Of a stretch of DNA of 64,000 nucleotides, positions 1 to 64,000 are shown piece after piece. The position numbers and the translations under genes are program-made. Position 1 is the first letter of the stretch, and each line of letters opens with the position of its first letter. The notes beneath the pieces are model-generated. The model saw nothing but the letters and a program-made list of their open reading frames with translations, was not told the DNA's origin and did no database searches. The DNA lies in the NCBI GenBank assembly GCA_963922205.1, contig CAWUHX010000025.1, forward strand, positions 186,001-250,000. The letters run 5' to 3'. The DNA comes from Romanomermis culicivorax (taxonomy: Eukaryota; Nematoda; Enoplea; Mermithida; Mermithidae).

Positions 1-1
1 C

Positions 2-1408
2 GGAGAGAAAAAGACTGTCGCAGCGGCCATAACAAGGTCAATGACGCAAAAAGAAGAAAGAAATAAAGTGCCGAAGTTCGAAGAAGATTTCCAACAGCCT
101 GAGAAACGGCTAGTAACTATAGAAACGCCAGAAGAAATCAGAGAAGCTCAAAGAAAAGATCCGTACATCGCGAAGTTGATAAAAGTCTTAGAACAGAAGC
201 AAATCTCTACGATTTCATCTGCTTTTCATACCGAAAACGAGATAGTGTACCGAACGTCAAAACAAGCTAACACAGCTTCCGCGATAGTAGTCCCAACTAC
301 TCTGATTGAAAGTGTTTTATATCAATTTCACGGCGCGAAGATTTTAAGCCATCAAGGTCACAGACGCACTACAGCGATGATTCGTCAGCATTTCTGGTGG
401 CCGAAAATGGAAGAATCAATAATAAAGTGGATCAAAACGTGTAAAACATGTCAACAAACAACTTCTCAGTTGCCCAAACCTCCTCCGTTGATGCCGATAC
501 AACCAAAATATCCATTTGAAATCGTCGCGACCGACATAGTAAACATATCCCCTCTGGGTGAGAAAAGATCATACGTCATCGTATTTCAAGACTACTTCAC
601 TAAATGGGTAAGCGCTCATTTGATTCCGGATCAAAAAGCAGCCACTATAGTCGAAAGTTTCGTAAACAACGTAGTTTTGGTTCATGGCAGCCCGAAACAT
701 CTACTATCAGATCAGGGTTCAGGATTCACTTCAAATTTGATGAAAGACATCGCGAAACTACTAAAAGTTCAGAAAATCAACACCACTGCGTATCATCCGC
801 AATGTAATGGAATGGTAGAAAGATTCAATCAAACGTTGATTTCGCAACTCAAAAAATTCACCGCTGAAGACCCCGATAATTGGGAACGATATCTACCTTT
901 TGCGACTTTCGCCTATAACGCTGTTCCTCACACAGCTACTCACTTTTCTCCGTTTCGACTTTTGCGAGGTTACGAACCCAGAATCGCTATAGATTTCGAC
1001 TGCGCGAAAAGTCTAACACTACCGCTAAACTACGATGCGTATCAGTACATCTTCACGCAAGCGCAACTAACGCTATATAACGAAGTTTTCGAAAACTTAA
1101 AAAATGCGTCCGAATCGCATAAACGATACTTCGATAAAAAAGCGAAAGAGCAGAAATACGATCTAAACGATCTCATACTGTTGATTAACAACAAAAAAGC
1201 GACTAAAATCGACAAAGACTATATCGGACCCTTCGTAGTGGTCGAAAACTTCGAAATCTCGAAAAACGTCATAACTATCGATAGTTTAGATTGTCCCGGA
1301 CAATCTCAGAAAGTCTCACTTTCTCGCGTAAAGCCATACATGCCTCGCACGGCATCGGCAATCTTAGAAACGGAAGACAACGGTCCTCCAAAAATTTGTA
1401 AACATTAA
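2..1408 (+). CDS. R1 retroelement pol, C-terminal part: Ty3/gypsy-type integrase (5' end outside window)
   Basis: The frame is open from base 2, so this is the end of a longer Pol polyprotein; the Met at 41 is probably internal. Numbering from that Met, an HHCC zinc-binding domain lies at about residues 94-138 (histidines in FHGAK and SHQGH, cysteines in CKTCQ). The catalytic DDE triad follows: Asp in VATDIV, Asp in LLSDQGSGF, Glu in [13 protein letters not shown]-like C-terminal module ([11 protein letters not shown]) follows. Integrase inserts the cDNA into host DNA. The ORF is intact and the triad complete, so the element may be young. Two more same-strand ORFs follow before a 3' LTR. The family call is firm; the clade is not resolved. 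Confidence 0.93.
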
Positions 1409-1898
1409 AATTAATAATTTTGATATATTTCAACTAACACTAATTTTTAATTTTGATAAATGAAGTCTAACTATTTAATAATTTTGAGCAAAGCGATGAG
1501 TACAAATTTTCGAATATTTAAAAACGCGCAAAACGCGCTCATACAGATTCTATGTGAAATGAATGAAAGGAATGCGTGTGATATTATTATGTGATTTTGT
1601 ACTTATTCACGTCCATTTCGAATAAATTGACCTTCCATAAGTAGTTGCGCAGAAGAGAGATTGAATAGAAAGCGCGCGCTGTAGGAAAATCTTCCTCTGG
1701 TCCCACCCAATCTGAACTTTACATTTTTCGCCATGTGCATGAAAATTTAAATTCGTGGTTTAACAACTTTCCACTTTACACCTTACTCTTTTAGCAAGAT
1801 AGTTTGGCTTATATTTTTCATTTCGCAAAATTGAAACGATAGAGAACGGTCGCATCGAATTTGAAATTCTTCAAGATCAAAGTTGATAGATAAAAGCG
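1409..1898 (+). other. R1 non-coding spacer between integrase and ORF3
   Basis: About 490 bases without a convincing ORF separate pol from the exonuclease ORF. The tract is A/T-rich and contains an AATAAA at about 1622. It is where a subgenomic promoter or a 3' splice site for the downstream ORFs would be expected, but I see no decisive signal. Confidence 0.5.
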
Positions 1899-4805
1899 AT
1901 GGCTAGTGAATCAGAGGCGACGACGTCGCAAGAATCGGCGATATCAACGTCGCTAATAAATCCGCCGCCGATATTTCGAAAAGCATTTAACAATCAAGAC
2001 CGATACGTGGCGTATCAGAAAAAGCAATACCGTCAAGACGACAGATTTTTCTTTGCTGATGGTAAGTTCTGCACTGCCATATAGACTAAAGTCTCTAAAA
2101 AGAAACTCCGGGTTTCACTTCCCCTGGGAAGAGTAAAGTATCGATCCGTCGATAAGAAAATGGGAGTCGCGGTAACTTCGCTAGAAGATTTGCACGCCGC
2201 GATTCGAATGAGTGACGTTTCCATGCGAAACTAAATCTCACAGAAATTAATCGAAATTTTATGATATTTTTTAGAATACAATATCAAAAGAATGATCCGA
2301 ATCACGGAATTCGAACGTTGGTTCGAGATGGTATATGCAAGACCGCTCAACGTGCTACGCGACCCTCAATACGTTGAGAGCGGAGAGTTGAAAGGCGCCC
2401 TATCGGCATACGCAAAACCGAACTTCCGCGGCCATGTGCTAGTGGGATTCGACGTCGAAAAGATCTCGACTACTCAGCTATACATACACAAGAAAACGAA
2501 GATGAATATAGTGAACCAGAACGCGACCCACGTCGCTCGGTTCGTCCAGCTGGGTTTTCCCACTGGATACACTATAATGTTCGACGCCTTAGCGGCGACA
2601 CCCGAGGATTGGACGGCCTTCTACGAGTTCGTGTCGGCCCCTAAAACAATCGCAATCGGATTCGATCAAGCCGACGATTGGAAATGTCTCAAAGACATGC
2701 ACGGACGAGGGTTTTACTCATCCGACGCTCGAAAAACGCACTCTAACGTGCTCGCGCCTAGTATACTGGTCGACATCCAGATTATACTAGAAAATATCGA
2801 ACGCTCACCCGAAAAGTGGGAGAGAGCTCGTCTGATCGGCTTGTGCCCCGAAAATAAAAAATTGAAAGGAATCGTTGCCGACGCGTTCGCGCTAGACGTA
2901 GAACGCTACACGTTGTATTTTCCGCAAGCGAACGATCGCATCGCCCAAGCAGGCAAACCGGACGATCAAGTTTTGACGTATTCGATTCTAGATGTGTACT
3001 ATCCGATATTAATGTTTTTAGCGTACGGGCGCTACGGCTTCGTAGACAGCGTCTACGACAGCATACAAATCTTCCCGCTCGATTTCTTGCCGCCCGAATA
3101 CATACACATCGCTACGCAAAACTTGTATGATAACGCTAACGTCGATCGCGAAGGCGACGAAAAGGGTGCTTTCGGTGTCGTAGATCCGACGCTCTCGAAG
3201 AGTATGCTGCATGCGATCATGCGCGACGAAATCCTGGCGTTAAATCGAATCATATACTACGACTATAACGTTCCGAACATGCGATACTGTACGTATAATC
3301 ACGTAAACGCGGAGCACTCCACTAAACCGCTCGGATTGAAAATGCATCCGACAAAACTACTGACGATAAAAGGTAGCAAAAACAACACGTCTTCGTTGAC
3401 CGACGACGGAAAGACTGAACCGTATGACGACGCCGCTGAATGCGCGAGAGTTATTGAGCGAGCTTTACGCTCCAATGACGTAGTTAGCATCCATCACGAA
3501 GTCGGCGCACCTATGTCTTTGCTATTTCTTTCCGAAATAGACCAAAACATGGTGACAAGTGATGACGCGAAACAAATAAATTTCAAATTAGTCGTAAACG
3601 ATCCGTTCACCACCTACGGTCCTCCAGAAACGTGGCCTATCTACGAAATAAAATGCGACCATCAGATCCCCGAAAAGCCGGCTCTAACGCCGCTCTACTC
3701 CGTTCCGAACCATCATCAATGGATGAATGCTGTTCGCGGAACTATGCCGCTAGTCGCTCATGTCTGCTCCCCACATTCCGAAATGGAATTGCGAGCCATT
3801 CTCAAAAATGAGATCTCGAAACTGTTATCAAAAAGTGACAGTATCGACATAGATCTTATTTGCGAACAAAATTGGGTGAAACGAGACGGCACGTTCGAAT
3901 TCGAACTAATGGAATGGACTAGTCGCTTGCCCTACAACGAAAAGAATCGCAGCGACAGTAAACGACCGATATACGCGAATCGATATTTTATGCGACAAAT
4001 CATATTCAAAAACGACAGTTTTCCTGTCTCCAGCAAAACCGATCTAGTAACGAAAAAGAAGTATAGGGAAAACCCCTATTACTACTTTTCTTACAATTCG
4101 CCGATCTTAACGTCGAGAAAATGCGAGCAACTCATTTGCTTTCCGCCGATTCACACTCTAACAATGAGTTCGAATTTGCCCGTAATACCGACTGCCATAT
4201 TGTCAGGAGAAAGTCCCACAAAAACGCCTACACAGGCTCCTACACAATCCACCGCGGATACCGAATTGGATGTGGAAACGGCGATGGCCGTCGATTCGTT
4301 GCTCAAACAAACCGCCGAAGAATCGTTCACGGTAAAAACAGAACTACCGTCCGAATCCGACGTCATACAACTCGAAAGCGAAGAAGAAGACGTATCCACA
4401 GCTGATACTACTGCACCTATAACGACGACTAAAACAACGTCTTCGTTCACTCCGCTATCCAAAAACTTGTCGAGCAGTACATTCGAATTGGAATCGGAGG
4501 AAATAAAGAAACGAAACATACAAGAGGTAGCCGCGTTGGTAAAAACCTCATCGATGTACGATGTTTCGCGTATGGAAGACGTAGAAGAAGACGAAACAAA
4601 AATTGTACCTCCGAAAATCATACCTACGCGATACCGAATACAAAAGAAAAACGAGGAAGACACCTCTACCCCGATAAGTACCGAAACCGCCACTCCAGTT
4701 TTGGAGGTGAAAGACGACCGACTGTGCGATGAACACGGCGTACCCATTCGCAACGTCAGAGCGTATCAGTTTTCACTGTTTCGGAGACGAAATGCCATGG
4801 ATTAA
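1899..4805 (+). CDS. R1 ORF3: spliced protein with DEDDy-type 3'-5' exonuclease domain
   Basis: Two exons, 1899-2061 and 2275-4805, join in phase across a canonical intron (donor GTAAGT, acceptor TTTTTTAG) to give about 897 aa. Residues about 105-300 show the three motifs of the RNase D/WRN exonuclease superfamily: ExoI Asp114 and Glu116 in VLVGFDVEK, ExoII around Asp185 in [11 protein letters not shown], ExoIII Tyr290 and Asp294 in [10 protein letters not shown]. Family members remove nucleotides from the 3' end of RNA or DNA. The remaining 550 residues are unrecognised; the last 200 are Thr/Ser/Glu-rich and look disordered. It lies in the env position of R1, between integrase and the 3' LTR. 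DEDDy exonucleases captured by retroelements have been reported in bdelloid rotifers. The substrate is unknown; a role against host small RNAs or in cDNA processing is speculation. Confidence 0.75.
2062..2274 (+). other. Intron in R1 ORF3
   Basis: This 213-base tract starts with GTAAGT and ends with a T-rich tract and TTTTTTAG. Reading through it meets a stop within ten codons, whereas removal joins two open frames exactly (163 + 2531 bases, a multiple of three). It must stay unspliced in the genomic RNA to be retained in the element, which implies regulated splicing. Confidence 0.75.
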
Positions 4806-4808
4806 CAG

Positions 4809-6086
4809 ATGCGCACAATACAGGATTATCTGGACACGCACCCAGAAGATCCTAATTACGTGCCTCCATCCAAAAAACGTCGCGAATCACGAGAAGACAC
4901 TCGTAGTAGAGAACGAAAAGAAACCGAATCACGGTCACGAGAACGACCCTCGCGGTCTACTGCTCGCAAAGAAAGCGACGATTATGACAGTCGAAAATAT
5001 CGGCATGGTGAATACGCGTCGAACGAGTGTCCTAGAAAATTTCACCGAGATCGCGATTATAGACGAGAACATCCTAGCGAATCAAAAGATCGACAAAAAA
5101 GAATTGAATGGGCTAGCGCCTTGAAACGCGATCAATTGAAAAAAGAACAGTTAGAGAGCCAACAGCCTCGGACGGCTGGCTCCGAACCAATGATCGATGA
5201 ACCAACAACATCGCAGCAAGCGGAAGCGGCTAGCGAACAACAAAAGTCGCAACGAACCGTCCGAGAATACAAAGTTGCGCATCGACGACACGGTAGACAG
5301 CGTACACCGCCGGAAGAACGGTACCCTAGCGTACCTACAGCACCTATTACGGCTCAAATCCAACCGAGAACGACCGATGACGTAATTATCATTAATTACT
5401 TCAATCGTGCTCATTTGGATTTCGATCCCGTAATTTTACATCAAGCCACCGCGGCTTCGCAACAAATAGCGCAGGACTTTCCTGACTATTTTCAAGCACG
5501 ATATTTGCGACGAGATCCACATTGCACAGAAGAACTCACTGCAGTTCTTCTAAGTTGGATGTGCGATTACTATAAGTATTACGGCGCTGAAAACGCAATC
5601 GTGATAACACAGCTCACGCTGTTCCTCTTCCACGCCAGACAAGCCTACGACTACAAAACTACCGATAATTCGTATTCGATGGCTCTACGCTACATCTTGC
5701 AATGTCTCACCGACACGCGAGCCCCGAATTATCCGGCAACTGAAGAAAGAAAGGGTATCATTCGAGATATACATTGCGAGTATCAAATCGAAATGGACAA
5801 GCGAGCCGAAGAAAAGAAAAAGAAAGACGCCCAAGCCATGGCAAAAGCGGCCGTACCGCCAAAGTACCAAATGACACCGGCTCCGATCATCACTATGGCA
5901 ACGACAGCGACAACTCAACCGTCGATGGTTGGAGTGAGAACCTCGCTTGGAGCCGCGCAGCGAGCTTTGGCCCCACGAGCACCTACCACGAGTCAATCGA
6001 TACAGATGCCCCCGCCGGGTATTCTGAAAGCGAGCAAAACCCCGGTCAAAGTTTTGCCTAAAGGTCGCGGATTTCCGCCGAAATGA
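4809..6086 (+). CDS. R1 ORF4: basic RS/RE-rich protein of unknown function
   Basis: 425 aa. Residues about 15-125 are strongly charged, with many SR, RE and RD pairs resembling RS domains of RNA-binding and splicing factors. Residues about 185-320 look like a compact helical domain with aromatic residues (MCDYYKYYG, LFLFHARQAYDY). The last 80 residues are Pro/Thr/Ala-rich and end in a basic GRGFPPK. It starts three bases after the ORF3 stop in the same frame (TAA CAG ATG), so it could be made by readthrough, by reinitiation, or from its own transcript. I recognise no family. An RNA-binding, Gag-like or splicing-regulator role is only suggested by composition. Confidence 0.7.
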   Translation: MRTIQDYLDTHPEDPNYVPPSKKRRESREDTRSRERKETESRSRERPSRSTARKESDDYDSRKYRHGEYASNECPRKFHRDRDYRREHPSESKDRQKRIEWASALKRDQLKKEQLESQQPRTAGSEPMIDEPTTSQQAEAASEQQKSQRTVREYKVAHRRHGRQRTPPEERYPSVPTAPITAQIQPRTTDDVIIINYFNRAHLDFDPVILHQATAASQQIAQDFPDYFQARYLRRDPHCTEELTAVLLSWMCDYYKYYGAENAIVITQLTLFLFHARQAYDYKTTDNSYSMALRYILQCLTDTRAPNYPATEERKGIIRDIHCEYQIEMDKRAEEKKKKDAQAMAKAAVPPKYQMTPAPIITMATTATTQPSMVGVRTSLGAAQRALAPRAPTTSQSIQMPPPGILKASKTPVKVLPKGRGFPPK

Positions 6087-6420
6087 GTCAAAATGGATAA
6101 GTATCACGATGCTAACGCATCTCATTTCCTTTCACTAGTTTATTCTTTTTCCACTAGAATCTTTTCTTTGAAATCTCTAAAAATTTTAAATTTCTCGGTG
6201 CTAAATACTAGTTTTCATTTGCTCATCACTTCGTGCCGTAACATTTTTTTTGTGATAACATCGTTTAAATTTTCTTTGTTTGTGTAGTATGTGCCGCAGA
6301 GTAGAGAAATGAGAACGACAAACTGACGAAAGAAACTTGCCCAAAACGAGCTAAACGCTCTCATTCGATCAATACGCAAATTCACCACGACACATCGAAA
6401 TCGCTTGAGGCGATTTAGAT
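6087..6420 (+). other. R1 3' untranslated region before the polypurine tract
   Basis: No ORF of note. A/T-rich sequence lies between the ORF4 stop and the polypurine tract. Confidence 0.5.
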
Positions 6421-6435
6421 CGAAAGGGGGAGGAG
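6421..6435 (+). promoter_or_regulatory. R1 polypurine tract
   Basis: A near-perfect purine run (GAAAGGGGGAGGAG) ends directly at TGTTGTGG, the proposed LTR start. This is the usual site for plus-strand cDNA priming. Confidence 0.65.
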
Positions 6436-7025
6436 TGTTGTGGAGCAATTTGACGTATTTGTAAAGCTCGTGTCGTTTGCGAAAAAGATCGGCAAGTTTG
6501 AATTGGAAAGATCGTGACGAGACCACCGAAGAGGCGTGGCTACAACGTGAAGAAATTATGAAAGTGTTTTTCATTAGTTTTGCGTTGTACTGTAGCCGAA
6601 TGGTTGTGTTTTTTTGGCGTTTGTCTGGAAAAGTGTGTGGCGGCTTTGTACATTAGTAAATTGTGTGAAAAGTGTGTTCTAAGTTGAGTCAAACTATTTG
6701 GAAAATAGTTTGAGTGAGCGAGTGAAACTCCTAAGCGGTTACGAATATACGGCGCGAGTTTCAGCATCCGAAAACCTTTGGCGACCTGAGCGAAGATCCC
6801 TAGATAAAATTGACACAGCGCTCTCTACGAGCCCGTCAATCTCCTGCGTTCGACTATCGTTGCGTTAAATCCGATAAACACTCCGGGTGTTTCGTCTACA
6901 GCGTTCCGCACGCTCTTCTACGTTCCGTACGTCTCTTCTAAAACGCGCGATAAATCGTCGAGCTACACAGCTAAATTCTCATCTGCGTTCCGTCGTCTAT
7001 CATCTCTATTTTCTCACGCACGACA
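6436..7025 (+). repeat. R1 3' LTR
   Basis: 590 bases running from TGTTGTG after the polypurine tract to CACGACA, which are inverted ends with one mismatch. At 7026 the sequence switches to the minus-strand integrase of element M. The matching 5' LTR and the target duplication lie outside the window, so the boundaries rest on the ends alone. Confidence 0.6.
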
Positions 7026-7510
7026 TTCCCAATTACCCATTGGATGATAAGGGGTAGTGTGTACCTTTTCTGTATTGCATAACTTTGTGATATTTGTAAA
7101 AAGTTCGGATGTGAAATCTGAAGCCCTATCACAATGTATAATGTTTGGGGCTCCATGATGGCAAACGATTTTTTCAACAAAAAGAGAAGCGATTGTTTGT
7201 GATGTTATGTTAGGGGTAGCAAATGCTTCCACATATTTTGTAAAGTAGTCAATAAAAACTACAACATAAAAGTTCCCATTGCCAGACATGGGGAGAGAAC
7301 CCATGCAGTCCAATCCCACTCCTTCAAATGGTTGAGAAACCCGAACTAGGACCAAATCCGCTTTGATCCCACATCTAGGGGGCTTATTGAACTGACACTT
7401 TTGACAAGTTTTGCAATATTGTTCCACAAATTTTCGCATTTGAGGCCAAAAATTTTTTTGTTTTATATTTTCATACATTTTTCTGGAAGAAAAGTGTCCT
7501 GCAAATTTGC
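7026..7510 (-). pseudogene. Element M integrase fragment
   Basis: Minus-strand translation shows the end of the HHCC zinc finger (GHFSSRK, then CKTCQKC), the core with the first Asp (VGLDCMG) and second Asp (IIHCDRASDF), and TTPYHP just before the catalytic Glu. It is cut at 7026 by the R1 LTR, so the Glu and the C-terminal module are missing here. It is closest to the integrase of element A. Confidence 0.85.
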
Positions 7511-8092
7511 TTTTGCAACCGCCCTGATCTCCAAGGGTGCTGATAAGACTGTTGCCATCCCAAGAGGCCACTTGTCCCTCCTCGATAATCAAATTTTCTA
7601 CTGTTTGACAATTATCGAAGCAGCACCACTTATACTGTAGGTCAAGTTTATTGTTTGTTGACCAAATACCCAGGGTTGTTTCATTCACAAACTGACCATG
7701 GAAAATTTTTGTTTTCATTGCTATTTTGCATTCAAAAGCGGTCAAAGTTTTCACAAAAATTTGGTCAAAAATTTTACTTTTTGGGCCGAAAAACCCAACC
7801 TGCATGCAAATTTTTTAAGTCCAAAGGGTACACTTGAACCCCATTGTATGTTTTGGTTGGGCTAACAGTCTGAAAACCTGTCCCATGACAAGGGTGGGAT
7901 TTTTGTCAGAAGGGGGTCTTACACATGCAATATTTTTTGGAATTTCTATGGTGTGTCCACTGGTCGAAGTTCCACAAAGCTGCAATGTTTTTATTGGACT
8001 GCCGGCCATGGGGAGAAAAATAAAACAAAAACATATAAACAATGAAAAAAAATTTCATTTCTATTTTTTTCTTGTCTGGCCAATCTGGCCTT
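7511..8092 (-). pseudogene. Element M envelope-like glycoprotein, N-terminal fragment
   Basis: Minus-strand frames, with a shift near 7815, match the N-terminal env region of element A: an early CGTS-SGH-IEIP cysteine motif, KCTLW, IWSTNN, the YKWCC cysteine pair and ASWDGNSLISTLGD. The match ends at about 7511 and is fused directly to the integrase frame, so the C-terminal env half, protease, RT and RNaseH are deleted. The start lies across the element A insertion. Confidence 0.8.
8089..8092 (+). repeat. Target-site duplication CCTT, left copy (element A)
   Basis: CCTT directly precedes LTR1 and recurs at 25757-25760 directly after LTR3. A 4-bp duplication fits Ty3/gypsy-type integration and shows that the outer ends belong to one insertion event in element M. 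Confidence 0.75.
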
Positions 8093-8990
8093 TGTAACGT
8101 ACCTGCTAAAGCAGTACTGTAAATATGTAGCATACTGTATGTAATAGACATTTATTAGATATTATCTTACTTCCACATTTTATCCTCTCAAGGGTGTCTG
8201 GGATTCACACCCAAACATTCCTATAAAATTACGTGAAGTACTTTATTTTGATCCGTTCACACCCCAGTAGCCCAATTAAGATGCCCTAATTAATTTGCAC
8301 AAACGGCAGCTGTTCCCCTAGAACCTACGCTAAACTACACATTCCACAGCTACCGTAATCCCCCGTAAAAATCGTGAACAACACCTGCACACAGAAATAT
8401 ACATAGATGCCCTGCCAGACAGTAGTCTCAAGTGTAACGGTAGCGGCGGCCCCACAAAACATGTGTATACAGAGAAACCGATACAGGAAGCATGCACAGA
8501 AGCACAAAGGTGTGGCCAAGCCCACCGTAGGAAGCAAGCAAAGCACAGAAAGCATACAGTACCAGGGAAGCGTTAGAGAGGTGTAACTAAGTAAGCATAA
8601 AAAGCGTAGCAGGAAACGACGATTGGCGGAAGAAGATGGACAGAAGCTCGACCTCCCGTGACGCCCAGGGAGTGGCCAAAATCGCCGTATAAAAGAAGAA
8701 GCAAAGCGTGATTTGATCATTCTTATTCTTGTGGTTTTACATTTTTTCGACTCCCGCGCTCGCCCCGTCCCTTTTTTATACATTTGCAAGCCGCCAATTA
8801 TTTGAAAGCAACCTAAACTGAGGCCCCGTTCGTATTATAAATTGAAACACCTTTTGTATTGTCGACGTTCAAGCGACTGTCTATCATTCGTATATTATCG
8901 CCCCGTATTGTACCGCCTGCGCCCCATTGTCCCTGCCGTATCGACCGATTGGTTAGAAGTAAAGTACCTCACACAAATCTGGTCGTTACA
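8093..8990 (+). repeat. Element A LTR1 (5')
   Basis: 898 bp, beginning TGTAACG and ending CGTTACA, a perfect 7-bp inverted end pair. A TATA box (TATAAAAG) lies at 8688-8695. Antisense and sense ORFs inside the LTR are not considered genes. Confidence 0.95.
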
Positions 8991-8995
8991 TATTT

Positions 8996-9008
8996 TGGTG
9001 ACCGTACC
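8996..9008 (+). promoter_or_regulatory. Element A primer-binding site (copy 1)
   Basis: TGGTGACCGTACC begins five bases after the LTR, starts with the TGG complementary to a tRNA CCA end, and recurs identically after LTR2 (17379-17391) and in element M (27782-27794, minus). I did not identify the tRNA. Confidence 0.6.
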
Positions 9009-9233
9009 GTTACGTTAACCACTGGAACTCCCTGCCCCCAATTAGGTGTACTCTTATCCGGGCATTTAGAAGCATTCGATAATACAGTAGTAATCATTTC
9101 CTACAGTAAGACAGTATTCGTAGAAAGCAAACTGGAAATCCCCTCCAACGAGACATTAAGTGATACATTTAAACGAATACAGCGTGAAGCAAAAATTGAA
9201 GCATTTAAGCAGAAATCCCAACGCAAACCAAGA

Positions 9234-10751
9234 ATGACCCACCAAACGCAAGATCATTTAGGAGAAATCGTTAGAGAACAGATAAACGATTTATTTTCAG
9301 AGCATTTTCGTACCCTACGCACACAATTGAATCAGAATACAGTAAACCCTACCCTAATAGACGATCTCAGAACAGCAAACATTCGTAATAACATGGCAAA
9401 TAATTTCTACACGAAACCTACAGTATTCATGGGCGGCGTGACCCAACATTTTGGTGAATGGAACAAAAAATTAGAACAATTCATGGCACTCCAAGGCATG
9501 AAAGATACAGACGTACAGTTAAAGTTGGCATGTTTAGAAATTCATTTAGGAGGAGCCGGGTTAGCAAAATTCAAAAGTTTAGCAAATTCCGAAAACCCTC
9601 CCCACACATACGAGCAGTATAAAGTCGCATTACAGGCCTTTTTCCCAAACAATAGAGATAATGAGCTACATCAACAATTCTTACGCAAGAGAAAGCAAAA
9701 GCAATCAGAAACATTAACGGAATTCTTATTTGATCTAGAACATCTCGCATCCCTCGCCTACCCTAACTTTAACACAGACGCACGAGTAATGATCATAAAA
9801 CCCCTCTTTGTAGAAGGCATGCAAAACGAAATCAGGGAAGCAATTAAGTATCAAAGGTTCCCAACTCTAAAAGAAATGTCAGACTAAGCAGCTTACATTG
9901 AACAGCAAATCCTTAGAAATAAGTTAAAATCTAACGTCCTTCCCTTCATACCCCCAAAACCCGAACCCATCTTTTCCCTCACAAAAAATACAGACCAACA
10001 GGATCTTTTGCATCAGTTAGAACAAGAAGTAAAAGATTTACAGTTGCAGATCAAACAAAAACCTCAATCCCCACAACAAAGTAGCTACAACAATTTCAGT
10101 AACAATACTTTCAGCAGGAATAATGCTTACAGGAACAATACCACCCCTAGGCAGCCCACATGCTTCCAGTGTGGACAAATTGGACACGTAGCTCGTAATT
10201 GTAAATCAGTAGGCACCCGAAAATCATGTGAAATCTGTTTCCGTAATAATCACAGTACACGTGATTGTAAAAGCCGATGCATCCACTGCTCCCAAACAGG
10301 ACATAGATCAGATAACTGCCTTTCAAAACCCTACTCCAATTTTCAATGTTTTCTATGCAAGCAGAGAGGTCATACAAGCAGGTATTGTCCAAATCAGCAG
10401 AGTCGTGATATTCAAAATTGCATTGAGTACAGGCAACCCCAACCCCTCATGGACATTGACGACCCCGCATTTTACTCAAAATTACCCACCATAACTAATG
10501 GCCCTCAGACTACTTTAGGAACTATCATGCCCAACACCCACCGCCGTAGTGACAAATACGTCCTTGATCTGGACGTACCGGATTGGTGCGCCATGTCACC
10601 ACCCCCCTCGCCTGAAGCCGCAAAAATCGAAAAATCGCTGCCCACCATCCCCGTAGGCTACAAGATCCCCCGAAAGCAAGACACTACGCCGCCCACGGCC
10701 CCCGAAACCCCGTCGAAAACAGGAACTTGTTATCCCTTCTCCATGGCCTGA
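9234..10751 (+). pseudogene. Element A gag, copy 1 (nonsense mutation)
   Basis: Same protein as the copy 2 gag at 17617-19134, but codon 218 is TAA (9885-9887) where copy 2 has GAA. Capsid-like sequence lies before the stop and four CCHC knuckles after it, so the product lacks the nucleocapsid part. Since copy 2 is intact here, the stop arose after the tandem duplication. An upstream Met at 8859 lies inside the LTR, so 9234 is preferred as the start. Confidence 0.88.
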
Positions 10752-10850
10752 CCCCCGAACCCTACCAATTCCGCCACCGCCAAACACTTCTACCGACCCC
10801 CCCAAGTAAGCAAGTCCAAACCCCATCCCATGACTCATTTTCTAAAATTT

Positions 10851-10855
10851 TACAG
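10851..10855 (+). promoter_or_regulatory. Candidate 3' splice site upstream of env (copy 1)
   Basis: AAAATTTTACAG ends here, between the gag stop and the env signal peptide. The same string occurs at the equivalent place in copy 2 (ends 19238) and in element M (minus, ends 25853). Spliced env messages are known for gypsy-type errantiviruses. No donor was identified. Confidence 0.35.
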
Positions 10856-10982
10856 ACCGTTCAGATTTCAAACCGGCCACCCCCAGCTCAAAACCGCAAA
10901 ACGACAACACTCGCCACACCAAATCGAGCAGAGCGAAAAAACACAGTGCCCCGCCGCCTCCACTAAAACATTCTATTGGCCG

Positions 10983-11381
10983 ATGTTTTGTATTTTTCTT
11001 TGTATAATAATCCCCACATTGTGTAGTGCCCAATTTCAGATGTGTGGAACTTCATTGAGCGGTCACTCAATCAGCATACCAAAACTTGTATCATGCATGC
11101 CCCCTTCCACAGTAGACAAACCCGTACAGACATTTGGAAAAATCTATATCCCCTCCACTAAGCCCCACATTACAGACGCATACAAATGCAGTGTTCGCAA
11201 ACGCAAAATTTGTACTAATACAGGATTTTTTGGATCAACAGGTATTGTCTTCGACCAAACCGAAATGCAAAATCTAACCCCACATGTTTGTAAGGCAATC
11301 GTTATAGACAAAGAACACAACGGTCAAAAATTATACGAAACCCAACCAGGATTTTGGTCAACAAATAACTCCCTAAGCTAG
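10983..11381 (+). pseudogene. Element A env-like glycoprotein, N-terminal part, copy 1
   Basis: From Met 10983 there is a typical signal peptide (hydrophobic FCIFLCIIIPTLCSA) followed by a cysteine-containing ectodomain start (MCGTSLSGHSISIP). The open frame extends upstream to 10830, but Met 10983 sits at the signal peptide. The frame ends at a TAG (11379-11381); homologous sequence continues in the -1 frame from about 11377. The early cysteine/GH/IP pattern and overall layout resemble the fusion glycoproteins of some negative-strand RNA viruses and errantivirus-like elements, but this is a weak inference. Unusually, it lies before the protease and pol. Confidence 0.75.
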
Positions 11382-13756
11382 AATACACATGGTGTTGTAC
11401 AGACCATTGTACCTCGGTCACTAACATCATCATAGAAATAGGAAAAATAGCATCTTGGAATGGAAAATCTATGACAGGTACATTAGGTGACCTAGGGTCA
11501 TGCAAACCGACATCAGGCCATTGTGTAACAACTGAGGGATCCATTATCTGGAATGAAACAGCATTTGAAAACTTATGCCCCTTCGAATACAAAAACACAC
11601 ATCCCATCAAACTCACACAAACCCACATGATAATAGAAGAACTACAAGGTGCATTCTCGGTTAAAAACACACTATTTTCCAACCCCAATTGCCCAGAAAT
11701 CCAAGACAGCATTCTAACCGAACAAGGCATTATTGTACAATTAGACAAAAGCACACCACATCGTAACACATTTTTAACCCCAAAAACCAACGAAACCCAT
11801 ACTACACTATACGCTTTTGATGATTTTGTACCCATTAACGCGAAACTCAATTATCTAGCAGACAAAATCCAGGAATTCGAAATTGAAAATTTCAAAAACG
11901 TATGGAATGAATTATGCAGACTGGCACAGCGTCACCTTGATCTCATATGGCAAATTTTGCGCCTTGATGCAACCCTTGGAGCGCGTGCATTCCTACAGAG
12001 AACCGATATCATAGCAGAATTCACAGGAGAAGCCCTCACAGTCTGGCCTTGCAAGCAGGTAAATGCATCTAAAATCTTTTACAACCACAAAATCAACCAA
12101 ACATGCTACAAACTTTTACCCATTCTCATAGGAACCGAACTCATGTTTTCGAATCCAGGAGGCAACAATTTGACCCCTTTCTCACAAACCGTTGACTGCC
12201 ATCACATGCATGTAGCCCTTTACAAACAGAATAATACATGGGTCAGTGAAACAGGATCCCCGCATGTCACCAATTTACCGTTAGTAATCGTCTGGAACCA
12301 AAATTTCTCCCTTTTCCATTTTAATACACCCGCAATTTTTCATGATCAACTTGCAACTATTTCAACCAACTTACTCTTTTTGAAACAATACATTTACAAA
12401 ACTCACACACTCGAAAATGTTGTTAAAAAACTCGTCAATTACACCGCGCAAATGTCTCTCAACTCAGATACAGTTTACAACATGATCTCAGGCACTGGCC
12501 AAGCCCTTGGAAATACCCTCTCTGGCGCCAGTCAAGGCATAGAACATGTAATAACCGGTACCACCCAAAGTCTCATGGACGGACTAAACAATTTACTCAA
12601 AGGACCCCTGCAAATCATTATAAATCTAGCCGTTATTACTGTAGTTATTGCAGGCGTCTTTTATTCTTTTCTCGTCCTTCGAAAATATTTCCCCTCTCCA
12701 AAGCAGCATGCCACAAACGAACATGCATACGAAATACCATCGAACAACAGACATTTACATGAGACCATTCCCCCATCATTCGGCCATGCACTCTTAGAAT
12801 TAGCTAATCGTCGTGGGGCACAAACGCAGCAGAAATACGTCCTTGTCGATATTGATACCCCCCGAACTCCTGCAATCGAACTCATTAATCAAATTCACCA
12901 ATCTGCATCAAATAAGCCACCCCAAAATGTACCTGAGAAACATACCCCTCATATTCCAATCACACTTAATGGCAAATTAATGACAAAAGGCATGATTGAC
13001 ACTGGTGCAGTTTACTCATTCATTGATTCCCGAATTGCTCAAATCCTACAGTTAGACATGAAACCCCCGCTAGTCCAAGCAAAAGCAGCAAATAATCTTC
13101 TGATTCATTTTGTAGGGACCACTTTTGTCACAGTGACAGCCCAAACAATCCAGGAAACAATCATGGTCCATGTCCAAAAAGATTGCACAGCAGACATCCT
13201 TCTAGGCAAAAACTTTCTCAGTCCATTTTCGGAATACACTATCAACAATCAAAAATCTCAGGTCAAATTTGGCAATGTCATACTACCTTGTGACAGCCTA
13301 GAATACAGCCCACTTTCGACCCGTGGTGGAACTTATTTAGACGAGAAATTAGAATTACCACCCCGTACAGTAACCAAATTCACTGTCCCCTTGCCCAAAT
13401 CGTACCTACAAGTTAAACAGCTCGAATTCACTCCGAAACCCAAACAGAATCCTAAAGTCCATTTTGCAGCCTGTATCTCTGAAAACCAAAACAGTCGCAT
13501 AGGCATATCCGTCCTAAACACACAAGAAACAGCCCAAACCCTTTACCCTAGAACATGCATTGGTACAGTCTCCTGTTACATCCCAAAACAAAATGCTTCC
13601 GTTAACATGCCCCCCTCCACGCAAAACCAGCCCAACCGTTTTGATACATTCACATGGTTAAAAGAAAACGTTAATTTAACCTCCAGTGACTTGACAGAAG
13701 CAGAAAAAAATGTAACTCTTACACGCCCTATCGGAGTATCCTACATTATATGCTAA
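11382..13756 (+). CDS. Element A env C-terminal part fused in frame to retropepsin, copy 1
   Basis: One open frame; from Met 11471 it is 761 aa. Residues 1-375 are the rest of the glycoprotein ectodomain with sequons (NET, NAS, NQT, NNT, NFS, NYT) and a conserved membrane-proximal region (NTPAIFHDQL, LVNYTAQMSL). Residues about 380-403 form a transmembrane helix followed by basic LRKYF. After a 90-residue Gln/Pro-rich linker comes a retroviral-type aspartic protease: DTGA at 510-513 and ILLGKNFL about 75 residues later. Topology would put the protease in the cytosol as a tail of a type I membrane protein. The frame stops at 13754-13756; the RT N-terminus begins in another frame. Confidence 0.85.
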
Positions 13757-13763
13757 ATCCAAA

Positions 13764-15508
13764 ATGGATGTAGGTAGAACCACCCTCGTTTCACATACAA
13801 TTGACACCAATGGCTCCCAACCCATACGTAGACAACTTTATCGGACTTCCCCAAAAGAAAAGCAAATCATACAAGCAGAAGTTGAGCAACTCGCAGCAGC
13901 AGGTGTCATAAGCCAAAGCAATGGTGTACCAACACAGTTTTAGTTCCCAAAAAAGATGGAGGCCATCGTTTATGCATTGATTTTAGAGGCCTCAATAAAG
14001 TCTCAAAAAAAGACACATACCCTTTGCCCCGTATAGACGAAATTCTAGACACCCTTCGTGGAATGAAATATTTTACGTCCCTTGACCAATCCAATGCATA
14101 CTATTCCATTCCCATAGCACAAGCAGACAGAGAAAAAACAGCCTTTAATTGCTCAGCCGGCCAGTATCAATTCAATTACCTCCCCTTTGGACTCACCAAT
14201 GCCCCAGCCACATTCCAAAGGTTAATGGATGTTATCCTCTCGGGACTGCAATGGAACACATGCCTTGTGTATCTCAATGATGGTTTGGTATTCGCAGACT
14301 CCCATGCCCAAATGCTGAAACGTTTAGACACTATTCTTGCCCGATTCTCACAAGCAGGCCTTAAGCTAAACATACAAAAATGCAAATTCTGCCAGCCCCA
14401 AGTCCAATACTTAGGCCACGTCATTTCCCAGCAAGGCATTTCACCAGATCCCCATAAGGTACAGGCCATCTATGACATACCCACACCCAAAAGCTCAAAA
14501 GAAGTTAAGTCATTCCTTGGCCTACCCTCGTATTATCCCAGATTCATCCCAAATTGCTCTCAAGTTTCTAGCCCACTCACATTGTTACTCAAAAAGAATT
14601 CGGAATTTTCCTGGGGCCCCGAACAGCAAAACGCATTCACTAAGCTCAAAGAATTACTCATCCATGCCCCAATACTGCAGCATCCCGATTTTACAAAACC
14701 ATTTATTCTGCAAACTGACGCCTCAAAACTCGGAATCGGCGCCATTCTCAGTCAGCTAGATAGTAAAGGTCAGGATCGCCCCATTGCTTTTCGAAGCCGC
14801 ACATTGAAACCCGCAGAACGCAACTACCTGATCACTGAGTTGGAAACCCTTGCAGTAGTAGAGTTTGTCAAGTATTTCTGCCCCGATCTTTTCCAGCAAC
14901 ATGTTATTGTACACACTGACCATACAGCAGTTCAGACAGTCTTACAAAAGGAAAACTCGTCCCCTCGCATTGCCCGTTGGGGATTAGCCCTCTCTGGTAT
15001 CCAGTTAGACATTCGACCCAAGAAAGGCACTGCTAACCGCAACGCAGATGCAGTTTCTCGATTCCCCTCACAGACAGCAAAACAATCCTTTGACATCGAT
15101 CAATTAGAAACCCAACCCGACATATCCACTATCAATTCGGTTTTGGAAGCTGAAGCAACTGAACAAGAAGAGCAACAGAAAAATTTTGCTGAACTCCAAC
15201 GCACTGATCCCACTGTCAAAAGTATTTTAGCGAAAATCGCCCAAAAACACCCCCTTACCCTGATCAAATTCACAGTGCATCAAAACATCCTCTTTCGTAT
15301 AGTCGACAAACAAGCAAAACTATACATTCCCAAGTCACAAGTCCAGCATCTCATCGCCTCACATCATGACAGCAAATTCACAGGTCATTTTGCAGCCCGA
15401 AAAACTTTACACTTGCTCAGACAAAAATATTTCTGGCCCCAAATGAGCCGTGATATCAAACGTTACTGCAAAACTTGCCACCCATGCCAGACACAGAAAG
15501 CCCTCTGA
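13764..15508 (+). pseudogene. Element A reverse transcriptase-RNaseH and integrase zinc finger, copy 1
   Basis: The RT N-terminus is open from 13764 to a TAG at 13941-13943. The remainder is in another frame (long ORF 14024-15508), so a frameshift lies near 13935. RT fingers (VPKKDGGHR, LCIDFRGLN), palm (LDQSNAYYSIPI, FNYLPFGLTNAPATFQ) and the active-site box are seen. The box reads YLND (14270-14281) instead of YxDD, which should abolish polymerisation. RNaseH acidic residues appear in LQTDASKLG, ITELETLA and HTDHTAV. The ORF ends in the integrase HHCC domain (KFTGHFAARK, CKTCHPC) at an in-frame TGA (15506-15508). Confidence 0.9.
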
Positions 15509-16444
15509 CACAAAGTGCATGCAAACTTGGTACCAATTCAGCCGACTGGCCCATTTGATCGAGTCGGTGTTGATTGCATGGGACCGTTACTCCTCACTGA
15601 AGACTGCAACCGATTCCTTGTCGTTTTCATCGATTATTTCACAAAATATGTAGAGGCATTCCCGACCCCTGACATCACTGCAGCCACTATTGCCAAGCTA
15701 TTCATAACCAAAATTGTTTGCCATCATGGGTCCCCAAAAATCATCCATTGTGATCGTGGCTCCGATTTTGTATCCGATCTCTTCTCATGGATAACTAGTT
15801 TATGCAATACTCAGAAAATTCATACCACCCCATATCATCCCTTTGCCAATGGGGAAGTTGAGCATTGCAACCAAACCCTAGCCACCCGTATCCGCATGTA
15901 CATCAATTCAAATCACACTGATTGGGATACTTATCTGCCCTATGCCGTTTTTTCGATCAACATTCATAAAAATGATAGCACATCGTATCCCCCATTTGAA
16001 TTACTCCACGGTAGGCAAGCTAATCTGCCGTCAGATGCAGCTTTAAATTTTTTCCCCACGTCCTACATGGTTGATTTAGATGATTACGCCCTTCGTGTAA
16101 AATCGCATTTTACAGAAGCACTCTCAACCGTGCAGAAAAGTTTGCAAAAAGCCCAAGCCCACTATACCCGTCAGTATAACAAGCATGCTCAGAACATACA
16201 TTACAAGGCAGGTGATCTTATTCTCTACAAAAATCATTCATGTAAACAAGGGTTGACTCCCAAATTCCTCCCTCGCCAAAATGGGCCCTATACAGTTACA
16301 AATTTCATGTACCCCAACGTTACACTCAAACACCCCCATAAGAATATTACATTTACGGTGCATGTAAATGAGACAACCCCTTTCTACCCTCGGAAAGCAG
16401 TTAACGAATCTACCCCCACCCCTCCTCAACCTCCAAAGCCTTGA
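15509..16444 (+). pseudogene. Element A integrase core and C-terminal domain, copy 1
   Basis: Same frame as the preceding ORF after the TGA; first Met at 15515. It shows the DDE triad (Asp in GVDCMGPL, Asp in IHCDRGSDF, Glu in NGEVEHCNQT) and a GPY/F module (QNGPYTVTNF). It ends 19 bases before the polypurine tract, leaving no room for an env gene after pol. That independently supports env lying upstream. Confidence 0.9.
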
Positions 16445-16462
16445 ACGAGGACGTTCAACTCC

Positions 16463-16475
16463 GGAAGGAGGGAAA
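16463..16475 (+). promoter_or_regulatory. Element A polypurine tract, copy 1
   Basis: GGAAGGAGGGAAA abuts LTR2 at TGTAACG, and the same tract precedes LTR3 (24846-24858). It is the expected plus-strand primer. Confidence 0.85.
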
Positions 16476-17373
16476 TGTAACGTACCTGCTAAAGCAGTAC
16501 TGTAAATATGTAGCATACTGTATGTAATAGACATTTATTAGATATTATTTTACTTCCACATTTTATCGTCTCAAGGGTGTCTGGGATTCACACCCAAACA
16601 TTTCTATAAAATTACGTGAAGTACTTTATTTTGATCCGTTCACACCCCGGTAGCCCAATTAAGATGCCCTAATTAATTTGCACAAACGGCAGCTGTTCCC
16701 CTAGAACCTACACTAAACTACACATTCCACAGCTACCGTAATCCCCCGTAAAAATCGTAAACAACACCTGCACACAGTAAAATACATAGAAGCCCGGCCA
16801 GACAGTAGTCTCAAGTGTAACGGTAGCGGCGGTCCCACAAAACATGTGTATACAGAGAAACGGATACAGGAAGCATGCACAGAAGCACAAAGGTGTGGCC
16901 AAGCCCACCGTAGGAAGCAAGCAAAGCACAGAAAGCATACAGTACCAGGGAAGCGTTAGAGAGGTGTAACTAAGTAAGCATAAAAAGCGTAGCAGGAAAC
17001 GACGATTGGCGGAAGAAGATGGACAGAAGCTCGACCTCCCGTGACGCCCAGGGAGTGGCCAAAATCGCCGTATAAAAGAAGAAGCAAAGCGTGATTTGAT
17101 CATTCTTATTCTTGTGGTTTTACATTTTTTCGACTCCCGCGCTCGCCCCGTCCCTTTTTTATACATTTGCAAGCCGCCAATTATTTGAAAGCAACCTAAA
17201 CTGAGGCCCCGTTCGTATTATAAATTGAAACACCTTTTGTATTGTCGACGTTCAAGCGACTGTCTATCATTCGTATATTATCGCCCCGTATTGTACCGCC
17301 TGCGCCCCATTGTCCCTGCCGTATCGACCGATTGGTTAGAAGTAAAGTACCTCACACAAATCTGGTCGTTACA
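16476..17373 (+). repeat. Element A LTR2 (middle, hybrid)
   Basis: 898 bp. From its start to 16862 it carries LTR3 variants wherever LTR1 and LTR3 differ. From 16950 to its end it carries LTR1 variants. It is therefore a recombinant with the crossover between 16863 and 16949. TATA box at 17071-17078. Confidence 0.92.
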
Positions 17374-17616
17374 TATTTTGGTGACCGTACCGTTACGTTA
17401 ACCACTGGAACTCCCTGCCCCCAATTAGGTGTACTCTTATCCGGGCATTTAGAAGCATTCGATAATACAGTAGTAATCATTTCCTACAGTAAGACAGTAT
17501 TCGTAGAAAGCAAACTGGAAATCCCCTCCAACGAGACATTAAGTGATACATTTAAACGAATACAGCGTGAAGCAAAAATTGAAGCATTTAAGCAGAAATC
17601 CCAACGCAAACCAAGA

Positions 17617-19134
17617 ATGACCCACCAAACGCAAGATCATTTAGGAGAAATCGTTAGAGAACAGATAAACGATTTATTTTCAGAGCATTTTCGTACCCTA
17701 CGCACACAATTGAATCAGAATACAGTAAACCCTACCCTAATAGACGATCTCAGAACAGCAAACATTCGTAATAACATGGCAAATAATTTCTACACGAAAC
17801 CTACAGTATTCATGGGCGGCGTGACCCAACATTTTGGTGAATGGAACAAAAAATTAGAACAATTCATGGCACTCCAAGGCATGAAAGATACAGACGTACA
17901 GTTAAAGTTGGCATGTTTAGAAATTCATTTAGGAGGAGCCGGGTTAGCAAAATTCAAAAGTTTAGCAAATTCCGAAAACCCTCCCCACACATACGAGCAG
18001 TATAAAGTCGCATTACAGGCCTTTTTCCCAAACAATAGAGATAATGAGCTACATCAACAATTCTTACGCAAGAGAAAGCAAAAGCAATCAGAAACATTAA
18101 CGGAATTCTTATTTGATCTAGAACATCTCGCATCCCTCGCCTACCCTAACTTTAACACAGACGCACGAGTAATGATCATAAAACCCCTCTTTGTAGAAGG
18201 CATGCAAAACGAAATCAGGGAAGCAATTAAGTATCAAAGGTTCCCAACTCTAAAAGAAATGTCAGACGAAGCAGCTTACATTGAACAGCAAATCCTTAGA
18301 AATAAGTTAAAATCTAACGTCCTTCCCTTCATACCCCCAAAACCCGAACCCATCTTTTCCCTCACAAAAAATACAGACCAACAGGATCTTTTGCATCAGT
18401 TAGAACAAGAAGTAAAAGATTTACAGTTGCAGATCAAACAAAAACCTCAATCCCCACAACAAAGTAGCTACAACAATTTCAGTAACAATACTTTCAGCAG
18501 GAATAATGCTTACAGGAACAATACCACCCCTAGGCAGCCCACATGCTTCCAGTGTGGACAAATTGGACACGTAGCTCGTAATTGTAAATCAGTAGGCACC
18601 CGAAAATCATGTGAAATCTGTTTCCGTAATAATCACAGTACACGTGATTGTAAAAGCCGATGCATCCACTGCTCCCAAACAGGACATAGATCAGATAACT
18701 GCCTTTCAAAACCCTACTCCAATTTTCAATGTTTTCTATGCAAGCAGAGAGGTCATACAAGCAGGTATTGTCCAAATCAGCAGAGTCGTGATATTCAAAA
18801 TTGCATTGAGTACAGGCAACCCCAACCCCTCATGGACATTGACGACCCCGCATTTTACTCAAAATTACCCACCATAACTAATGGCCCTCAGACTACTTTA
18901 GGAACTATCATGCCCAACACCCACCGCCGTAGTGACAAATACGTCCTTGATCTGGACGTACCGGATTGGTGCGCCATGTCACCACCCCCCTCGCCTGAAG
19001 CCGCAAAAATCGAAAAATCGCTGCCCACCATCCCCGTAGGCTACAAGATCCCCCGAAAGCAAGACACTACGCCGCCCACGGCCCCCGAAACCCCGTCGAA
19101 AACAGGAACTTGTTATCCCTTCTCCATGGCCTGA
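17617..19134 (+). CDS. gag: Element A gag, copy 2 (intact)
   Basis: About 505 aa from Met 17617, chosen because the upstream open frame begins inside the LTR. Residues about 55-235 are capsid-like (GEWNKKLEQFM, LEIHLGGAGLAKF, AFFPNN, LTEFLFDLEHLA). A coiled, Gln-rich stretch follows. Then come four CX2CX4HX4C zinc knuckles (CFQCGQIGHVARNC, CEICFRNNHSTRDC, CIHCSQTGHRSDNC, CFLCKQRGHTSRYC) that bind genomic RNA. Four knuckles is high for metavirids. The C-terminus is Pro-rich. The ORF ends before the env unit, without overlap with pol. Confidence 0.92.
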   Translation: MTHQTQDHLGEIVREQINDLFSEHFRTLRTQLNQNTVNPTLIDDLRTANIRNNMANNFYTKPTVFMGGVTQHFGEWNKKLEQFMALQGMKDTDVQLKLACLEIHLGGAGLAKFKSLANSENPPHTYEQYKVALQAFFPNNRDNELHQQFLRKRKQKQSETLTEFLFDLEHLASLAYPNFNTDARVMIIKPLFVEGMQNEIREAIKYQRFPTLKEMSDEAAYIEQQILRNKLKSNVLPFIPPKPEPIFSLTKNTDQQDLLHQLEQEVKDLQLQIKQKPQSPQQSSYNNFSNNTFSRNNAYRNNTTPRQPTCFQCGQIGHVARNCKSVGTRKSCEICFRNNHSTRDCKSRCIHCSQTGHRSDNCLSKPYSNFQCFLCKQRGHTSRYCPNQQSRDIQNCIEYRQPQPLMDIDDPAFYSKLPTITNGPQTTLGTIMPNTHRRSDKYVLDLDVPDWCAMSPPPSPEAAKIEKSLPTIPVGYKIPRKQDTTPPTAPETPSKTGTCYPFSMA

Positions 19135-19365
19135 CCCCCGAACCCTACCAATTCCGCCACCGCCAAACACTTCTACCGACCCCCCCAAGTAAGCAAGTCC
19201 AAACCCCATCCCATGACTCATTTTCTAAAATTTTACAGACCGTTCAGATTTCAAACCGGCCACCCCCAGCTCAAAACCGCAAAACGACAACACTCGCCAC
19301 ACCAAATCGAGCAGAGCGAAAAAACACAGTGCCCCGCCGCCTCCACTAAAACATTCTATTGGCCG

Positions 19366-19764
19366 ATGTTTTGTATTTTTCTTTGTATAATAATCCCCAC
19401 ATTGTGTAGTGCCCAATTTCAGATGTGTGGAACTTCATTGAGCGGTCACTCAATCAGCATACCAAAACTTGTATCATGCATGCCCCCTTCCACAGTAGAC
19501 AAACCCGTACAGACATTTGGAAAAATCTATATCCCCTCCACTAAGCCCCACATCACAGACGCATACAAATGCAGTGTTCGCAAACGCAAAATTTGTACTA
19601 ATACAGGATTTTTTGGATCAACAGGTATTGTCTTCGACCAAACCGAAATGCAAAATCTAACCCCACATGTTTGTAAGGCAATCGTTATAGACAAAGAACA
19701 CAACGGTCAAAAATTATACGAAACCCAACCAGGATTTTGGTCAACAAATAACTCCCTAAGCTAG
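19366..19764 (+). pseudogene. Element A env-like glycoprotein, N-terminal part, copy 2
   Basis: Identical in layout to copy 1: signal peptide at the Met, cysteine-rich start of the ectodomain, TAG at 19762-19764 with homology continuing in the -1 frame. One silent base difference from copy 1 (19554). The break is older than the tandem duplication because both copies carry it. Confidence 0.75.
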
Positions 19765-22139
19765 AATACACATGGTGTTGTACAGACCATTGTACCTCGG
19801 TCACTAACATCATCATAGAAATAGGAAAAATAGCATCTTGGAATGGAAAATCTATGACAGGTACATTAGGTGACCTAGGGTCATGCAAACCGACATCAGG
19901 CCATTGTGTAACAACTGAGGGATCCATTATCTGGAATGAAACAGCATTTGAAAACTTATGCCCCTTCGAATACAAAAACACACATCCCATCAAACTCACA
20001 CAAACCCACATGATAATAGAAGAACTACAAGGTGCATTCTCGGTTAAAAACACACTATTTTCCAACCCCAATTGCCCAGAAATCCAAGACAGCATTCTAA
20101 CCGAACAAGGCATTATTGTACAATTAGACAAAAGCACACCACATCGTAACACATTTTTAACCCCAAAAACCAACGAAACCCATACTACACTATACGCTTT
20201 TGATGATTTTGAACCCATTAACGCGAAACTCAATTATCTAGCAGACAAAATCCAGGAATTCGAAATTGAAAATTTCAAAAACGTATGGAATGAATTATGC
20301 AGACTGGCACAGCGTCACCTTGATCTCATATGGCAAATTTTGCGCCTTGATGCAACCCTTGGAGCGCGTGCATTCCTACAGAGAACCGATATCATAGCAG
20401 AATTCACAGGAGAAGCCCTCACAGTCTGGCCTTGCAAGCAGGTAAATGCATCTAAAATCTTTTACAACCACAAAATCAACCAAACATGCTACAAACTTTT
20501 ACCCATTCTCATAGGAACCGAACTCATGTTTTCGAATCCAGGAGGCAACAATTTGACCCCTTTCTCACAAACCGTTGACTGCCATCACATGCATGTAGCC
20601 CTTTACAAACAGAATAATACATGGGTCAGTGAAACAGGATCCCCGCATGTCACCAATTTACCGTTAGTAATCGTCTGGAACCAAAATTTCTCCCTTTTCC
20701 ATTTTAATACACCCGCAATTTTTCATGATCAACTTGCAACTATTTCAACCAACTTACTCTTTTTGAAACAATACATTTACAAAACTCACACACTCGAAAA
20801 TGTTGTTAAAAAACTCGTCAATTACACCGCGCAAATGTCTCTCAACTCAGATACAGTTTACAACATGATCTCAGGCACTGGCCAAGCCCTTGGAAATACC
20901 CTCTCTGGCGCCAGTCAAGGCATAGAACATGTAATAACCGGTACCACCCAAAGTCTCATGGACGGACTAAACAATTTACTCAAAGGACCCCTGCAAATCA
21001 TTATAAATCTAGCCGTTATTACTGTAGTTATTGCAGGCGTCTTTTATTCTTTTCTCGTCCTTCGAAAATATTTCCCCTCTCCAAAGCAGCATGCCACAAA
21101 CGAACATGCATACGAAATACCATCGAACAACAGACATTTACATGAGACCATTCCCCCATCATTCGGCCATGCACTCTTAGAATTAGCTAATCGTCGTGGG
21201 GCACAAACGCAGCAGAAATACGTCCTTGTCGATATTGATACCCCCCGAACTCCTGCAATCGAACTCATTAATCAAATTCACCAATCTGCATCAAATAAGC
21301 CACCCCAAAATGTACCTGAGAAACATACCCCTCATATTCCAATCACACTTAATGGCAAATTAATGACAAAAGGCATGATTGACACTGGTGCAGTTTACTC
21401 ATTCATTGATTCCCGAATTGCTCAAATCCTACAGTTAGACATGAAACCCCCGCTAGTCCAAGCAAAAGCAGCAAATAATCTTCTGATTCATTTTGTAGGG
21501 ACCACTTTTGTCACAGTGACAGCCCAAACAATCCAGGAAACAATCATGGTCCATGTCCAAAAAGATTGCACAGCAGACATCCTTCTAGGCAAAAACTTTC
21601 TCAGTCCATTTTCGGAATACACTATCAACAATCAAAAATCTCAGGTCAAATTTGGCAATGTCATACTACCTTGTGACAGCCTAGAATACAGCCCACTTTC
21701 GACCCGTGGTGGAACTTATTTAGACGAGAAATTAGAATTACCACCCCGTACAGTAACCAAATTCACTGTCCCCTTGCCCAAATCGTACCTACAAGTTAAA
21801 CAGCTCGAATTCACTCCGAAACCCAAACAGAATCCTAAAGTCCATTTTGCAGCCTGTATCTCTGAAAACCAAAACAGTCGCATAGGCATATCCGTCCTAA
21901 ACACACAAGAAACAGCCCAAACCCTTTACCCTAGAACATGCATTGGTACAGTCTCCTGTTACATCCCAAAACAAAATGCTTCCGTTAACATGCCCCCCTC
22001 CACGCAAAACCAGCCCAACCGTTTTGATACATTCACATGGTTAAAAGAAAACGTTAATTTAACCTCCAGTGACTTGACAGAAGCAGAAAAAAATGTAACT
22101 CTTACACGCCCTATCGGAGTATCCTACATTATATGCTAA
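19765..22139 (+). CDS. Element A env C-terminal part fused in frame to retropepsin, copy 2
   Basis: Same 761-aa frame as copy 1 (Met 19854), with one amino-acid difference (Glu for Val at 20211-20213). Ectodomain remainder, transmembrane helix at residues about 380-403, linker, and protease with DTGA at 510-513 and ILLGKNFL. No stop lies between the membrane anchor and the protease. The frame closes with TAA at 22137-22139. Confidence 0.85.
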
Positions 22140-22146
22140 ATCCAAA

Positions 22147-23891
22147 ATGGATGTAGGTAGAACCACCCTCGTTTCACATACAATTGACACCAATGGCTCC
22201 CAACCCATACGTAGACAACTTTATCGGACTTCCCCAAAAGAAAAGCAAATCATACAAGCAGAAGTTGAGCAACTCGCAGCAGCAGGTGTCATAAGCCAAA
22301 GCAATGGTGTACCAACACAGTTTTAGTTCCCAAAAAAGATGGAGGCCATCGTTTATGCATTGATTTTAGAGGCCTCAATAAAGTCTCAAAAAAAGACACA
22401 TACCCTTTGCCCCGTATAGACGAAATTCTAGACACCCTTCGTGGAATGAAATATTTTACGTCCCTTGACCAATCCAATGCATACTATTCCATTCCCATAG
22501 CACAAGCAGACAGAGAAAAAACAGCCTTTAATTGCTCAGCCGGCCAGTATCAATTCAATTACCTCCCCTTTGGACTCACCAATGCCCCAGCCACATTCCA
22601 AAGGTTAATGGATGTTATCCTCTCGGGACTGCAATGGAACACATGCCTTGTGTATCTCAATGATGGTTTGGTATTCGCAGACTCCCATGCCCAAATGCTG
22701 AAACGTTTAGACACTATTCTTGCCCGATTCTCACAAGCAGGCCTTAAGCTAAACATACAAAAATGCAAATTCTGCCAGCCCCAAGTCCAATACTTAGGCC
22801 ACGTCATTTCCCAGCAAGGCATTTCACCAGATCCCCATAAGGTACAGGCCATCTATGACATACCCACACCCAAAAGCTCAAAAGAAGTTAAGTCATTCCT
22901 TGGCCTACCCTCGTATTATCCCAGATTCATCCCAAATTGCTCTCAAGTTTCTAGCCCACTCACATTGTTACTCAAAAAGAATTCGGAATTTTCCTGGGGC
23001 CCCGAACAGCAAAACGCATTCACTAAGCTCAAAGAATTACTCATCCATGCCCCAATACTGCAGCATCCCGATTTTACAAAACCATTTATTCTGCAAACTG
23101 ACGCCTCAAAACTCGGAATCGGCGCCATTCTCAGTCAGCTAGATAGTAAAGGTCAGGATCGCCCCATTGCTTTTCGAAGCCGCACATTGAAACCCGCAGA
23201 ACGCAACTACCTGATCACTGAGTTGGAAACCCTTGCAGTAGTAGAGTTTGTCAAGTATTTCTGCCCCGATCTTTTCCAGCAACATGTTATTGTACACACT
23301 GACCATACAGCAGTTCAGACAGTCTTACAAAAGGAAAACTCGTCCCCTCGCATTGCCCGTTGGGGATTAGCCCTCTCTGGTATCCAGTTAGACATTCGAC
23401 CCAAGAAAGGCACTGCTAACCGCAACGCAGATGCAGTTTCTCGATTCCCCTCACAGACAGCAAAACAATCCTTTGACATCGATCAATTAGAAACCCAACC
23501 CGACATATCCACTATCAATTCGGTTTTGGAAGCTGAAGCAACTGAACAAGAAGAGCAACAGAAAAATTTTGCTGAACTCCAACGCACTGATCCCACTGTC
23601 AAAAGTATTTTAGCGAAAATCGCCCAAAAACACCCCCTTACCCTGATCAAATTCACAGTGCATCAAAACATCCTCTTTCGTATAGTCGACAAACAAGCAA
23701 AACTATACATTCCCAAGTCACAAGTCCAGCATCTCATCGCCTCACATCATGACAGCAAATTCACAGGTCATTTTGCAGCCCGAAAAACTTTACACTTGCT
23801 CAGACAAAAATATTTCTGGCCCCAAATGAGCCGTGATATCAAACGTTACTGCAAAACTTGCCACCCATGCCAGACACAGAAAGCCCTCTGA
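22147..23891 (+). pseudogene. Element A reverse transcriptase-RNaseH and integrase zinc finger, copy 2
   Basis: Same breaks as copy 1: first frame 22147-22326 ending in TAG, main frame 22407-23891, YLND in the polymerase box (Asn codon 22659-22661), and in-frame TGA at 23889-23891. Shared lesions show that the parent was already inactive when duplicated. Confidence 0.9.
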
Positions 23892-24827
23892 CACAAAGTG
23901 CATGCAAACTTGGTACCAATTCAGCCGACTGGCCCATTTGATCGAGTCGGTGTTGATTGCATGGGACCGTTACTCCTCACTGAAGACTGCAACCGATTCC
24001 TTGTCGTTTTCATCGATTATTTCACAAAATATGTAGAGGCATTCCCGACCCCTGACATCACTGCAGCCACTATTGCCAAGCTATTCATAACCAAAATTGT
24101 TTGCCATCATGGGTCCCCAAAAATCATCCATTGTGATCGTGGCTCCGATTTTGTATCCGATCTCTTCTCATGGATAACTAGTTTATGCAATACTCAGAAA
24201 ATTCATACCACCCCATATCATCCCTTTGCCAATGGGGAAGTTGAGCATTGCAACCAAACCCTAGCCACCCGTATCCGCATGTACATCAATTCAAATCACA
24301 CTGATTGGGATACTTATCTGCCCTATGCCGTTTTTTCGATCAACATTCATAAAAATGATAGCACATCGTATCCCCCATTTGAATTACTCCACGGTAGGCA
24401 AGCTAATCTGCCGTCAGATGCAGCTTTAAATTTTTTCCCCACGTCCTACATGGTTGATTTAGATGATTACGCCCTTCGTGTAAAATCGCATTTTACAGAA
24501 GCACTCTCAACCGTGCAGAAAAGTTTGCAAAAAGCCCAAGCCCACTATACCCGTCAGTATAACAAGCATGCTCAGAACATACATTACAAGGCAGGTGATC
24601 TTATTCTCTACAAAAATCATTCATGTAAACAAGGGTTGACTCCCAAATTCCTCCCTCGCCAAAATGGGCCCTATACAGTTACAAATTTCATGTACCCCAA
24701 CGTTACACTCAAACACCCCCATAAGAATATTACATTTACGGTGCATGTAAATGAGACAACCCCTTTCTACCCTCGGAAAGCAGTTAACGAATCTACCCCC
24801 ACCCCTCCTCAACCTCCAAAGCCTTGA
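23892..24827 (+). pseudogene. Element A integrase core and C-terminal domain, copy 2
   Basis: Same frame after the TGA; DDE residues and the GPY/F module are present as in copy 1. It ends just before the polypurine tract of LTR3. Confidence 0.9.
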
Positions 24828-24858
24828 ACGAGGACGTTCAACTCCGGAAGGAGGGAAA

Positions 24859-25756
24859 TGTAACGTACCTGCTAAAGCAGTACTGTAAATATGTAGCATA
24901 CTGTATGTAATAGACATTTATTAGATATTATTTTACTTCCACATTTTATCGTCTCAAGGGTGTCTGGGATTCACACCCAAACATTTCTATAAAATTACGT
25001 GAAGTACTTTATTTTGATCCGTTCACACCCCGGTAGCCCAATTAAGATGCCCTAATTAATTTGCACAAACGGCAGCTGTTCCCCTAGAACCTACACTAAA
25101 CTACACATTCCACAGCTACCGTAATCCCCCGTAAAAATCGTAAACAACACCTGCACACAGTAAAATACATAGAAGCCCGGCCAGACAGTAGTCTCAAGTG
25201 TAACGGTAGCGGCGGTCCCACAAAACATGTGTATACAGAGAAACGGATACAGGAAGCATGCACAGAAGCACAAAGGTGTGGCCAAGCCCACCGTAGGAAG
25301 CAAGCAAAGCACAGAAAGCATACAGTACCAGGAAAGCGTTAGAGAGGTGTAACTAAGTAAGCATAAAAAGCGTAGCAGGAAATGACGATTGGCGGAAGAA
25401 GATGGACAGAAGCTCGACCTCCCGCGACGCCCAGGGAGTGGCCAAAATCGCCGTATAAAAGAAGAAGCAAAGGGTTATTTGATCATTCTTATTCTTGTGG
25501 TTTTACATTTTTTCGACTCCCGCGCTCGCCCCGTCCCTTTTTTATACATTTGCAAGCGGCCAATTATTCGAAAGCAACCTAAACCGAGGCCCCGTTCGTA
25601 TTATAAATCGAAACGCGTTTTGTATTGTCGACGTTCAAGCGACCGTCGATCATTCGTATATTATCGCCCTGTATTGTACCGCCCGCGCCCCGTTGTCCCT
25701 GCAGTATCGACCGATTGGTTAGAAGTAAAGTACCTCACACAAATCTGGTCGTTACA
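24859..25756 (+). repeat. Element A LTR3 (3')
   Basis: 898 bp from TGTAACG to CGTTACA; TATA box 25454-25461. Its first half matches LTR2 and differs from LTR1. Its second half carries about 19 private differences from both, several at CG sites where the others have TG or CA. Confidence 0.95.
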
Positions 25757-25760
25757 CCTT
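25757..25760 (+). repeat. Target-site duplication CCTT, right copy (element A)
   Basis: Direct copy of 8089-8092, right after LTR3. Element M minus-strand sequence resumes on both sides. Confidence 0.75.
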
Positions 25761-25882
25761 GGCCACCTTGCAACGACCTTTGCATTCTTGTGTTTTCTTT
25801 CGTTTTTGCTTGCAGCTGTGGGAAGGGCAATATCAGCTCTCTCCGCTACACCCTGTAAAATTTTATGTTTTAAGTTATGCAA
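25757..25882 (-). pseudogene. Element M gag-env junction and env 5' leader
   Basis: The short minus frame (HNLKHKILQ, then a basic Ala/Lys-rich tract) lines up with the leader upstream of the element A env signal peptide. It is interrupted by the element A insertion and continues conceptually at 8092. It includes the conserved TTTTACAG. Confidence 0.55.
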
Positions 25883-25899
25883 GTGTTTTAATTTAATTT

Positions 25900-27540
25900 A
25901 TTTTACCTAATCGTTCAAAAAAGGATTTTGGATGAACTTCTTTTTGGAACGCCGCAACGTTGGGTTCCAATGAACTGGGTTCCAACAGTGGAGCCCTGAA
26001 CGGCCTGCTAATTTTTTGGATACAAAAGTTGGCCAGCAGGACCTCTTTGTTGCTGGGTCCATTGATGTCTTGCGCCATTTCCATTTGTGGGGCCTAATTT
26101 TCTTTTTCGCCCACTTTTTCTGTTTCATCGTCTTCAGAACAAAATGACTTGAGCGTTCTTGGCGGGCTGCTATCCAGCGACTGGCTCGCTGGACAGCCCA
26201 CGCCCTAATTTTGCGTTGGTGTTGGGGAATAGTCATAGTCTAATGTTTCTGGTTCATCGAACATGATTGATAACAAAGACCCTACAAAAAAACAATGTTG
26301 CGATGAGTCATGCATTTCCCCAACTAAATCAGGGCCATCACCATCAAGAGGGTACCCATTTGGACATCCTTGGATGTTATTTTGCGCGTTTTTTGATTTT
26401 TGAGGGCAATTGCTGCTCCAATCCCCTTTTTCTTTACATGTGTAGCATTGAGTATCTTTCAACTGAGAACAAAATTTGCTCTTGTGTCCCATTTTTTACA
26501 ATGATAACATTTTGATCTGCAGTCATTTCTTGAGTGGCCATTTTGCCGACAAATTTTGCATTGCAGTTTGGATCTGCACTCATGGGCAAAATGACCAACT
26601 TTACCACATGTATGACACGTGACATCCTTTCTATTTGCATATTGTTTTTGATGTATGTTTTGTTGCATCTGTATGCATAATTTATTTAGTTTTTCATTTA
26701 TTTCATCTATTTGCTTATTCGTCTTACTTCCTGAGGGTTGCAAGGCAAGAACGGGCTCTTGCAACCCAACATTGTATCTGGCCGAAGGGGAAAACTGCAC
26801 ATTGGCCTCATTTCACAAAATTTCTTGTTCCACGAAAGTTGCTTCTTCAATTAAATGATTTAAATTAGTGAAACATTTAAATTTTACGGCTTTTCAGACA
26901 TCTGCCTGAAGCCCATCCAAAAAAATTGATTCAAGAATGGTGTTCCTTGCATTTGTGTCAAGAGTTGGGTAGGCGAGCCTTCTCATTTTTTTAAGTTCAT
27001 TGAAATATGCAGTAACCGTTTCGGTTCTTTTTTGTTTTCTATCTTTTAAACTATGTCTGTGAAAAAGGGCGTCCCATTGGTTGGGGAATGCTTATTCCAA
27101 AGCAACTTTAAATTGTCCATAGTTCGTGGGTAGATCATCAGAATTTGAAATATTTTCAAATTTTGTGAGGGCATCACCTCTAAGGTGAAACTCCAAAAAA
27201 ATTCTTTTTAGTTGATCATCTTCGTTTTTTATTCTTTTCAAAATCATTTGTTTTTCGAGTTTTTAGCCCATTCGGTAAAATTTTCGTTGGGCAGTCCGAA
27301 AAAGACCAGAAAATAGTTAATTTTGGCTGAAAGCATGTCACCATGCAAGTAATTCACTCTAATTTCATTTATGGTCAATTCCGTGTGGGCTGCTTTTCTG
27401 TTCATTTGGGCTTCAAGGTTTTGAAGCCTCGGATCCAAGACCACAGCTAACACGTCTTGAACAACATGACCATGTGTGTCCTGATTTTGTAAGGGCATTT
27501 TTCGGATAATTTGATTTTTAGCATCTTGCTCAATGCACAA
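25900..27540 (-). pseudogene. Element M gag
   Basis: Minus-strand homologue of the element A gag, broken into several frames. The N-terminus starts at about 27540. CCHC knuckles appear at about 26640-26430 (CHTCGKVGHFAHEC, CKICRQNGHSRNDC, a third broken by a frameshift, and CYTCKEKGDWSSNC in which His is replaced). The C-terminal Asp/Pro-rich tail lies at 26300-26205. It lies between the M LTR and M env, giving gag-env order on this strand too. Confidence 0.82.
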
Positions 27541-27781
27541 AAATGTTTCACTTAAGGTCTCTGTACATTTATTTTCCAGATTTTATATAAAAACCCTGTT
27601 ATGGTACAAAAAACGTTCTTTATGTGAACCGAAGAGTTGTTTTTGGGGAAAAACCAAACTGATTTTTCCTCGCCAAATTCGAAAATCGAAAAAAACTAAA
27701 GTGGTTTTTGGGAAAGGGGACAATTTACATTAAATGTCCCGCAAAAATTTTAAAAGGTTCTTTTTTTTAATTTTATCCCCT

Positions 27782-27794
27782 GGTACGGTCACCA
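27782..27794 (-). promoter_or_regulatory. Element M primer-binding site
   Basis: The reverse complement reads TGGTGACCGTACC, identical to that of element A, seven bases inside the LTR end. Confidence 0.6.
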
Positions 27795-27801
27795 AGATTT
27801 A

Positions 27802-28376
27802 TGTGACATCCTTTCTCAATGTTCTCGGAAACCCTGTTGCACCTACTGTGAAATTATGATATCAACAAATGAAGGCTTGGGTTTTTGTTATTTTTTGTTA
27901 AATTTACTTACAAATTTAAATGGATAAGGTGATAAGCATAATGGTGCAGGCGCTCGAAGGTGAAAGGGTGACACAATAGAAAAAGCTAAAAATTCGGGGT
28001 TTGTTGTAACGAAGGCAAATTTCAATGAGGGATTCGCCTGTTCCGATATTCCATAAATGAAGGGCAACTCTTTTGCCACTAAACAGCAATGAAAAAACTG
28101 GCAAAAGTAAAGCGAGCAATTAAACTATCGTGTAATCCAAAAAACTGACTCTTCTCTTTTTTCTCAGTCACACATCAATTTTCTTGGGGCGTGGTCAGCC
28201 CTGCTTGATTCATAATCCTGGCATGTAGTTCCACTATGTGGAAGTGCCTATAAAGTACAGTAGCAGTGTAGCACCTGCTACTTCAACGGTTTTGCCAAAA
28301 TTGTTGGTGGGTTCAAAACATTGAACCGATTAGTGTATTTTTTAGTGAAAGTGGTTTTTTGTTTTAGGGTGTGTCA
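27802..28376 (-). repeat. Element M 5' LTR
   Basis: About 575 bp. The inner end (minus strand ...TGTCACA) is fixed by the primer-binding site. The outer end at TGACAC is inferred from a partial inverted match and the TG/CA rule. The partner LTR is not in the window. Confidence 0.55.
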
Positions 28377-28676
28377 ACCTTTCATTTCTTGCCGAGTACA
28401 TACATTACGAGTGCAAAAATGGTCAAAACAAAGTACTTAAAAAATAAGTCTGGTTTCCAACTCGGAACCCAGATTAACAAAAACAAAAGAAAACGAATTG
28501 GTTACATAATTGTACATGACGAGAAAAACATGAGGGACATGAGGGACCTACGTAATAAATAAAATATATAAAAATTTACATGAAAATTATCCAAATTTTT
28601 ACAACTCCTTGACAGGGCTACTAATATTCGATGCTATTAGTAATATCACAGTTTCTAGAAGTCTTTTTCTAATGGG

Positions 28677-28760
28677 CTAAAGTCTATAGACTGGACTACA
28701 TTTAGACAGACAAAAAAATCTTTTATGAATATAGACTTTAGCTCAGTCTATAGACTTTAG
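28677..28760. repeat. Hairpin repeat
   Basis: Arms CTAAAGTCTATAGACT and AGTCTATAGACTTTAG pair perfectly over 16 bp with a 52-base loop. Each arm contains the self-complementary AGTCTATAGACT. Confidence 0.6.
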
Positions 28761-30289
28761 ACTTAAGCCTCCTTTATGAATACGGTCCTCACCATACTTT
28801 GTGCACAAAGGTGTAGAAAATACGCCATGCCGATACTTTGCATTACCTGTAGAAAATACGATCGGCGAACCCTCTGATGCACTCAATTGTTATCAGTTAT
28901 CACCATCAAGGTCCCGGACGAATTTTGTGTGTAGTTTCTCAGGAAAATATGTTTCTTCCGTGAACTTTATGAATATTGAGAATAGAACTGCAAAATTCGT
29001 TTGGATTCAGTGTTCAATTTTCTATACCACATTGATGTAAAATTCGGTGGTCGATTAATGGAATTTGGAGTATGTGCTGGGGCAAGATTGTCGTTTATTC
29101 TCTCTATACCCCATTCATTCTGAAGTGATCGATGCTGTGACATTGCGGCCAAACTTTCATTCAAAATTATGGAAGACACGTTGACTATGTATACAATAAA
29201 TTTTTTCTTCATGATACAGAATTTCTTGATGATCACTCTTTTCAATTTCAATCTTATCGAAATTAATTTTCGGATTTCTAGTAAGGCTACGGTAGCCGAA
29301 GCTCTGACCTCTCTATAATGTAGTTTCTTCAAAATGAGAATGGGAATCACTGGTTCACACCCATCTTACAACGTTATATACACTTAATCATAGTGGGTTA
29401 TGGGAAGAGTATCAAATGGCGGGGCTTAGGCTTAGGTTTATTCTTACACTTGAGCTTTGACATTATTCAGGCTTGCGCCTTAAGCCCGAGTCTAAGCCTG
29501 AGCCTAGGGCTAGTCCCAAGGCTTGTGTTGTGGTGGTGCCTTTCCAGCTGCTCATTATGCAGCATGTCCCGCACTCACCACCACCACTACACCACAATTT
29601 TCGAAACATTCACGTCGCTCGGTTACAGGCGCGTAGCCAGAATTTTTTTTGAGATGGTCAAGACTAAAATTTTGATTTTTTTGTTGTTGAAATAATGCAA
29701 ATCATGTATTTGTCATGTATCTCAATGCTTCCTATTGAATTTGTGCACATATGAAGAACTTTATTAAGCATTACAAATCAATCCTACGATTATTTACTGC
29801 AAAATCATTTATAATTTTTTCAACATTTGCCTTCTGAGTGAAGTGGATGTTCAATAACACCAAATTCGAGCATCGCTTTTCAGTCATGATGAACCGAAAA
29901 CATGTTTTAAGATGCTTCAACTTTGAAAAAAGTCACTCAGATAAGGCAAATCAATCAAGGTCGCCTTGAACTAATCTTTCCAACAATGAAAAGACTTGCA
30001 GGAATAAATTGTGTGTGGCATCGAAAAATTTTGATTTGGAGCTTCTAAAATGTCTACAAATGCATTTTTGTTGGCAGATGTTTCATTTATGTCTTTTGAG
30101 CTTTTTTACATTCCAGTACATCTGGAGCAAGTAATCCACCCACAATTTTTCACTTTTTCAAAATTCTTTTCCCCCAAAAAGTTTCATTTGTGGAAAAACA
30201 GTGGACCGATCAGTCCGAAGAATTGTAGAATCAAATCCATCGCGAGGCGCCGAAAAATTTTCAGTGTTTTCTGATTTCAGTGTCCGCTA

Positions 30290-30362
30290 ACTGGGTTAAC
30301 GCACTTGGTAGTGGGCCTACCTTGTATGCATTAGGTCGAGGGTTCGAGTCCCTCACCGAGTG
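30290..30362 (+). repeat. tRNA-Thr(UGU)-like sequence, probable SINE head
   Basis: Exactly 73 bases fold as a cloverleaf. The acceptor has one G-G mismatch; T8, A14, G18G19 and A21 are present; the anticodon loop is CTTGTAT with TGT at 34-36; the T arm is perfect (GAGGG TTCGAGT CCCTC). The anticodon stem has three mismatches, so a functional tRNA is unlikely. A non-tRNA tail follows to about 30475, as in tRNA-derived SINEs. Confidence 0.55.
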
Positions 30363-31409
30363 TCACTTTTCTGATGCGCTAGCCACATTGATTTGGGCAC
30401 ACCACATAAGCCCCTCGTCGCTAATCACATGAGGGAGTGTGTATAACGTCATAAGATAGGCGTGAACCAGAGGCAATAATACCAGAATGTTCAACAAACA
30501 CAGTTGGAAATCAAAATCTACTCTGAAGTGGCACTCAAAAATTGTACAGGCTTTCCAATGACGAATAGCTATCTGCTCAATCTACAGTTCTCAGTTAGGG
30601 ATATTCAAAATGCGTCCAAGTTTTGAGAATTTCCGGACAAAAAAAGGGTTTTTGATGTTTCTTTCATTCCAGAATCTTGACCCGATCGGACTATGTTAGT
30701 GCTAGATATCAATCCATACGCGCTTCTGAAATGCTAAGGCTTTTGTTCAGTGATGAGTAAATCATGGGAAAAGCTATTATGCTTGGCGAACTTCTCCAAC
30801 AGTCTATCGCGCATAAGATTCATGATTACCTGTTCATAGTGTGCACACGCTAGTAAGTGGTGCATTTTTATATACTCGGGGGTACCGCGATGGAATCTGT
30901 CTGAAAGGGGGTTTTTAAATAAAAGTGGTTCGTAATTTTTATATGGGATAACCCGTCAAAAATCTAGCTATGAAACTACCATGAACCATCAAAGACCTTA
31001 CTGTCGACGAACACTTTTCTACCTTAAAGACGGAATGTCACTTCACACAGTGGGCAACATCATAGGTGATGGCCGCTAGCTCACTAGTTTAGGGCTAAAC
31101 AGGCAATCGGTCCCTGCTAGCAATTTCAAAGTCTACTGTTCGCTACATGAACTTTAGTTTTCTGATGGTTGCAATAGATAATTTGAACCAGAAAAACTTG
31201 TTTAAACCTTTATTTCAGGGAATAATGGTAGTGTTTGGTTGTTATTTTAAGAAATTTCCGATTTCCTGTCCAAAAACTTTTCTTTTTCTACTTTACGAAA
31301 ACTTTTTAAAAGTTGGTTCATGGCACATGAATAAGGACATCAGAGAAATGCAAAGAAATAATATCTTGTAGTCTGTTTTTCTTGAAATGCGTCTAAATAA
31401 TGAAAGTGG

Positions 31410-31413
31410 AAAG
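31410..31413 (+). repeat. Candidate target-site duplication AAAG (element T, left)
   Basis: AAAG precedes TGTCACATG; a matching AAAG at 44108-44111 follows the proposed 3' LTR end. Confidence 0.35.
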
Positions 31414-31656
31414 TGTCACATGCCCCTCAATTCCCCAACGTCACGTGATTTTCATCATGTTGATACTTTATTTTTTCCCATCACTTTTTTGTTTTACAAT
31501 CATTTACTTTAATTTCATTCCATTTATTGTTCTGCACATGCATTTTTATGTTTTGTTTTATTGTATTTTTCGTTTATTTTATTATGCACGTGGGCTACAG
31601 TACGCCCTTTAGCTAAAAACTTCCGCCAAAAGGTGCTTCATGGGCACGTGGCTATT
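31414..31656 (+). repeat. Element T 5' LTR, truncated
   Basis: It aligns with 42848-43110 (shared TGTCACATG start, ATGCATTTTTATGTTTTG, CCCTTTAGCTAAAAACTTCC and GGCTATTT). At 31656 it jumps directly into gag, so the rest of the LTR, primer site and start of gag were deleted. Confidence 0.75.
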
Positions 31657-33195
31657 TCATGCTGAATCATCAGAACAATGGTCGCCCGAGCAATGCTCAG
31701 CAATTGTCCTCGACCCCCATCAAGGAGGTCCGCTGCTTACAGCAGGAGATGGCCATGCTCATGGCCCACCTTGCGAATCTCACGGCCAAGCAATGTTCGC
31801 CCACTCCAAAACCACCGATGCTGTCTTTCCAACTGTTGATGCAAGTACAGCCAGTCCGCCAGCACCCATCAGGAGCACACCTCCAAATGTGCTCCTTTCA
31901 TGGACTTTGTATGCACAGCCATGCCAATTGCCGGGCTCAGGGTCTCACTGGCCCCATCCCTAATGACAATGCCGCCAAGGGTGGTCATTGTTACTTTTGT
32001 CGTATGTGGGCTCATATGATAGACCAATATAATAGGCCCTGCCCACATTGCTGTCAAGTGCGAGTACACAGAGCCCCAGCCTGTCTGCAGCCCAGTGAGA
32101 TGAATCCAGGTGAGAATAACTATCATAACTCAGGTTACTCTCCCCAGGGGTCAAATGTGTATAATCAGAGAAATGCTTATCTACCTTCTAATGGGATGGG
32201 GAACCAATATCAGCAGCCCTACACCGCAACAATGCCATCAGGGCTACCAACAATCTTCCTCACCCAGATCCTCTTGATCTGGATGACAAAGCACTTGCTG
32301 AGCACATGGCCGATTCTTCACAACAGTGTTATCCTGTCTGTGTAATCAGTATTGGGTTTTCAGTGTTTACAGCGGCTCCGGCACCAGCACCAACATCTAT
32401 GTCTGCCCTACTGCCTCCACTGCCACAGTACACAACGCTGGTCATCATGGACCCCTTAACAGCACAGCCGTTTGTTGACTATGCCAACATGCTGGCATCT
32501 CACTGAATTCCAAAGAAATCAGCAACTGTGGAGTCCTCTCCAACAGCCGCCACAACCTCACTGGCGCCCTTTGCAGATATCCTCACCCAAGGACCACACC
32601 AGAAATTCCCACAGACTCAGCAATGGAAGTCATCGACCAGATCAAGTCAATAAATCTGACAAGTATACTACCTTCTCCTTCCGGTGATCCAGAGTTGGAA
32701 ACCATAAATGTAAACCAGTCCAGGACTTCAACAATTTCTCATTTACAGACACATCACCCATCCAAGACGTGATGCTGGCGGTTTGGTCAGTCGATCTGGC
32801 CAAGAAATATCCACATTTGCCATGGGCATTGCTCAATGAACCATCCCAAGTTGAAGCACTCATGGCTGCGGATGTCATGCTCGCAGCACCCATGTTGCTG
32901 CAACTTTTGTGACCCAACATTGCCCGATGGGCACTCGAGTTCATCACTAATGGCACAATCCAGGCATCACCCATCAAGAAGTTCCTGTTGAATGGGGAGC
33001 TGTCCTCACCAGCTGTTGGCGCCATCTGCCGCACTGTCAAACAGGCTAGTCAGATTACCCTGCCTGCTGTTGCTACTCCACTGTCGACAGAAATGCTCAC
33101 TGTTGCTGCTGCACCACCAATAGAGGCACCTGCCATTGCTGCCTCACCTTCTGCAATGATGACATGCTGCCGCAACCAAGTCGCCCATCTTTGAG
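31657..33195 (+). pseudogene. Element T gag remnant
   Basis: The frame from 31659 to 32345 retains Gag zinc-binding motifs: CSFHGLCMHSHANC (the CxxHGxCxH type), then CYFCRMWAH and CPHCCQVRVH. It continues in other frames with Pro/Ala-rich sequence to about 33195. The capsid part is largely deleted with the LTR end. Confidence 0.55.
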
Positions 33196-33612
33196 AAAAT
33201 GGTCATTGCCAAGAGCCTACATCCAGTCAATGAGGACGTTAGCATCTGTAGAAGAAGTGGAAAAAAAGTGATGAAAAACGTAAAGTAAAGCGAGAAAAAT
33301 TACCATAAAAAAGCGAGCTCGAGGAACCCTGCTGTGTGCACAGCTTCAGACTACCAACAGGCGACCACTGGTCAGCAATAGGACAACACATTGTGTAAAG
33401 ACTCAGAATAAAGCGCAGAAAAATGTGTGATGCTAGGATAGGAGCAATCACTAGTGCAAATATCTATACAGCAAGACCAAGGCCTTGGCCATTTATGCAA
33501 ATTAGTTACAAAAACGATTCATTATGAAAAGGGAAAATGACTAAAACCAGTGGACAAACATCCAGCACACAAGAACTCTCATGAAAACACCCCCCCCCTC
33601 AACCCCCTACAC

Positions 33613-33700
33613 ACATGTGAAAACATGTGAAAACATCATATTTTAAATCTACATGTGAAATCTACATGTGAAAACATCATATTTTAAACAACAATACTAT
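33613..33700 (+). repeat. Short tandem repeat (ACATGTGAAAAC / ATCATATTTTAAA)
   Basis: ACATGTGAAA occurs four times with two copies of CATCATATTTTAAA. It lies between the gag and env remnants of element T. Confidence 0.7.
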
Positions 33701-33862
33701 GCAAAATTACACAACATGTGAACATAAAAAATAACATAATTAGAATAGCAGTGCTACTTTCCCTACACATCATTGATGAGTCACCATTTCACTCAGTGAC
33801 TGCCCTGTGATCGCCGAAAGTCGGTATCCTCTGAGAAATCCACCCATCCGGCAGTCTGGTCA

Positions 33863-34778
33863 TTGACTTCCCCTGTGAGAAACGGATATCCTCTGACAGC
33901 AACAAAGAGGAAATTTGAACTCACCAGCTGGGCCAAATTTGTGAAACTTAGTGAACACTTACAAATCAGGGTTTTAAAGTTGTTTTACATAATAAAATTG
34001 ACAGTAGTAACATCACTGTTTCTAGGGATGAGCTCTGCAGCACCTGCTCCTCAGTATCAATTTTGCCATCTCTCAAGAAGCGGGCACCCACTTGAGTTAC
34101 CTCGGATAGTAGAGCATAAACCACCAAAGTCTTCATGGAGTCCGCGAGGCATGAATGTTATGGTATATGTTCCTAGTTCTAACCCGATCACAACCACAGC
34201 CTGGAAATGCACATTGCCCAACCGCAAAGTCTGCACCAACACTGGTTTCTTCAGCTCTAGGGGCATCACTGCAGATCTCATTACTACTCAGCACCTAGCA
34301 CCTGTGGCTTGGAAGCTAGTACATAGTACTAAGATGTTTGGCTCACTAAAGCTCATCAGTATCCGCCCTGGTTTTTATAGCACTAATGAAACATAGGAAG
34401 TGATGTACAAATGGTGCTGCAGTGAGGTCTGCAAGACAGTGACTAACCTTTTCATCAAAGAGGGACAAATCGCTTCCTGGGACAGCACTATAGCCCTAAG
34501 TACCTTAGGAGACCTAGGGGAATGCAGTCCTATTGCCGGTCAGTGCACTACCCTAGATGGGGTCATTGTCAGGCCTGCTCAAAATTTCACAGCGGGGTGT
34601 CATTATCTCCCCAAGGGACACTACACTGCATCTATGTCAGGGAACCACATCATCATTGATGATCTTCAGGTTGATCCGAGGAAACTCCTGCATCTTCGGA
34701 CTGTGTCCAGAACTATCCCAGGGTAAAGGAATCTTTTCACCTTTTATTCCCCAGACTGACGGTTTGAGCTCTCAGTGA
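33863..34778 (+). pseudogene. Element T env-like glycoprotein, N-terminal part
   Basis: A hydrophobic signal segment near residues 45-60 (IIKLTVVTSLFLGM) precedes YQFCHLSRSGHPLELP, the same early motif as in element A. Further matches are KCTLPNRKVCTNTGFF, RPGFYSTN, YKWCCSEVC and ASWDSTIALSTLGDLGEC. A TAG at 34394-34396 lies at the same place as the frame break in element A env. Homology stops near 34730 at an insertion. Confidence 0.8.
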
Positions 34779-34779
34779 A

Positions 34780-36290
34780 TTAGATGTATTTTCAGTCGGA
34801 CAAACTAAAATCCAAAAAACTAGGCAAGCGACTAAGAATTTGGGTCAAAAATTCTTGCATTGTATTACACTCAAAATGTTTTAATCGCATGAAAGACAAA
34901 GTTTTCATGAGGCGAAGATCGCAAAAAATTTTGAAAAAGATAACCTGCTAGTTTTCATCAAATTCGTCAAAAAATAATATGCAAGATCAAACATTTATTC
35001 ATAATATGTTGATAACTAGAAGCTATAAGCAGTAACTAGAATGACCTTTTCGAACTGTGCACTAAAATAATATAAAAAATTATAGATGAATTTAAAGCTG
35101 GCGTGAAGCGCCGGAAAATTTTCACTTTTTTCCATTTTAAAACACATAGAAATGCATCTCCCGACAAAAAACCCAATAACCTAATCAAAAGGACAGTCAG
35201 ACTCCATGTTGCACTGACCAACTTGAAACAGAAAAAATTTGGTCGCGAGGCCCGAAATTAGGTCGTTGTGTGATGCTAACAACCCTGCTCAGTGCTCCGC
35301 GGTTTTTCCGTAATTATGTCTGAAATCAATATGATGCCTCTTATTTACTGTATTAACCTGTTTCAACTTGCACGAAGGCAATACCATGTTTGTCGTCCAC
35401 AAAAAATCGCCACCTATGTAGGAGCATAATTTTGAAAATTATGATTCTTGGCATATTCTTTTCTATTCTCATGAATGAATCATTGAACTATTGTTTCTAT
35501 TCACTCACTAGAGTTCCTCTCAACCTTGTATTATACAATTTCAATTCTAACATGGTACCCAAATTCGTGCATATCCAATCAATAATATATTGTCCATCAT
35601 CATCTTGATTTTCGTCATTCTGTTTATTTTACTGATCATTTAAACTTTGATTTTTATGTTCTGGTAAACAGTATTAGTTGAAATGTCAAAGTCCTTTATT
35701 AGAGTAAATTTGGACTATATGAATTCTAGTATTTGATCACTTTATGTCCTACTCAACCAGACACAATATCAGATTTCTCAATATTACTTTATGCATTCCT
35801 AGGGGATATCTGACCTTATCTGTTTCTACCAGTACCTATTATGTATTACTTTCGCAGTGCTTATGAACAATGTGACCTTATGCATACCCTATCAGTACGC
35901 CTCATGTTACCTTAGCTAGGCTTAGGTGTTAGGTGACATTATCCATGACTTAATATGACAATTTTTGTGAAATCTAAATTTTCACATTACATTATTTGAC
36001 CCTTAGAGGATTGTTATAAATGTCAAATCAAACTTATTGTGTACATTTCAGTGTAACCATCTATAAATAATGAAAAAAGAAACACAACCATGAAATTCAA
36101 GTCTTATCAGTTCTCATCTATGACCACTTTATGTCTTACATTACCAGTAAATAATTTTTAGGTCATCTGACTGCTAGTATCAGACACTGATAAGGTATGT
36201 GATAACTTATGTGATACCTAACTGATGCTTATGTATTACATTACCTTATCTGGTTCCTTAGGAGTAGGCTATCAGTACCCTTCACCCTGG
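34780..36290. other. Non-coding insertion inside element T env
   Basis: About 1.5 kb of A/T-rich sequence separates the two halves of env. Its last part (35700-36260) repeats loose motifs such as TATGTATTAC and ACCTTATCTG. A hairpin motif (GGCGTGAAGCGCC) occurs at 35100. I could not define its ends or type. Confidence 0.5.
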
Positions 36291-36299
36291 GATGTGCCA

Positions 36300-37250
36300 C
36301 CTCAGTCTGGATGGATCAGGGTCTTCTCCTATGCATCCACAGGAGATACAATCTGACTGAAAACATCTTCGGATTGGCGAAAGACTCACATCCGGATCCT
36401 GTCAATGCCAAACAGAACTACCTGGCTCAGCAGATCAAGGAGTCCAAAATTAATAGTTTCCAGTTCACGTGGCTTGAGCTCTGCTCTCATGCTCAATGCT
36501 ACCTTGATCTGACTTGGCAGTTGCTTCACTTTGACCCTACGCTGGCTGCCGGAGCATTCCTCTAGCAGAATGACCTGACAGCAGAATTCACAGGCCATGC
36601 ACTGATGATATGGCTGTGTCAAAAGGTCAACACCACTTACGTCTACCACTCATACTGGGTGGGAAACATCTGCTACAAGTATCTACCAGTACAGCTTGGC
36701 GGCACCATATATTTTGCCACCCCCAATTGCCACCACTTTACCAGGATTTTCGGAAATTGCTCAGGCTGGTTTACTGAGTCTGGCACGGTCCATGTGAGCC
36801 AAATCCCACTGGAACTCTTCTGGAAGCAGTGCTTTAATGTCGCTCACTTTGATGCTCCTGCACTCTTCCATGACCAGTTGGCAATGACCCCTTCAAACTT
36901 TGCCTTCTTTAAACAGTAGGTTTATATGACTGAGCAAATTGAAGCAGTTTTAAACTGGCTAGTAAACTTTACCGCTGGTCTATCTCTGCAACCAGATGCT
37001 ATCTATCAAGCTTTTGCAGGGGTAGAAACCAACATCAAGGCCTCTCTGGAAAGAGTCAGTTTGGCAGCAAACCATGTGATTACTGGTCAAGCATGCTGTT
37101 CTGAGTGAACCAGTTCAGTTGATTTTTAACACCCTAATCACCCTTGCGATACTGGTCGGTATCAGATATCTAGGTCATCTTGGCATATCTTACTACCTCA
37201 GCTACTGTCTGCGGAACAAACAGGTCCAGTCTGTCAGCCCTTTCTCCCCA
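36300..37250 (+). pseudogene. Element T env-like glycoprotein, C-terminal part and membrane anchor
   Basis: Three frames match the element A env C-half: AKQNYLAQQIKESKI, the HLDLxWQ-like DLTWQLLHFDPTLAAGAFL, HFDAPALFHDQLA, LVNFTAGLSL and HVITG. A hydrophobic segment (about 37118-37200, FNTLITLAILVGI) is the membrane anchor. It is immediately followed by protease sequence, as in element A. Confidence 0.78.
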
Positions 37251-37295
37251 TGAGGTCCTTTCCCCAATGCCCCATGCTCAGTCAGTTTTCACTAC

Positions 37296-38250
37296 ATGCA
37301 AAACCATATGCCATCACAGTATGAACGAATTACCAAATGCTTCGTTGTACTGTTGAATGCCAAGGAAACTCCTGCTTTCCTTGACACCGGCTGCCTACTG
37401 ACCCTCATTAGCCAACATCTTCACAAGGCCTTGGTTGAGGAGAGCCCCCGAGCAGCAATGGCCTTCCAGCAGCACCATGATGTCAACCTATTGATGAGCA
37501 TCAATGTGTTAGACTGCTGTGGAATAGGAATGATGTAACTGACCTTTGGGTTTAGACAAAGGAAGTTGCAACAGTTCTAACCACAGGCTAACAAAAACAA
37601 TAAACTAAGAACTCTCTCAGACGTTTCACCAGATACTCGCCAGAACTTTCACCAAACCTCAGGCAGAACACCTTGGCACATACCTCAGGAGATCGTACCC
37701 CAGTCTCCAATCCTAAACTTATAAGAGCCTCCCCTAGGCTCACAAAACAAAACAATTACCCGCCCAATTTGTATTGGGTGATGATGAGCGACGCCAGAAA
37801 ATAATAGTAATAAAAAATATTATAACTAAGGCGATGGCGGCGATGCTCCAAAACAACATAATATTTCAACACTGATCAACAAACACAAAAAACAAGAAAT
37901 AGTGGCCGCATCTTTCTATGCAAATATTTTCTTCTTTTTTGCCACTTTTCGCTGCGTCCTTCCGCCTGCGCACCAACGCTGGAAGCTGAACACGTGCACC
38001 TGAGGCTACCCCAACAAATGTGAAGGCTATTCATACCCTCCTCTCAGGACCGTATGAAATCAAGTTGCCTGCTGATCATCAACCAAACACACACATGGAT
38101 GTTCACTTCTATGCGTGTAAGACAATGTCTCCCTTCTGGGCACCAGTTGACTTAATACTCAGACAGGACTTTCTTGAACAGTTCAAGAACATTATGTTTG
38201 ACTATCAAGGTAATGTTTGTCAGTTGGATGCAGTACATCTTCTCCTCCTG
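37296..38250 (+). pseudogene. Element T first retropepsin domain (split by insertion)
   Basis: 37296-37538 contains FLDTGCLLTLISQ, a DTG aspartic-protease active site. The protease C-terminal half (VDLILRQDFLEQF) is at 38020-38250. Between them, about 37540-38010, is an unrelated insertion. Element A has no second protease at this place. Confidence 0.6.
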
Positions 38251-38733
38251 CTGACATGGCCAGAGATCAGCCAGATCGAACCCTGGTGGGACAACACATG
38301 TTCACTATCAAGGACCTCCCAACTGTCTGGGTCAGGATCCAGGTCATGGGCTTCATCCATCTCTAGGCCACCCTTGCCTGCATCTTCCGTTGCCCCATCA
38401 TGTGGGTCAAACAGGGGATATTGGACTTCTTCCTGGCGTAAAAGTCCTCTATCATTGACCATGCAAGGGTCAGGTTGTCTGTGACCCCCACCTGGAACTT
38501 ATCCAGTTACACTGGAGAAGAACTATTTCTGTGAGAAAAGTGACTCAGATGCCCCAGCATCACCTGGTATGACAGTGCCACTATTGTCAGACACAGAGAT
38601 CGATTCACTAGGGGCTACACAAAGTCCCAGGGATCATTCTGACCATGTCCTCATGGTCTAGGATGGTCCCAACCTACAAGAATTCCCAGACCATTGGTTA
38701 GGCCTACTCCATCCAATTCCAAGGTGATCTCAT

Positions 38734-39400
38734 TTGACAGAGCCCTTTGGTGCCACCAGATCTGATCCAGGTCATGTGGTATCAGCTTTCTACTCTAATG
38801 ATATGCAGACACCCCATATCAAAGCTCTCCTAAAAAACTGGGTGGAAGATAAGGCACTGGTCAACACAGAAGCTGTTTTCTTACTCCTGGAACACAAGTT
38901 AGTGGTCAAACTGCCCAACTTGGTGCTCACACAGACTAGGGCTCACCTTATAGCAGCCAATGGGTCCCGGATCCAACTGCTAGGCACTGCCTATGTCAGG
39001 GTGTCAGTAGCTAATGTCTCTGAACAGATTCACGTCCAAATACAAGAGAACTGTTCAGCTGAACTTGTCCTTGGAACAAACTTCTTAGTGTGGTTCAATT
39101 GCGTCAGCTTGAACTGGGAGAAATGCTTTCTCCAGTTCAAGGATCATAAGATCCAGTGTGATGGTCTCATCCACAGTCCCCCTTCTGCAGTGGCGCTTTG
39201 CCCCTGGAGGATCTCATGGTTCTTGAGCCCTGCTCCTTGACAGGATTCACATCACCCCTACCGTCAATCTATGGGAAAGTATATGAGGTTGCTTTCTTCC
39301 CAAAGCACCTCACGGGATCTCACAGAAGTGTATATTTTGCCGGAAATGTGAGTACTGCAACTAAAAGTCACATCAACTTACAGGTGGTTAACCCGAATTG
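38734..39400 (+). pseudogene. Element T second retropepsin domain, active site degenerate
   Basis: This is the counterpart of the element A protease (TPHIKALLKNWV, LLGTAYVRVSVANVSEQIHVQ, AELVLGTNFL), but the active-site triplet reads NTE where DTG is expected. Post-protease sequence continues to about 39400 and resembles the tail of the element A env-PR frame. Confidence 0.7.
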
Positions 39401-39599
39401 ACATTCTGTGGTTCTCTACCTGGACATGACCATCAGTGATGTGCAGATGCATAGTGAGCCCTCACAGGGATCTCAGATCATGTGGGACACTGTCTTTGAC
39501 CCCAAATGGGTCAAATCCAATGCTGTAATCTCACTGGATATCCCACAACAAGACCGGGCAGCATTGCTTGATCTGCTGGTTGCTTATATTGATTTATGC

Positions 39600-41000
39600 T
39601 CTTGATGAAAAGGACACAGGTTTCACTGATCTGATTCAGCACAAGATCAGTACGGGTAATGCCCACCCAGTCTGTCGTTTTCTTTATTGGTCATCACCTA
39701 AGTAGAAGGATCTCATCATGCAGGATGTCAAAGCGCTCCAGGAAAAAAGTATTATCCAGCCCATCACATCACCCTGGGCCACAAATACCATCCTAGTGCA
39801 CAAAAAGAATAGTTCTAACCATATGTGTATCAATTTTGACCACCTTAAAGAGGTTATGAAACGCAATGTCTACCCCCTTCCACAGATTGATGACATCCTC
39901 GACACACTCAAGGGAATGAAATACTTTACTACCCTTGATCACTCAAATGCCTGCTGGTCCATCCCGATAGCTGAGGCAGATAAGGAGAAGATAGTGTTCA
40001 ATACACCCATTTGACTTTAAGAGTTCAATTATCTGCCTTTCAGTGTGTGCAATGCACCTGGATGTTCCAGGGCCTCATGGACCTATTCCTTACAGGAATC
40101 AAATGGTGAACAGTTCTGACCTATCTTGAGGACATTTTGGTGTTTGGTCACTCTGACACCCAAATGTGTAAGCACTTGGCAGACGTGTTCTCTTGTCTCC
40201 GCCAGGGTGGAATGAAGCTCAGACTGAGCAAGTGAAAATTCTCACTTTCCGAGGTAGAGTATCTTACCTGCCGCATCTCACAGAGCAGCCTCGAACCAGG
40301 TCAAGTCAAACTGGCTGCAGTCCAAAATCTACCCATTCCACAGAACCCCAAAGACATCAAGTCCTTTCTTGGCCTCATGTCTTACTACAGACATTTCATC
40401 CCTGGTTGTGCCCAGCTCTGCAAGCTGCTCACCAAGCTCTTAGAGAAGGAAATCACTTTCCAGTGGTCAAAACCTCAGTAGGAGGCATTTGACAAACTCC
40501 GACAATTACTGACTACTCTAGCTATCCTATGCCATCCGGACTATAGGAAATCCTTCATCCTCCAGACAGATGCAAGTATTTCGGGGATAGGAACTGTTTT
40601 GAGCCAATTGGATGAATATGGACATGACGATCCTGTCCATACGCCAGCCGAGGGTTAACAGCAGCCAAGAAAAACTACTCTATTACGGAGTTGGAAACTC
40701 TCCCTGTTGTCCACTTTGTCGAGCGCTTTCGATCCTACCTCTTCCAACACAAGATGGTCACTTAGATTGACCATACAGGGGTCAAAGCAGTGTTGGAGAA
40801 GCCTAACCCCTCTGCTTGGATTGCTAGATGGGGACTCGCCCTCGCCCATATCCAACTGACAATTGGGCCATGAAAAGGTCAGTCTAATGGTAATGCTGAC
40901 ACATTATCACGCTTGCTGGATCCTACATCCCTCACTGGTCAGAGTATTGATGATACTCCACTTTACAGACCTGAGGGCCATGTAATGATGATAACCGCTG
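39600..41000 (+). pseudogene. Element T reverse transcriptase-RNaseH remnant
   Basis: Several frames show RT motifs (FDHLKEVMKRNVYPLPQIDDIL, split here by frames; KYFTTLDHSNACWSIPI; TYLEDILVFGHS, a changed YxDD box; SFLGLMSYYRHFIPGC). RNaseH follows (LQTDASISGIG, ITELETLPVV). Stops at 40014, 40168 and 40236 and other lesions make it non-functional. Confidence 0.82.
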
Positions 41001-42300
41001 GTGGGGAGCACCCAGCTTGATCAGAGAATTATGCAGATATATCTGTTGGCCTGCAGAACCGAGACCTTCTTGCAGCTCAACTTGAGAATCTGGAATTCGC
41101 CCTCATTATTCACTCCCTTAAACCTTTGGGCGACCAGAATGATGTTAGAGGCTACCATCTGTTGGATAACATCCTTCAGAAATGGACAGGCGAGTCCAAC
41201 AAGATTGTCATTCCTAAATCCATGGTTACTACCATTATATGGGCACATCACAATGACATCTTGGTTGGACACTTTGGTGCTAAACATACTGCGGAGCTCA
41301 TTGCTCGCAGATACCACTGGCCATCTTCAGTCAGGACGTCAAGTCCTTCTATCAGCAGTGTGATCTTTGCCAATGGAATAAGCCTGCTTGACAGAAAACC
41401 ACAGTAGCCCTGAAATCTATCACCATCACGGGACTGTTTCATTGGGTCAGAGTCGACTGTATGGGACCTATGACCACTAGGGAAGCTGGCAACTGTTTCA
41501 TCATAGTCTTCATAGACTACTTCACCAAATGGGTGGAAACTTTGGCTACCCCAGATATTAGGGCGCACACCATGGTGTGACTCTTTGTAATGCAAATTGT
41601 CTGCTGGCAGGGGGCACCACAAATTCTTCAGTCTGATCAAAGCACAGATTTCACATCAAAACTGATGACTGAAATCACTGCCACCTGTTCAAGGAGGAAA
41701 ATCCACTCCACCCCCTATCATCTCATGACCAGTGGCAAAGTGGAAAGAGCAAATCAAATCCTAGCTACATGGCTACCTGTGTATGTTCACCAAGGACATA
41801 CAGATTGGGATGAACACCTACTGTATGTTGTGTTTGCCGTCAACATTAGCATGAATGAGTCCACAGGATGCTCACCCTTTAAACTTATGTATGGTCGAAT
41901 GCCCATGCTGCCTGTTGATGCAGCACTCTCATTCAACCTTCCAGCCCATATCATCAATGTTTCCTCATATGATATGGACGTCAGACAGCATTTCACAAAT
42001 GCCTTGACCCTTGATCTAGAGTGGGATTGAGAAATCACAGGAGGACTATGCCCAGTCCTACTTCCCCAAAGTGTGAGATGTCTTGTACAAAACAGGGGAT
42101 CAGGTGCTCAAACAGCACACCTCCAGAAAACATGGACTCACTCCTAAATTGCTGCTCATTTACAAAAGGCCCTATCTTGTTACAGGTGTGGCATATCCCA
42201 ATGTCACACTCCATCTCAAGACAGATCAGGAAGACACAGTACATATCAACAAGCTTTGACCTTACATGTCCCCTGATCTACCAAGTGAAGCAGAGAATAC
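41001..42300 (+). pseudogene. Element T integrase remnant
   Basis: HHCC part (HHNDILVGHFGAKHT), core with VDCMGPM, FIDYFTKWVETLATPDI, LQSDQSTDF and GKVERANQIL, and a C-terminal module (RPYLVTGVAYPNVTL) at about 42160-42220. It is spread over frames but is the same integrase type as element A. Confidence 0.85.
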
Positions 42301-42847
42301 ACCTCCCACTTTGCAAGCAGCTGATTTGGCACCCTTTTTGCTTCCTTTGACAAGCTGGGACTTTACACCAAAATTGATTGACTCACATCTTGATGCAGAG
42401 GTCCCCAACCACTAATTCAAGATGCTCTTCTCTTCTTTGTTCCCCCCAACAGATGAGGACGTCCTTTTTTGAAGGGCCACTATGCCCCTCACAGAGTATC
42501 CATTCTTGTCCATTCTGGATTTTAGTGGAAAGATGAGAATGAGCAGCGACCAGAGCATCACATCATAGATGCATCCCTGCAAAAGCCTACATCCCACCCA
42601 GAAAACTTTTTCTTTCTCTTGTTCTAGACTTCCACACAGGATATCCAATGCCAGCAACTTCATGCACCACCCACTTCCAGTCACCATACCACTGAATGAG
42701 CCACAACCGAAGGAGGATTTGCTCACAAACAATCCAATGGACCTTTTGACTACAAGCTGTTGCACACTCGAACCACCAACACCATGGACATGCCCTGCAA
42801 CCCTCACCACAGCAAAGACAAGGACGCCCTTTTTCGAAGGACCACTG
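42301..42847 (+). other. Element T 3' non-coding region
   Basis: Non-coding sequence between integrase and 3' LTR. A short motif (GAGGACGTCCTTTTTTGAAG at 42453) is repeated in diverged form just before the LTR at about 42821, possibly a duplicated polypurine-tract region. No env gene is present here. Confidence 0.45.
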
Positions 42848-44107
42848 TGTCACATGGTGCTCAATTCCCCATGTCATGTGATTCTCATTGTCCCATGTCA
42901 TGTGATTCTCATTATGTTGATACTTTTGTCCCATCACTTTTTTGTTTTACAATCATTTACTTTAATTTTGTTCTGTTTATTGTTTTGCACATGCATTTTT
43001 ATGTTTTGTTTTATTGTATTTTTTGTTTATTTTATTATGCACGCAGGCTACAGTATGCCCTTTAGCTAAAAACTTCCACCAAAACGTGCTTCATGGGCAC
43101 ATGGCTATTTTAGGTGCATTCCGTGCACCTCTTATCACCTAAATTAGCGTCATTTTTGTTACACAAAAACGGCTATCTAAGAAGTTTTGCTATAGAAATT
43201 CGTATGCTTAGCATAGGCACTGCAAGTCAGCCTCAGTGCTAAACACATGCGAACGAAAAAATGTCTATGTGCTCATAGGCATCTTCTGTATCGCATCTAG
43301 CTGCAGAAGTTAGCTTGGGTGTCAAAACTCCGCCCAGGCTGATGCTGTAGTCAACAAAGTCCTTAAAAGAACATGTTTCTTTAGTTTTTGGCTCATTTTT
43401 GGGTTTACCCACTTTCATCCGGTTGTTCTAGCTTCGCGTCCGCAGCTGCCAAATTCACATATTTTTATTATATTACATTGCATCTGCCGCCCTAATTTAC
43501 ACACCATTTACCCATCGCTTTGTGCCAGGTCCCCTGCCCATTATTATATTCAAATAAAGAGTCACCACTGGCCTCCTTCGTTTTCTGTTCAATTGAGGAA
43601 CCAAGTTGGATCACCTACACCCGTTCGTCAACCCAAATTGCAAACAAGGGACCCCATCGCCCTTCATCAAAATGTTTGTAGAAACAGGACTAGGTTAGTC
43701 TTCTCACAGGGTATTATTGTTGTGGGATATATTTTGGGGAACCTTTTCTAAGTCAGCTTTCCCCTGAGTCTCCCCAAATAAGTTGGGCTTTCTTCCCGCG
43801 GGTTTGGGCTAAAAAGGGATTTTCTGGTTCATAATCGGGTCCCAGATGTTGGGTCATTTCAGGGATGACCTTGTTCCCGTTCACACTGAGCAGGACCTTG
43901 GGATTGTCACCCCTAACCTGACGGCATTGTCTATTATTCTACAGCAGCACCCCAGAACGACACCAGAGTACCTATGGGAATCTCCTATAGCCAGTACTAG
44001 CCAGGCTAGGTTCCCAACAAGTAGGAAAAGCCTCCTAATGGGGTCACAGCCTGTCACTCTCTGTGATGTGGTCATGTTGTCTATCAATATGTCCACCAAT
44101 GTGACGT
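42848..44107 (+). repeat. Element T 3' LTR (3' boundary approximate)
   Basis: The start TGTCACATG is fixed by alignment to 31414. It contains AATAAA at 43553-43558. The end is placed at AATGTGACGT because it is nearly the reverse complement of the start and is followed by AAAG, matching the left flank. A shorter LTR is possible. Confidence 0.55.
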
Positions 44108-44111
44108 AAAG

Positions 44112-45832
44112 TCCACTCAAGGAGTGACCACTTTTCCACTTGACCTGGCAAAAGCAAGTAGTATTTCAGATTTTCACGATTTTCTAATAAACAATATATC
44201 ATATAGGACTGGAAATTTGTGAACATACTGACCTAAGCCTTATCAATTTTCGAGTAGAAAATTTTATGTAAGAGCTGTATGTAAATGATTTTGACCACAG
44301 TACTGATTTATGTCACTTTTCTGTTTGGAAGCATTTTATAAAAAACAGACTAATTTATACCGCCGCCAAGCATAAAGATTGCACAAATAATTGGTCGGAA
44401 GTTGTAAAAAAACTTGAAATTTCACATTTTCGGCATATTTTTACGAATTTTCAATTTAAACTCATCGGAAAGATACATTTTAACAATATATTTAATTGAA
44501 ATCGCCGAATGAACAATAATATGCAAAAAACCTCGATGAAAATGGTTTAAAATTAAAATTTTGGTGCCGGCGATGCTCGCTCATAGACAAATTTCTAAAC
44601 TAGTGGGCGCGTGAAAAACTACGATAGGATTTCTAAGGGGGATTTCAGTGGTCACCGCTTGCGTCCTGCCCGCTTGGCATATGTCACTTCCGAAGCGAGT
44701 GAGCGGTTCACGCTAGATTTTAATTGATCTGTTTTTTCTTTTTACTGTAGCGTGACGTGACATTCCATCTTAACGCTTCCGAAATCTCACTTTCAAAGTA
44801 CAGTAAACAGTCGAAAAATTTACCCCCACCTTGACGCAAAACCACGGCAAGCTGTAGGGATGGTCCCTTTTAAACTACAGCAATCTGCCGAAAGTGTTAC
44901 TTTGTTGACTCGTTGGAAATTTTACTCTCAAGGTACAGCAAAATATAGAAACTACAGTAACCTGTCAAAAATTTTTTTTCAAAACTGATGGGGATTTTAC
45001 CTAGTAAGTAGTCGAAAATTTTACTTTCAAAGTGAACAGTCCAAAATTTGCTCCCAAATTACAATAAACCCATAAAAATTTTTGCTCTCTCTTACTTTCA
45101 AAGTGAACAGTCCAAAATTTGCTCCCAAACTGCAGTAAACCCTTAAAAATTTACTCCCAAACTACGGTAAACCCATAGCTTCAAAACTACATTACCCGTC
45201 CACAACTATGGTCCTCAACTATTGTAAACCGTCTGTAAAAACTATTGTTTTTTCAAATGCAACACTTTTGTTAAAGAGTTGGAAGCAACAAATATATGCA
45301 TAAAGTGTTTTGATTGAATTCCGTTATTTACTTGAGCGGGAAAGTTTTTCATAATAAATGAATTTTATTTAGTACAGTAATGCGGTGATTTATGATCGAG
45401 TTTGTTCCAAATTTTGTTCAATGGTGACAAAATAATGCCACTGCATGTAAGTGACACATAAGGTTTGCTTGTGGTGAGGTCATGACCATGCACATTTTTG
45501 ATCCCCTCAGACTTCCATAAGTTTGAAAAAATGAGTCAAAAGTTGAAATTTCTGATGATTATTTCCACAATGCATTCGAATTTAATTCAAACTCGGCTTC
45601 ATGTTCAAGTTTTAGGGAGCAAAAATCTCGGTCTCGCACAAAAAGAACAGCGCTGATTGATTACACAAAAATTTTGACGAAAAATAACGTAATTAGAGAG
45701 TCGGCCAACTCCTTCAAATTTTTACTGGTTCATTGAAATCTAAGGTTTCTAAACTCTCTTCTCTAAGCTAAGCCAAATCTATTAACAACATACATCGAGA
45801 CGAAACAAGATTCGTTGTGATCACAGCAATAA
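44112..45832. other. Non-coding interval downstream of the CISD gene
   Basis: No gene seen. Contains a degenerate tandem repeat at about 44780-45250 and, near 45750-45832, the 3' untranslated region of the CISD gene. No clear minus-strand AATAAA close to the stop. Confidence 0.5.
44780..45250. repeat. Degenerate tandem repeat
   Basis: Repeated variants of TTACTTTCAAAGTGAACAG, CCAAAATTTGCTCCCAAA and TACAGTAAACCC, with units of roughly 35-60 bases in the same orientation. Confidence 0.55.
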
Positions 45833-48052
45833 TCAGGCGCGAGCTTTCACACCGATTGGTCCGACGTTATCACCGGTTTCTTGATTATGTTTGCTGTGCG
45901 ACCCGTCACAATACGGAAACTGAAACGCAAGAAGGTGCAATTAAACATTTACAATCGGATAAAGAGTATAGTATGCCACTGACAAGATGTCAAAATTTTT
46001 AGGCTTTACTACATTCGTTTTGAAATTTCGAGGGAATCAACCACCAATAGCAGTAGGTTTTCTGAAAATTTCTTGTACACGGCCACATTTTATTCTCATG
46101 TTGATTGTGTCAGACAGGACAAAATATACTGGTACTAAAAAAACGTCAACGAGAATTACTAGTTTTTTATCTGCAAAGACATTTCTTTACGTCCCGAGTC
46201 TCAGTTTAAAAAAACTGGAAGATACCACGACTTGTAGCGACAAAATTACTACTGTTTGTCAGTAGTACTCAAGGAATCTTGGACTATAGTAAATCAACAA
46301 GTAAATTTATGGAACTTGATTCAGCAGATTCAACTGCCTATTTTTAAACGAGGAGCGCGACAAAAAGTGGATAAAAATAAGAAAATAACAATAAATTATG
46401 TCCTCCATGATTGAGCTCTCTTAATTATGATTTTTTTCAATAGTTTTGCGACTTTCGGCAAAAAGTAAACACTAAAAATGGTAAGGCAATTGACTGTAAT
46501 TCATAGCTGCACATAGGGGGTAGGGGGTAAACCCCTTACCCGAGACCTTGGCCACTTTCCTAGCCCAAAAAAATCGTTAAAGACAGCTTTTTTGATGATT
46601 TTTATGCATAATTATATGAAAAACAAGCTTGCAGAACTTTTTTCTTGTTTTCTTGCTCACCCACCCCCCTACCCCATGGATAAAAAGTCCAAGGATCCTC
46701 CCACCCTGGAAAATTCTTGTCGTGTATGTCTGCTGTAATTACAATCCCAAGAAATTTGGAAACCATAATACATAAAGAAAACTGAATATTTGGCGGCAAC
46801 AGACCTGAAAAACTGTAGAACATATGATAGACTTTCCAGAACGAAACAATCTATATCTCGAAATTTTGTGTACTGCGATCCAGTCATGCAAAAAAACAAT
46901 TAATTCCGAGAAAATCTTACTCTAGGAATGTTTTCCAAATGATGAAAAAAAAATTACGCAGCAATTTATTGATAGCGGCTCAAAATTTTTTTCAGTTAAC
47001 CAATTACCTGAATTCCTGTCACTGAACAGTTCAAGCTCGTTCGAAAATCGGATCATTAGAGCTTATTTGACTACACATCTAGAAGTCGCTAAAAAAACTT
47101 ACGTCGTTGGATTTCCAACACCGACAATAATATTTAGCTTTGCCCGGTTCGATATCTTCCACATCTACGGTATGAACAATTTTAGATTTATCTTTTTCGA
47201 TTGTTTTGTTGACCCAACAAGCATCCTGCGCACATAATTTTCGACTTATATAATAACCGGCCGCCGCACTGACCAACATCAAAGGTACCACGCGAGCCCA
47301 ATCGTTCACTAAAAAATTAATCAATATAGAGAATCTGAATTCGAAAAATTTCTGAAAACTTTTGTTCTAGATAAACTAAATTTTTTAAAGTTACACGTTC
47401 GCATTGCGTAATTTTAACATGTGAACAGACTTTTTGCGCGTTTTATCTGCATCGTGCAGATAGGACTAAACAGATTCTGCACCGATCAAATATTTTTGTT
47501 CCAAATAAAAATAATTCGAAAAATTACAGCAGTTCATTCAAAGCCTCTTTAGTATGCTGAGAAAGAATCCGCCTCTATTCAGATGCTGTTAAAGCGGTTA
47601 ATACTAATCTTGTAACGTTTCATTCTGAATGAATTGGTGGACTGCTGCTATACGAGCTTGGAATCAATACGCAAAAAACCCTTTAGTCACTATTTAACCA
47701 TAAGTGTACTCAAAGTTTCAAGCCTTTCAAATATTCCGCGTAATTTTGAGAACATAAAAATATCCTATATTGAAAATCACGCAGTATGCTAAGCACACCC
47801 AATGATTCAACAAAACAGGTGAATTTAATGGTGAGAGCTGCGACGGAAAAGACGCGAATTAAGTTATAGTTACTAATTAACTTTTTAAAATTGCCAGAAA
47901 ATGCACCTTTATACCGATTCCGTCCGAAACATCCAAAACTTCGATAACTTCTCGATCAAAAATTACTGTTCTCTGTGCTGAAAACGCCCACTAAATTTTT
48001 TGCCCGGTCGAAAAACTGTGCACTTAAACTTACAAGTCCACTGCGTCGACAT
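45833..48052 (-). CDS. CISD: CDGSH iron-sulfur domain protein (mitoNEET/NAF-1 family), complete 3-exon gene
   Basis: Minus-strand exons 48052-48034 (19 nt), 47308-47103 and 45919-45833 have canonical GT/AG sites, matching phases and total 312 nt: 103 aa plus stop, close to the usual 108 of CISD1. After a short N-terminus (MSTQWTLNDW) comes a transmembrane helix (about residues 11-26), then the cytosolic domain with the complete [2Fe-2S] ligand set, Cys-X-Cys in CRCWKS and CDGSH in exon 3, followed by [12 protein letters not shown]. The family sits in the outer mitochondrial or ER membrane as a homodimer carrying a labile 3Cys-1His cluster. CISD1 versus CISD2 is not resolved. The start is 280 bp from the LIG3 stop, same strand. 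Confidence 0.95.
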
Positions 48053-48200
48053 TCTATGCGTACAACCGAATTTTCAACTATATTATCCAATATCCTGAAA
48101 AAAGATGAAATTTACTCTGCGATTCTATTCTGAACAAATTTGATAAGCAGACGTACTGCAACATTGCCTACGGAATAAAAAGTAGAGTACAACATTAACG

Positions 48201-48206
48201 TTTATT
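48201..48206 (-). terminator. Candidate LIG3 poly(A) signal
   Basis: Minus-strand AATAAA 126 bases after the LIG3 stop codon and before the CISD start. Confidence 0.4.
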
Positions 48207-48331
48207 TCTGAAAAATAAATATTTTTAGAAGCCCTTGTAAAAAGTTTTTTCGGGAGATTTCCCGAGTGTCAGCTCACTATAGTGAGTAAAATTTCGAGTA
48301 ATAATAAAACATCAAAAATGGATAAAAATGA

Positions 48332-51300
48332 TCAATTGGTTTGCAAAGGTAGCAGCTCACGCTGTTTAATGCAATTTTTCAGCCACTTCATGGAAGCCAC
48401 GTTAGTTTTACGTTCCAGGGTGGCCTTGACCTGAAATGTTAACAATTGAAAAGTCAAAATACTATTAAAATAATGAGATCAAATTACTTTTTAATTTTTT
48501 TACGTTTTTTTACAGATGCAAAATACGATTAAATGGTGAGACTGAGATTAGAGTATCATCCTGTACTATTACTGTAGCAATAGCTTTTGGATATTATGAA
48601 CCAACTTATCCGTTCAATCAAATTTTCAATCGTAGCAATTAATAAAATGTTGTTTACAAGATTATGTACCTCATCAGAAATTAAATGCGTGGCCTGGTTT
48701 TCATCTTCGGTAACATCACCTCCGAAATATATAATTAGTCGGATTAATTTTTCTTTATCCGTAATATCGTCCGAAAAATGGAATATCATATCTTCGAATA
48801 AATCGTCTTTCATTTTCATCTATACAATGAATTGACAGAAAAATAACGCGATAGAAAAAAAGAGAACGTTACTACTCATAACGATTAGAATATGAATTTT
48901 CTCGTGATTGAAAGTTCAAAAGTTCAATTACGCAACCTATGTGGAAGAGAAACAGAATTTGAGATTAATACAGAAGATTCAAATCAGAAACATTCATATC
49001 GATTTCATTTTGTGTACGGTAGAATAAATGTTATCTAACTTTGAATCTATATTGAATAATAGAATAACATCAATAGCATCATTACGAAAAACACCATTAA
49101 TAGAAGCGCCACTTCCCCTCCCTAAAAATCGTCGACCATGAGCCATGCAGCGACATCCTAACCCCATAATTTGCCAGTCATATGGCAAGCCTAGAGCTAG
49201 GATAGAAAACACTAATTTTTGGAAGAAAAAGGTCAAACTGTCAATTCTCTCAGTGTCTTGCGCCATAAATACGAATACGGACTTTATGGTTTTTTTACTA
49301 AAATAACTTTTACGTATTATTTTCCTGAATTTCAAAGCAAAAAATCCGAAAACACCGACGACTATTTTCCAAGACTTTTCCATTGCATGCGTGATGTTTA
49401 CATATTATTTACATATTTAACAAAATGTTCGAACATGTTATTACCTTCGTCGAATTGAACGAATTAGCTTGATCAATTATGTCATCAGATTTTCGTTTAT
49501 TCGACGATCTTGCTTGCTCCAAACTGCTATCCATTATAGAGTCTTCAGAGTAACTGTCTTTGAAGTTCACTTTTTCTTTGGATTTCTTGTACAACTCCTG
49601 AATAAAAAATTTATTTAGTCGAAATTATGAGAAGAATGAAATTTCGTCGAAAACTACATTGTTGTATACCAAAATTTGTTTTACATAAATGTGTGCATGA
49701 AAAGTGCATGCTCCTCAAAAATTATGTCAAAAAGTTTTCTGCCGGAAACTTTCGAATCGTTGTTCGTGAGCAAATTGATTACTTTTAATTCGTCCAAGCT
49801 TGTTGCGGTTTTCCAATCTTTATCAGCGCGAATCTTCGTCACACGCGGAAATCTGATAGATATGCCGTCTGCCGTATGGGCGTCGGAAATTGAAAATTCG
49901 GCTCCGCTAATCTCCCACACAGGAGCCGTCTTATGAATGAAAATTTTCATTAAAGATTTCTTAACACCTATTATCAGCCTACTTTAGGATCATGGACGAC
50001 GAAATCCGGAGTGAGTTGCCTTTTACAGTCCAACCATTTGGGAAGTTTTTCATACTCCTACAATAACAGCTATTCAAGTTTTACTGAAAAATAATGAACA
50101 ATTTGTCAACAAAAAACAAAACAAAATAACAACAAAAAATGTAAAAAAAAAACACCAAATTTTAGGAAACCCGAAAAATACTGTTAAAGAATTATCATCT
50201 AAAACTTATTGAACTGGAATGTCTGACTTCTATAATTGGCCAACTGAAATTTTTTTCAATATGTACGTGAATGTTTTCGGACAATTTTAAAATATTATTC
50301 GTTATTTTTGAGAAATCACGCTTCGAATTTCCAGAATGAAATTAGCTTACTTTAGAAATCTTCACAACGAGGTTTTTCATTTCTTTATTTATTCTCTCGA
50401 GGGCAGCGTCGTCATGACCATTTCCACATTTCGTGACGGTGCGGAAAATTTGCTTATTGGAATCGTAACAGCCCATTAAGAAAACTGACATCATTCCACC
50501 TGTGACCATTTATTGTATAATAAAAATAGACAAATGGCGGCTCATTTTATTTTACCTTTATTTCCTGTACCATAATACGCGCCGATGACAATGAGGTCGG
50601 CTGAGTCGGCCATTGAACCTTCTAATAGGTAATCTTTCTTAATTTTCAACCAATGCCTTTTCCCAGGTTCATAAATGCTCTGAAAACTGATTTCATTAGT
50701 GACGTGCGCCAGAAAAATTTCCATAGGTATCCGGATTTCTGTGTTTTTTGTATCTTCGGATATACGGATATTTTTAATGTTGTTTGCAAAGAGGTAAAAA
50801 GAAGTTACATATCAAGTAATAAGACACTGGGTCAACTCCAATACTACTGGATCTTTTGTTGCTGAAACTTTGTGTAATAATGTAGGGATATTCCCAGGCG
50901 AGCGATTCCCAACTCAGCGAATTCACAAGTGAGCGATTCCCAAGTGAGCGAATTCCCAATTGAGCGATTTCGAACCAGCGATAGAGAATGTAATAACATT
51001 CACATTTTCCTGCTCGTTTCCCTTATATCTTTCGTTCTGTGTGTTGTTTATGTTTTCATTTATGTATGTTTTTGCATTTTTATCTTTTGTCTCTGCATTC
51101 TTCCATTTTCTTTTTTATTGTCATCTACTTTTTTCTTTTTTATTGTCTCCCAAATAATTCCTACACAATTCGGCATGCCCTATTTCCTATTTACTTTTAT
51201 TCTTTATGACTTTTCTTCATTCTTACCTACTTTTCATCTTAGTTTTTTGCTTTTACTTCTTTACCTTTCTCTTCTTCCATCCTCTTGATTCTTCCTTTTT

Positions 51301-54300
51301 TGTTATTTTTTCTTTCTTCCTTGCTGCTTTCTCTATCTTGCCTCTTCTTTCTTGTCACTTTTTTCATCTTTATTTTCTTTTTCTAGTGCTTTTCCAACTA
51401 TTTTCGCTTATTCTGAATGTCTTTATTTCTCTTGTTAATATTTTTTATGAAGATTTTCACACTTACAATCATGAAGGACTCAAGCATGTCTAACAGTACA
51501 AGAATTATACGGAAGACTACGCTTATTTAAAATGACAACTTGTAATGCATTGTATCATGAGCAAAAAATGAAAAAATAGATGACAAGAAAAAAATGAAAG
51601 AATGCACAGACATAAGATGAAAACGTTAAAATATACATAAACAAAAACATAAGCAATAGACGAAGACAATGAAAGAAAAAAGAAATGCATACAAAGAAAA
51701 ATATAAGGGAAAGAAGGAAAATATAAAGAAAGTGTTATTAAATTCTCGATCGCCCGTTTGGAATCGCCCCATAGGGAATTCGCTAAATTGTGAATTCGTT
51801 CACTTGGGAATAGCTCACTTGGAAATCGCTCACATAAGAATACCCCATAATGTAGTACCTGAATTCTCAGTAACCTTTACTTCTTTTTTTAACAGTGAAA
51901 ATATCCGGATATTTTTCCACTTCCGGATATATCCGGATATTTTTCCACATGCGGATATCCGGTTTTCAAAATATCCGTCCGGATATCCGACGCACATCAC
52001 TAGATTTGATACATTGAGCATTTTTCCACTCGTGTAAGAAGAAATGTCGCTTCCCAAAGACTTTATTGATTCAGGCCGAAAATTCATGAAACATTCAATG
52101 CTAAAAGTAAAATTTATCAGTTTATAAGCCAAACATTATTGGCTGATCAACGAAAAGGAGAGGCTGAAATTTGCGTCGATAATGCCGCAAATCTTACTTA
52201 ATTGTAAAAGTAAGGGAGCATTCAATGATTTTAAGCAATTTCATAAAAATGACAATGCGAATGGGTACTCAAGATAGAATTTCACTTACATCTACGTCTT
52301 TGACCATTAATCCCTCAAGACCCTCCGAAATAGCCCGATCGATCATTTTTTGCAAGCTTTTTGTATCCTTCAAAATAAAACAAGAAAAGGTAGCCTGGCT
52401 TAAAGTCGGCTCGTCTGACAAACTCACGTTATGTTTGATATAGGTCGTCTCCGATAACATCACATGATTTTTAATTGGGATCATATTGTCTTGTAGAAAT
52501 TTTCTCCTTACCGACAAAGGTCTGAAAATTACGAAACAACAAGACAGATTAGATTTTTCCTGTGCTCACTGCTCACTTATTCATTAGGCTTTCATTCTGA
52601 TACAATAAACAATCGAACACGAAGAGACAAACGTTAGCGTTTTTAAATGCAGTTTTCTGGAGAAAAACACAGTTTACGAATAAAGAACAGTGAGAATCAT
52701 TGGAATATAAAAAAGGGCGTGAAAAACAAGCTTCTGATTTATAATAATGACACCTCCACTTTTACTAAACCCCTTCGGAAAACATCAAAAATGTGATTAA
52801 ATTTCATTTTGCCGGCATCAAAATAAAATACTCAACATGATGCAAGAATCTCCAATTTTACCTTATGAACTCCCAAGGTACCGAACGGTAACGGTTTACC
52901 AGTCTCATGATCAACAAGGAGAACTTCAGAATCTATTATTAAGCTTTGGCCTTTCGGAAAAGCTTGCGGAATATACTTTTCCAGAAATTCTATCTGAAAA
53001 TATGATAGAAAACGGTGATTAACACAAGATGGTCCATCAAATTTTTCAAACATAGAAAAATGTTCTAGAGCAGACAGTTCTACCTACAATGTGTAACACG
53101 AACATTTAATTGAAAGCTCGTCAGAAATTCGGAATTCAGATTGCAAAGAGTACATTGCTCAAAAAAATTTTTTTAACAAAAACGACCTACGATGGCAAAA
53201 TATTTGAATGTTTCCTTACCTTATGTTTTTGCACCGGTTTCAACGAACGAGAAAAGAAATGAAACGTCGAATCATTTTTGTGAATCTGGACTCGCTCACC
53301 GTCGTATTTTATTTCAGCGAACATGTCGTTGGGGCATTTTTTCATTGCGTACGACGTTGAACGACAAACTTCGGCCTTAAAATTTATTCAAAAGCAATAT
53401 CGCTATTCGAACAGATCCGATATCCATTAAAATATACCAGCATGGGCAAACAAGGTATACCCAAATGGATGGCAGCTCTGAAACCTTCCTTGATATCGTC
53501 GGACGATTGGGAACTCTCATGAGTTATCAAACGTTCAATGACGTATTTCAAGTTGCGTGAACTTTGAAAAGCGGCATACGCGTTCGGATCAATAGCTTCT
53601 AATCTTATGTATTGAAAAAAAAGAAAATCCAAAAAATAGGAGTAGGATAATCAAAAGTTACATGTGCTTAGCTCCCGCGTTGATCCGCAAATCATGTTTC
53701 AATAACCTTATCAAGTAGATCAAGTCCTTGACAGTGCATCTGTAAAAAAATATTTGGCATTGAAAAAGCTTAACTTCGGGTATTATTCCAATGATGGAAT
53801 TTGAACCTAAATCCTTCGAGCTCAACTTTGGAAAAAATTAAAAAACACCCAAGAATTCATCAACAATTAAAAATAGACTCAAAAAATGCTTAGAACCAAA
53901 TTACAAATATTCTGGAATCAAAAATGGTTTCGTATACGATTTGTCAAATTGATTAAGCTTCGATGTTGAACGTTAGGTTTGGCATTGGACGACTCAGCTC
54001 AACAATATCACAAGAATTCAATGTCGGATACACCGACGCCGGAAGGATAACAAGAATACAAAGACATAGAAATGCAAAATAAATTACTCAGGGTGTCCAG
54101 AAGATTTCCAAAATGAAATTCTCTGACTTTTCCAGATTTTCCAGGTCATTTTTCCAAAATTTTCGTTGTTTTTTCGGAGTAAAAATCGATAATTAATCCA
54201 CAAAATGATAAAATATTTGTACCAGGGCCGTGCGCAGGATTTTTTCATGGGGGAGGGGGGTGGACTACATTTTTTTACTGAATAGCTCCAAAAAATGTTG

Positions 54301-57300
54301 ATTTTACGCGATACACTGTGTGCATGCTGCCTCAATGGGGGGCCACCCCCCCGCTCCCCCTAGTGCACGGCCCTGATTTGTACCGTATGGAGAACTGAGA
54401 AATGTGCTGATGTTTTCAAGCAGCTAGATAGTACCGGTAACAAACTAGAAAACCCAAAATATCAGCTTGAAATCAACCATTTTTCATAAATTTGGTCGAA
54501 ACAACAGAAACCAGACCAATTTTGAACTCAAAAAGGCGAGTCAAACTCAGAAATCAGAAATCAAAAAAATTGAGATTCTTCGACCAGCAAGAACTTCTGT
54601 AATTGCCCAGTACTGACCAGAGGCAGTAACAGGGTTTTATTTTTAGGCCAATTGGGAGGCATGGCTCCTAAAAATTCTGATTGACTTCTAAAAATTTAGC
54701 GGCACAAGCCAAATTGGCTTGTGAAAATTTAGGAATTTTGGTGTAATTTAGATGTGTTCTCAGCTTTGAATTTCAAAAAATGTTGCCGCTTCACGGAATT
54801 GTATCATCTGTTATCTTTACATATCTTATGTTTTTAAATATCAATCTGTGATAATGCAGTTGTGCATATATGATGTATTGTACGGAATGTCCATTTACAC
54901 AACAATGAGAAAAGTATGTATGTATCTTAGACATGAAACATTGATTTCATTTTGATTTTTAAGAGTTCAAATAATCCAAAACTATATTAAACTATTGCAT
55001 TCGGTCGAATCAACAAAATGATGTCGCATGACCTATGTAAAAAAAATTAGTGCAGGCACCGTAGAGATGTCAGGAATTCGAAAAAGCTAAAACGGCAGTT
55101 GTTGCAAAATCGGTCTCGCCTGTTTCTGGTAGAATCAAGCTAATGTGCAATGTTTCATTTTTCGTAAAGCTGAGTTGCTATCAGTAAAGCAAAAAAGTAG
55201 CATGTGTCGCTCAATTAGACGGATTACAGACAAAGGAACATGTAGAGTCTCACTATTGATTGAATATTTCAACCGTAAATGTAATTGGGGGAGGAGTGCT
55301 ATGGGAACCCCGCCAGAAATCTTCAACCATACATGGCTAGGTATTGGGCCACAGCCCCCCCCAAGGATTTTCCAATCCTATGGCTAGCCATACGGTAGCT
55401 GCAGGGACCCCCATACTTTTGGTCGGAAAAATTCCAATTTTTTGATGAAAAATTTCAATTTTTGAAGAAAAATGGTCAAAAATGTGAATTTTCTCGGCGC
55501 GTCTTTTTGGAAAAAAATCATTATTTTTCAAACTATTTTTCGGACTTTTTTCGTGAAAAAACGATTTTTTTCTTGGGAGACTCTCCCCTCAAAATTTTGG
55601 GTATTACTGACCCCCGGCCCAGAAAAAGTCGCTTCACTCCCCCCCCCCCCCCAGACCTCGGAGACCCGTTACGTGTATGATTTCAACTGAAATTGTAATA
55701 CATACCGTTGGTTGAATAACAACTGATCTAATATGCGAGCCTTATTAATGTTTGTGTAATCGAAAATGTATTCAAAATGCTTGATCTGTTATTACTGTGA
55801 TTTTGGAGCGTATTTTTGAAAAAATTTGTTGAAAGAAACTGTTTTTTACTACCACATTTACTTATTGATTTGAATTTGCCTGTTAAATTTTGATCCTAGG
55901 AGCCAATTGGCCTGTGGAGTAAATATGAAAAATAAAACCCTGGGCTGTAAACACGTATAAAGCTACAGAGCAGACATGATAATAAAAAATTCCATTAGAT
56001 TGATTTTTAAATATTTTCACATTTTCTCGATTCTGCAATTTGTAAGCTCAACAGGTTTCTTATTTGGAAATAAATTTTCTTCAGTAATACATTGCTTATC
56101 TTTCAATAATTCAATTTAAGCAGTCGGATATTTTTGTTTTGATAGCTGTGTATTTTTCTTCAAATAATTCTGCTTCAACTCCTTGACAGCTTCATTGTGT
56201 CACGAATAGTTTTTTTGCACTATTTCCACAATTATGTGAAGCGCCCAATTTTTTCCGAATCAAAAAGATGACTTGAAAACCCATTTTCGCTTAAGAAAGT
56301 TGCTATTTGCGTGGAAGTTGGAGTAATGCATAATTACTGTATTGACTTAAGTGTTTTGACTGGTGTACTGTGTACTTTCAAGTACCACAAAGAGTTTCAA
56401 AGCCCGTTTTAGTCCTATTTATTCAATATAAATTTTATGTATCTACAACATAATGTACTCTGAACCTACTGGCTAAATGATCAGCATAATTTCAACTACT
56501 GTGTTATTAACTGCATTTCGGCAGTAACAATCCGGGATATAGATACAGGACTAATGATGAACTTCTGCTCAGAATTGAAGATTTAAGAGTGATGTTATCC
56601 GACAATCTGGAATAATGAAATATCAGTACCATAGTAAAAAATGCTTATTTTAGACTTTATCCTATTTTCAGAAGTTTTGTTAGTAAAAATGTTTTCCCAA
56701 AGCATTTCAAGTTTATGTGAGACCTTTACCTGAATACGCTACAACAGTATGATCCTCCCGCAACCCCGCCAATTTTATAATTATTGAAAAAGTATAACCA
56801 CCACAAAATATGAAATTATGATATGACATTTATAGTTTCTGATTAGAGCTTCACACGACAAAAATTTCGTACCCGGGTACCCGTTTATTCATTACCCGGG
56901 TACATGTTGAAATGAGTTGTAATGTTAATGTACATATATAATATTATACATATACACTGTGAAAATAGAATGATGCATGACACACACTCCGTAGTCCCTA
57001 CTACATAATATTTTTCAACACTTGTGTTGAAACACTGGTTGTGTTGTTGTATACAATAGGCTGCATAGGTAGGTACATTGCGAATATAATGCTAGAGATG
57101 ATGATTGATACACATCATCGACGCACCTACGCTGCAAAATACTACACATCACATCACGATAGCTCAATATTATTGACGAGACAAAGCAAAATTTGCATAC
57201 CTATAGGGTTTTTTTGACCTACGAGTCACAAGCCAAGTGGCTTGTTGACCTTAAATTTTACAAAATTTTTTTGCTAGGTTATTTTTTAACGAAATGTATA

Positions 57301-60300
57301 TATTGAGCATCACGGCAATCGATCAAAAAAGAGATGTCATTCAACATTTATTCAATAACATTTTAGAGCCGTTAATTCATTAAAATTCAGGAAACATTTG
57401 AAATTTTTGAGTTTGATCGAAGTCTAATCTACAAGAATGTGGAAAAAATTTTCCAGCAAACTATTCAAGAACATAATGACTTTGAATTACATGAGAAATC
57501 GACGGTTAAGTCGTCTATGATGACAAGTGAGAGCCCAAAAAAGCTATTAATCTTTCCTGCCTGAAACGCCGGAAAATTTTTTTCGGTATTGACATTCTGC
57601 GATACTGGAAAATCAATTTCCAACCACTTGTTTGAAGAATTAGTTTCGAATTTTCTGTTCAAAGGTCGTAATTTCTGAAATTTCATGTTTGAAAAATTTT
57701 AAAACCATCAATTTATTCACACACTCTAATGAACTTGGCCAAATAGATATGAGCAAGAAGAGTAGAAGTTTCCGAAAACTACTTCCATGAAGCTTTTGGA
57801 TTGATTTTACGTTGAGAAAGGAATAATCACTTCAAAAAGTTTACAGACTTGACGTATTGATCTTTCTCAAAAAATGTGTCAAGGGAAAAATGTGAATCTT
57901 CATTAAATATCAAGATGAAATATTGAAGATTACCAATTAAAACATGAGATAATACGTTTAAGATGATTAAAACTATTAAAGATTAAATGATAAATGAAGG
58001 TAGACATGTTAGAAGCAGCGCCTGAGCTAGGAAATAAATAATAATGCTTATTTAAGTTATAACCGGCGCCAAGCGCCGGAAAATTTTGAGATTATGACCT
58101 TCTAAAATTCACCAAAATGCATCTTTTCTGTATCCGATATGATCGAACACATGACTCAAAAAATTCTGACAAGCCATCTTGGCTTGTTGGACTAAAATTC
58201 TACAAGCCATTTTGTCAGTCCAACAAGCCATGGCTTGTAAAAGGCTAAAAAAAACTATGCAAACACCCAGGGCCGTATCCAGGAATTTTTGATAGGGGGG
58301 GGGGGGCGACTTCAAAAATATAGACAATTTTGAAGTGTCAAGAAAATATAGCGTAGTGTATGACTTTTCAGGTGTCTGCGGTTCGGCTTCACGTGTTATG
58401 GGCTCGGCTATAGGTGCTGCTATCGATTCATTTTGAGCCGTTCGTTTTGATGATTGAAAACCAAACTGTTCTAAGCTACGTTTCATTATAATTTATAGTT
58501 GATATTTTTAAAATGCTACTCTGAAAAAATAATTTAATTTAAAGTTTTAGAATGAAAATTCAAGGATATTTGAATAGGTAATATGAACGTCAGTGTCACT
58601 AGTTTCCACCAACTGCTATTTATTACAACAAGGGCTGGAAAAAAATTTTTCGTTACAACGACAGGGGGGGCTACCGCCCCCCCGCCCCCCTCTAAATACG
58701 GCCCTGCATACACCTCTACTCTCAAGTCTACATATTATACGTGACACAAAACGGGTACCCGAATTACCCGTGTACCCGGGTATACCCGGGTACGCGCGGG
58801 TACCCGGGTAATGGTTTTCATTTTGTACCCGGGTACCCGAGTATACCCGGGTAATTCGGGTACCTGGTGCGAAGCTCTATTTCTGATTCATTTGTAAACT
58901 ATACTCATTATTGTTTTTTCCGTGTCTTTAATTGATGTTCTTTGCCGACCCTTTTCCAATGCTGCTGCAATTAATATTAATATTCTTATGCTTAAACGCA
59001 TTTTTTGCAGTGCACTGTTATTCGCATGGAAAATTCTCAAAACCAAAGGAAATGAGATTTTTGGAAACTAGCTCTAATTTCGTCGTGTAAAAAGAAATAA
59101 ATGTCACACAAGAGAGTGTTATGCTTTAGCTGTTAATTGATCAGAGAAATAAATCTCACTATTAATTGATCAGAGAAAATAAAATCAATACTAGCTCTCG
59201 ACATGGGAACATTGAAATTAAAAGTAAGCTTTCAAAATGTTTTTTGATGTTCAGCATTGATAACGTTATAACAATCATCAAGTTGACAAACATAATATCA
59301 GCAGAAAAGTTGAAATCCTAATTATTCTTCAGAAAACATTAAATATTTATAGTTAGAGATGAAATAGAAATACAGGTGCACTAAAACAATGAAATGTTAA
59401 TTGAGTAATGGTATTGGACTTCCTAAGAACCGCAAACTAGTAAAACTCGGATAAATAATGATAACAATGTTTAAAATTGGCGCGAAGCGCCAGTACGTTT
59501 TGGTGTTTTGAACTTCGACAAAGCATTGGCTTATCATGCAATAATTCGAGATTTTGCAATGAAAGCAACTACATCATAACAATCCTAATCGACATTCCCT
59601 GGCTTTGCCTATTTTTCCAAATACAACTTTTTCCCCTGACTTTTCCGGGTTTCCCAGGTTGCCGGACTGTACACTGCTGAATAGGCAAATGATCCAGAAC
59701 CTATGAGCAATGAGAACTGGAATTGGATGATAAAACAATATAAGGATTGGATAGACATACTTCTTCGCTATTTTTGTTAGATGTCTCAGTTGATCGTCCT
59801 CTCTAGTAAAGTTTGTCATTTCGTCCAACCATTTGTCAACCTGTTATGCACGTGTACAGCAAGGACAGAAATTTATCTTGAGAGCTGTAGTCATGTAAAA
59901 TCCAAGCTTACGTACGTCGTATAACGACAACGAACTCGTATCACGAGGCAGAACTGTTACGCTCTTCATAAAATACGACGAAATCGTGCCGGCAATGTCT
60001 CCCTAGAACATAAATTCTAAGACTGCAGGGATGAATTGTTTCGGGGATTTTTTAAAGCATGAGAAATATGGCTCAACCCCTTAAATAATAGAATATAAAA
60101 AACTTTATCGAACTTCAGAAATTTCGAAAACGCAAGTCACTCATTTTTGATATACGTAAACCAACACTGTTTCACAAAATCCAATTGTTATAACGTCAAC
60201 TTACCATGGAGTTGAAATGATCCAACATCGATGAATAATCCACGTTATAAATTTGCGAAAACAACTTTACCATTTGCTTCGAGTTTATATTATAAACCCT

Positions 60301-63300
60301 TTTAACCACCCCCGGAAGTAATAATTTCAAAAGAATGTACAAATCGCCGCGATATTTATCTGTTCCACCTGTGTGTTAATGTGTATAGACAAATTTTCGC
60401 CACATATCACGAAATGTGAAGTTTCATACCTCCAGTTAAACCCATCGTTGTAAAATCTTTGACCACTTTAGTTTTCTGCAAATAACCGCTGACTGATGAA
60501 ATACGGTCACAAAGTAAACAAAACTGTTCGAAGGAATTGTTGCATGCCTTTAAAAGATTGACATGATGTTAACGAGTCGACGTTGTTTCAAAGTTTGGTA
60601 CCTCACAATCGCAACACATTGAAAAACAAGTGAAATAAGAGAATTTGAGAAAAACCACTTAATTTTAACAGCGCTGCGTAGGGAAAAAATATCGACGACC
60701 ACATATTCAGTTTCTAACCCACCAGAGAGATAGCCGAGAGGAAGAAAATTACCCGAGAATAATAATTATTTGATGCGAACCTTGTCACTGCTTTGTGGAA
60801 ACTCCGGTTCTCCTTTACCCGATTCTATTGATTTCGAACTACTGATATGATTCGGCTTGGATAACGTATCAGTTTGTCTTTGTTCCGGTGGGATAGACTC
60901 TTCCACTTTAACTTTTTTCGGAGATTTCTTCGACAGTGTAGTAGATTGTTTCGACTGCTTACCTACAGCGCGTTTTTTTTCTAAATCTGTAAATGAAAAT
61001 TGATTTTAATGTGAAAACTGAACCTCTACTTCTCAAGACACGATTTCTGGAAAGTTCGACCATGTATTGAATTGACTTCATACACCAGTAGATTGGTGAG
61101 GGACTGAGGGAAACCATCATAGCCAAAATATTCAGGCCGTATAAGCAGTTGTCAACGATATCCAACTTCAGTTGTCAACAGCTACCCCCTTCCAGCCGGC
61201 CGGATATCGACAAAAATTAATGAATTTTTGTTCGGAAATGATTTTTTTGGAGCAAAAATCGGTTAAAAAGCGAGAAATTATCGACGTACGCGCCGAGATA
61301 ATGCTTGCTCAGTATCGCTTTTGAAGCTAAAATTCAGTGATCACAAACGCGTTTTCCCCCATTTTAAACATCTAATCAAATCCTTCAAAACTTTGGAAAG
61401 TAGGCTACTGCGGCAAAGATTTCTACAGTAGTTGTAGGAGTTTTATCACGATTTNNNNNNNNNNNNNNNNNNNNNNNNNNNNNNNNNNNNNNNNNNNNNN
61501 NNNNNNNNNNNNNNNNNNNNNNNNNNNNNNNNNNNNNNNNNNNNNNNNNNNNNNCACACTCTATCAGATTAAGCAGTGGTATCAACGCAGAGTACTCCTT
61601 TTTTTATCTTCTTATTCTTGATCTTTTGTATTTTTCACTTTTCTTGCATTTCCACTCGAGTTTCAGTAGAGCGCAGAGGTCCCCAAGGTCAGATTTTTCA
61701 GGTGGGGGTAAAATTGGAAATTTGCGGGGGTAGTGTCAGCTAAATGTCCACTAAACACGTCATTTTGTCTCTAAATTAGGCAGCCGGTGCTCGTTTTTAA
61801 GGACTTTAGGTAGGGGTAATACCCCCCTCATACCCCTCCCCATGGGGCACTCTGGTAGAGCGGATTGAAGGGAAAGCAGGCCTTCGGCCTGCATTTTAAG
61901 CTGCGCCAGAGCTTCTTTTTCGCAACTCTAATGTTTATCATACTCGACTACACAAATTTTTTTTTAAAGGACAATTGTCCTTAAAAAAACTATTAAACAG
62001 GTCAGGGGAGCGTCCTCAACAACATATTAAATTTTTAGATTTTTCCAATACGCCGGATTGGAGATTTTTTTTCCGGGCCTATACTTTGCACAGGGCATAC
62101 TGTAGGTGAAATTTTTTTCACTGTCTATATAGAACTCGCCGTCCTCTATCCAACGCACTTGGTTTCAAGTTTCAGACTTGAAAACTGAGGGAGCTACAGG
62201 GTCCGAAAAACCGCAAGTCATACTGTAGGTACACAAATTTTTTGTCTCGCCGACCCAAACATTTATCAAAAAAAAAAACTGTTGCAGAAATTGAGTCAAA
62301 GTTGCGTTGTCGTAATAAATGATCATTGTGTATCATCTAATCCGGTTTTTTTTCAATAAATAATTTGTTTTTTTTGTAATTTTTCATTATTCCATGCATT
62401 TTGCCTTCTATATTTGCCATGTGAAAGTGAAAAAAATGTGTGAATAAGCACTGGTATTGCTGCTATATTTTTTAAAACACTTTTAGGTGTGCATCTGACC
62501 CCCACATAAGCGTTAATTGCACAGTACTATTGAAAAACATAACTTTTTGTGCATGGTGTGCAAGTCGCCCCATCGCGGGGTGACTTGCACACCTGAACAA
62601 ATTTTAAAAAAACTCAATTTGCATGAAAGTTGGATGTTTCAAAAATTAGGGCCTTATAACCGAACCTTTGTTCTATAGTTTTGCCAACTTTCATACAAAT
62701 TGAGACATATAGTCAAAAATGCCACACATAAATGTAAACATTTTTCACGAAATCGCGTGCAAGTCACCCCCCACGACTACTGAAAAAATGGAATTTCTGT
62801 CGCATCTCTTCCGAGACACCCTGTTGCACAATCATTATGAATAGATCGAACCAATTGTGCCAATGACTGGATTTACCTCATTCAATCTGAAAATTTTTTA
62901 TGTTTCCTGCATGCGGTTAATGATGACTTTTTCGGGTTATTTCGACTTCATTTTTGACACTTTAAATGGCATAAAAATACCTAATGAACATGCGGATATT
63001 TATATTTCTAAACATCTTTAGAGACTGAAAAATGCCAAAAAATGTAAAATTTCTAACTTTTGGAGTAATATAGGTATGCGACATTTGCCTTTTGGGCCGA
63101 ATGAATGCTGTCACAATACTCAGCATGTAAAACCACTCAAAATATCTCTTTTTCAGATACTATCAATTTTCAACTTATCATAGGACAATGGAGCTGTAAG
63201 TCAAATCTCTCAGAAATCGTGTCTTAATGATGTCACATAGATTAGCGTGTGGAAAAAAATAATGAACCAGGAGCCGGAATGAGAACTGAAATTACCCGAC

Positions 63301-63804
63301 TATTCCCCTGGACCCGGACTCGATGTTCTCAAAATTTCGGAACCGGTCTCGATATTTTCAAAATATGCTACCCGATTCATCTCTAATACTTTAAGCCAAA
63401 AATTACTCTTTTAAACGAAAATTGGTTGCTAAAAGCATAAAATTGTCTTCCATTTTCAACTATCCTCTCCTCCATAAGCTGGCTAATTAGCGACTATTGA
63501 CAAACCCCGTTTATCGATCGCCCACCGGAGTGCAGGAGTTGTTACACGTACTCCAAACTACATGAAAGATGACTAATTAGTAATTACCCTCAATTTTATT
63601 CAACAGATCATTCTTATCTGATTGATTGATATCGGCCCAACCTTCTATTTCGTCGGCGCTTTCGATGACTTTAGTATTGGCGCGGGCGTTATTGAAAGTT
63701 TCGAATAAGCAACTAGCGTGGTAATACTGTCTCATATCGTCGGCTTTGTCGCTGAATGGATTCGGAACTATTTTTGCCAATCGCAAACTCGCTTTTTCGA
63801 TGGA
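48332..63804 (-). CDS. LIG3: DNA ligase III (20 exons; N-terminus beyond right edge)
   Basis: ATP-dependent ligase sealing nicks in mitochondria and nuclear base-excision/single-strand-break repair. Exons: 63804-63588, 60986-60781, 60547-60430, 60368-60205, 60002-59916, 59840-59761, 53739-53662, 53603-53438, 53375-53220, 52993-52862, 52656-52577, 52521-52428, 52367-52290, 50679-50556, 50499-50351, 50057-49983, 49929-49783, 49597-49445, 48819-48670, 48430-48332. All phases fit, giving 850 aa. Order: end of the PARP-type zinc finger (IVPNPFSD, YYHASC), basic linker, DNA-binding domain (142-372), adenylation domain with KYDGER (Lys395), DSEVLL, EGLEGLMVKD, WLKIKKDY; OB domain with HTADGISIRFPR; BRCT (769-850). 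The first zinc-finger cysteines, start codon and any mitochondrial leader are missing. The donor at 60780 (GTTCGC) is weak; all others look standard. Confidence 0.95.
50697..52002. mobile_element. Non-autonomous hAT-type element in LIG3 intron 13
   Basis: 1306 bp with terminal inverted repeats (TAGTGACGTGCGCC / reverse TAGTGATGTGCGTC) and an 8-bp target duplication (GATTTCAT 50689-50696, GATTTGAT 52003-52010, 7 of 8). Subterminal CGGATAT motifs and an inner inverted repeat (AGTGAGCGATTCCCAAGTGA at about 50930, its complement at about 51810) flank a pyrimidine-rich core. No transposase ORF. Confidence 0.8.
51000..51425 (+). repeat. Pyrimidine-rich low-complexity tract
   Basis: Dominated by T and C (TTTTCTTTTTTATTGTC-like) in the core of the hAT-type element. 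It generates long Phe/Leu/Ser-rich frames that are not genes. Confidence 0.7.
54223..54375. mobile_element. hAT-type MITE (153 bp)
   Basis: Ends CAGGGCCGTGC and GCACGGCCCTG are inverted repeats, flanked by a perfect 8-bp duplication ATTTGTAC (54215-54222 and 54376-54383). G-rich left and C-rich right subterminal tracts. Confidence 0.92.
54630..55942. mobile_element. Non-autonomous hAT-type element (1.3 kb)
   Basis: Terminal repeats CAGGGTTTTATTTTT and their complement at 55928-55942, with GGCCAATTGG further in at both ends. Flanks GGCAGTAA (54622-54629) and GGCTGTAA (55943-55950) match at 7 of 8. No transposase frame found. Confidence 0.85.
57203..58256. mobile_element. Possible further nested element with ACAAGCCA hairpins
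   Basis: ATAGGGTTTTTTTGACC at the left and the complement of ATAGTTTTTTTAGCC at the right, each followed inward by ACAAGCCA-TGGCTTGT palindromes. Flanking 8-mers agree only partly, so this is tentative. Confidence 0.4.
58268..58706. mobile_element. hAT-type MITE nested in another hAT-type element (439 bp)
   Basis: Ends CAGGGCCGTAT and ATACGGCCCTG. Flanks CAAACACC (58260-58267) and CATACACC (58707-58714) match at 7 of 8. The G-run and C-run subterminal tracts resemble those of the 54223 element, so they are probably one family. Confidence 0.88.
61455..61554. other. Assembly gap (100 N)
   Basis: Exactly 100 Ns, a conventional scaffold gap of unknown true size inside a LIG3 intron. Confidence 1.
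61571..61595 (+). other. SMART cDNA-synthesis primer sequence (contamination)
   Basis: A 25-base exact match to the SMART/template-switch primer (AAGCAGTGGTATCAACGCAG plus AGTAC) just after the gap. This is a laboratory oligonucleotide, not genomic sequence. It is followed by CTCC and a T run. Confidence 0.95.
61674..61854. mobile_element. hAT-type MITE (181 bp)
   Basis: Ends CAGAGGTCCCCA and TGGGGCACTCTG (inverted with two mismatches). Perfect 8-bp duplication GTAGAGCG at 61666-61673 and 61855-61862. Confidence 0.9.
62555..62593. repeat. 17-bp palindrome with GTGCAAGTC arms
   Basis: GGTGTGCAAGTCGCCCC and GGGGTGACTTGCACACC pair over 17 bp with one mismatch (G against T) around a 5-base loop. 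Related single copies occur at about 62485 and 62757. Confidence 0.75.
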
Positions 63805-64000
63805 CTTAAATACAAAAATGTCTTATTATATATTATATCTTATAATCTCACTTATTTTCCCATGATTAGAACATTTCGAATTTAAGCAGAAATTCTTGTT
63901 GGTTGAAGAATCGAAATTTTCGGTTCCTTTCCTCTAGTTTTTGAATTGTAGTCTGCCCGACTGAAAATTCATTGGCTTCACTGAAAAATTAAACCTTCTG
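63805..64000. other. LIG3: LIG3 intron sequence at the right edge
   Basis: Upstream of the splice acceptor of the zinc-finger exon (63805-63806). I see no convincing exon; the first zinc-finger cysteines must lie further right. Confidence 0.5.

What the first reader, a model, noticed from the sequence alone, without database searches (positions are those of the whole stretch)
9234..16444. Envelope-like gene lies between gag and pol in three diverged retroelement families
In element A the order is gag, signal-peptide glycoprotein, protease, RT-RNaseH, integrase, and integrase ends 19 bases before the polypurine tract, so nothing follows pol. Element M (minus, 28376 to 7026) and element T (31414-44107) show the same order despite strong divergence. 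Errantiviruses, env-bearing BEL and retroviruses place env after pol. I know of no described group with this layout. Independent families sharing it argue against a local rearrangement.
Basis: partly seen in the sequence, partly recalled or inferred. Interest (0 to 1): 0.92.

Follow-up and report, generated by a model that had tools for sequence, protein, structure and literature searches.

The report
Retroelements with envelope between gag and pol
In this animal genome, virus-like jumping genes carry a membrane-fusion (envelope) gene in the middle of their core protein, between the shell and enzyme parts, instead of at the end as in described relatives, and many copies look intact and recently active.

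Summary
Confirmed and extended. Element A (tandem, 8093-25756) is a Ty3/Gypsy provirus ordered gag, Env-like glycoprotein, protease, RT-RNaseH, integrase; integrase ends 31 nt before the LTR. T has the same order; M shows gag-env-integrase with protease and RT missing. Env matches Pfam Monjiviricetes_fusion (8e-19); an Env profile's two best PDB hits are herpesvirus gB (weak: 0.0056, 0.014), suggesting a class III fusogen. In the window's own genome, of 19 outside loci read in pieces, 17 are gag-env-RT, two are incomplete, none shows pol 5' of env. In 9 of 10 A-family copies everything lies in one 2407-2409-codon frame between LTRs 97.7-100% identical. Env is under strong purifying selection (dN/dS 0.04, 25 copies). 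Diverged families (RT 43-63% identical to A) and the T family keep the order. The ICTV Metaviridae profile places Env downstream of integrase; my searches found no described gag-env-pol element, but one key paper (Chary & Hayashi 2025) was not held. Most likely mechanism, inferred: a membrane-spanning Gag-Env-Pol polyprotein with Pol made as an extension of Env's tail. A, M and T look like branches of one old lineage.

The parts
8093..8990 (+). LTR1 of element A (898 bp)
   Evidence: outer flank CCTT
9234..10751 (+). gag of A copy 1 (interrupted by an in-frame stop near 9887)
10752..12707 (+). Env-like glycoprotein of A copy 1 (frames 10752-11381 and from 11369)
   Evidence: copy 2 matches PF24664
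12938..13756 (+). protease region of A copy 1, same frame as the main Env part
13886..15508 (+). RT-RNaseH-H2C2 of A copy 1
15509..16444 (+). integrase of A copy 1; ends 31 nt before LTR2
16463..16475 (+). polypurine tract of A copy 1
   Evidence: read
16476..17373 (+). LTR2 of A, a recombinant of LTR1 and LTR3
17617..19134 (+). gag of A copy 2 (open frame 17224-19134, CCHC knuckles)
19135..19764 (+). Env N-terminal part of A copy 2 with signal-like segment about 19363-19419
19752..21090 (+). Env main part of A copy 2: PF24664 at 20184-20687, TM 20997-21053
21321..22139 (+). protease region of A copy 2 (DTGA), one frame with the main Env part
22269..23891 (+). RT-RNaseH-H2C2 of A copy 2; best PDB relative Ty3 (7q5b)
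23892..24827 (+). integrase core of A copy 2
24859..25756 (+). LTR3 of A; right flank CCTT
26462..27606 (-). gag of element M (28-34% identical to A gag)
7494..8051 (-). Env of element M; open across the point where A's Env frame breaks
7020..7511 (-). H2C2/integrase of element M, fused to its Env by a deletion of protease and RT
31413..31659 (+). left LTR-like repeat of element T (ends approximate)
31467..33045 (+). gag region of T (the match begins inside the left repeat; ATG-initiated frame starts at 31659)
33941..37087 (+). Env of T, interrupted about 34.7-36.2 kb
37194..38805 (+). extra region of the T family between Env TM and protease, with a weak second retropepsin-like part
38806..39237 (+). 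protease of T
39775..41335 (+). RT-RNaseH of T
41392..42307 (+). integrase of T
42847..43112 (+). right LTR-like repeat of T (ends approximate)

Best explanation
A lineage of Ty3/Gypsy (Metaviridae-like) retroelements took up a Monjiviricetes/gB-type fusion glycoprotein gene and fixed it between gag and protease, in frame with both. Shown: intact copies have one open frame, gag (zinc knuckles) - signal-like hydrophobic segment - ectodomain - TM - short tail - protease - RT - RNase H - integrase; Env is under strong purifying selection; some copies inserted recently. Inferred: the full-length RNA is translated into one polyprotein that threads the membrane. Gag stays in the cytosol, the internal signal sends the ectodomain into the lumen, the TM anchor stops transfer, and protease-RT-integrase emerge in the cytosol as the tail of Env. 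Signal peptidase would free Gag, and the element's protease would free Pol from the Env tail. Because no stop lies between Env and Pol, a message carrying the Env frame would also make an Env-Pol fusion unless it is spliced again, so Pol should start membrane-tethered and be packaged through Env as well as, or instead of, through a Gag-Pol fusion. The likely product is an enveloped, infectious or formerly infectious particle.
For: Pfam on one uninterrupted 1781-aa frame of an outside copy (L009): zf-CCHC 90-106, Monjiviricetes_fusion 637-815 (3.1e-18), gag-asp_proteas 1027-1116, RVT_1 1358-1518, RNase H. In 9 of 10 A-family copies one frame of 2407-2409 aa runs from first ATG to a stop about 30 nt before the 3' LTR (the middle part was rechecked for stops in 7 of the 9, for the other 2 it rests on the listing). 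LTR pairs are 97.7-100% identical, with 4-bp duplications read in 8 of 9. 32 of 55 outside matches lie in frames of 2461 aa or more, one flagged with a TGA and one rearranged. Env2 dN/dS 0.041, protease part 0.059, 300 pairs of 25 stop-free copies. Diverged families C147, C150, C382 (main Env part 38-53%, RT frame 43-63% identical to A) have env-protease-RT in one frame running into integrase (in C150 it breaks within integrase), with gag and a hydrophobic segment upstream. T family: 40 of 150 matches (the window copy is one of the 150) in frames of 3091-3116 aa, two flagged with a TGA; one copy read in two pieces shows gag-signal-Env-TM-protease-RT in frame. TM followed by a protease region in the five families read; no 2A motif in 8 A-family and 3 other pieces, no furin motif in the 8 A-family pieces (no DTG/DSG string in the C382 piece, where Pfam finds the protease). 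Class III lead: best PDB hits of the Env profile are two gB chains.
Against: No transcript, protein or particle data. The gB matches are weak and the one fold prediction failed (pLDDT 35). One polyprotein fixes Gag:Env:Pol at 1:1:1, unlike most retroviruses, unless splicing or internal initiation alters it; neither was tested. In the C147 and C150 copies the frame is broken within gag or between gag and Env, and A has a stop there, so a continuous gag-env junction is shown only for the A family, C382 and the T-family copy. The copies used for dN/dS were the best-scoring by protein similarity, which lowers dN.
Confidence: 0.6

Rival explanations
1. The order is an artefact: local rearrangement, nested insertion or misassembly in this window.
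For: The window is a nest: A sits inside M, A is a tandem, T is interrupted.
Against: 17 of 19 loci outside the window have gag-env-RT; 32 of 55 A-family and 40 of 150 T-family matches are in long single frames; LTR pairs and target duplications frame the A-family copies.
Confidence: 0.01
2. Env is made from a separate spliced or internally initiated message, and the long frame is only the genomic form; the order is then regulatory rather than a membrane-threading polyprotein.
For: Errantiviruses and retroviruses make Env from spliced RNA (general knowledge); some A-family copies keep a Met directly before the signal-like segment (4 of 8 pieces by exact string).
Against: No stop between Env and protease in 7 rechecked A-family copies, none listed inside the match in C266 and C449, none in C147, C150, C382, so such a message would still give Env-Pol unless spliced again.
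Confidence: 0.3
3. The captured glycoprotein no longer acts in entry; it serves as a membrane anchor or assembly platform for intracellular particles.
For: Position between gag and pol would tether both; no fusion data.
Against: Conserved ectodomain residues, several of them cysteines, and the TM are kept over deep divergence, and dN/dS of 0.04 covers much of the ectodomain.
Confidence: 0.2
4. The layout is already described in a source I could not read (Chary & Hayashi 2025, Repbase, preprints).
For: Envelope-carrying Gypsy elements are reported across metazoans by that paper, seen here only through citing papers.
Against: The ICTV profile places Env downstream of integrase; a 2023 survey reports no clear Jingchuvirales glycoprotein capture by Gypsy; searches listed no such element that I recognised.
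Confidence: 0.2

Closest known systems
Errantiviruses and other env-bearing Metaviridae (ICTV profile PMC7879559, whole text read)
   Same: Ty3/Gypsy pol order PR-RT-RH-IN, LTRs, polypurine tract, Env gene
   Different: Profile: Env is encoded downstream of integrase. Here it lies between gag and protease, in frame. Its glycoprotein matches a family other than the baculovirus-like Env usually cited for errantiviruses (the latter from PMC12440569).
Atlas virus, hookworm belpaovirus (PMC9094657, abstract and section 6 read)
   Same: Retroelement coding one continuous polyprotein that includes an RNA-virus-like glycoprotein
   Different: BEL/Pao pol, order Gag-Pol-Env, class II phlebovirus-like Env at the C-terminus
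Anakin, mosquito Pao element with chuvirus glycoprotein (PMC7642597, abstract and passages read)
   Same: LTR element with a glycoprotein of the Jingchuvirales type
   Different: BEL/Pao; the passages I saw did not state the order; here Ty3/Gypsy with Env before pol
Jingchuvirales glycoprotein EVEs (PMC10084718, passages read)
   Same: Glycoproteins of this virus order in animal genomes, some near Gypsy fragments; two nematode cases
   Different: Authors found no clear capture by Gypsy; here the gene is an integral conserved part of Gypsy elements
Rotifer TelKA elements (PMC5408684, passages read)
   Same: LTR elements with a glycoprotein from negative-strand RNA viruses
   Different: Paramyxovirus F-type (class I), as ORF3
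Cer1 of C. elegans (PMC10309623, abstract and passages read)
   Same: Ty3/Gypsy element with an extra protein
   Different: Extra ORF is after pol and encodes a nuclear export factor, not an Env

Membership tests
Metaviridae (Ty3/Gypsy) | RT related to Ty3 and domain order PR-RT-RH-IN | tested here: met
   Best PDB relative Ty3 7q5b, 7.7e-93; Pfam order
Metaviridae (Ty3/Gypsy) | Two LTRs, polypurine tract, short target duplication | tested here: met
   LTRs with TG...CA ends, purine tract in A, 4-bp duplications in A and in 8 of 9 outside copies
Metaviridae (Ty3/Gypsy) | Primer binding site matching a host tRNA | not tested
   A TGG... motif follows LTR2; no tRNA comparison was made
Metaviridae (Ty3/Gypsy) | Env, where present, encoded downstream of integrase (ICTV profile) | tested here: not met
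   31 nt between integrase and LTR in A; 0 of 19 outside loci, read in pieces, with pol 5' of env
Errantivirus | Env 3' of pol, monophyletic with Gypsy of Drosophila | tested here: inconclusive
   Env position fails; no errantivirus sequences were available for a tree
Monjiviricetes fusion glycoproteins (Pfam PF24664) | Sequence match to the family profile | tested here: met
   67.5 bits against a cut-off of 27; 68 of 68 scored genome hits over cut-off, the two window copies included. The short T and M pieces alone do not reach it
Class III fusion proteins | Class III fold | tested here: inconclusive
   gB hits 0.0056 and 0.014; AlphaFold model useless
Belpaoviridae | BEL/Pao RT | tested here: not met
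   RT is Ty3-like by Pfam and PDB search; no BEL/Pao sequence was available for a tree

The most novel reading that the evidence does not exclude
An old, diversified lineage of Ty3/Gypsy elements replicates through a single membrane-spanning Gag-Env-Pol polyprotein in which the reverse transcriptase and integrase are born as the cytoplasmic tail of a class III fusogen: a particle assembly route unlike described retroviruses, errantiviruses or belpaoviruses.
Probability: 0.4. Interest if true: 0.92.

Novelty: new variant of a known kind. Interest (0 to 1): 0.86.

Why it matters
Env has been treated as a late add-on at the 3' end of retroelements. A lineage in which Env sits inside the core polyprotein, is conserved about as strictly as the protease, and has survived deep divergence shows that Env can become an inseparable part of Gag-Pol. 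It raises testable questions: how the Gag:Env:Pol ratio is set, how Pol is packaged, and whether membrane tethering replaces Gag-Pol frameshifting. Many copies appear intact, some with identical LTRs, so RNA and protein evidence should be obtainable from the host.

Tried and rejected
The genome-contig scan gave one Gypsy-like frame without a recognised Env, probably host contamination in a symbiont MAG (L001; Env absence judged by eye). AlphaFold on the Env piece: pLDDT 35, no fold search made. PDB with A alone and with the first Env alignment found no meaningful match. SL1 RNA as a nematode test: none, and its control was uninformative, so the host is not identified beyond DNA ligase III exons, probably an animal. 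Stop-codon readthrough between gag and Env, suggested by the single TGA in A, was dropped because the nine continuous outside copies have no stop there. A programmed frameshift inside Env was dropped because M is open across that point. Troyka (PMC12440569, parts 1-3 of 5 read) was considered and dropped: no Env, other termini.

Dropped before counts: 3 of 28 outside copies with a stop in the stretch, and the 2 window copies. In one search, C122:529505 was kept as the failing tenth (no gag upstream; a further LTR and gag follow it). In one search, C36 had no RT in the piece. Only 19 of the several hundred listed outside matches were read for order.
Full report
Observation. The window holds a nest of LTR retroelements. 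Element A is a tandem of two copies bounded by three 898-bp LTRs, with CCTT on both outer flanks. Frames and Pfam put gag with CCHC knuckles first, then a glycoprotein, then protease, RT-RNaseH and integrase. The main part of the glycoprotein and the protease share one 795-codon frame: PF24664 Monjiviricetes_fusion at residues 145-312 (8e-19, 67.5 bits, cut-off 27), a TM near 416-434, gag-asp_proteas at 530-618. Integrase ends 31 nt before the LTR, so there is no room for an Env after pol. T has the same order. M has gag, Env and integrase on the minus strand, with protease and RT missing and A inserted between its gag and Env. The short T and M Env pieces do not themselves reach the PF24664 cut-off (best 0.031); they are tied to A's Env by tblastn, and the T family copy outside does reach it (29 bits).

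State of the window copies. A is damaged: a stop in gag of copy 1, a frame change inside Env, frame changes between protease and RT, a stop before the integrase core, and an altered RT catalytic motif. LTR1 and LTR3 differ at 29 of 898 sites. T and M are also broken. Intact copies exist elsewhere.

Coding constraint. Between A and T, codon positions 1/2/3 differ at 0.45/0.30/0.68 in the main Env part, against 0.45/0.31/0.71 in RT and 0.44/0.29/0.66 in integrase. Alignments chosen at protein level favour this pattern, but the matches are strong (main Env part 2e-59).

The rest of the genome. The window lies in a 359-Mb assembly. The A Env-protease frame has 57 scored matches, the best of 5168 first-look candidates; 55 are outside the window, 94-96% identical, and 32 of the 55 lie in open frames of 2461 aa or more (one flagged with a TGA, one rearranged). 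I read ten copies in separate left and right pieces. In nine, a frame of 2407-2409 aa from the first ATG covers gag, Env, protease, RT, RNase H and integrase, and ends about 30 nt before the 3' LTR. The middle part was rechecked for stops in seven of the nine; for C266 and C449 it rests on the listing. LTR identities are 97.7-100% (100% in three), and 4-bp duplications were read in eight of nine; in C449 the left LTR edge was not resolved. The tenth, C122, lacks gag upstream of Env and is followed by a further LTR and gag. These copies were taken from the best matches, so intactness and LTR identity are biased upwards.

Selection. Among 25 stop-free copies (of 28 outside loci), 300 pairs, Env2 has mean dN 0.005 and dS 0.124, ratio 0.041; the protease part has 0.059. 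Against the window copy the ratios are 0.089 and 0.138. The copies were the best-scoring by protein similarity, which lowers dN somewhat.

Diverged families. PF24664 gives 68 scored hits of 2320 candidates in this genome, the two window copies included, all over the cut-off; the 14 control genomes gave none. Three families were read from Env towards integrase: C147 (main Env part 42%, RT frame 52% identical to A), C150 (38%, 43%) and C382 (53%, 63%). Each has Env-protease-RT in one frame running into integrase; in C150 the frame breaks within integrase. The protease of C147 and C150 rests on tblastn to A and on a DTG/DSG motif; Pfam did not list it at 0.001. Upstream pieces show gag and a hydrophobic segment before Env in all three; the gag-env frame is unbroken in C382 and broken in C147 and C150. 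Five more PF24664 loci, read in two 0.9-kb pieces each, have gag upstream in 5 of 5 and RT downstream in 4 of 5. Three of the five (C1:722826, C201, C36) have gag 94-99% identical to C382, so they are its close kin, not further families. The T Env piece has 150 scored matches of 2776 candidates, the window copy included; 40 are in frames of 3091-3116 aa, two of these flagged with a TGA. One T-family copy, read in two pieces, has gag, signal-like segment, Env, TM, an extra region, protease and RT in frame. In all, 19 loci outside the window: 17 gag-env-RT, 2 incomplete, 0 showing pol 5' of env. They are 19 of several hundred listed matches.

Control and trees. E1, at the left edge of the window, is a Gypsy element with protease and RT in one frame and no PF24664 match at 0.001, so the layout is not general in this genome. 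On an RT tree A, C382 and C147 group at 100/98; the place of C150 is open, so the RT tree does not show that all Env-bearing families form one clade, and the two rows without Env are long branches. An integrase tree groups A, M and T at 84/86 against E1 and L001, not strong. Identities to A rank C382 > C147 > C150 in the main Env part, RT, protease and gag; the short Env N-part does not separate C147 (34-37%) from C150 (36%). This is as expected if Env and pol descended together.

What the glycoprotein is. An Env profile of five sequences finds, out of the PDB chains, herpesvirus gB first and second (8y48 0.0056, 9cu4 0.014; the latter is named ORF8 there and taken as gB from recall), at overlapping stretches. 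With PF24664 this points to a class III fusogen. The fold prediction failed, so the fold is not shown.

How it probably works. Shown: one frame, internal signal-like segment, TM, protease after TM, and no stop, 2A motif or furin motif between them in the A-family pieces checked. Inferred: a membrane-threading Gag-Env-Pol precursor with Gag and Pol on the cytosolic side and the ectodomain in the lumen, cut by signal peptidase and the element's protease. Since Env runs on into Pol without a stop, even a spliced Env message would yield Env-Pol unless spliced again. Particle formation and infectivity are inference.

Known or new. The ICTV Metaviridae profile (whole text) says Env is encoded downstream of integrase. 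Atlas virus is one polyprotein in the order Gag-Pol-Env, of BEL/Pao type (section 6). Anakin is a Pao element with a chuvirus glycoprotein (passages). A 2023 survey found no clear capture of Jingchuvirales glycoproteins by Gypsy (passages). Paper searches listed no gag-env-pol element that I recognised; I opened ten of the papers listed, mostly as passages. Chary & Hayashi (eLife 2025), on envelope-carrying Gypsy elements across metazoans, is not held, so I cannot say it lacks this layout.

Verdict. The layout is a stable property of an old lineage with many apparently intact copies. A, M and T look like branches of it, not independent inventions.

Noticed in passing
8093-25756: The A tandem shows its origin: all 12 LTR1/LTR2 differences lie before LTR position 388 and all 17 LTR2/LTR3 differences after 474, as unequal crossing over between the two LTRs of one provirus would give; the two inner copies differ at 3 of 7485 sites.
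   Followed up: yes
37194-38805; L070: The T family has about 390 residues between the Env TM and its protease, against about 95 in A, with a DTG and a weak retropepsin-like match (Pfam 0.0096; DDI1 0.017), perhaps a second protease-like domain.
   Followed up: partly
2292-6086: Two long ORFs (837 and 425 aa) follow the E1 integrase, without Pfam or NCBIfam match (the 837-aa ORF also none in PDB). By eye the first resembles a DEDDy 3'-5' exonuclease, as reported for ORF3 of rotifer LTR elements (PMC5408684, passages).
   Followed up: partly
G000 C122:525200-536200 (L050, L051): An A-family copy in a 3612-aa frame with no gag upstream of Env, and a further LTR and gag after integrase: another tandem or recombinant.
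   Followed up: partly
48556-63822, minus strand: Exons resembling DNA ligase III; one exon matches PDB DNA ligase 3 at 2.4e-17, the others by eye. A host gene next to the retroelement nest.
   Followed up: partly
G000 C180 and C31: Three Env matches 8365 bases apart on C180 and four 7039 bases apart on C31 suggest further tandem proviruses in this genome.
   Followed up: no
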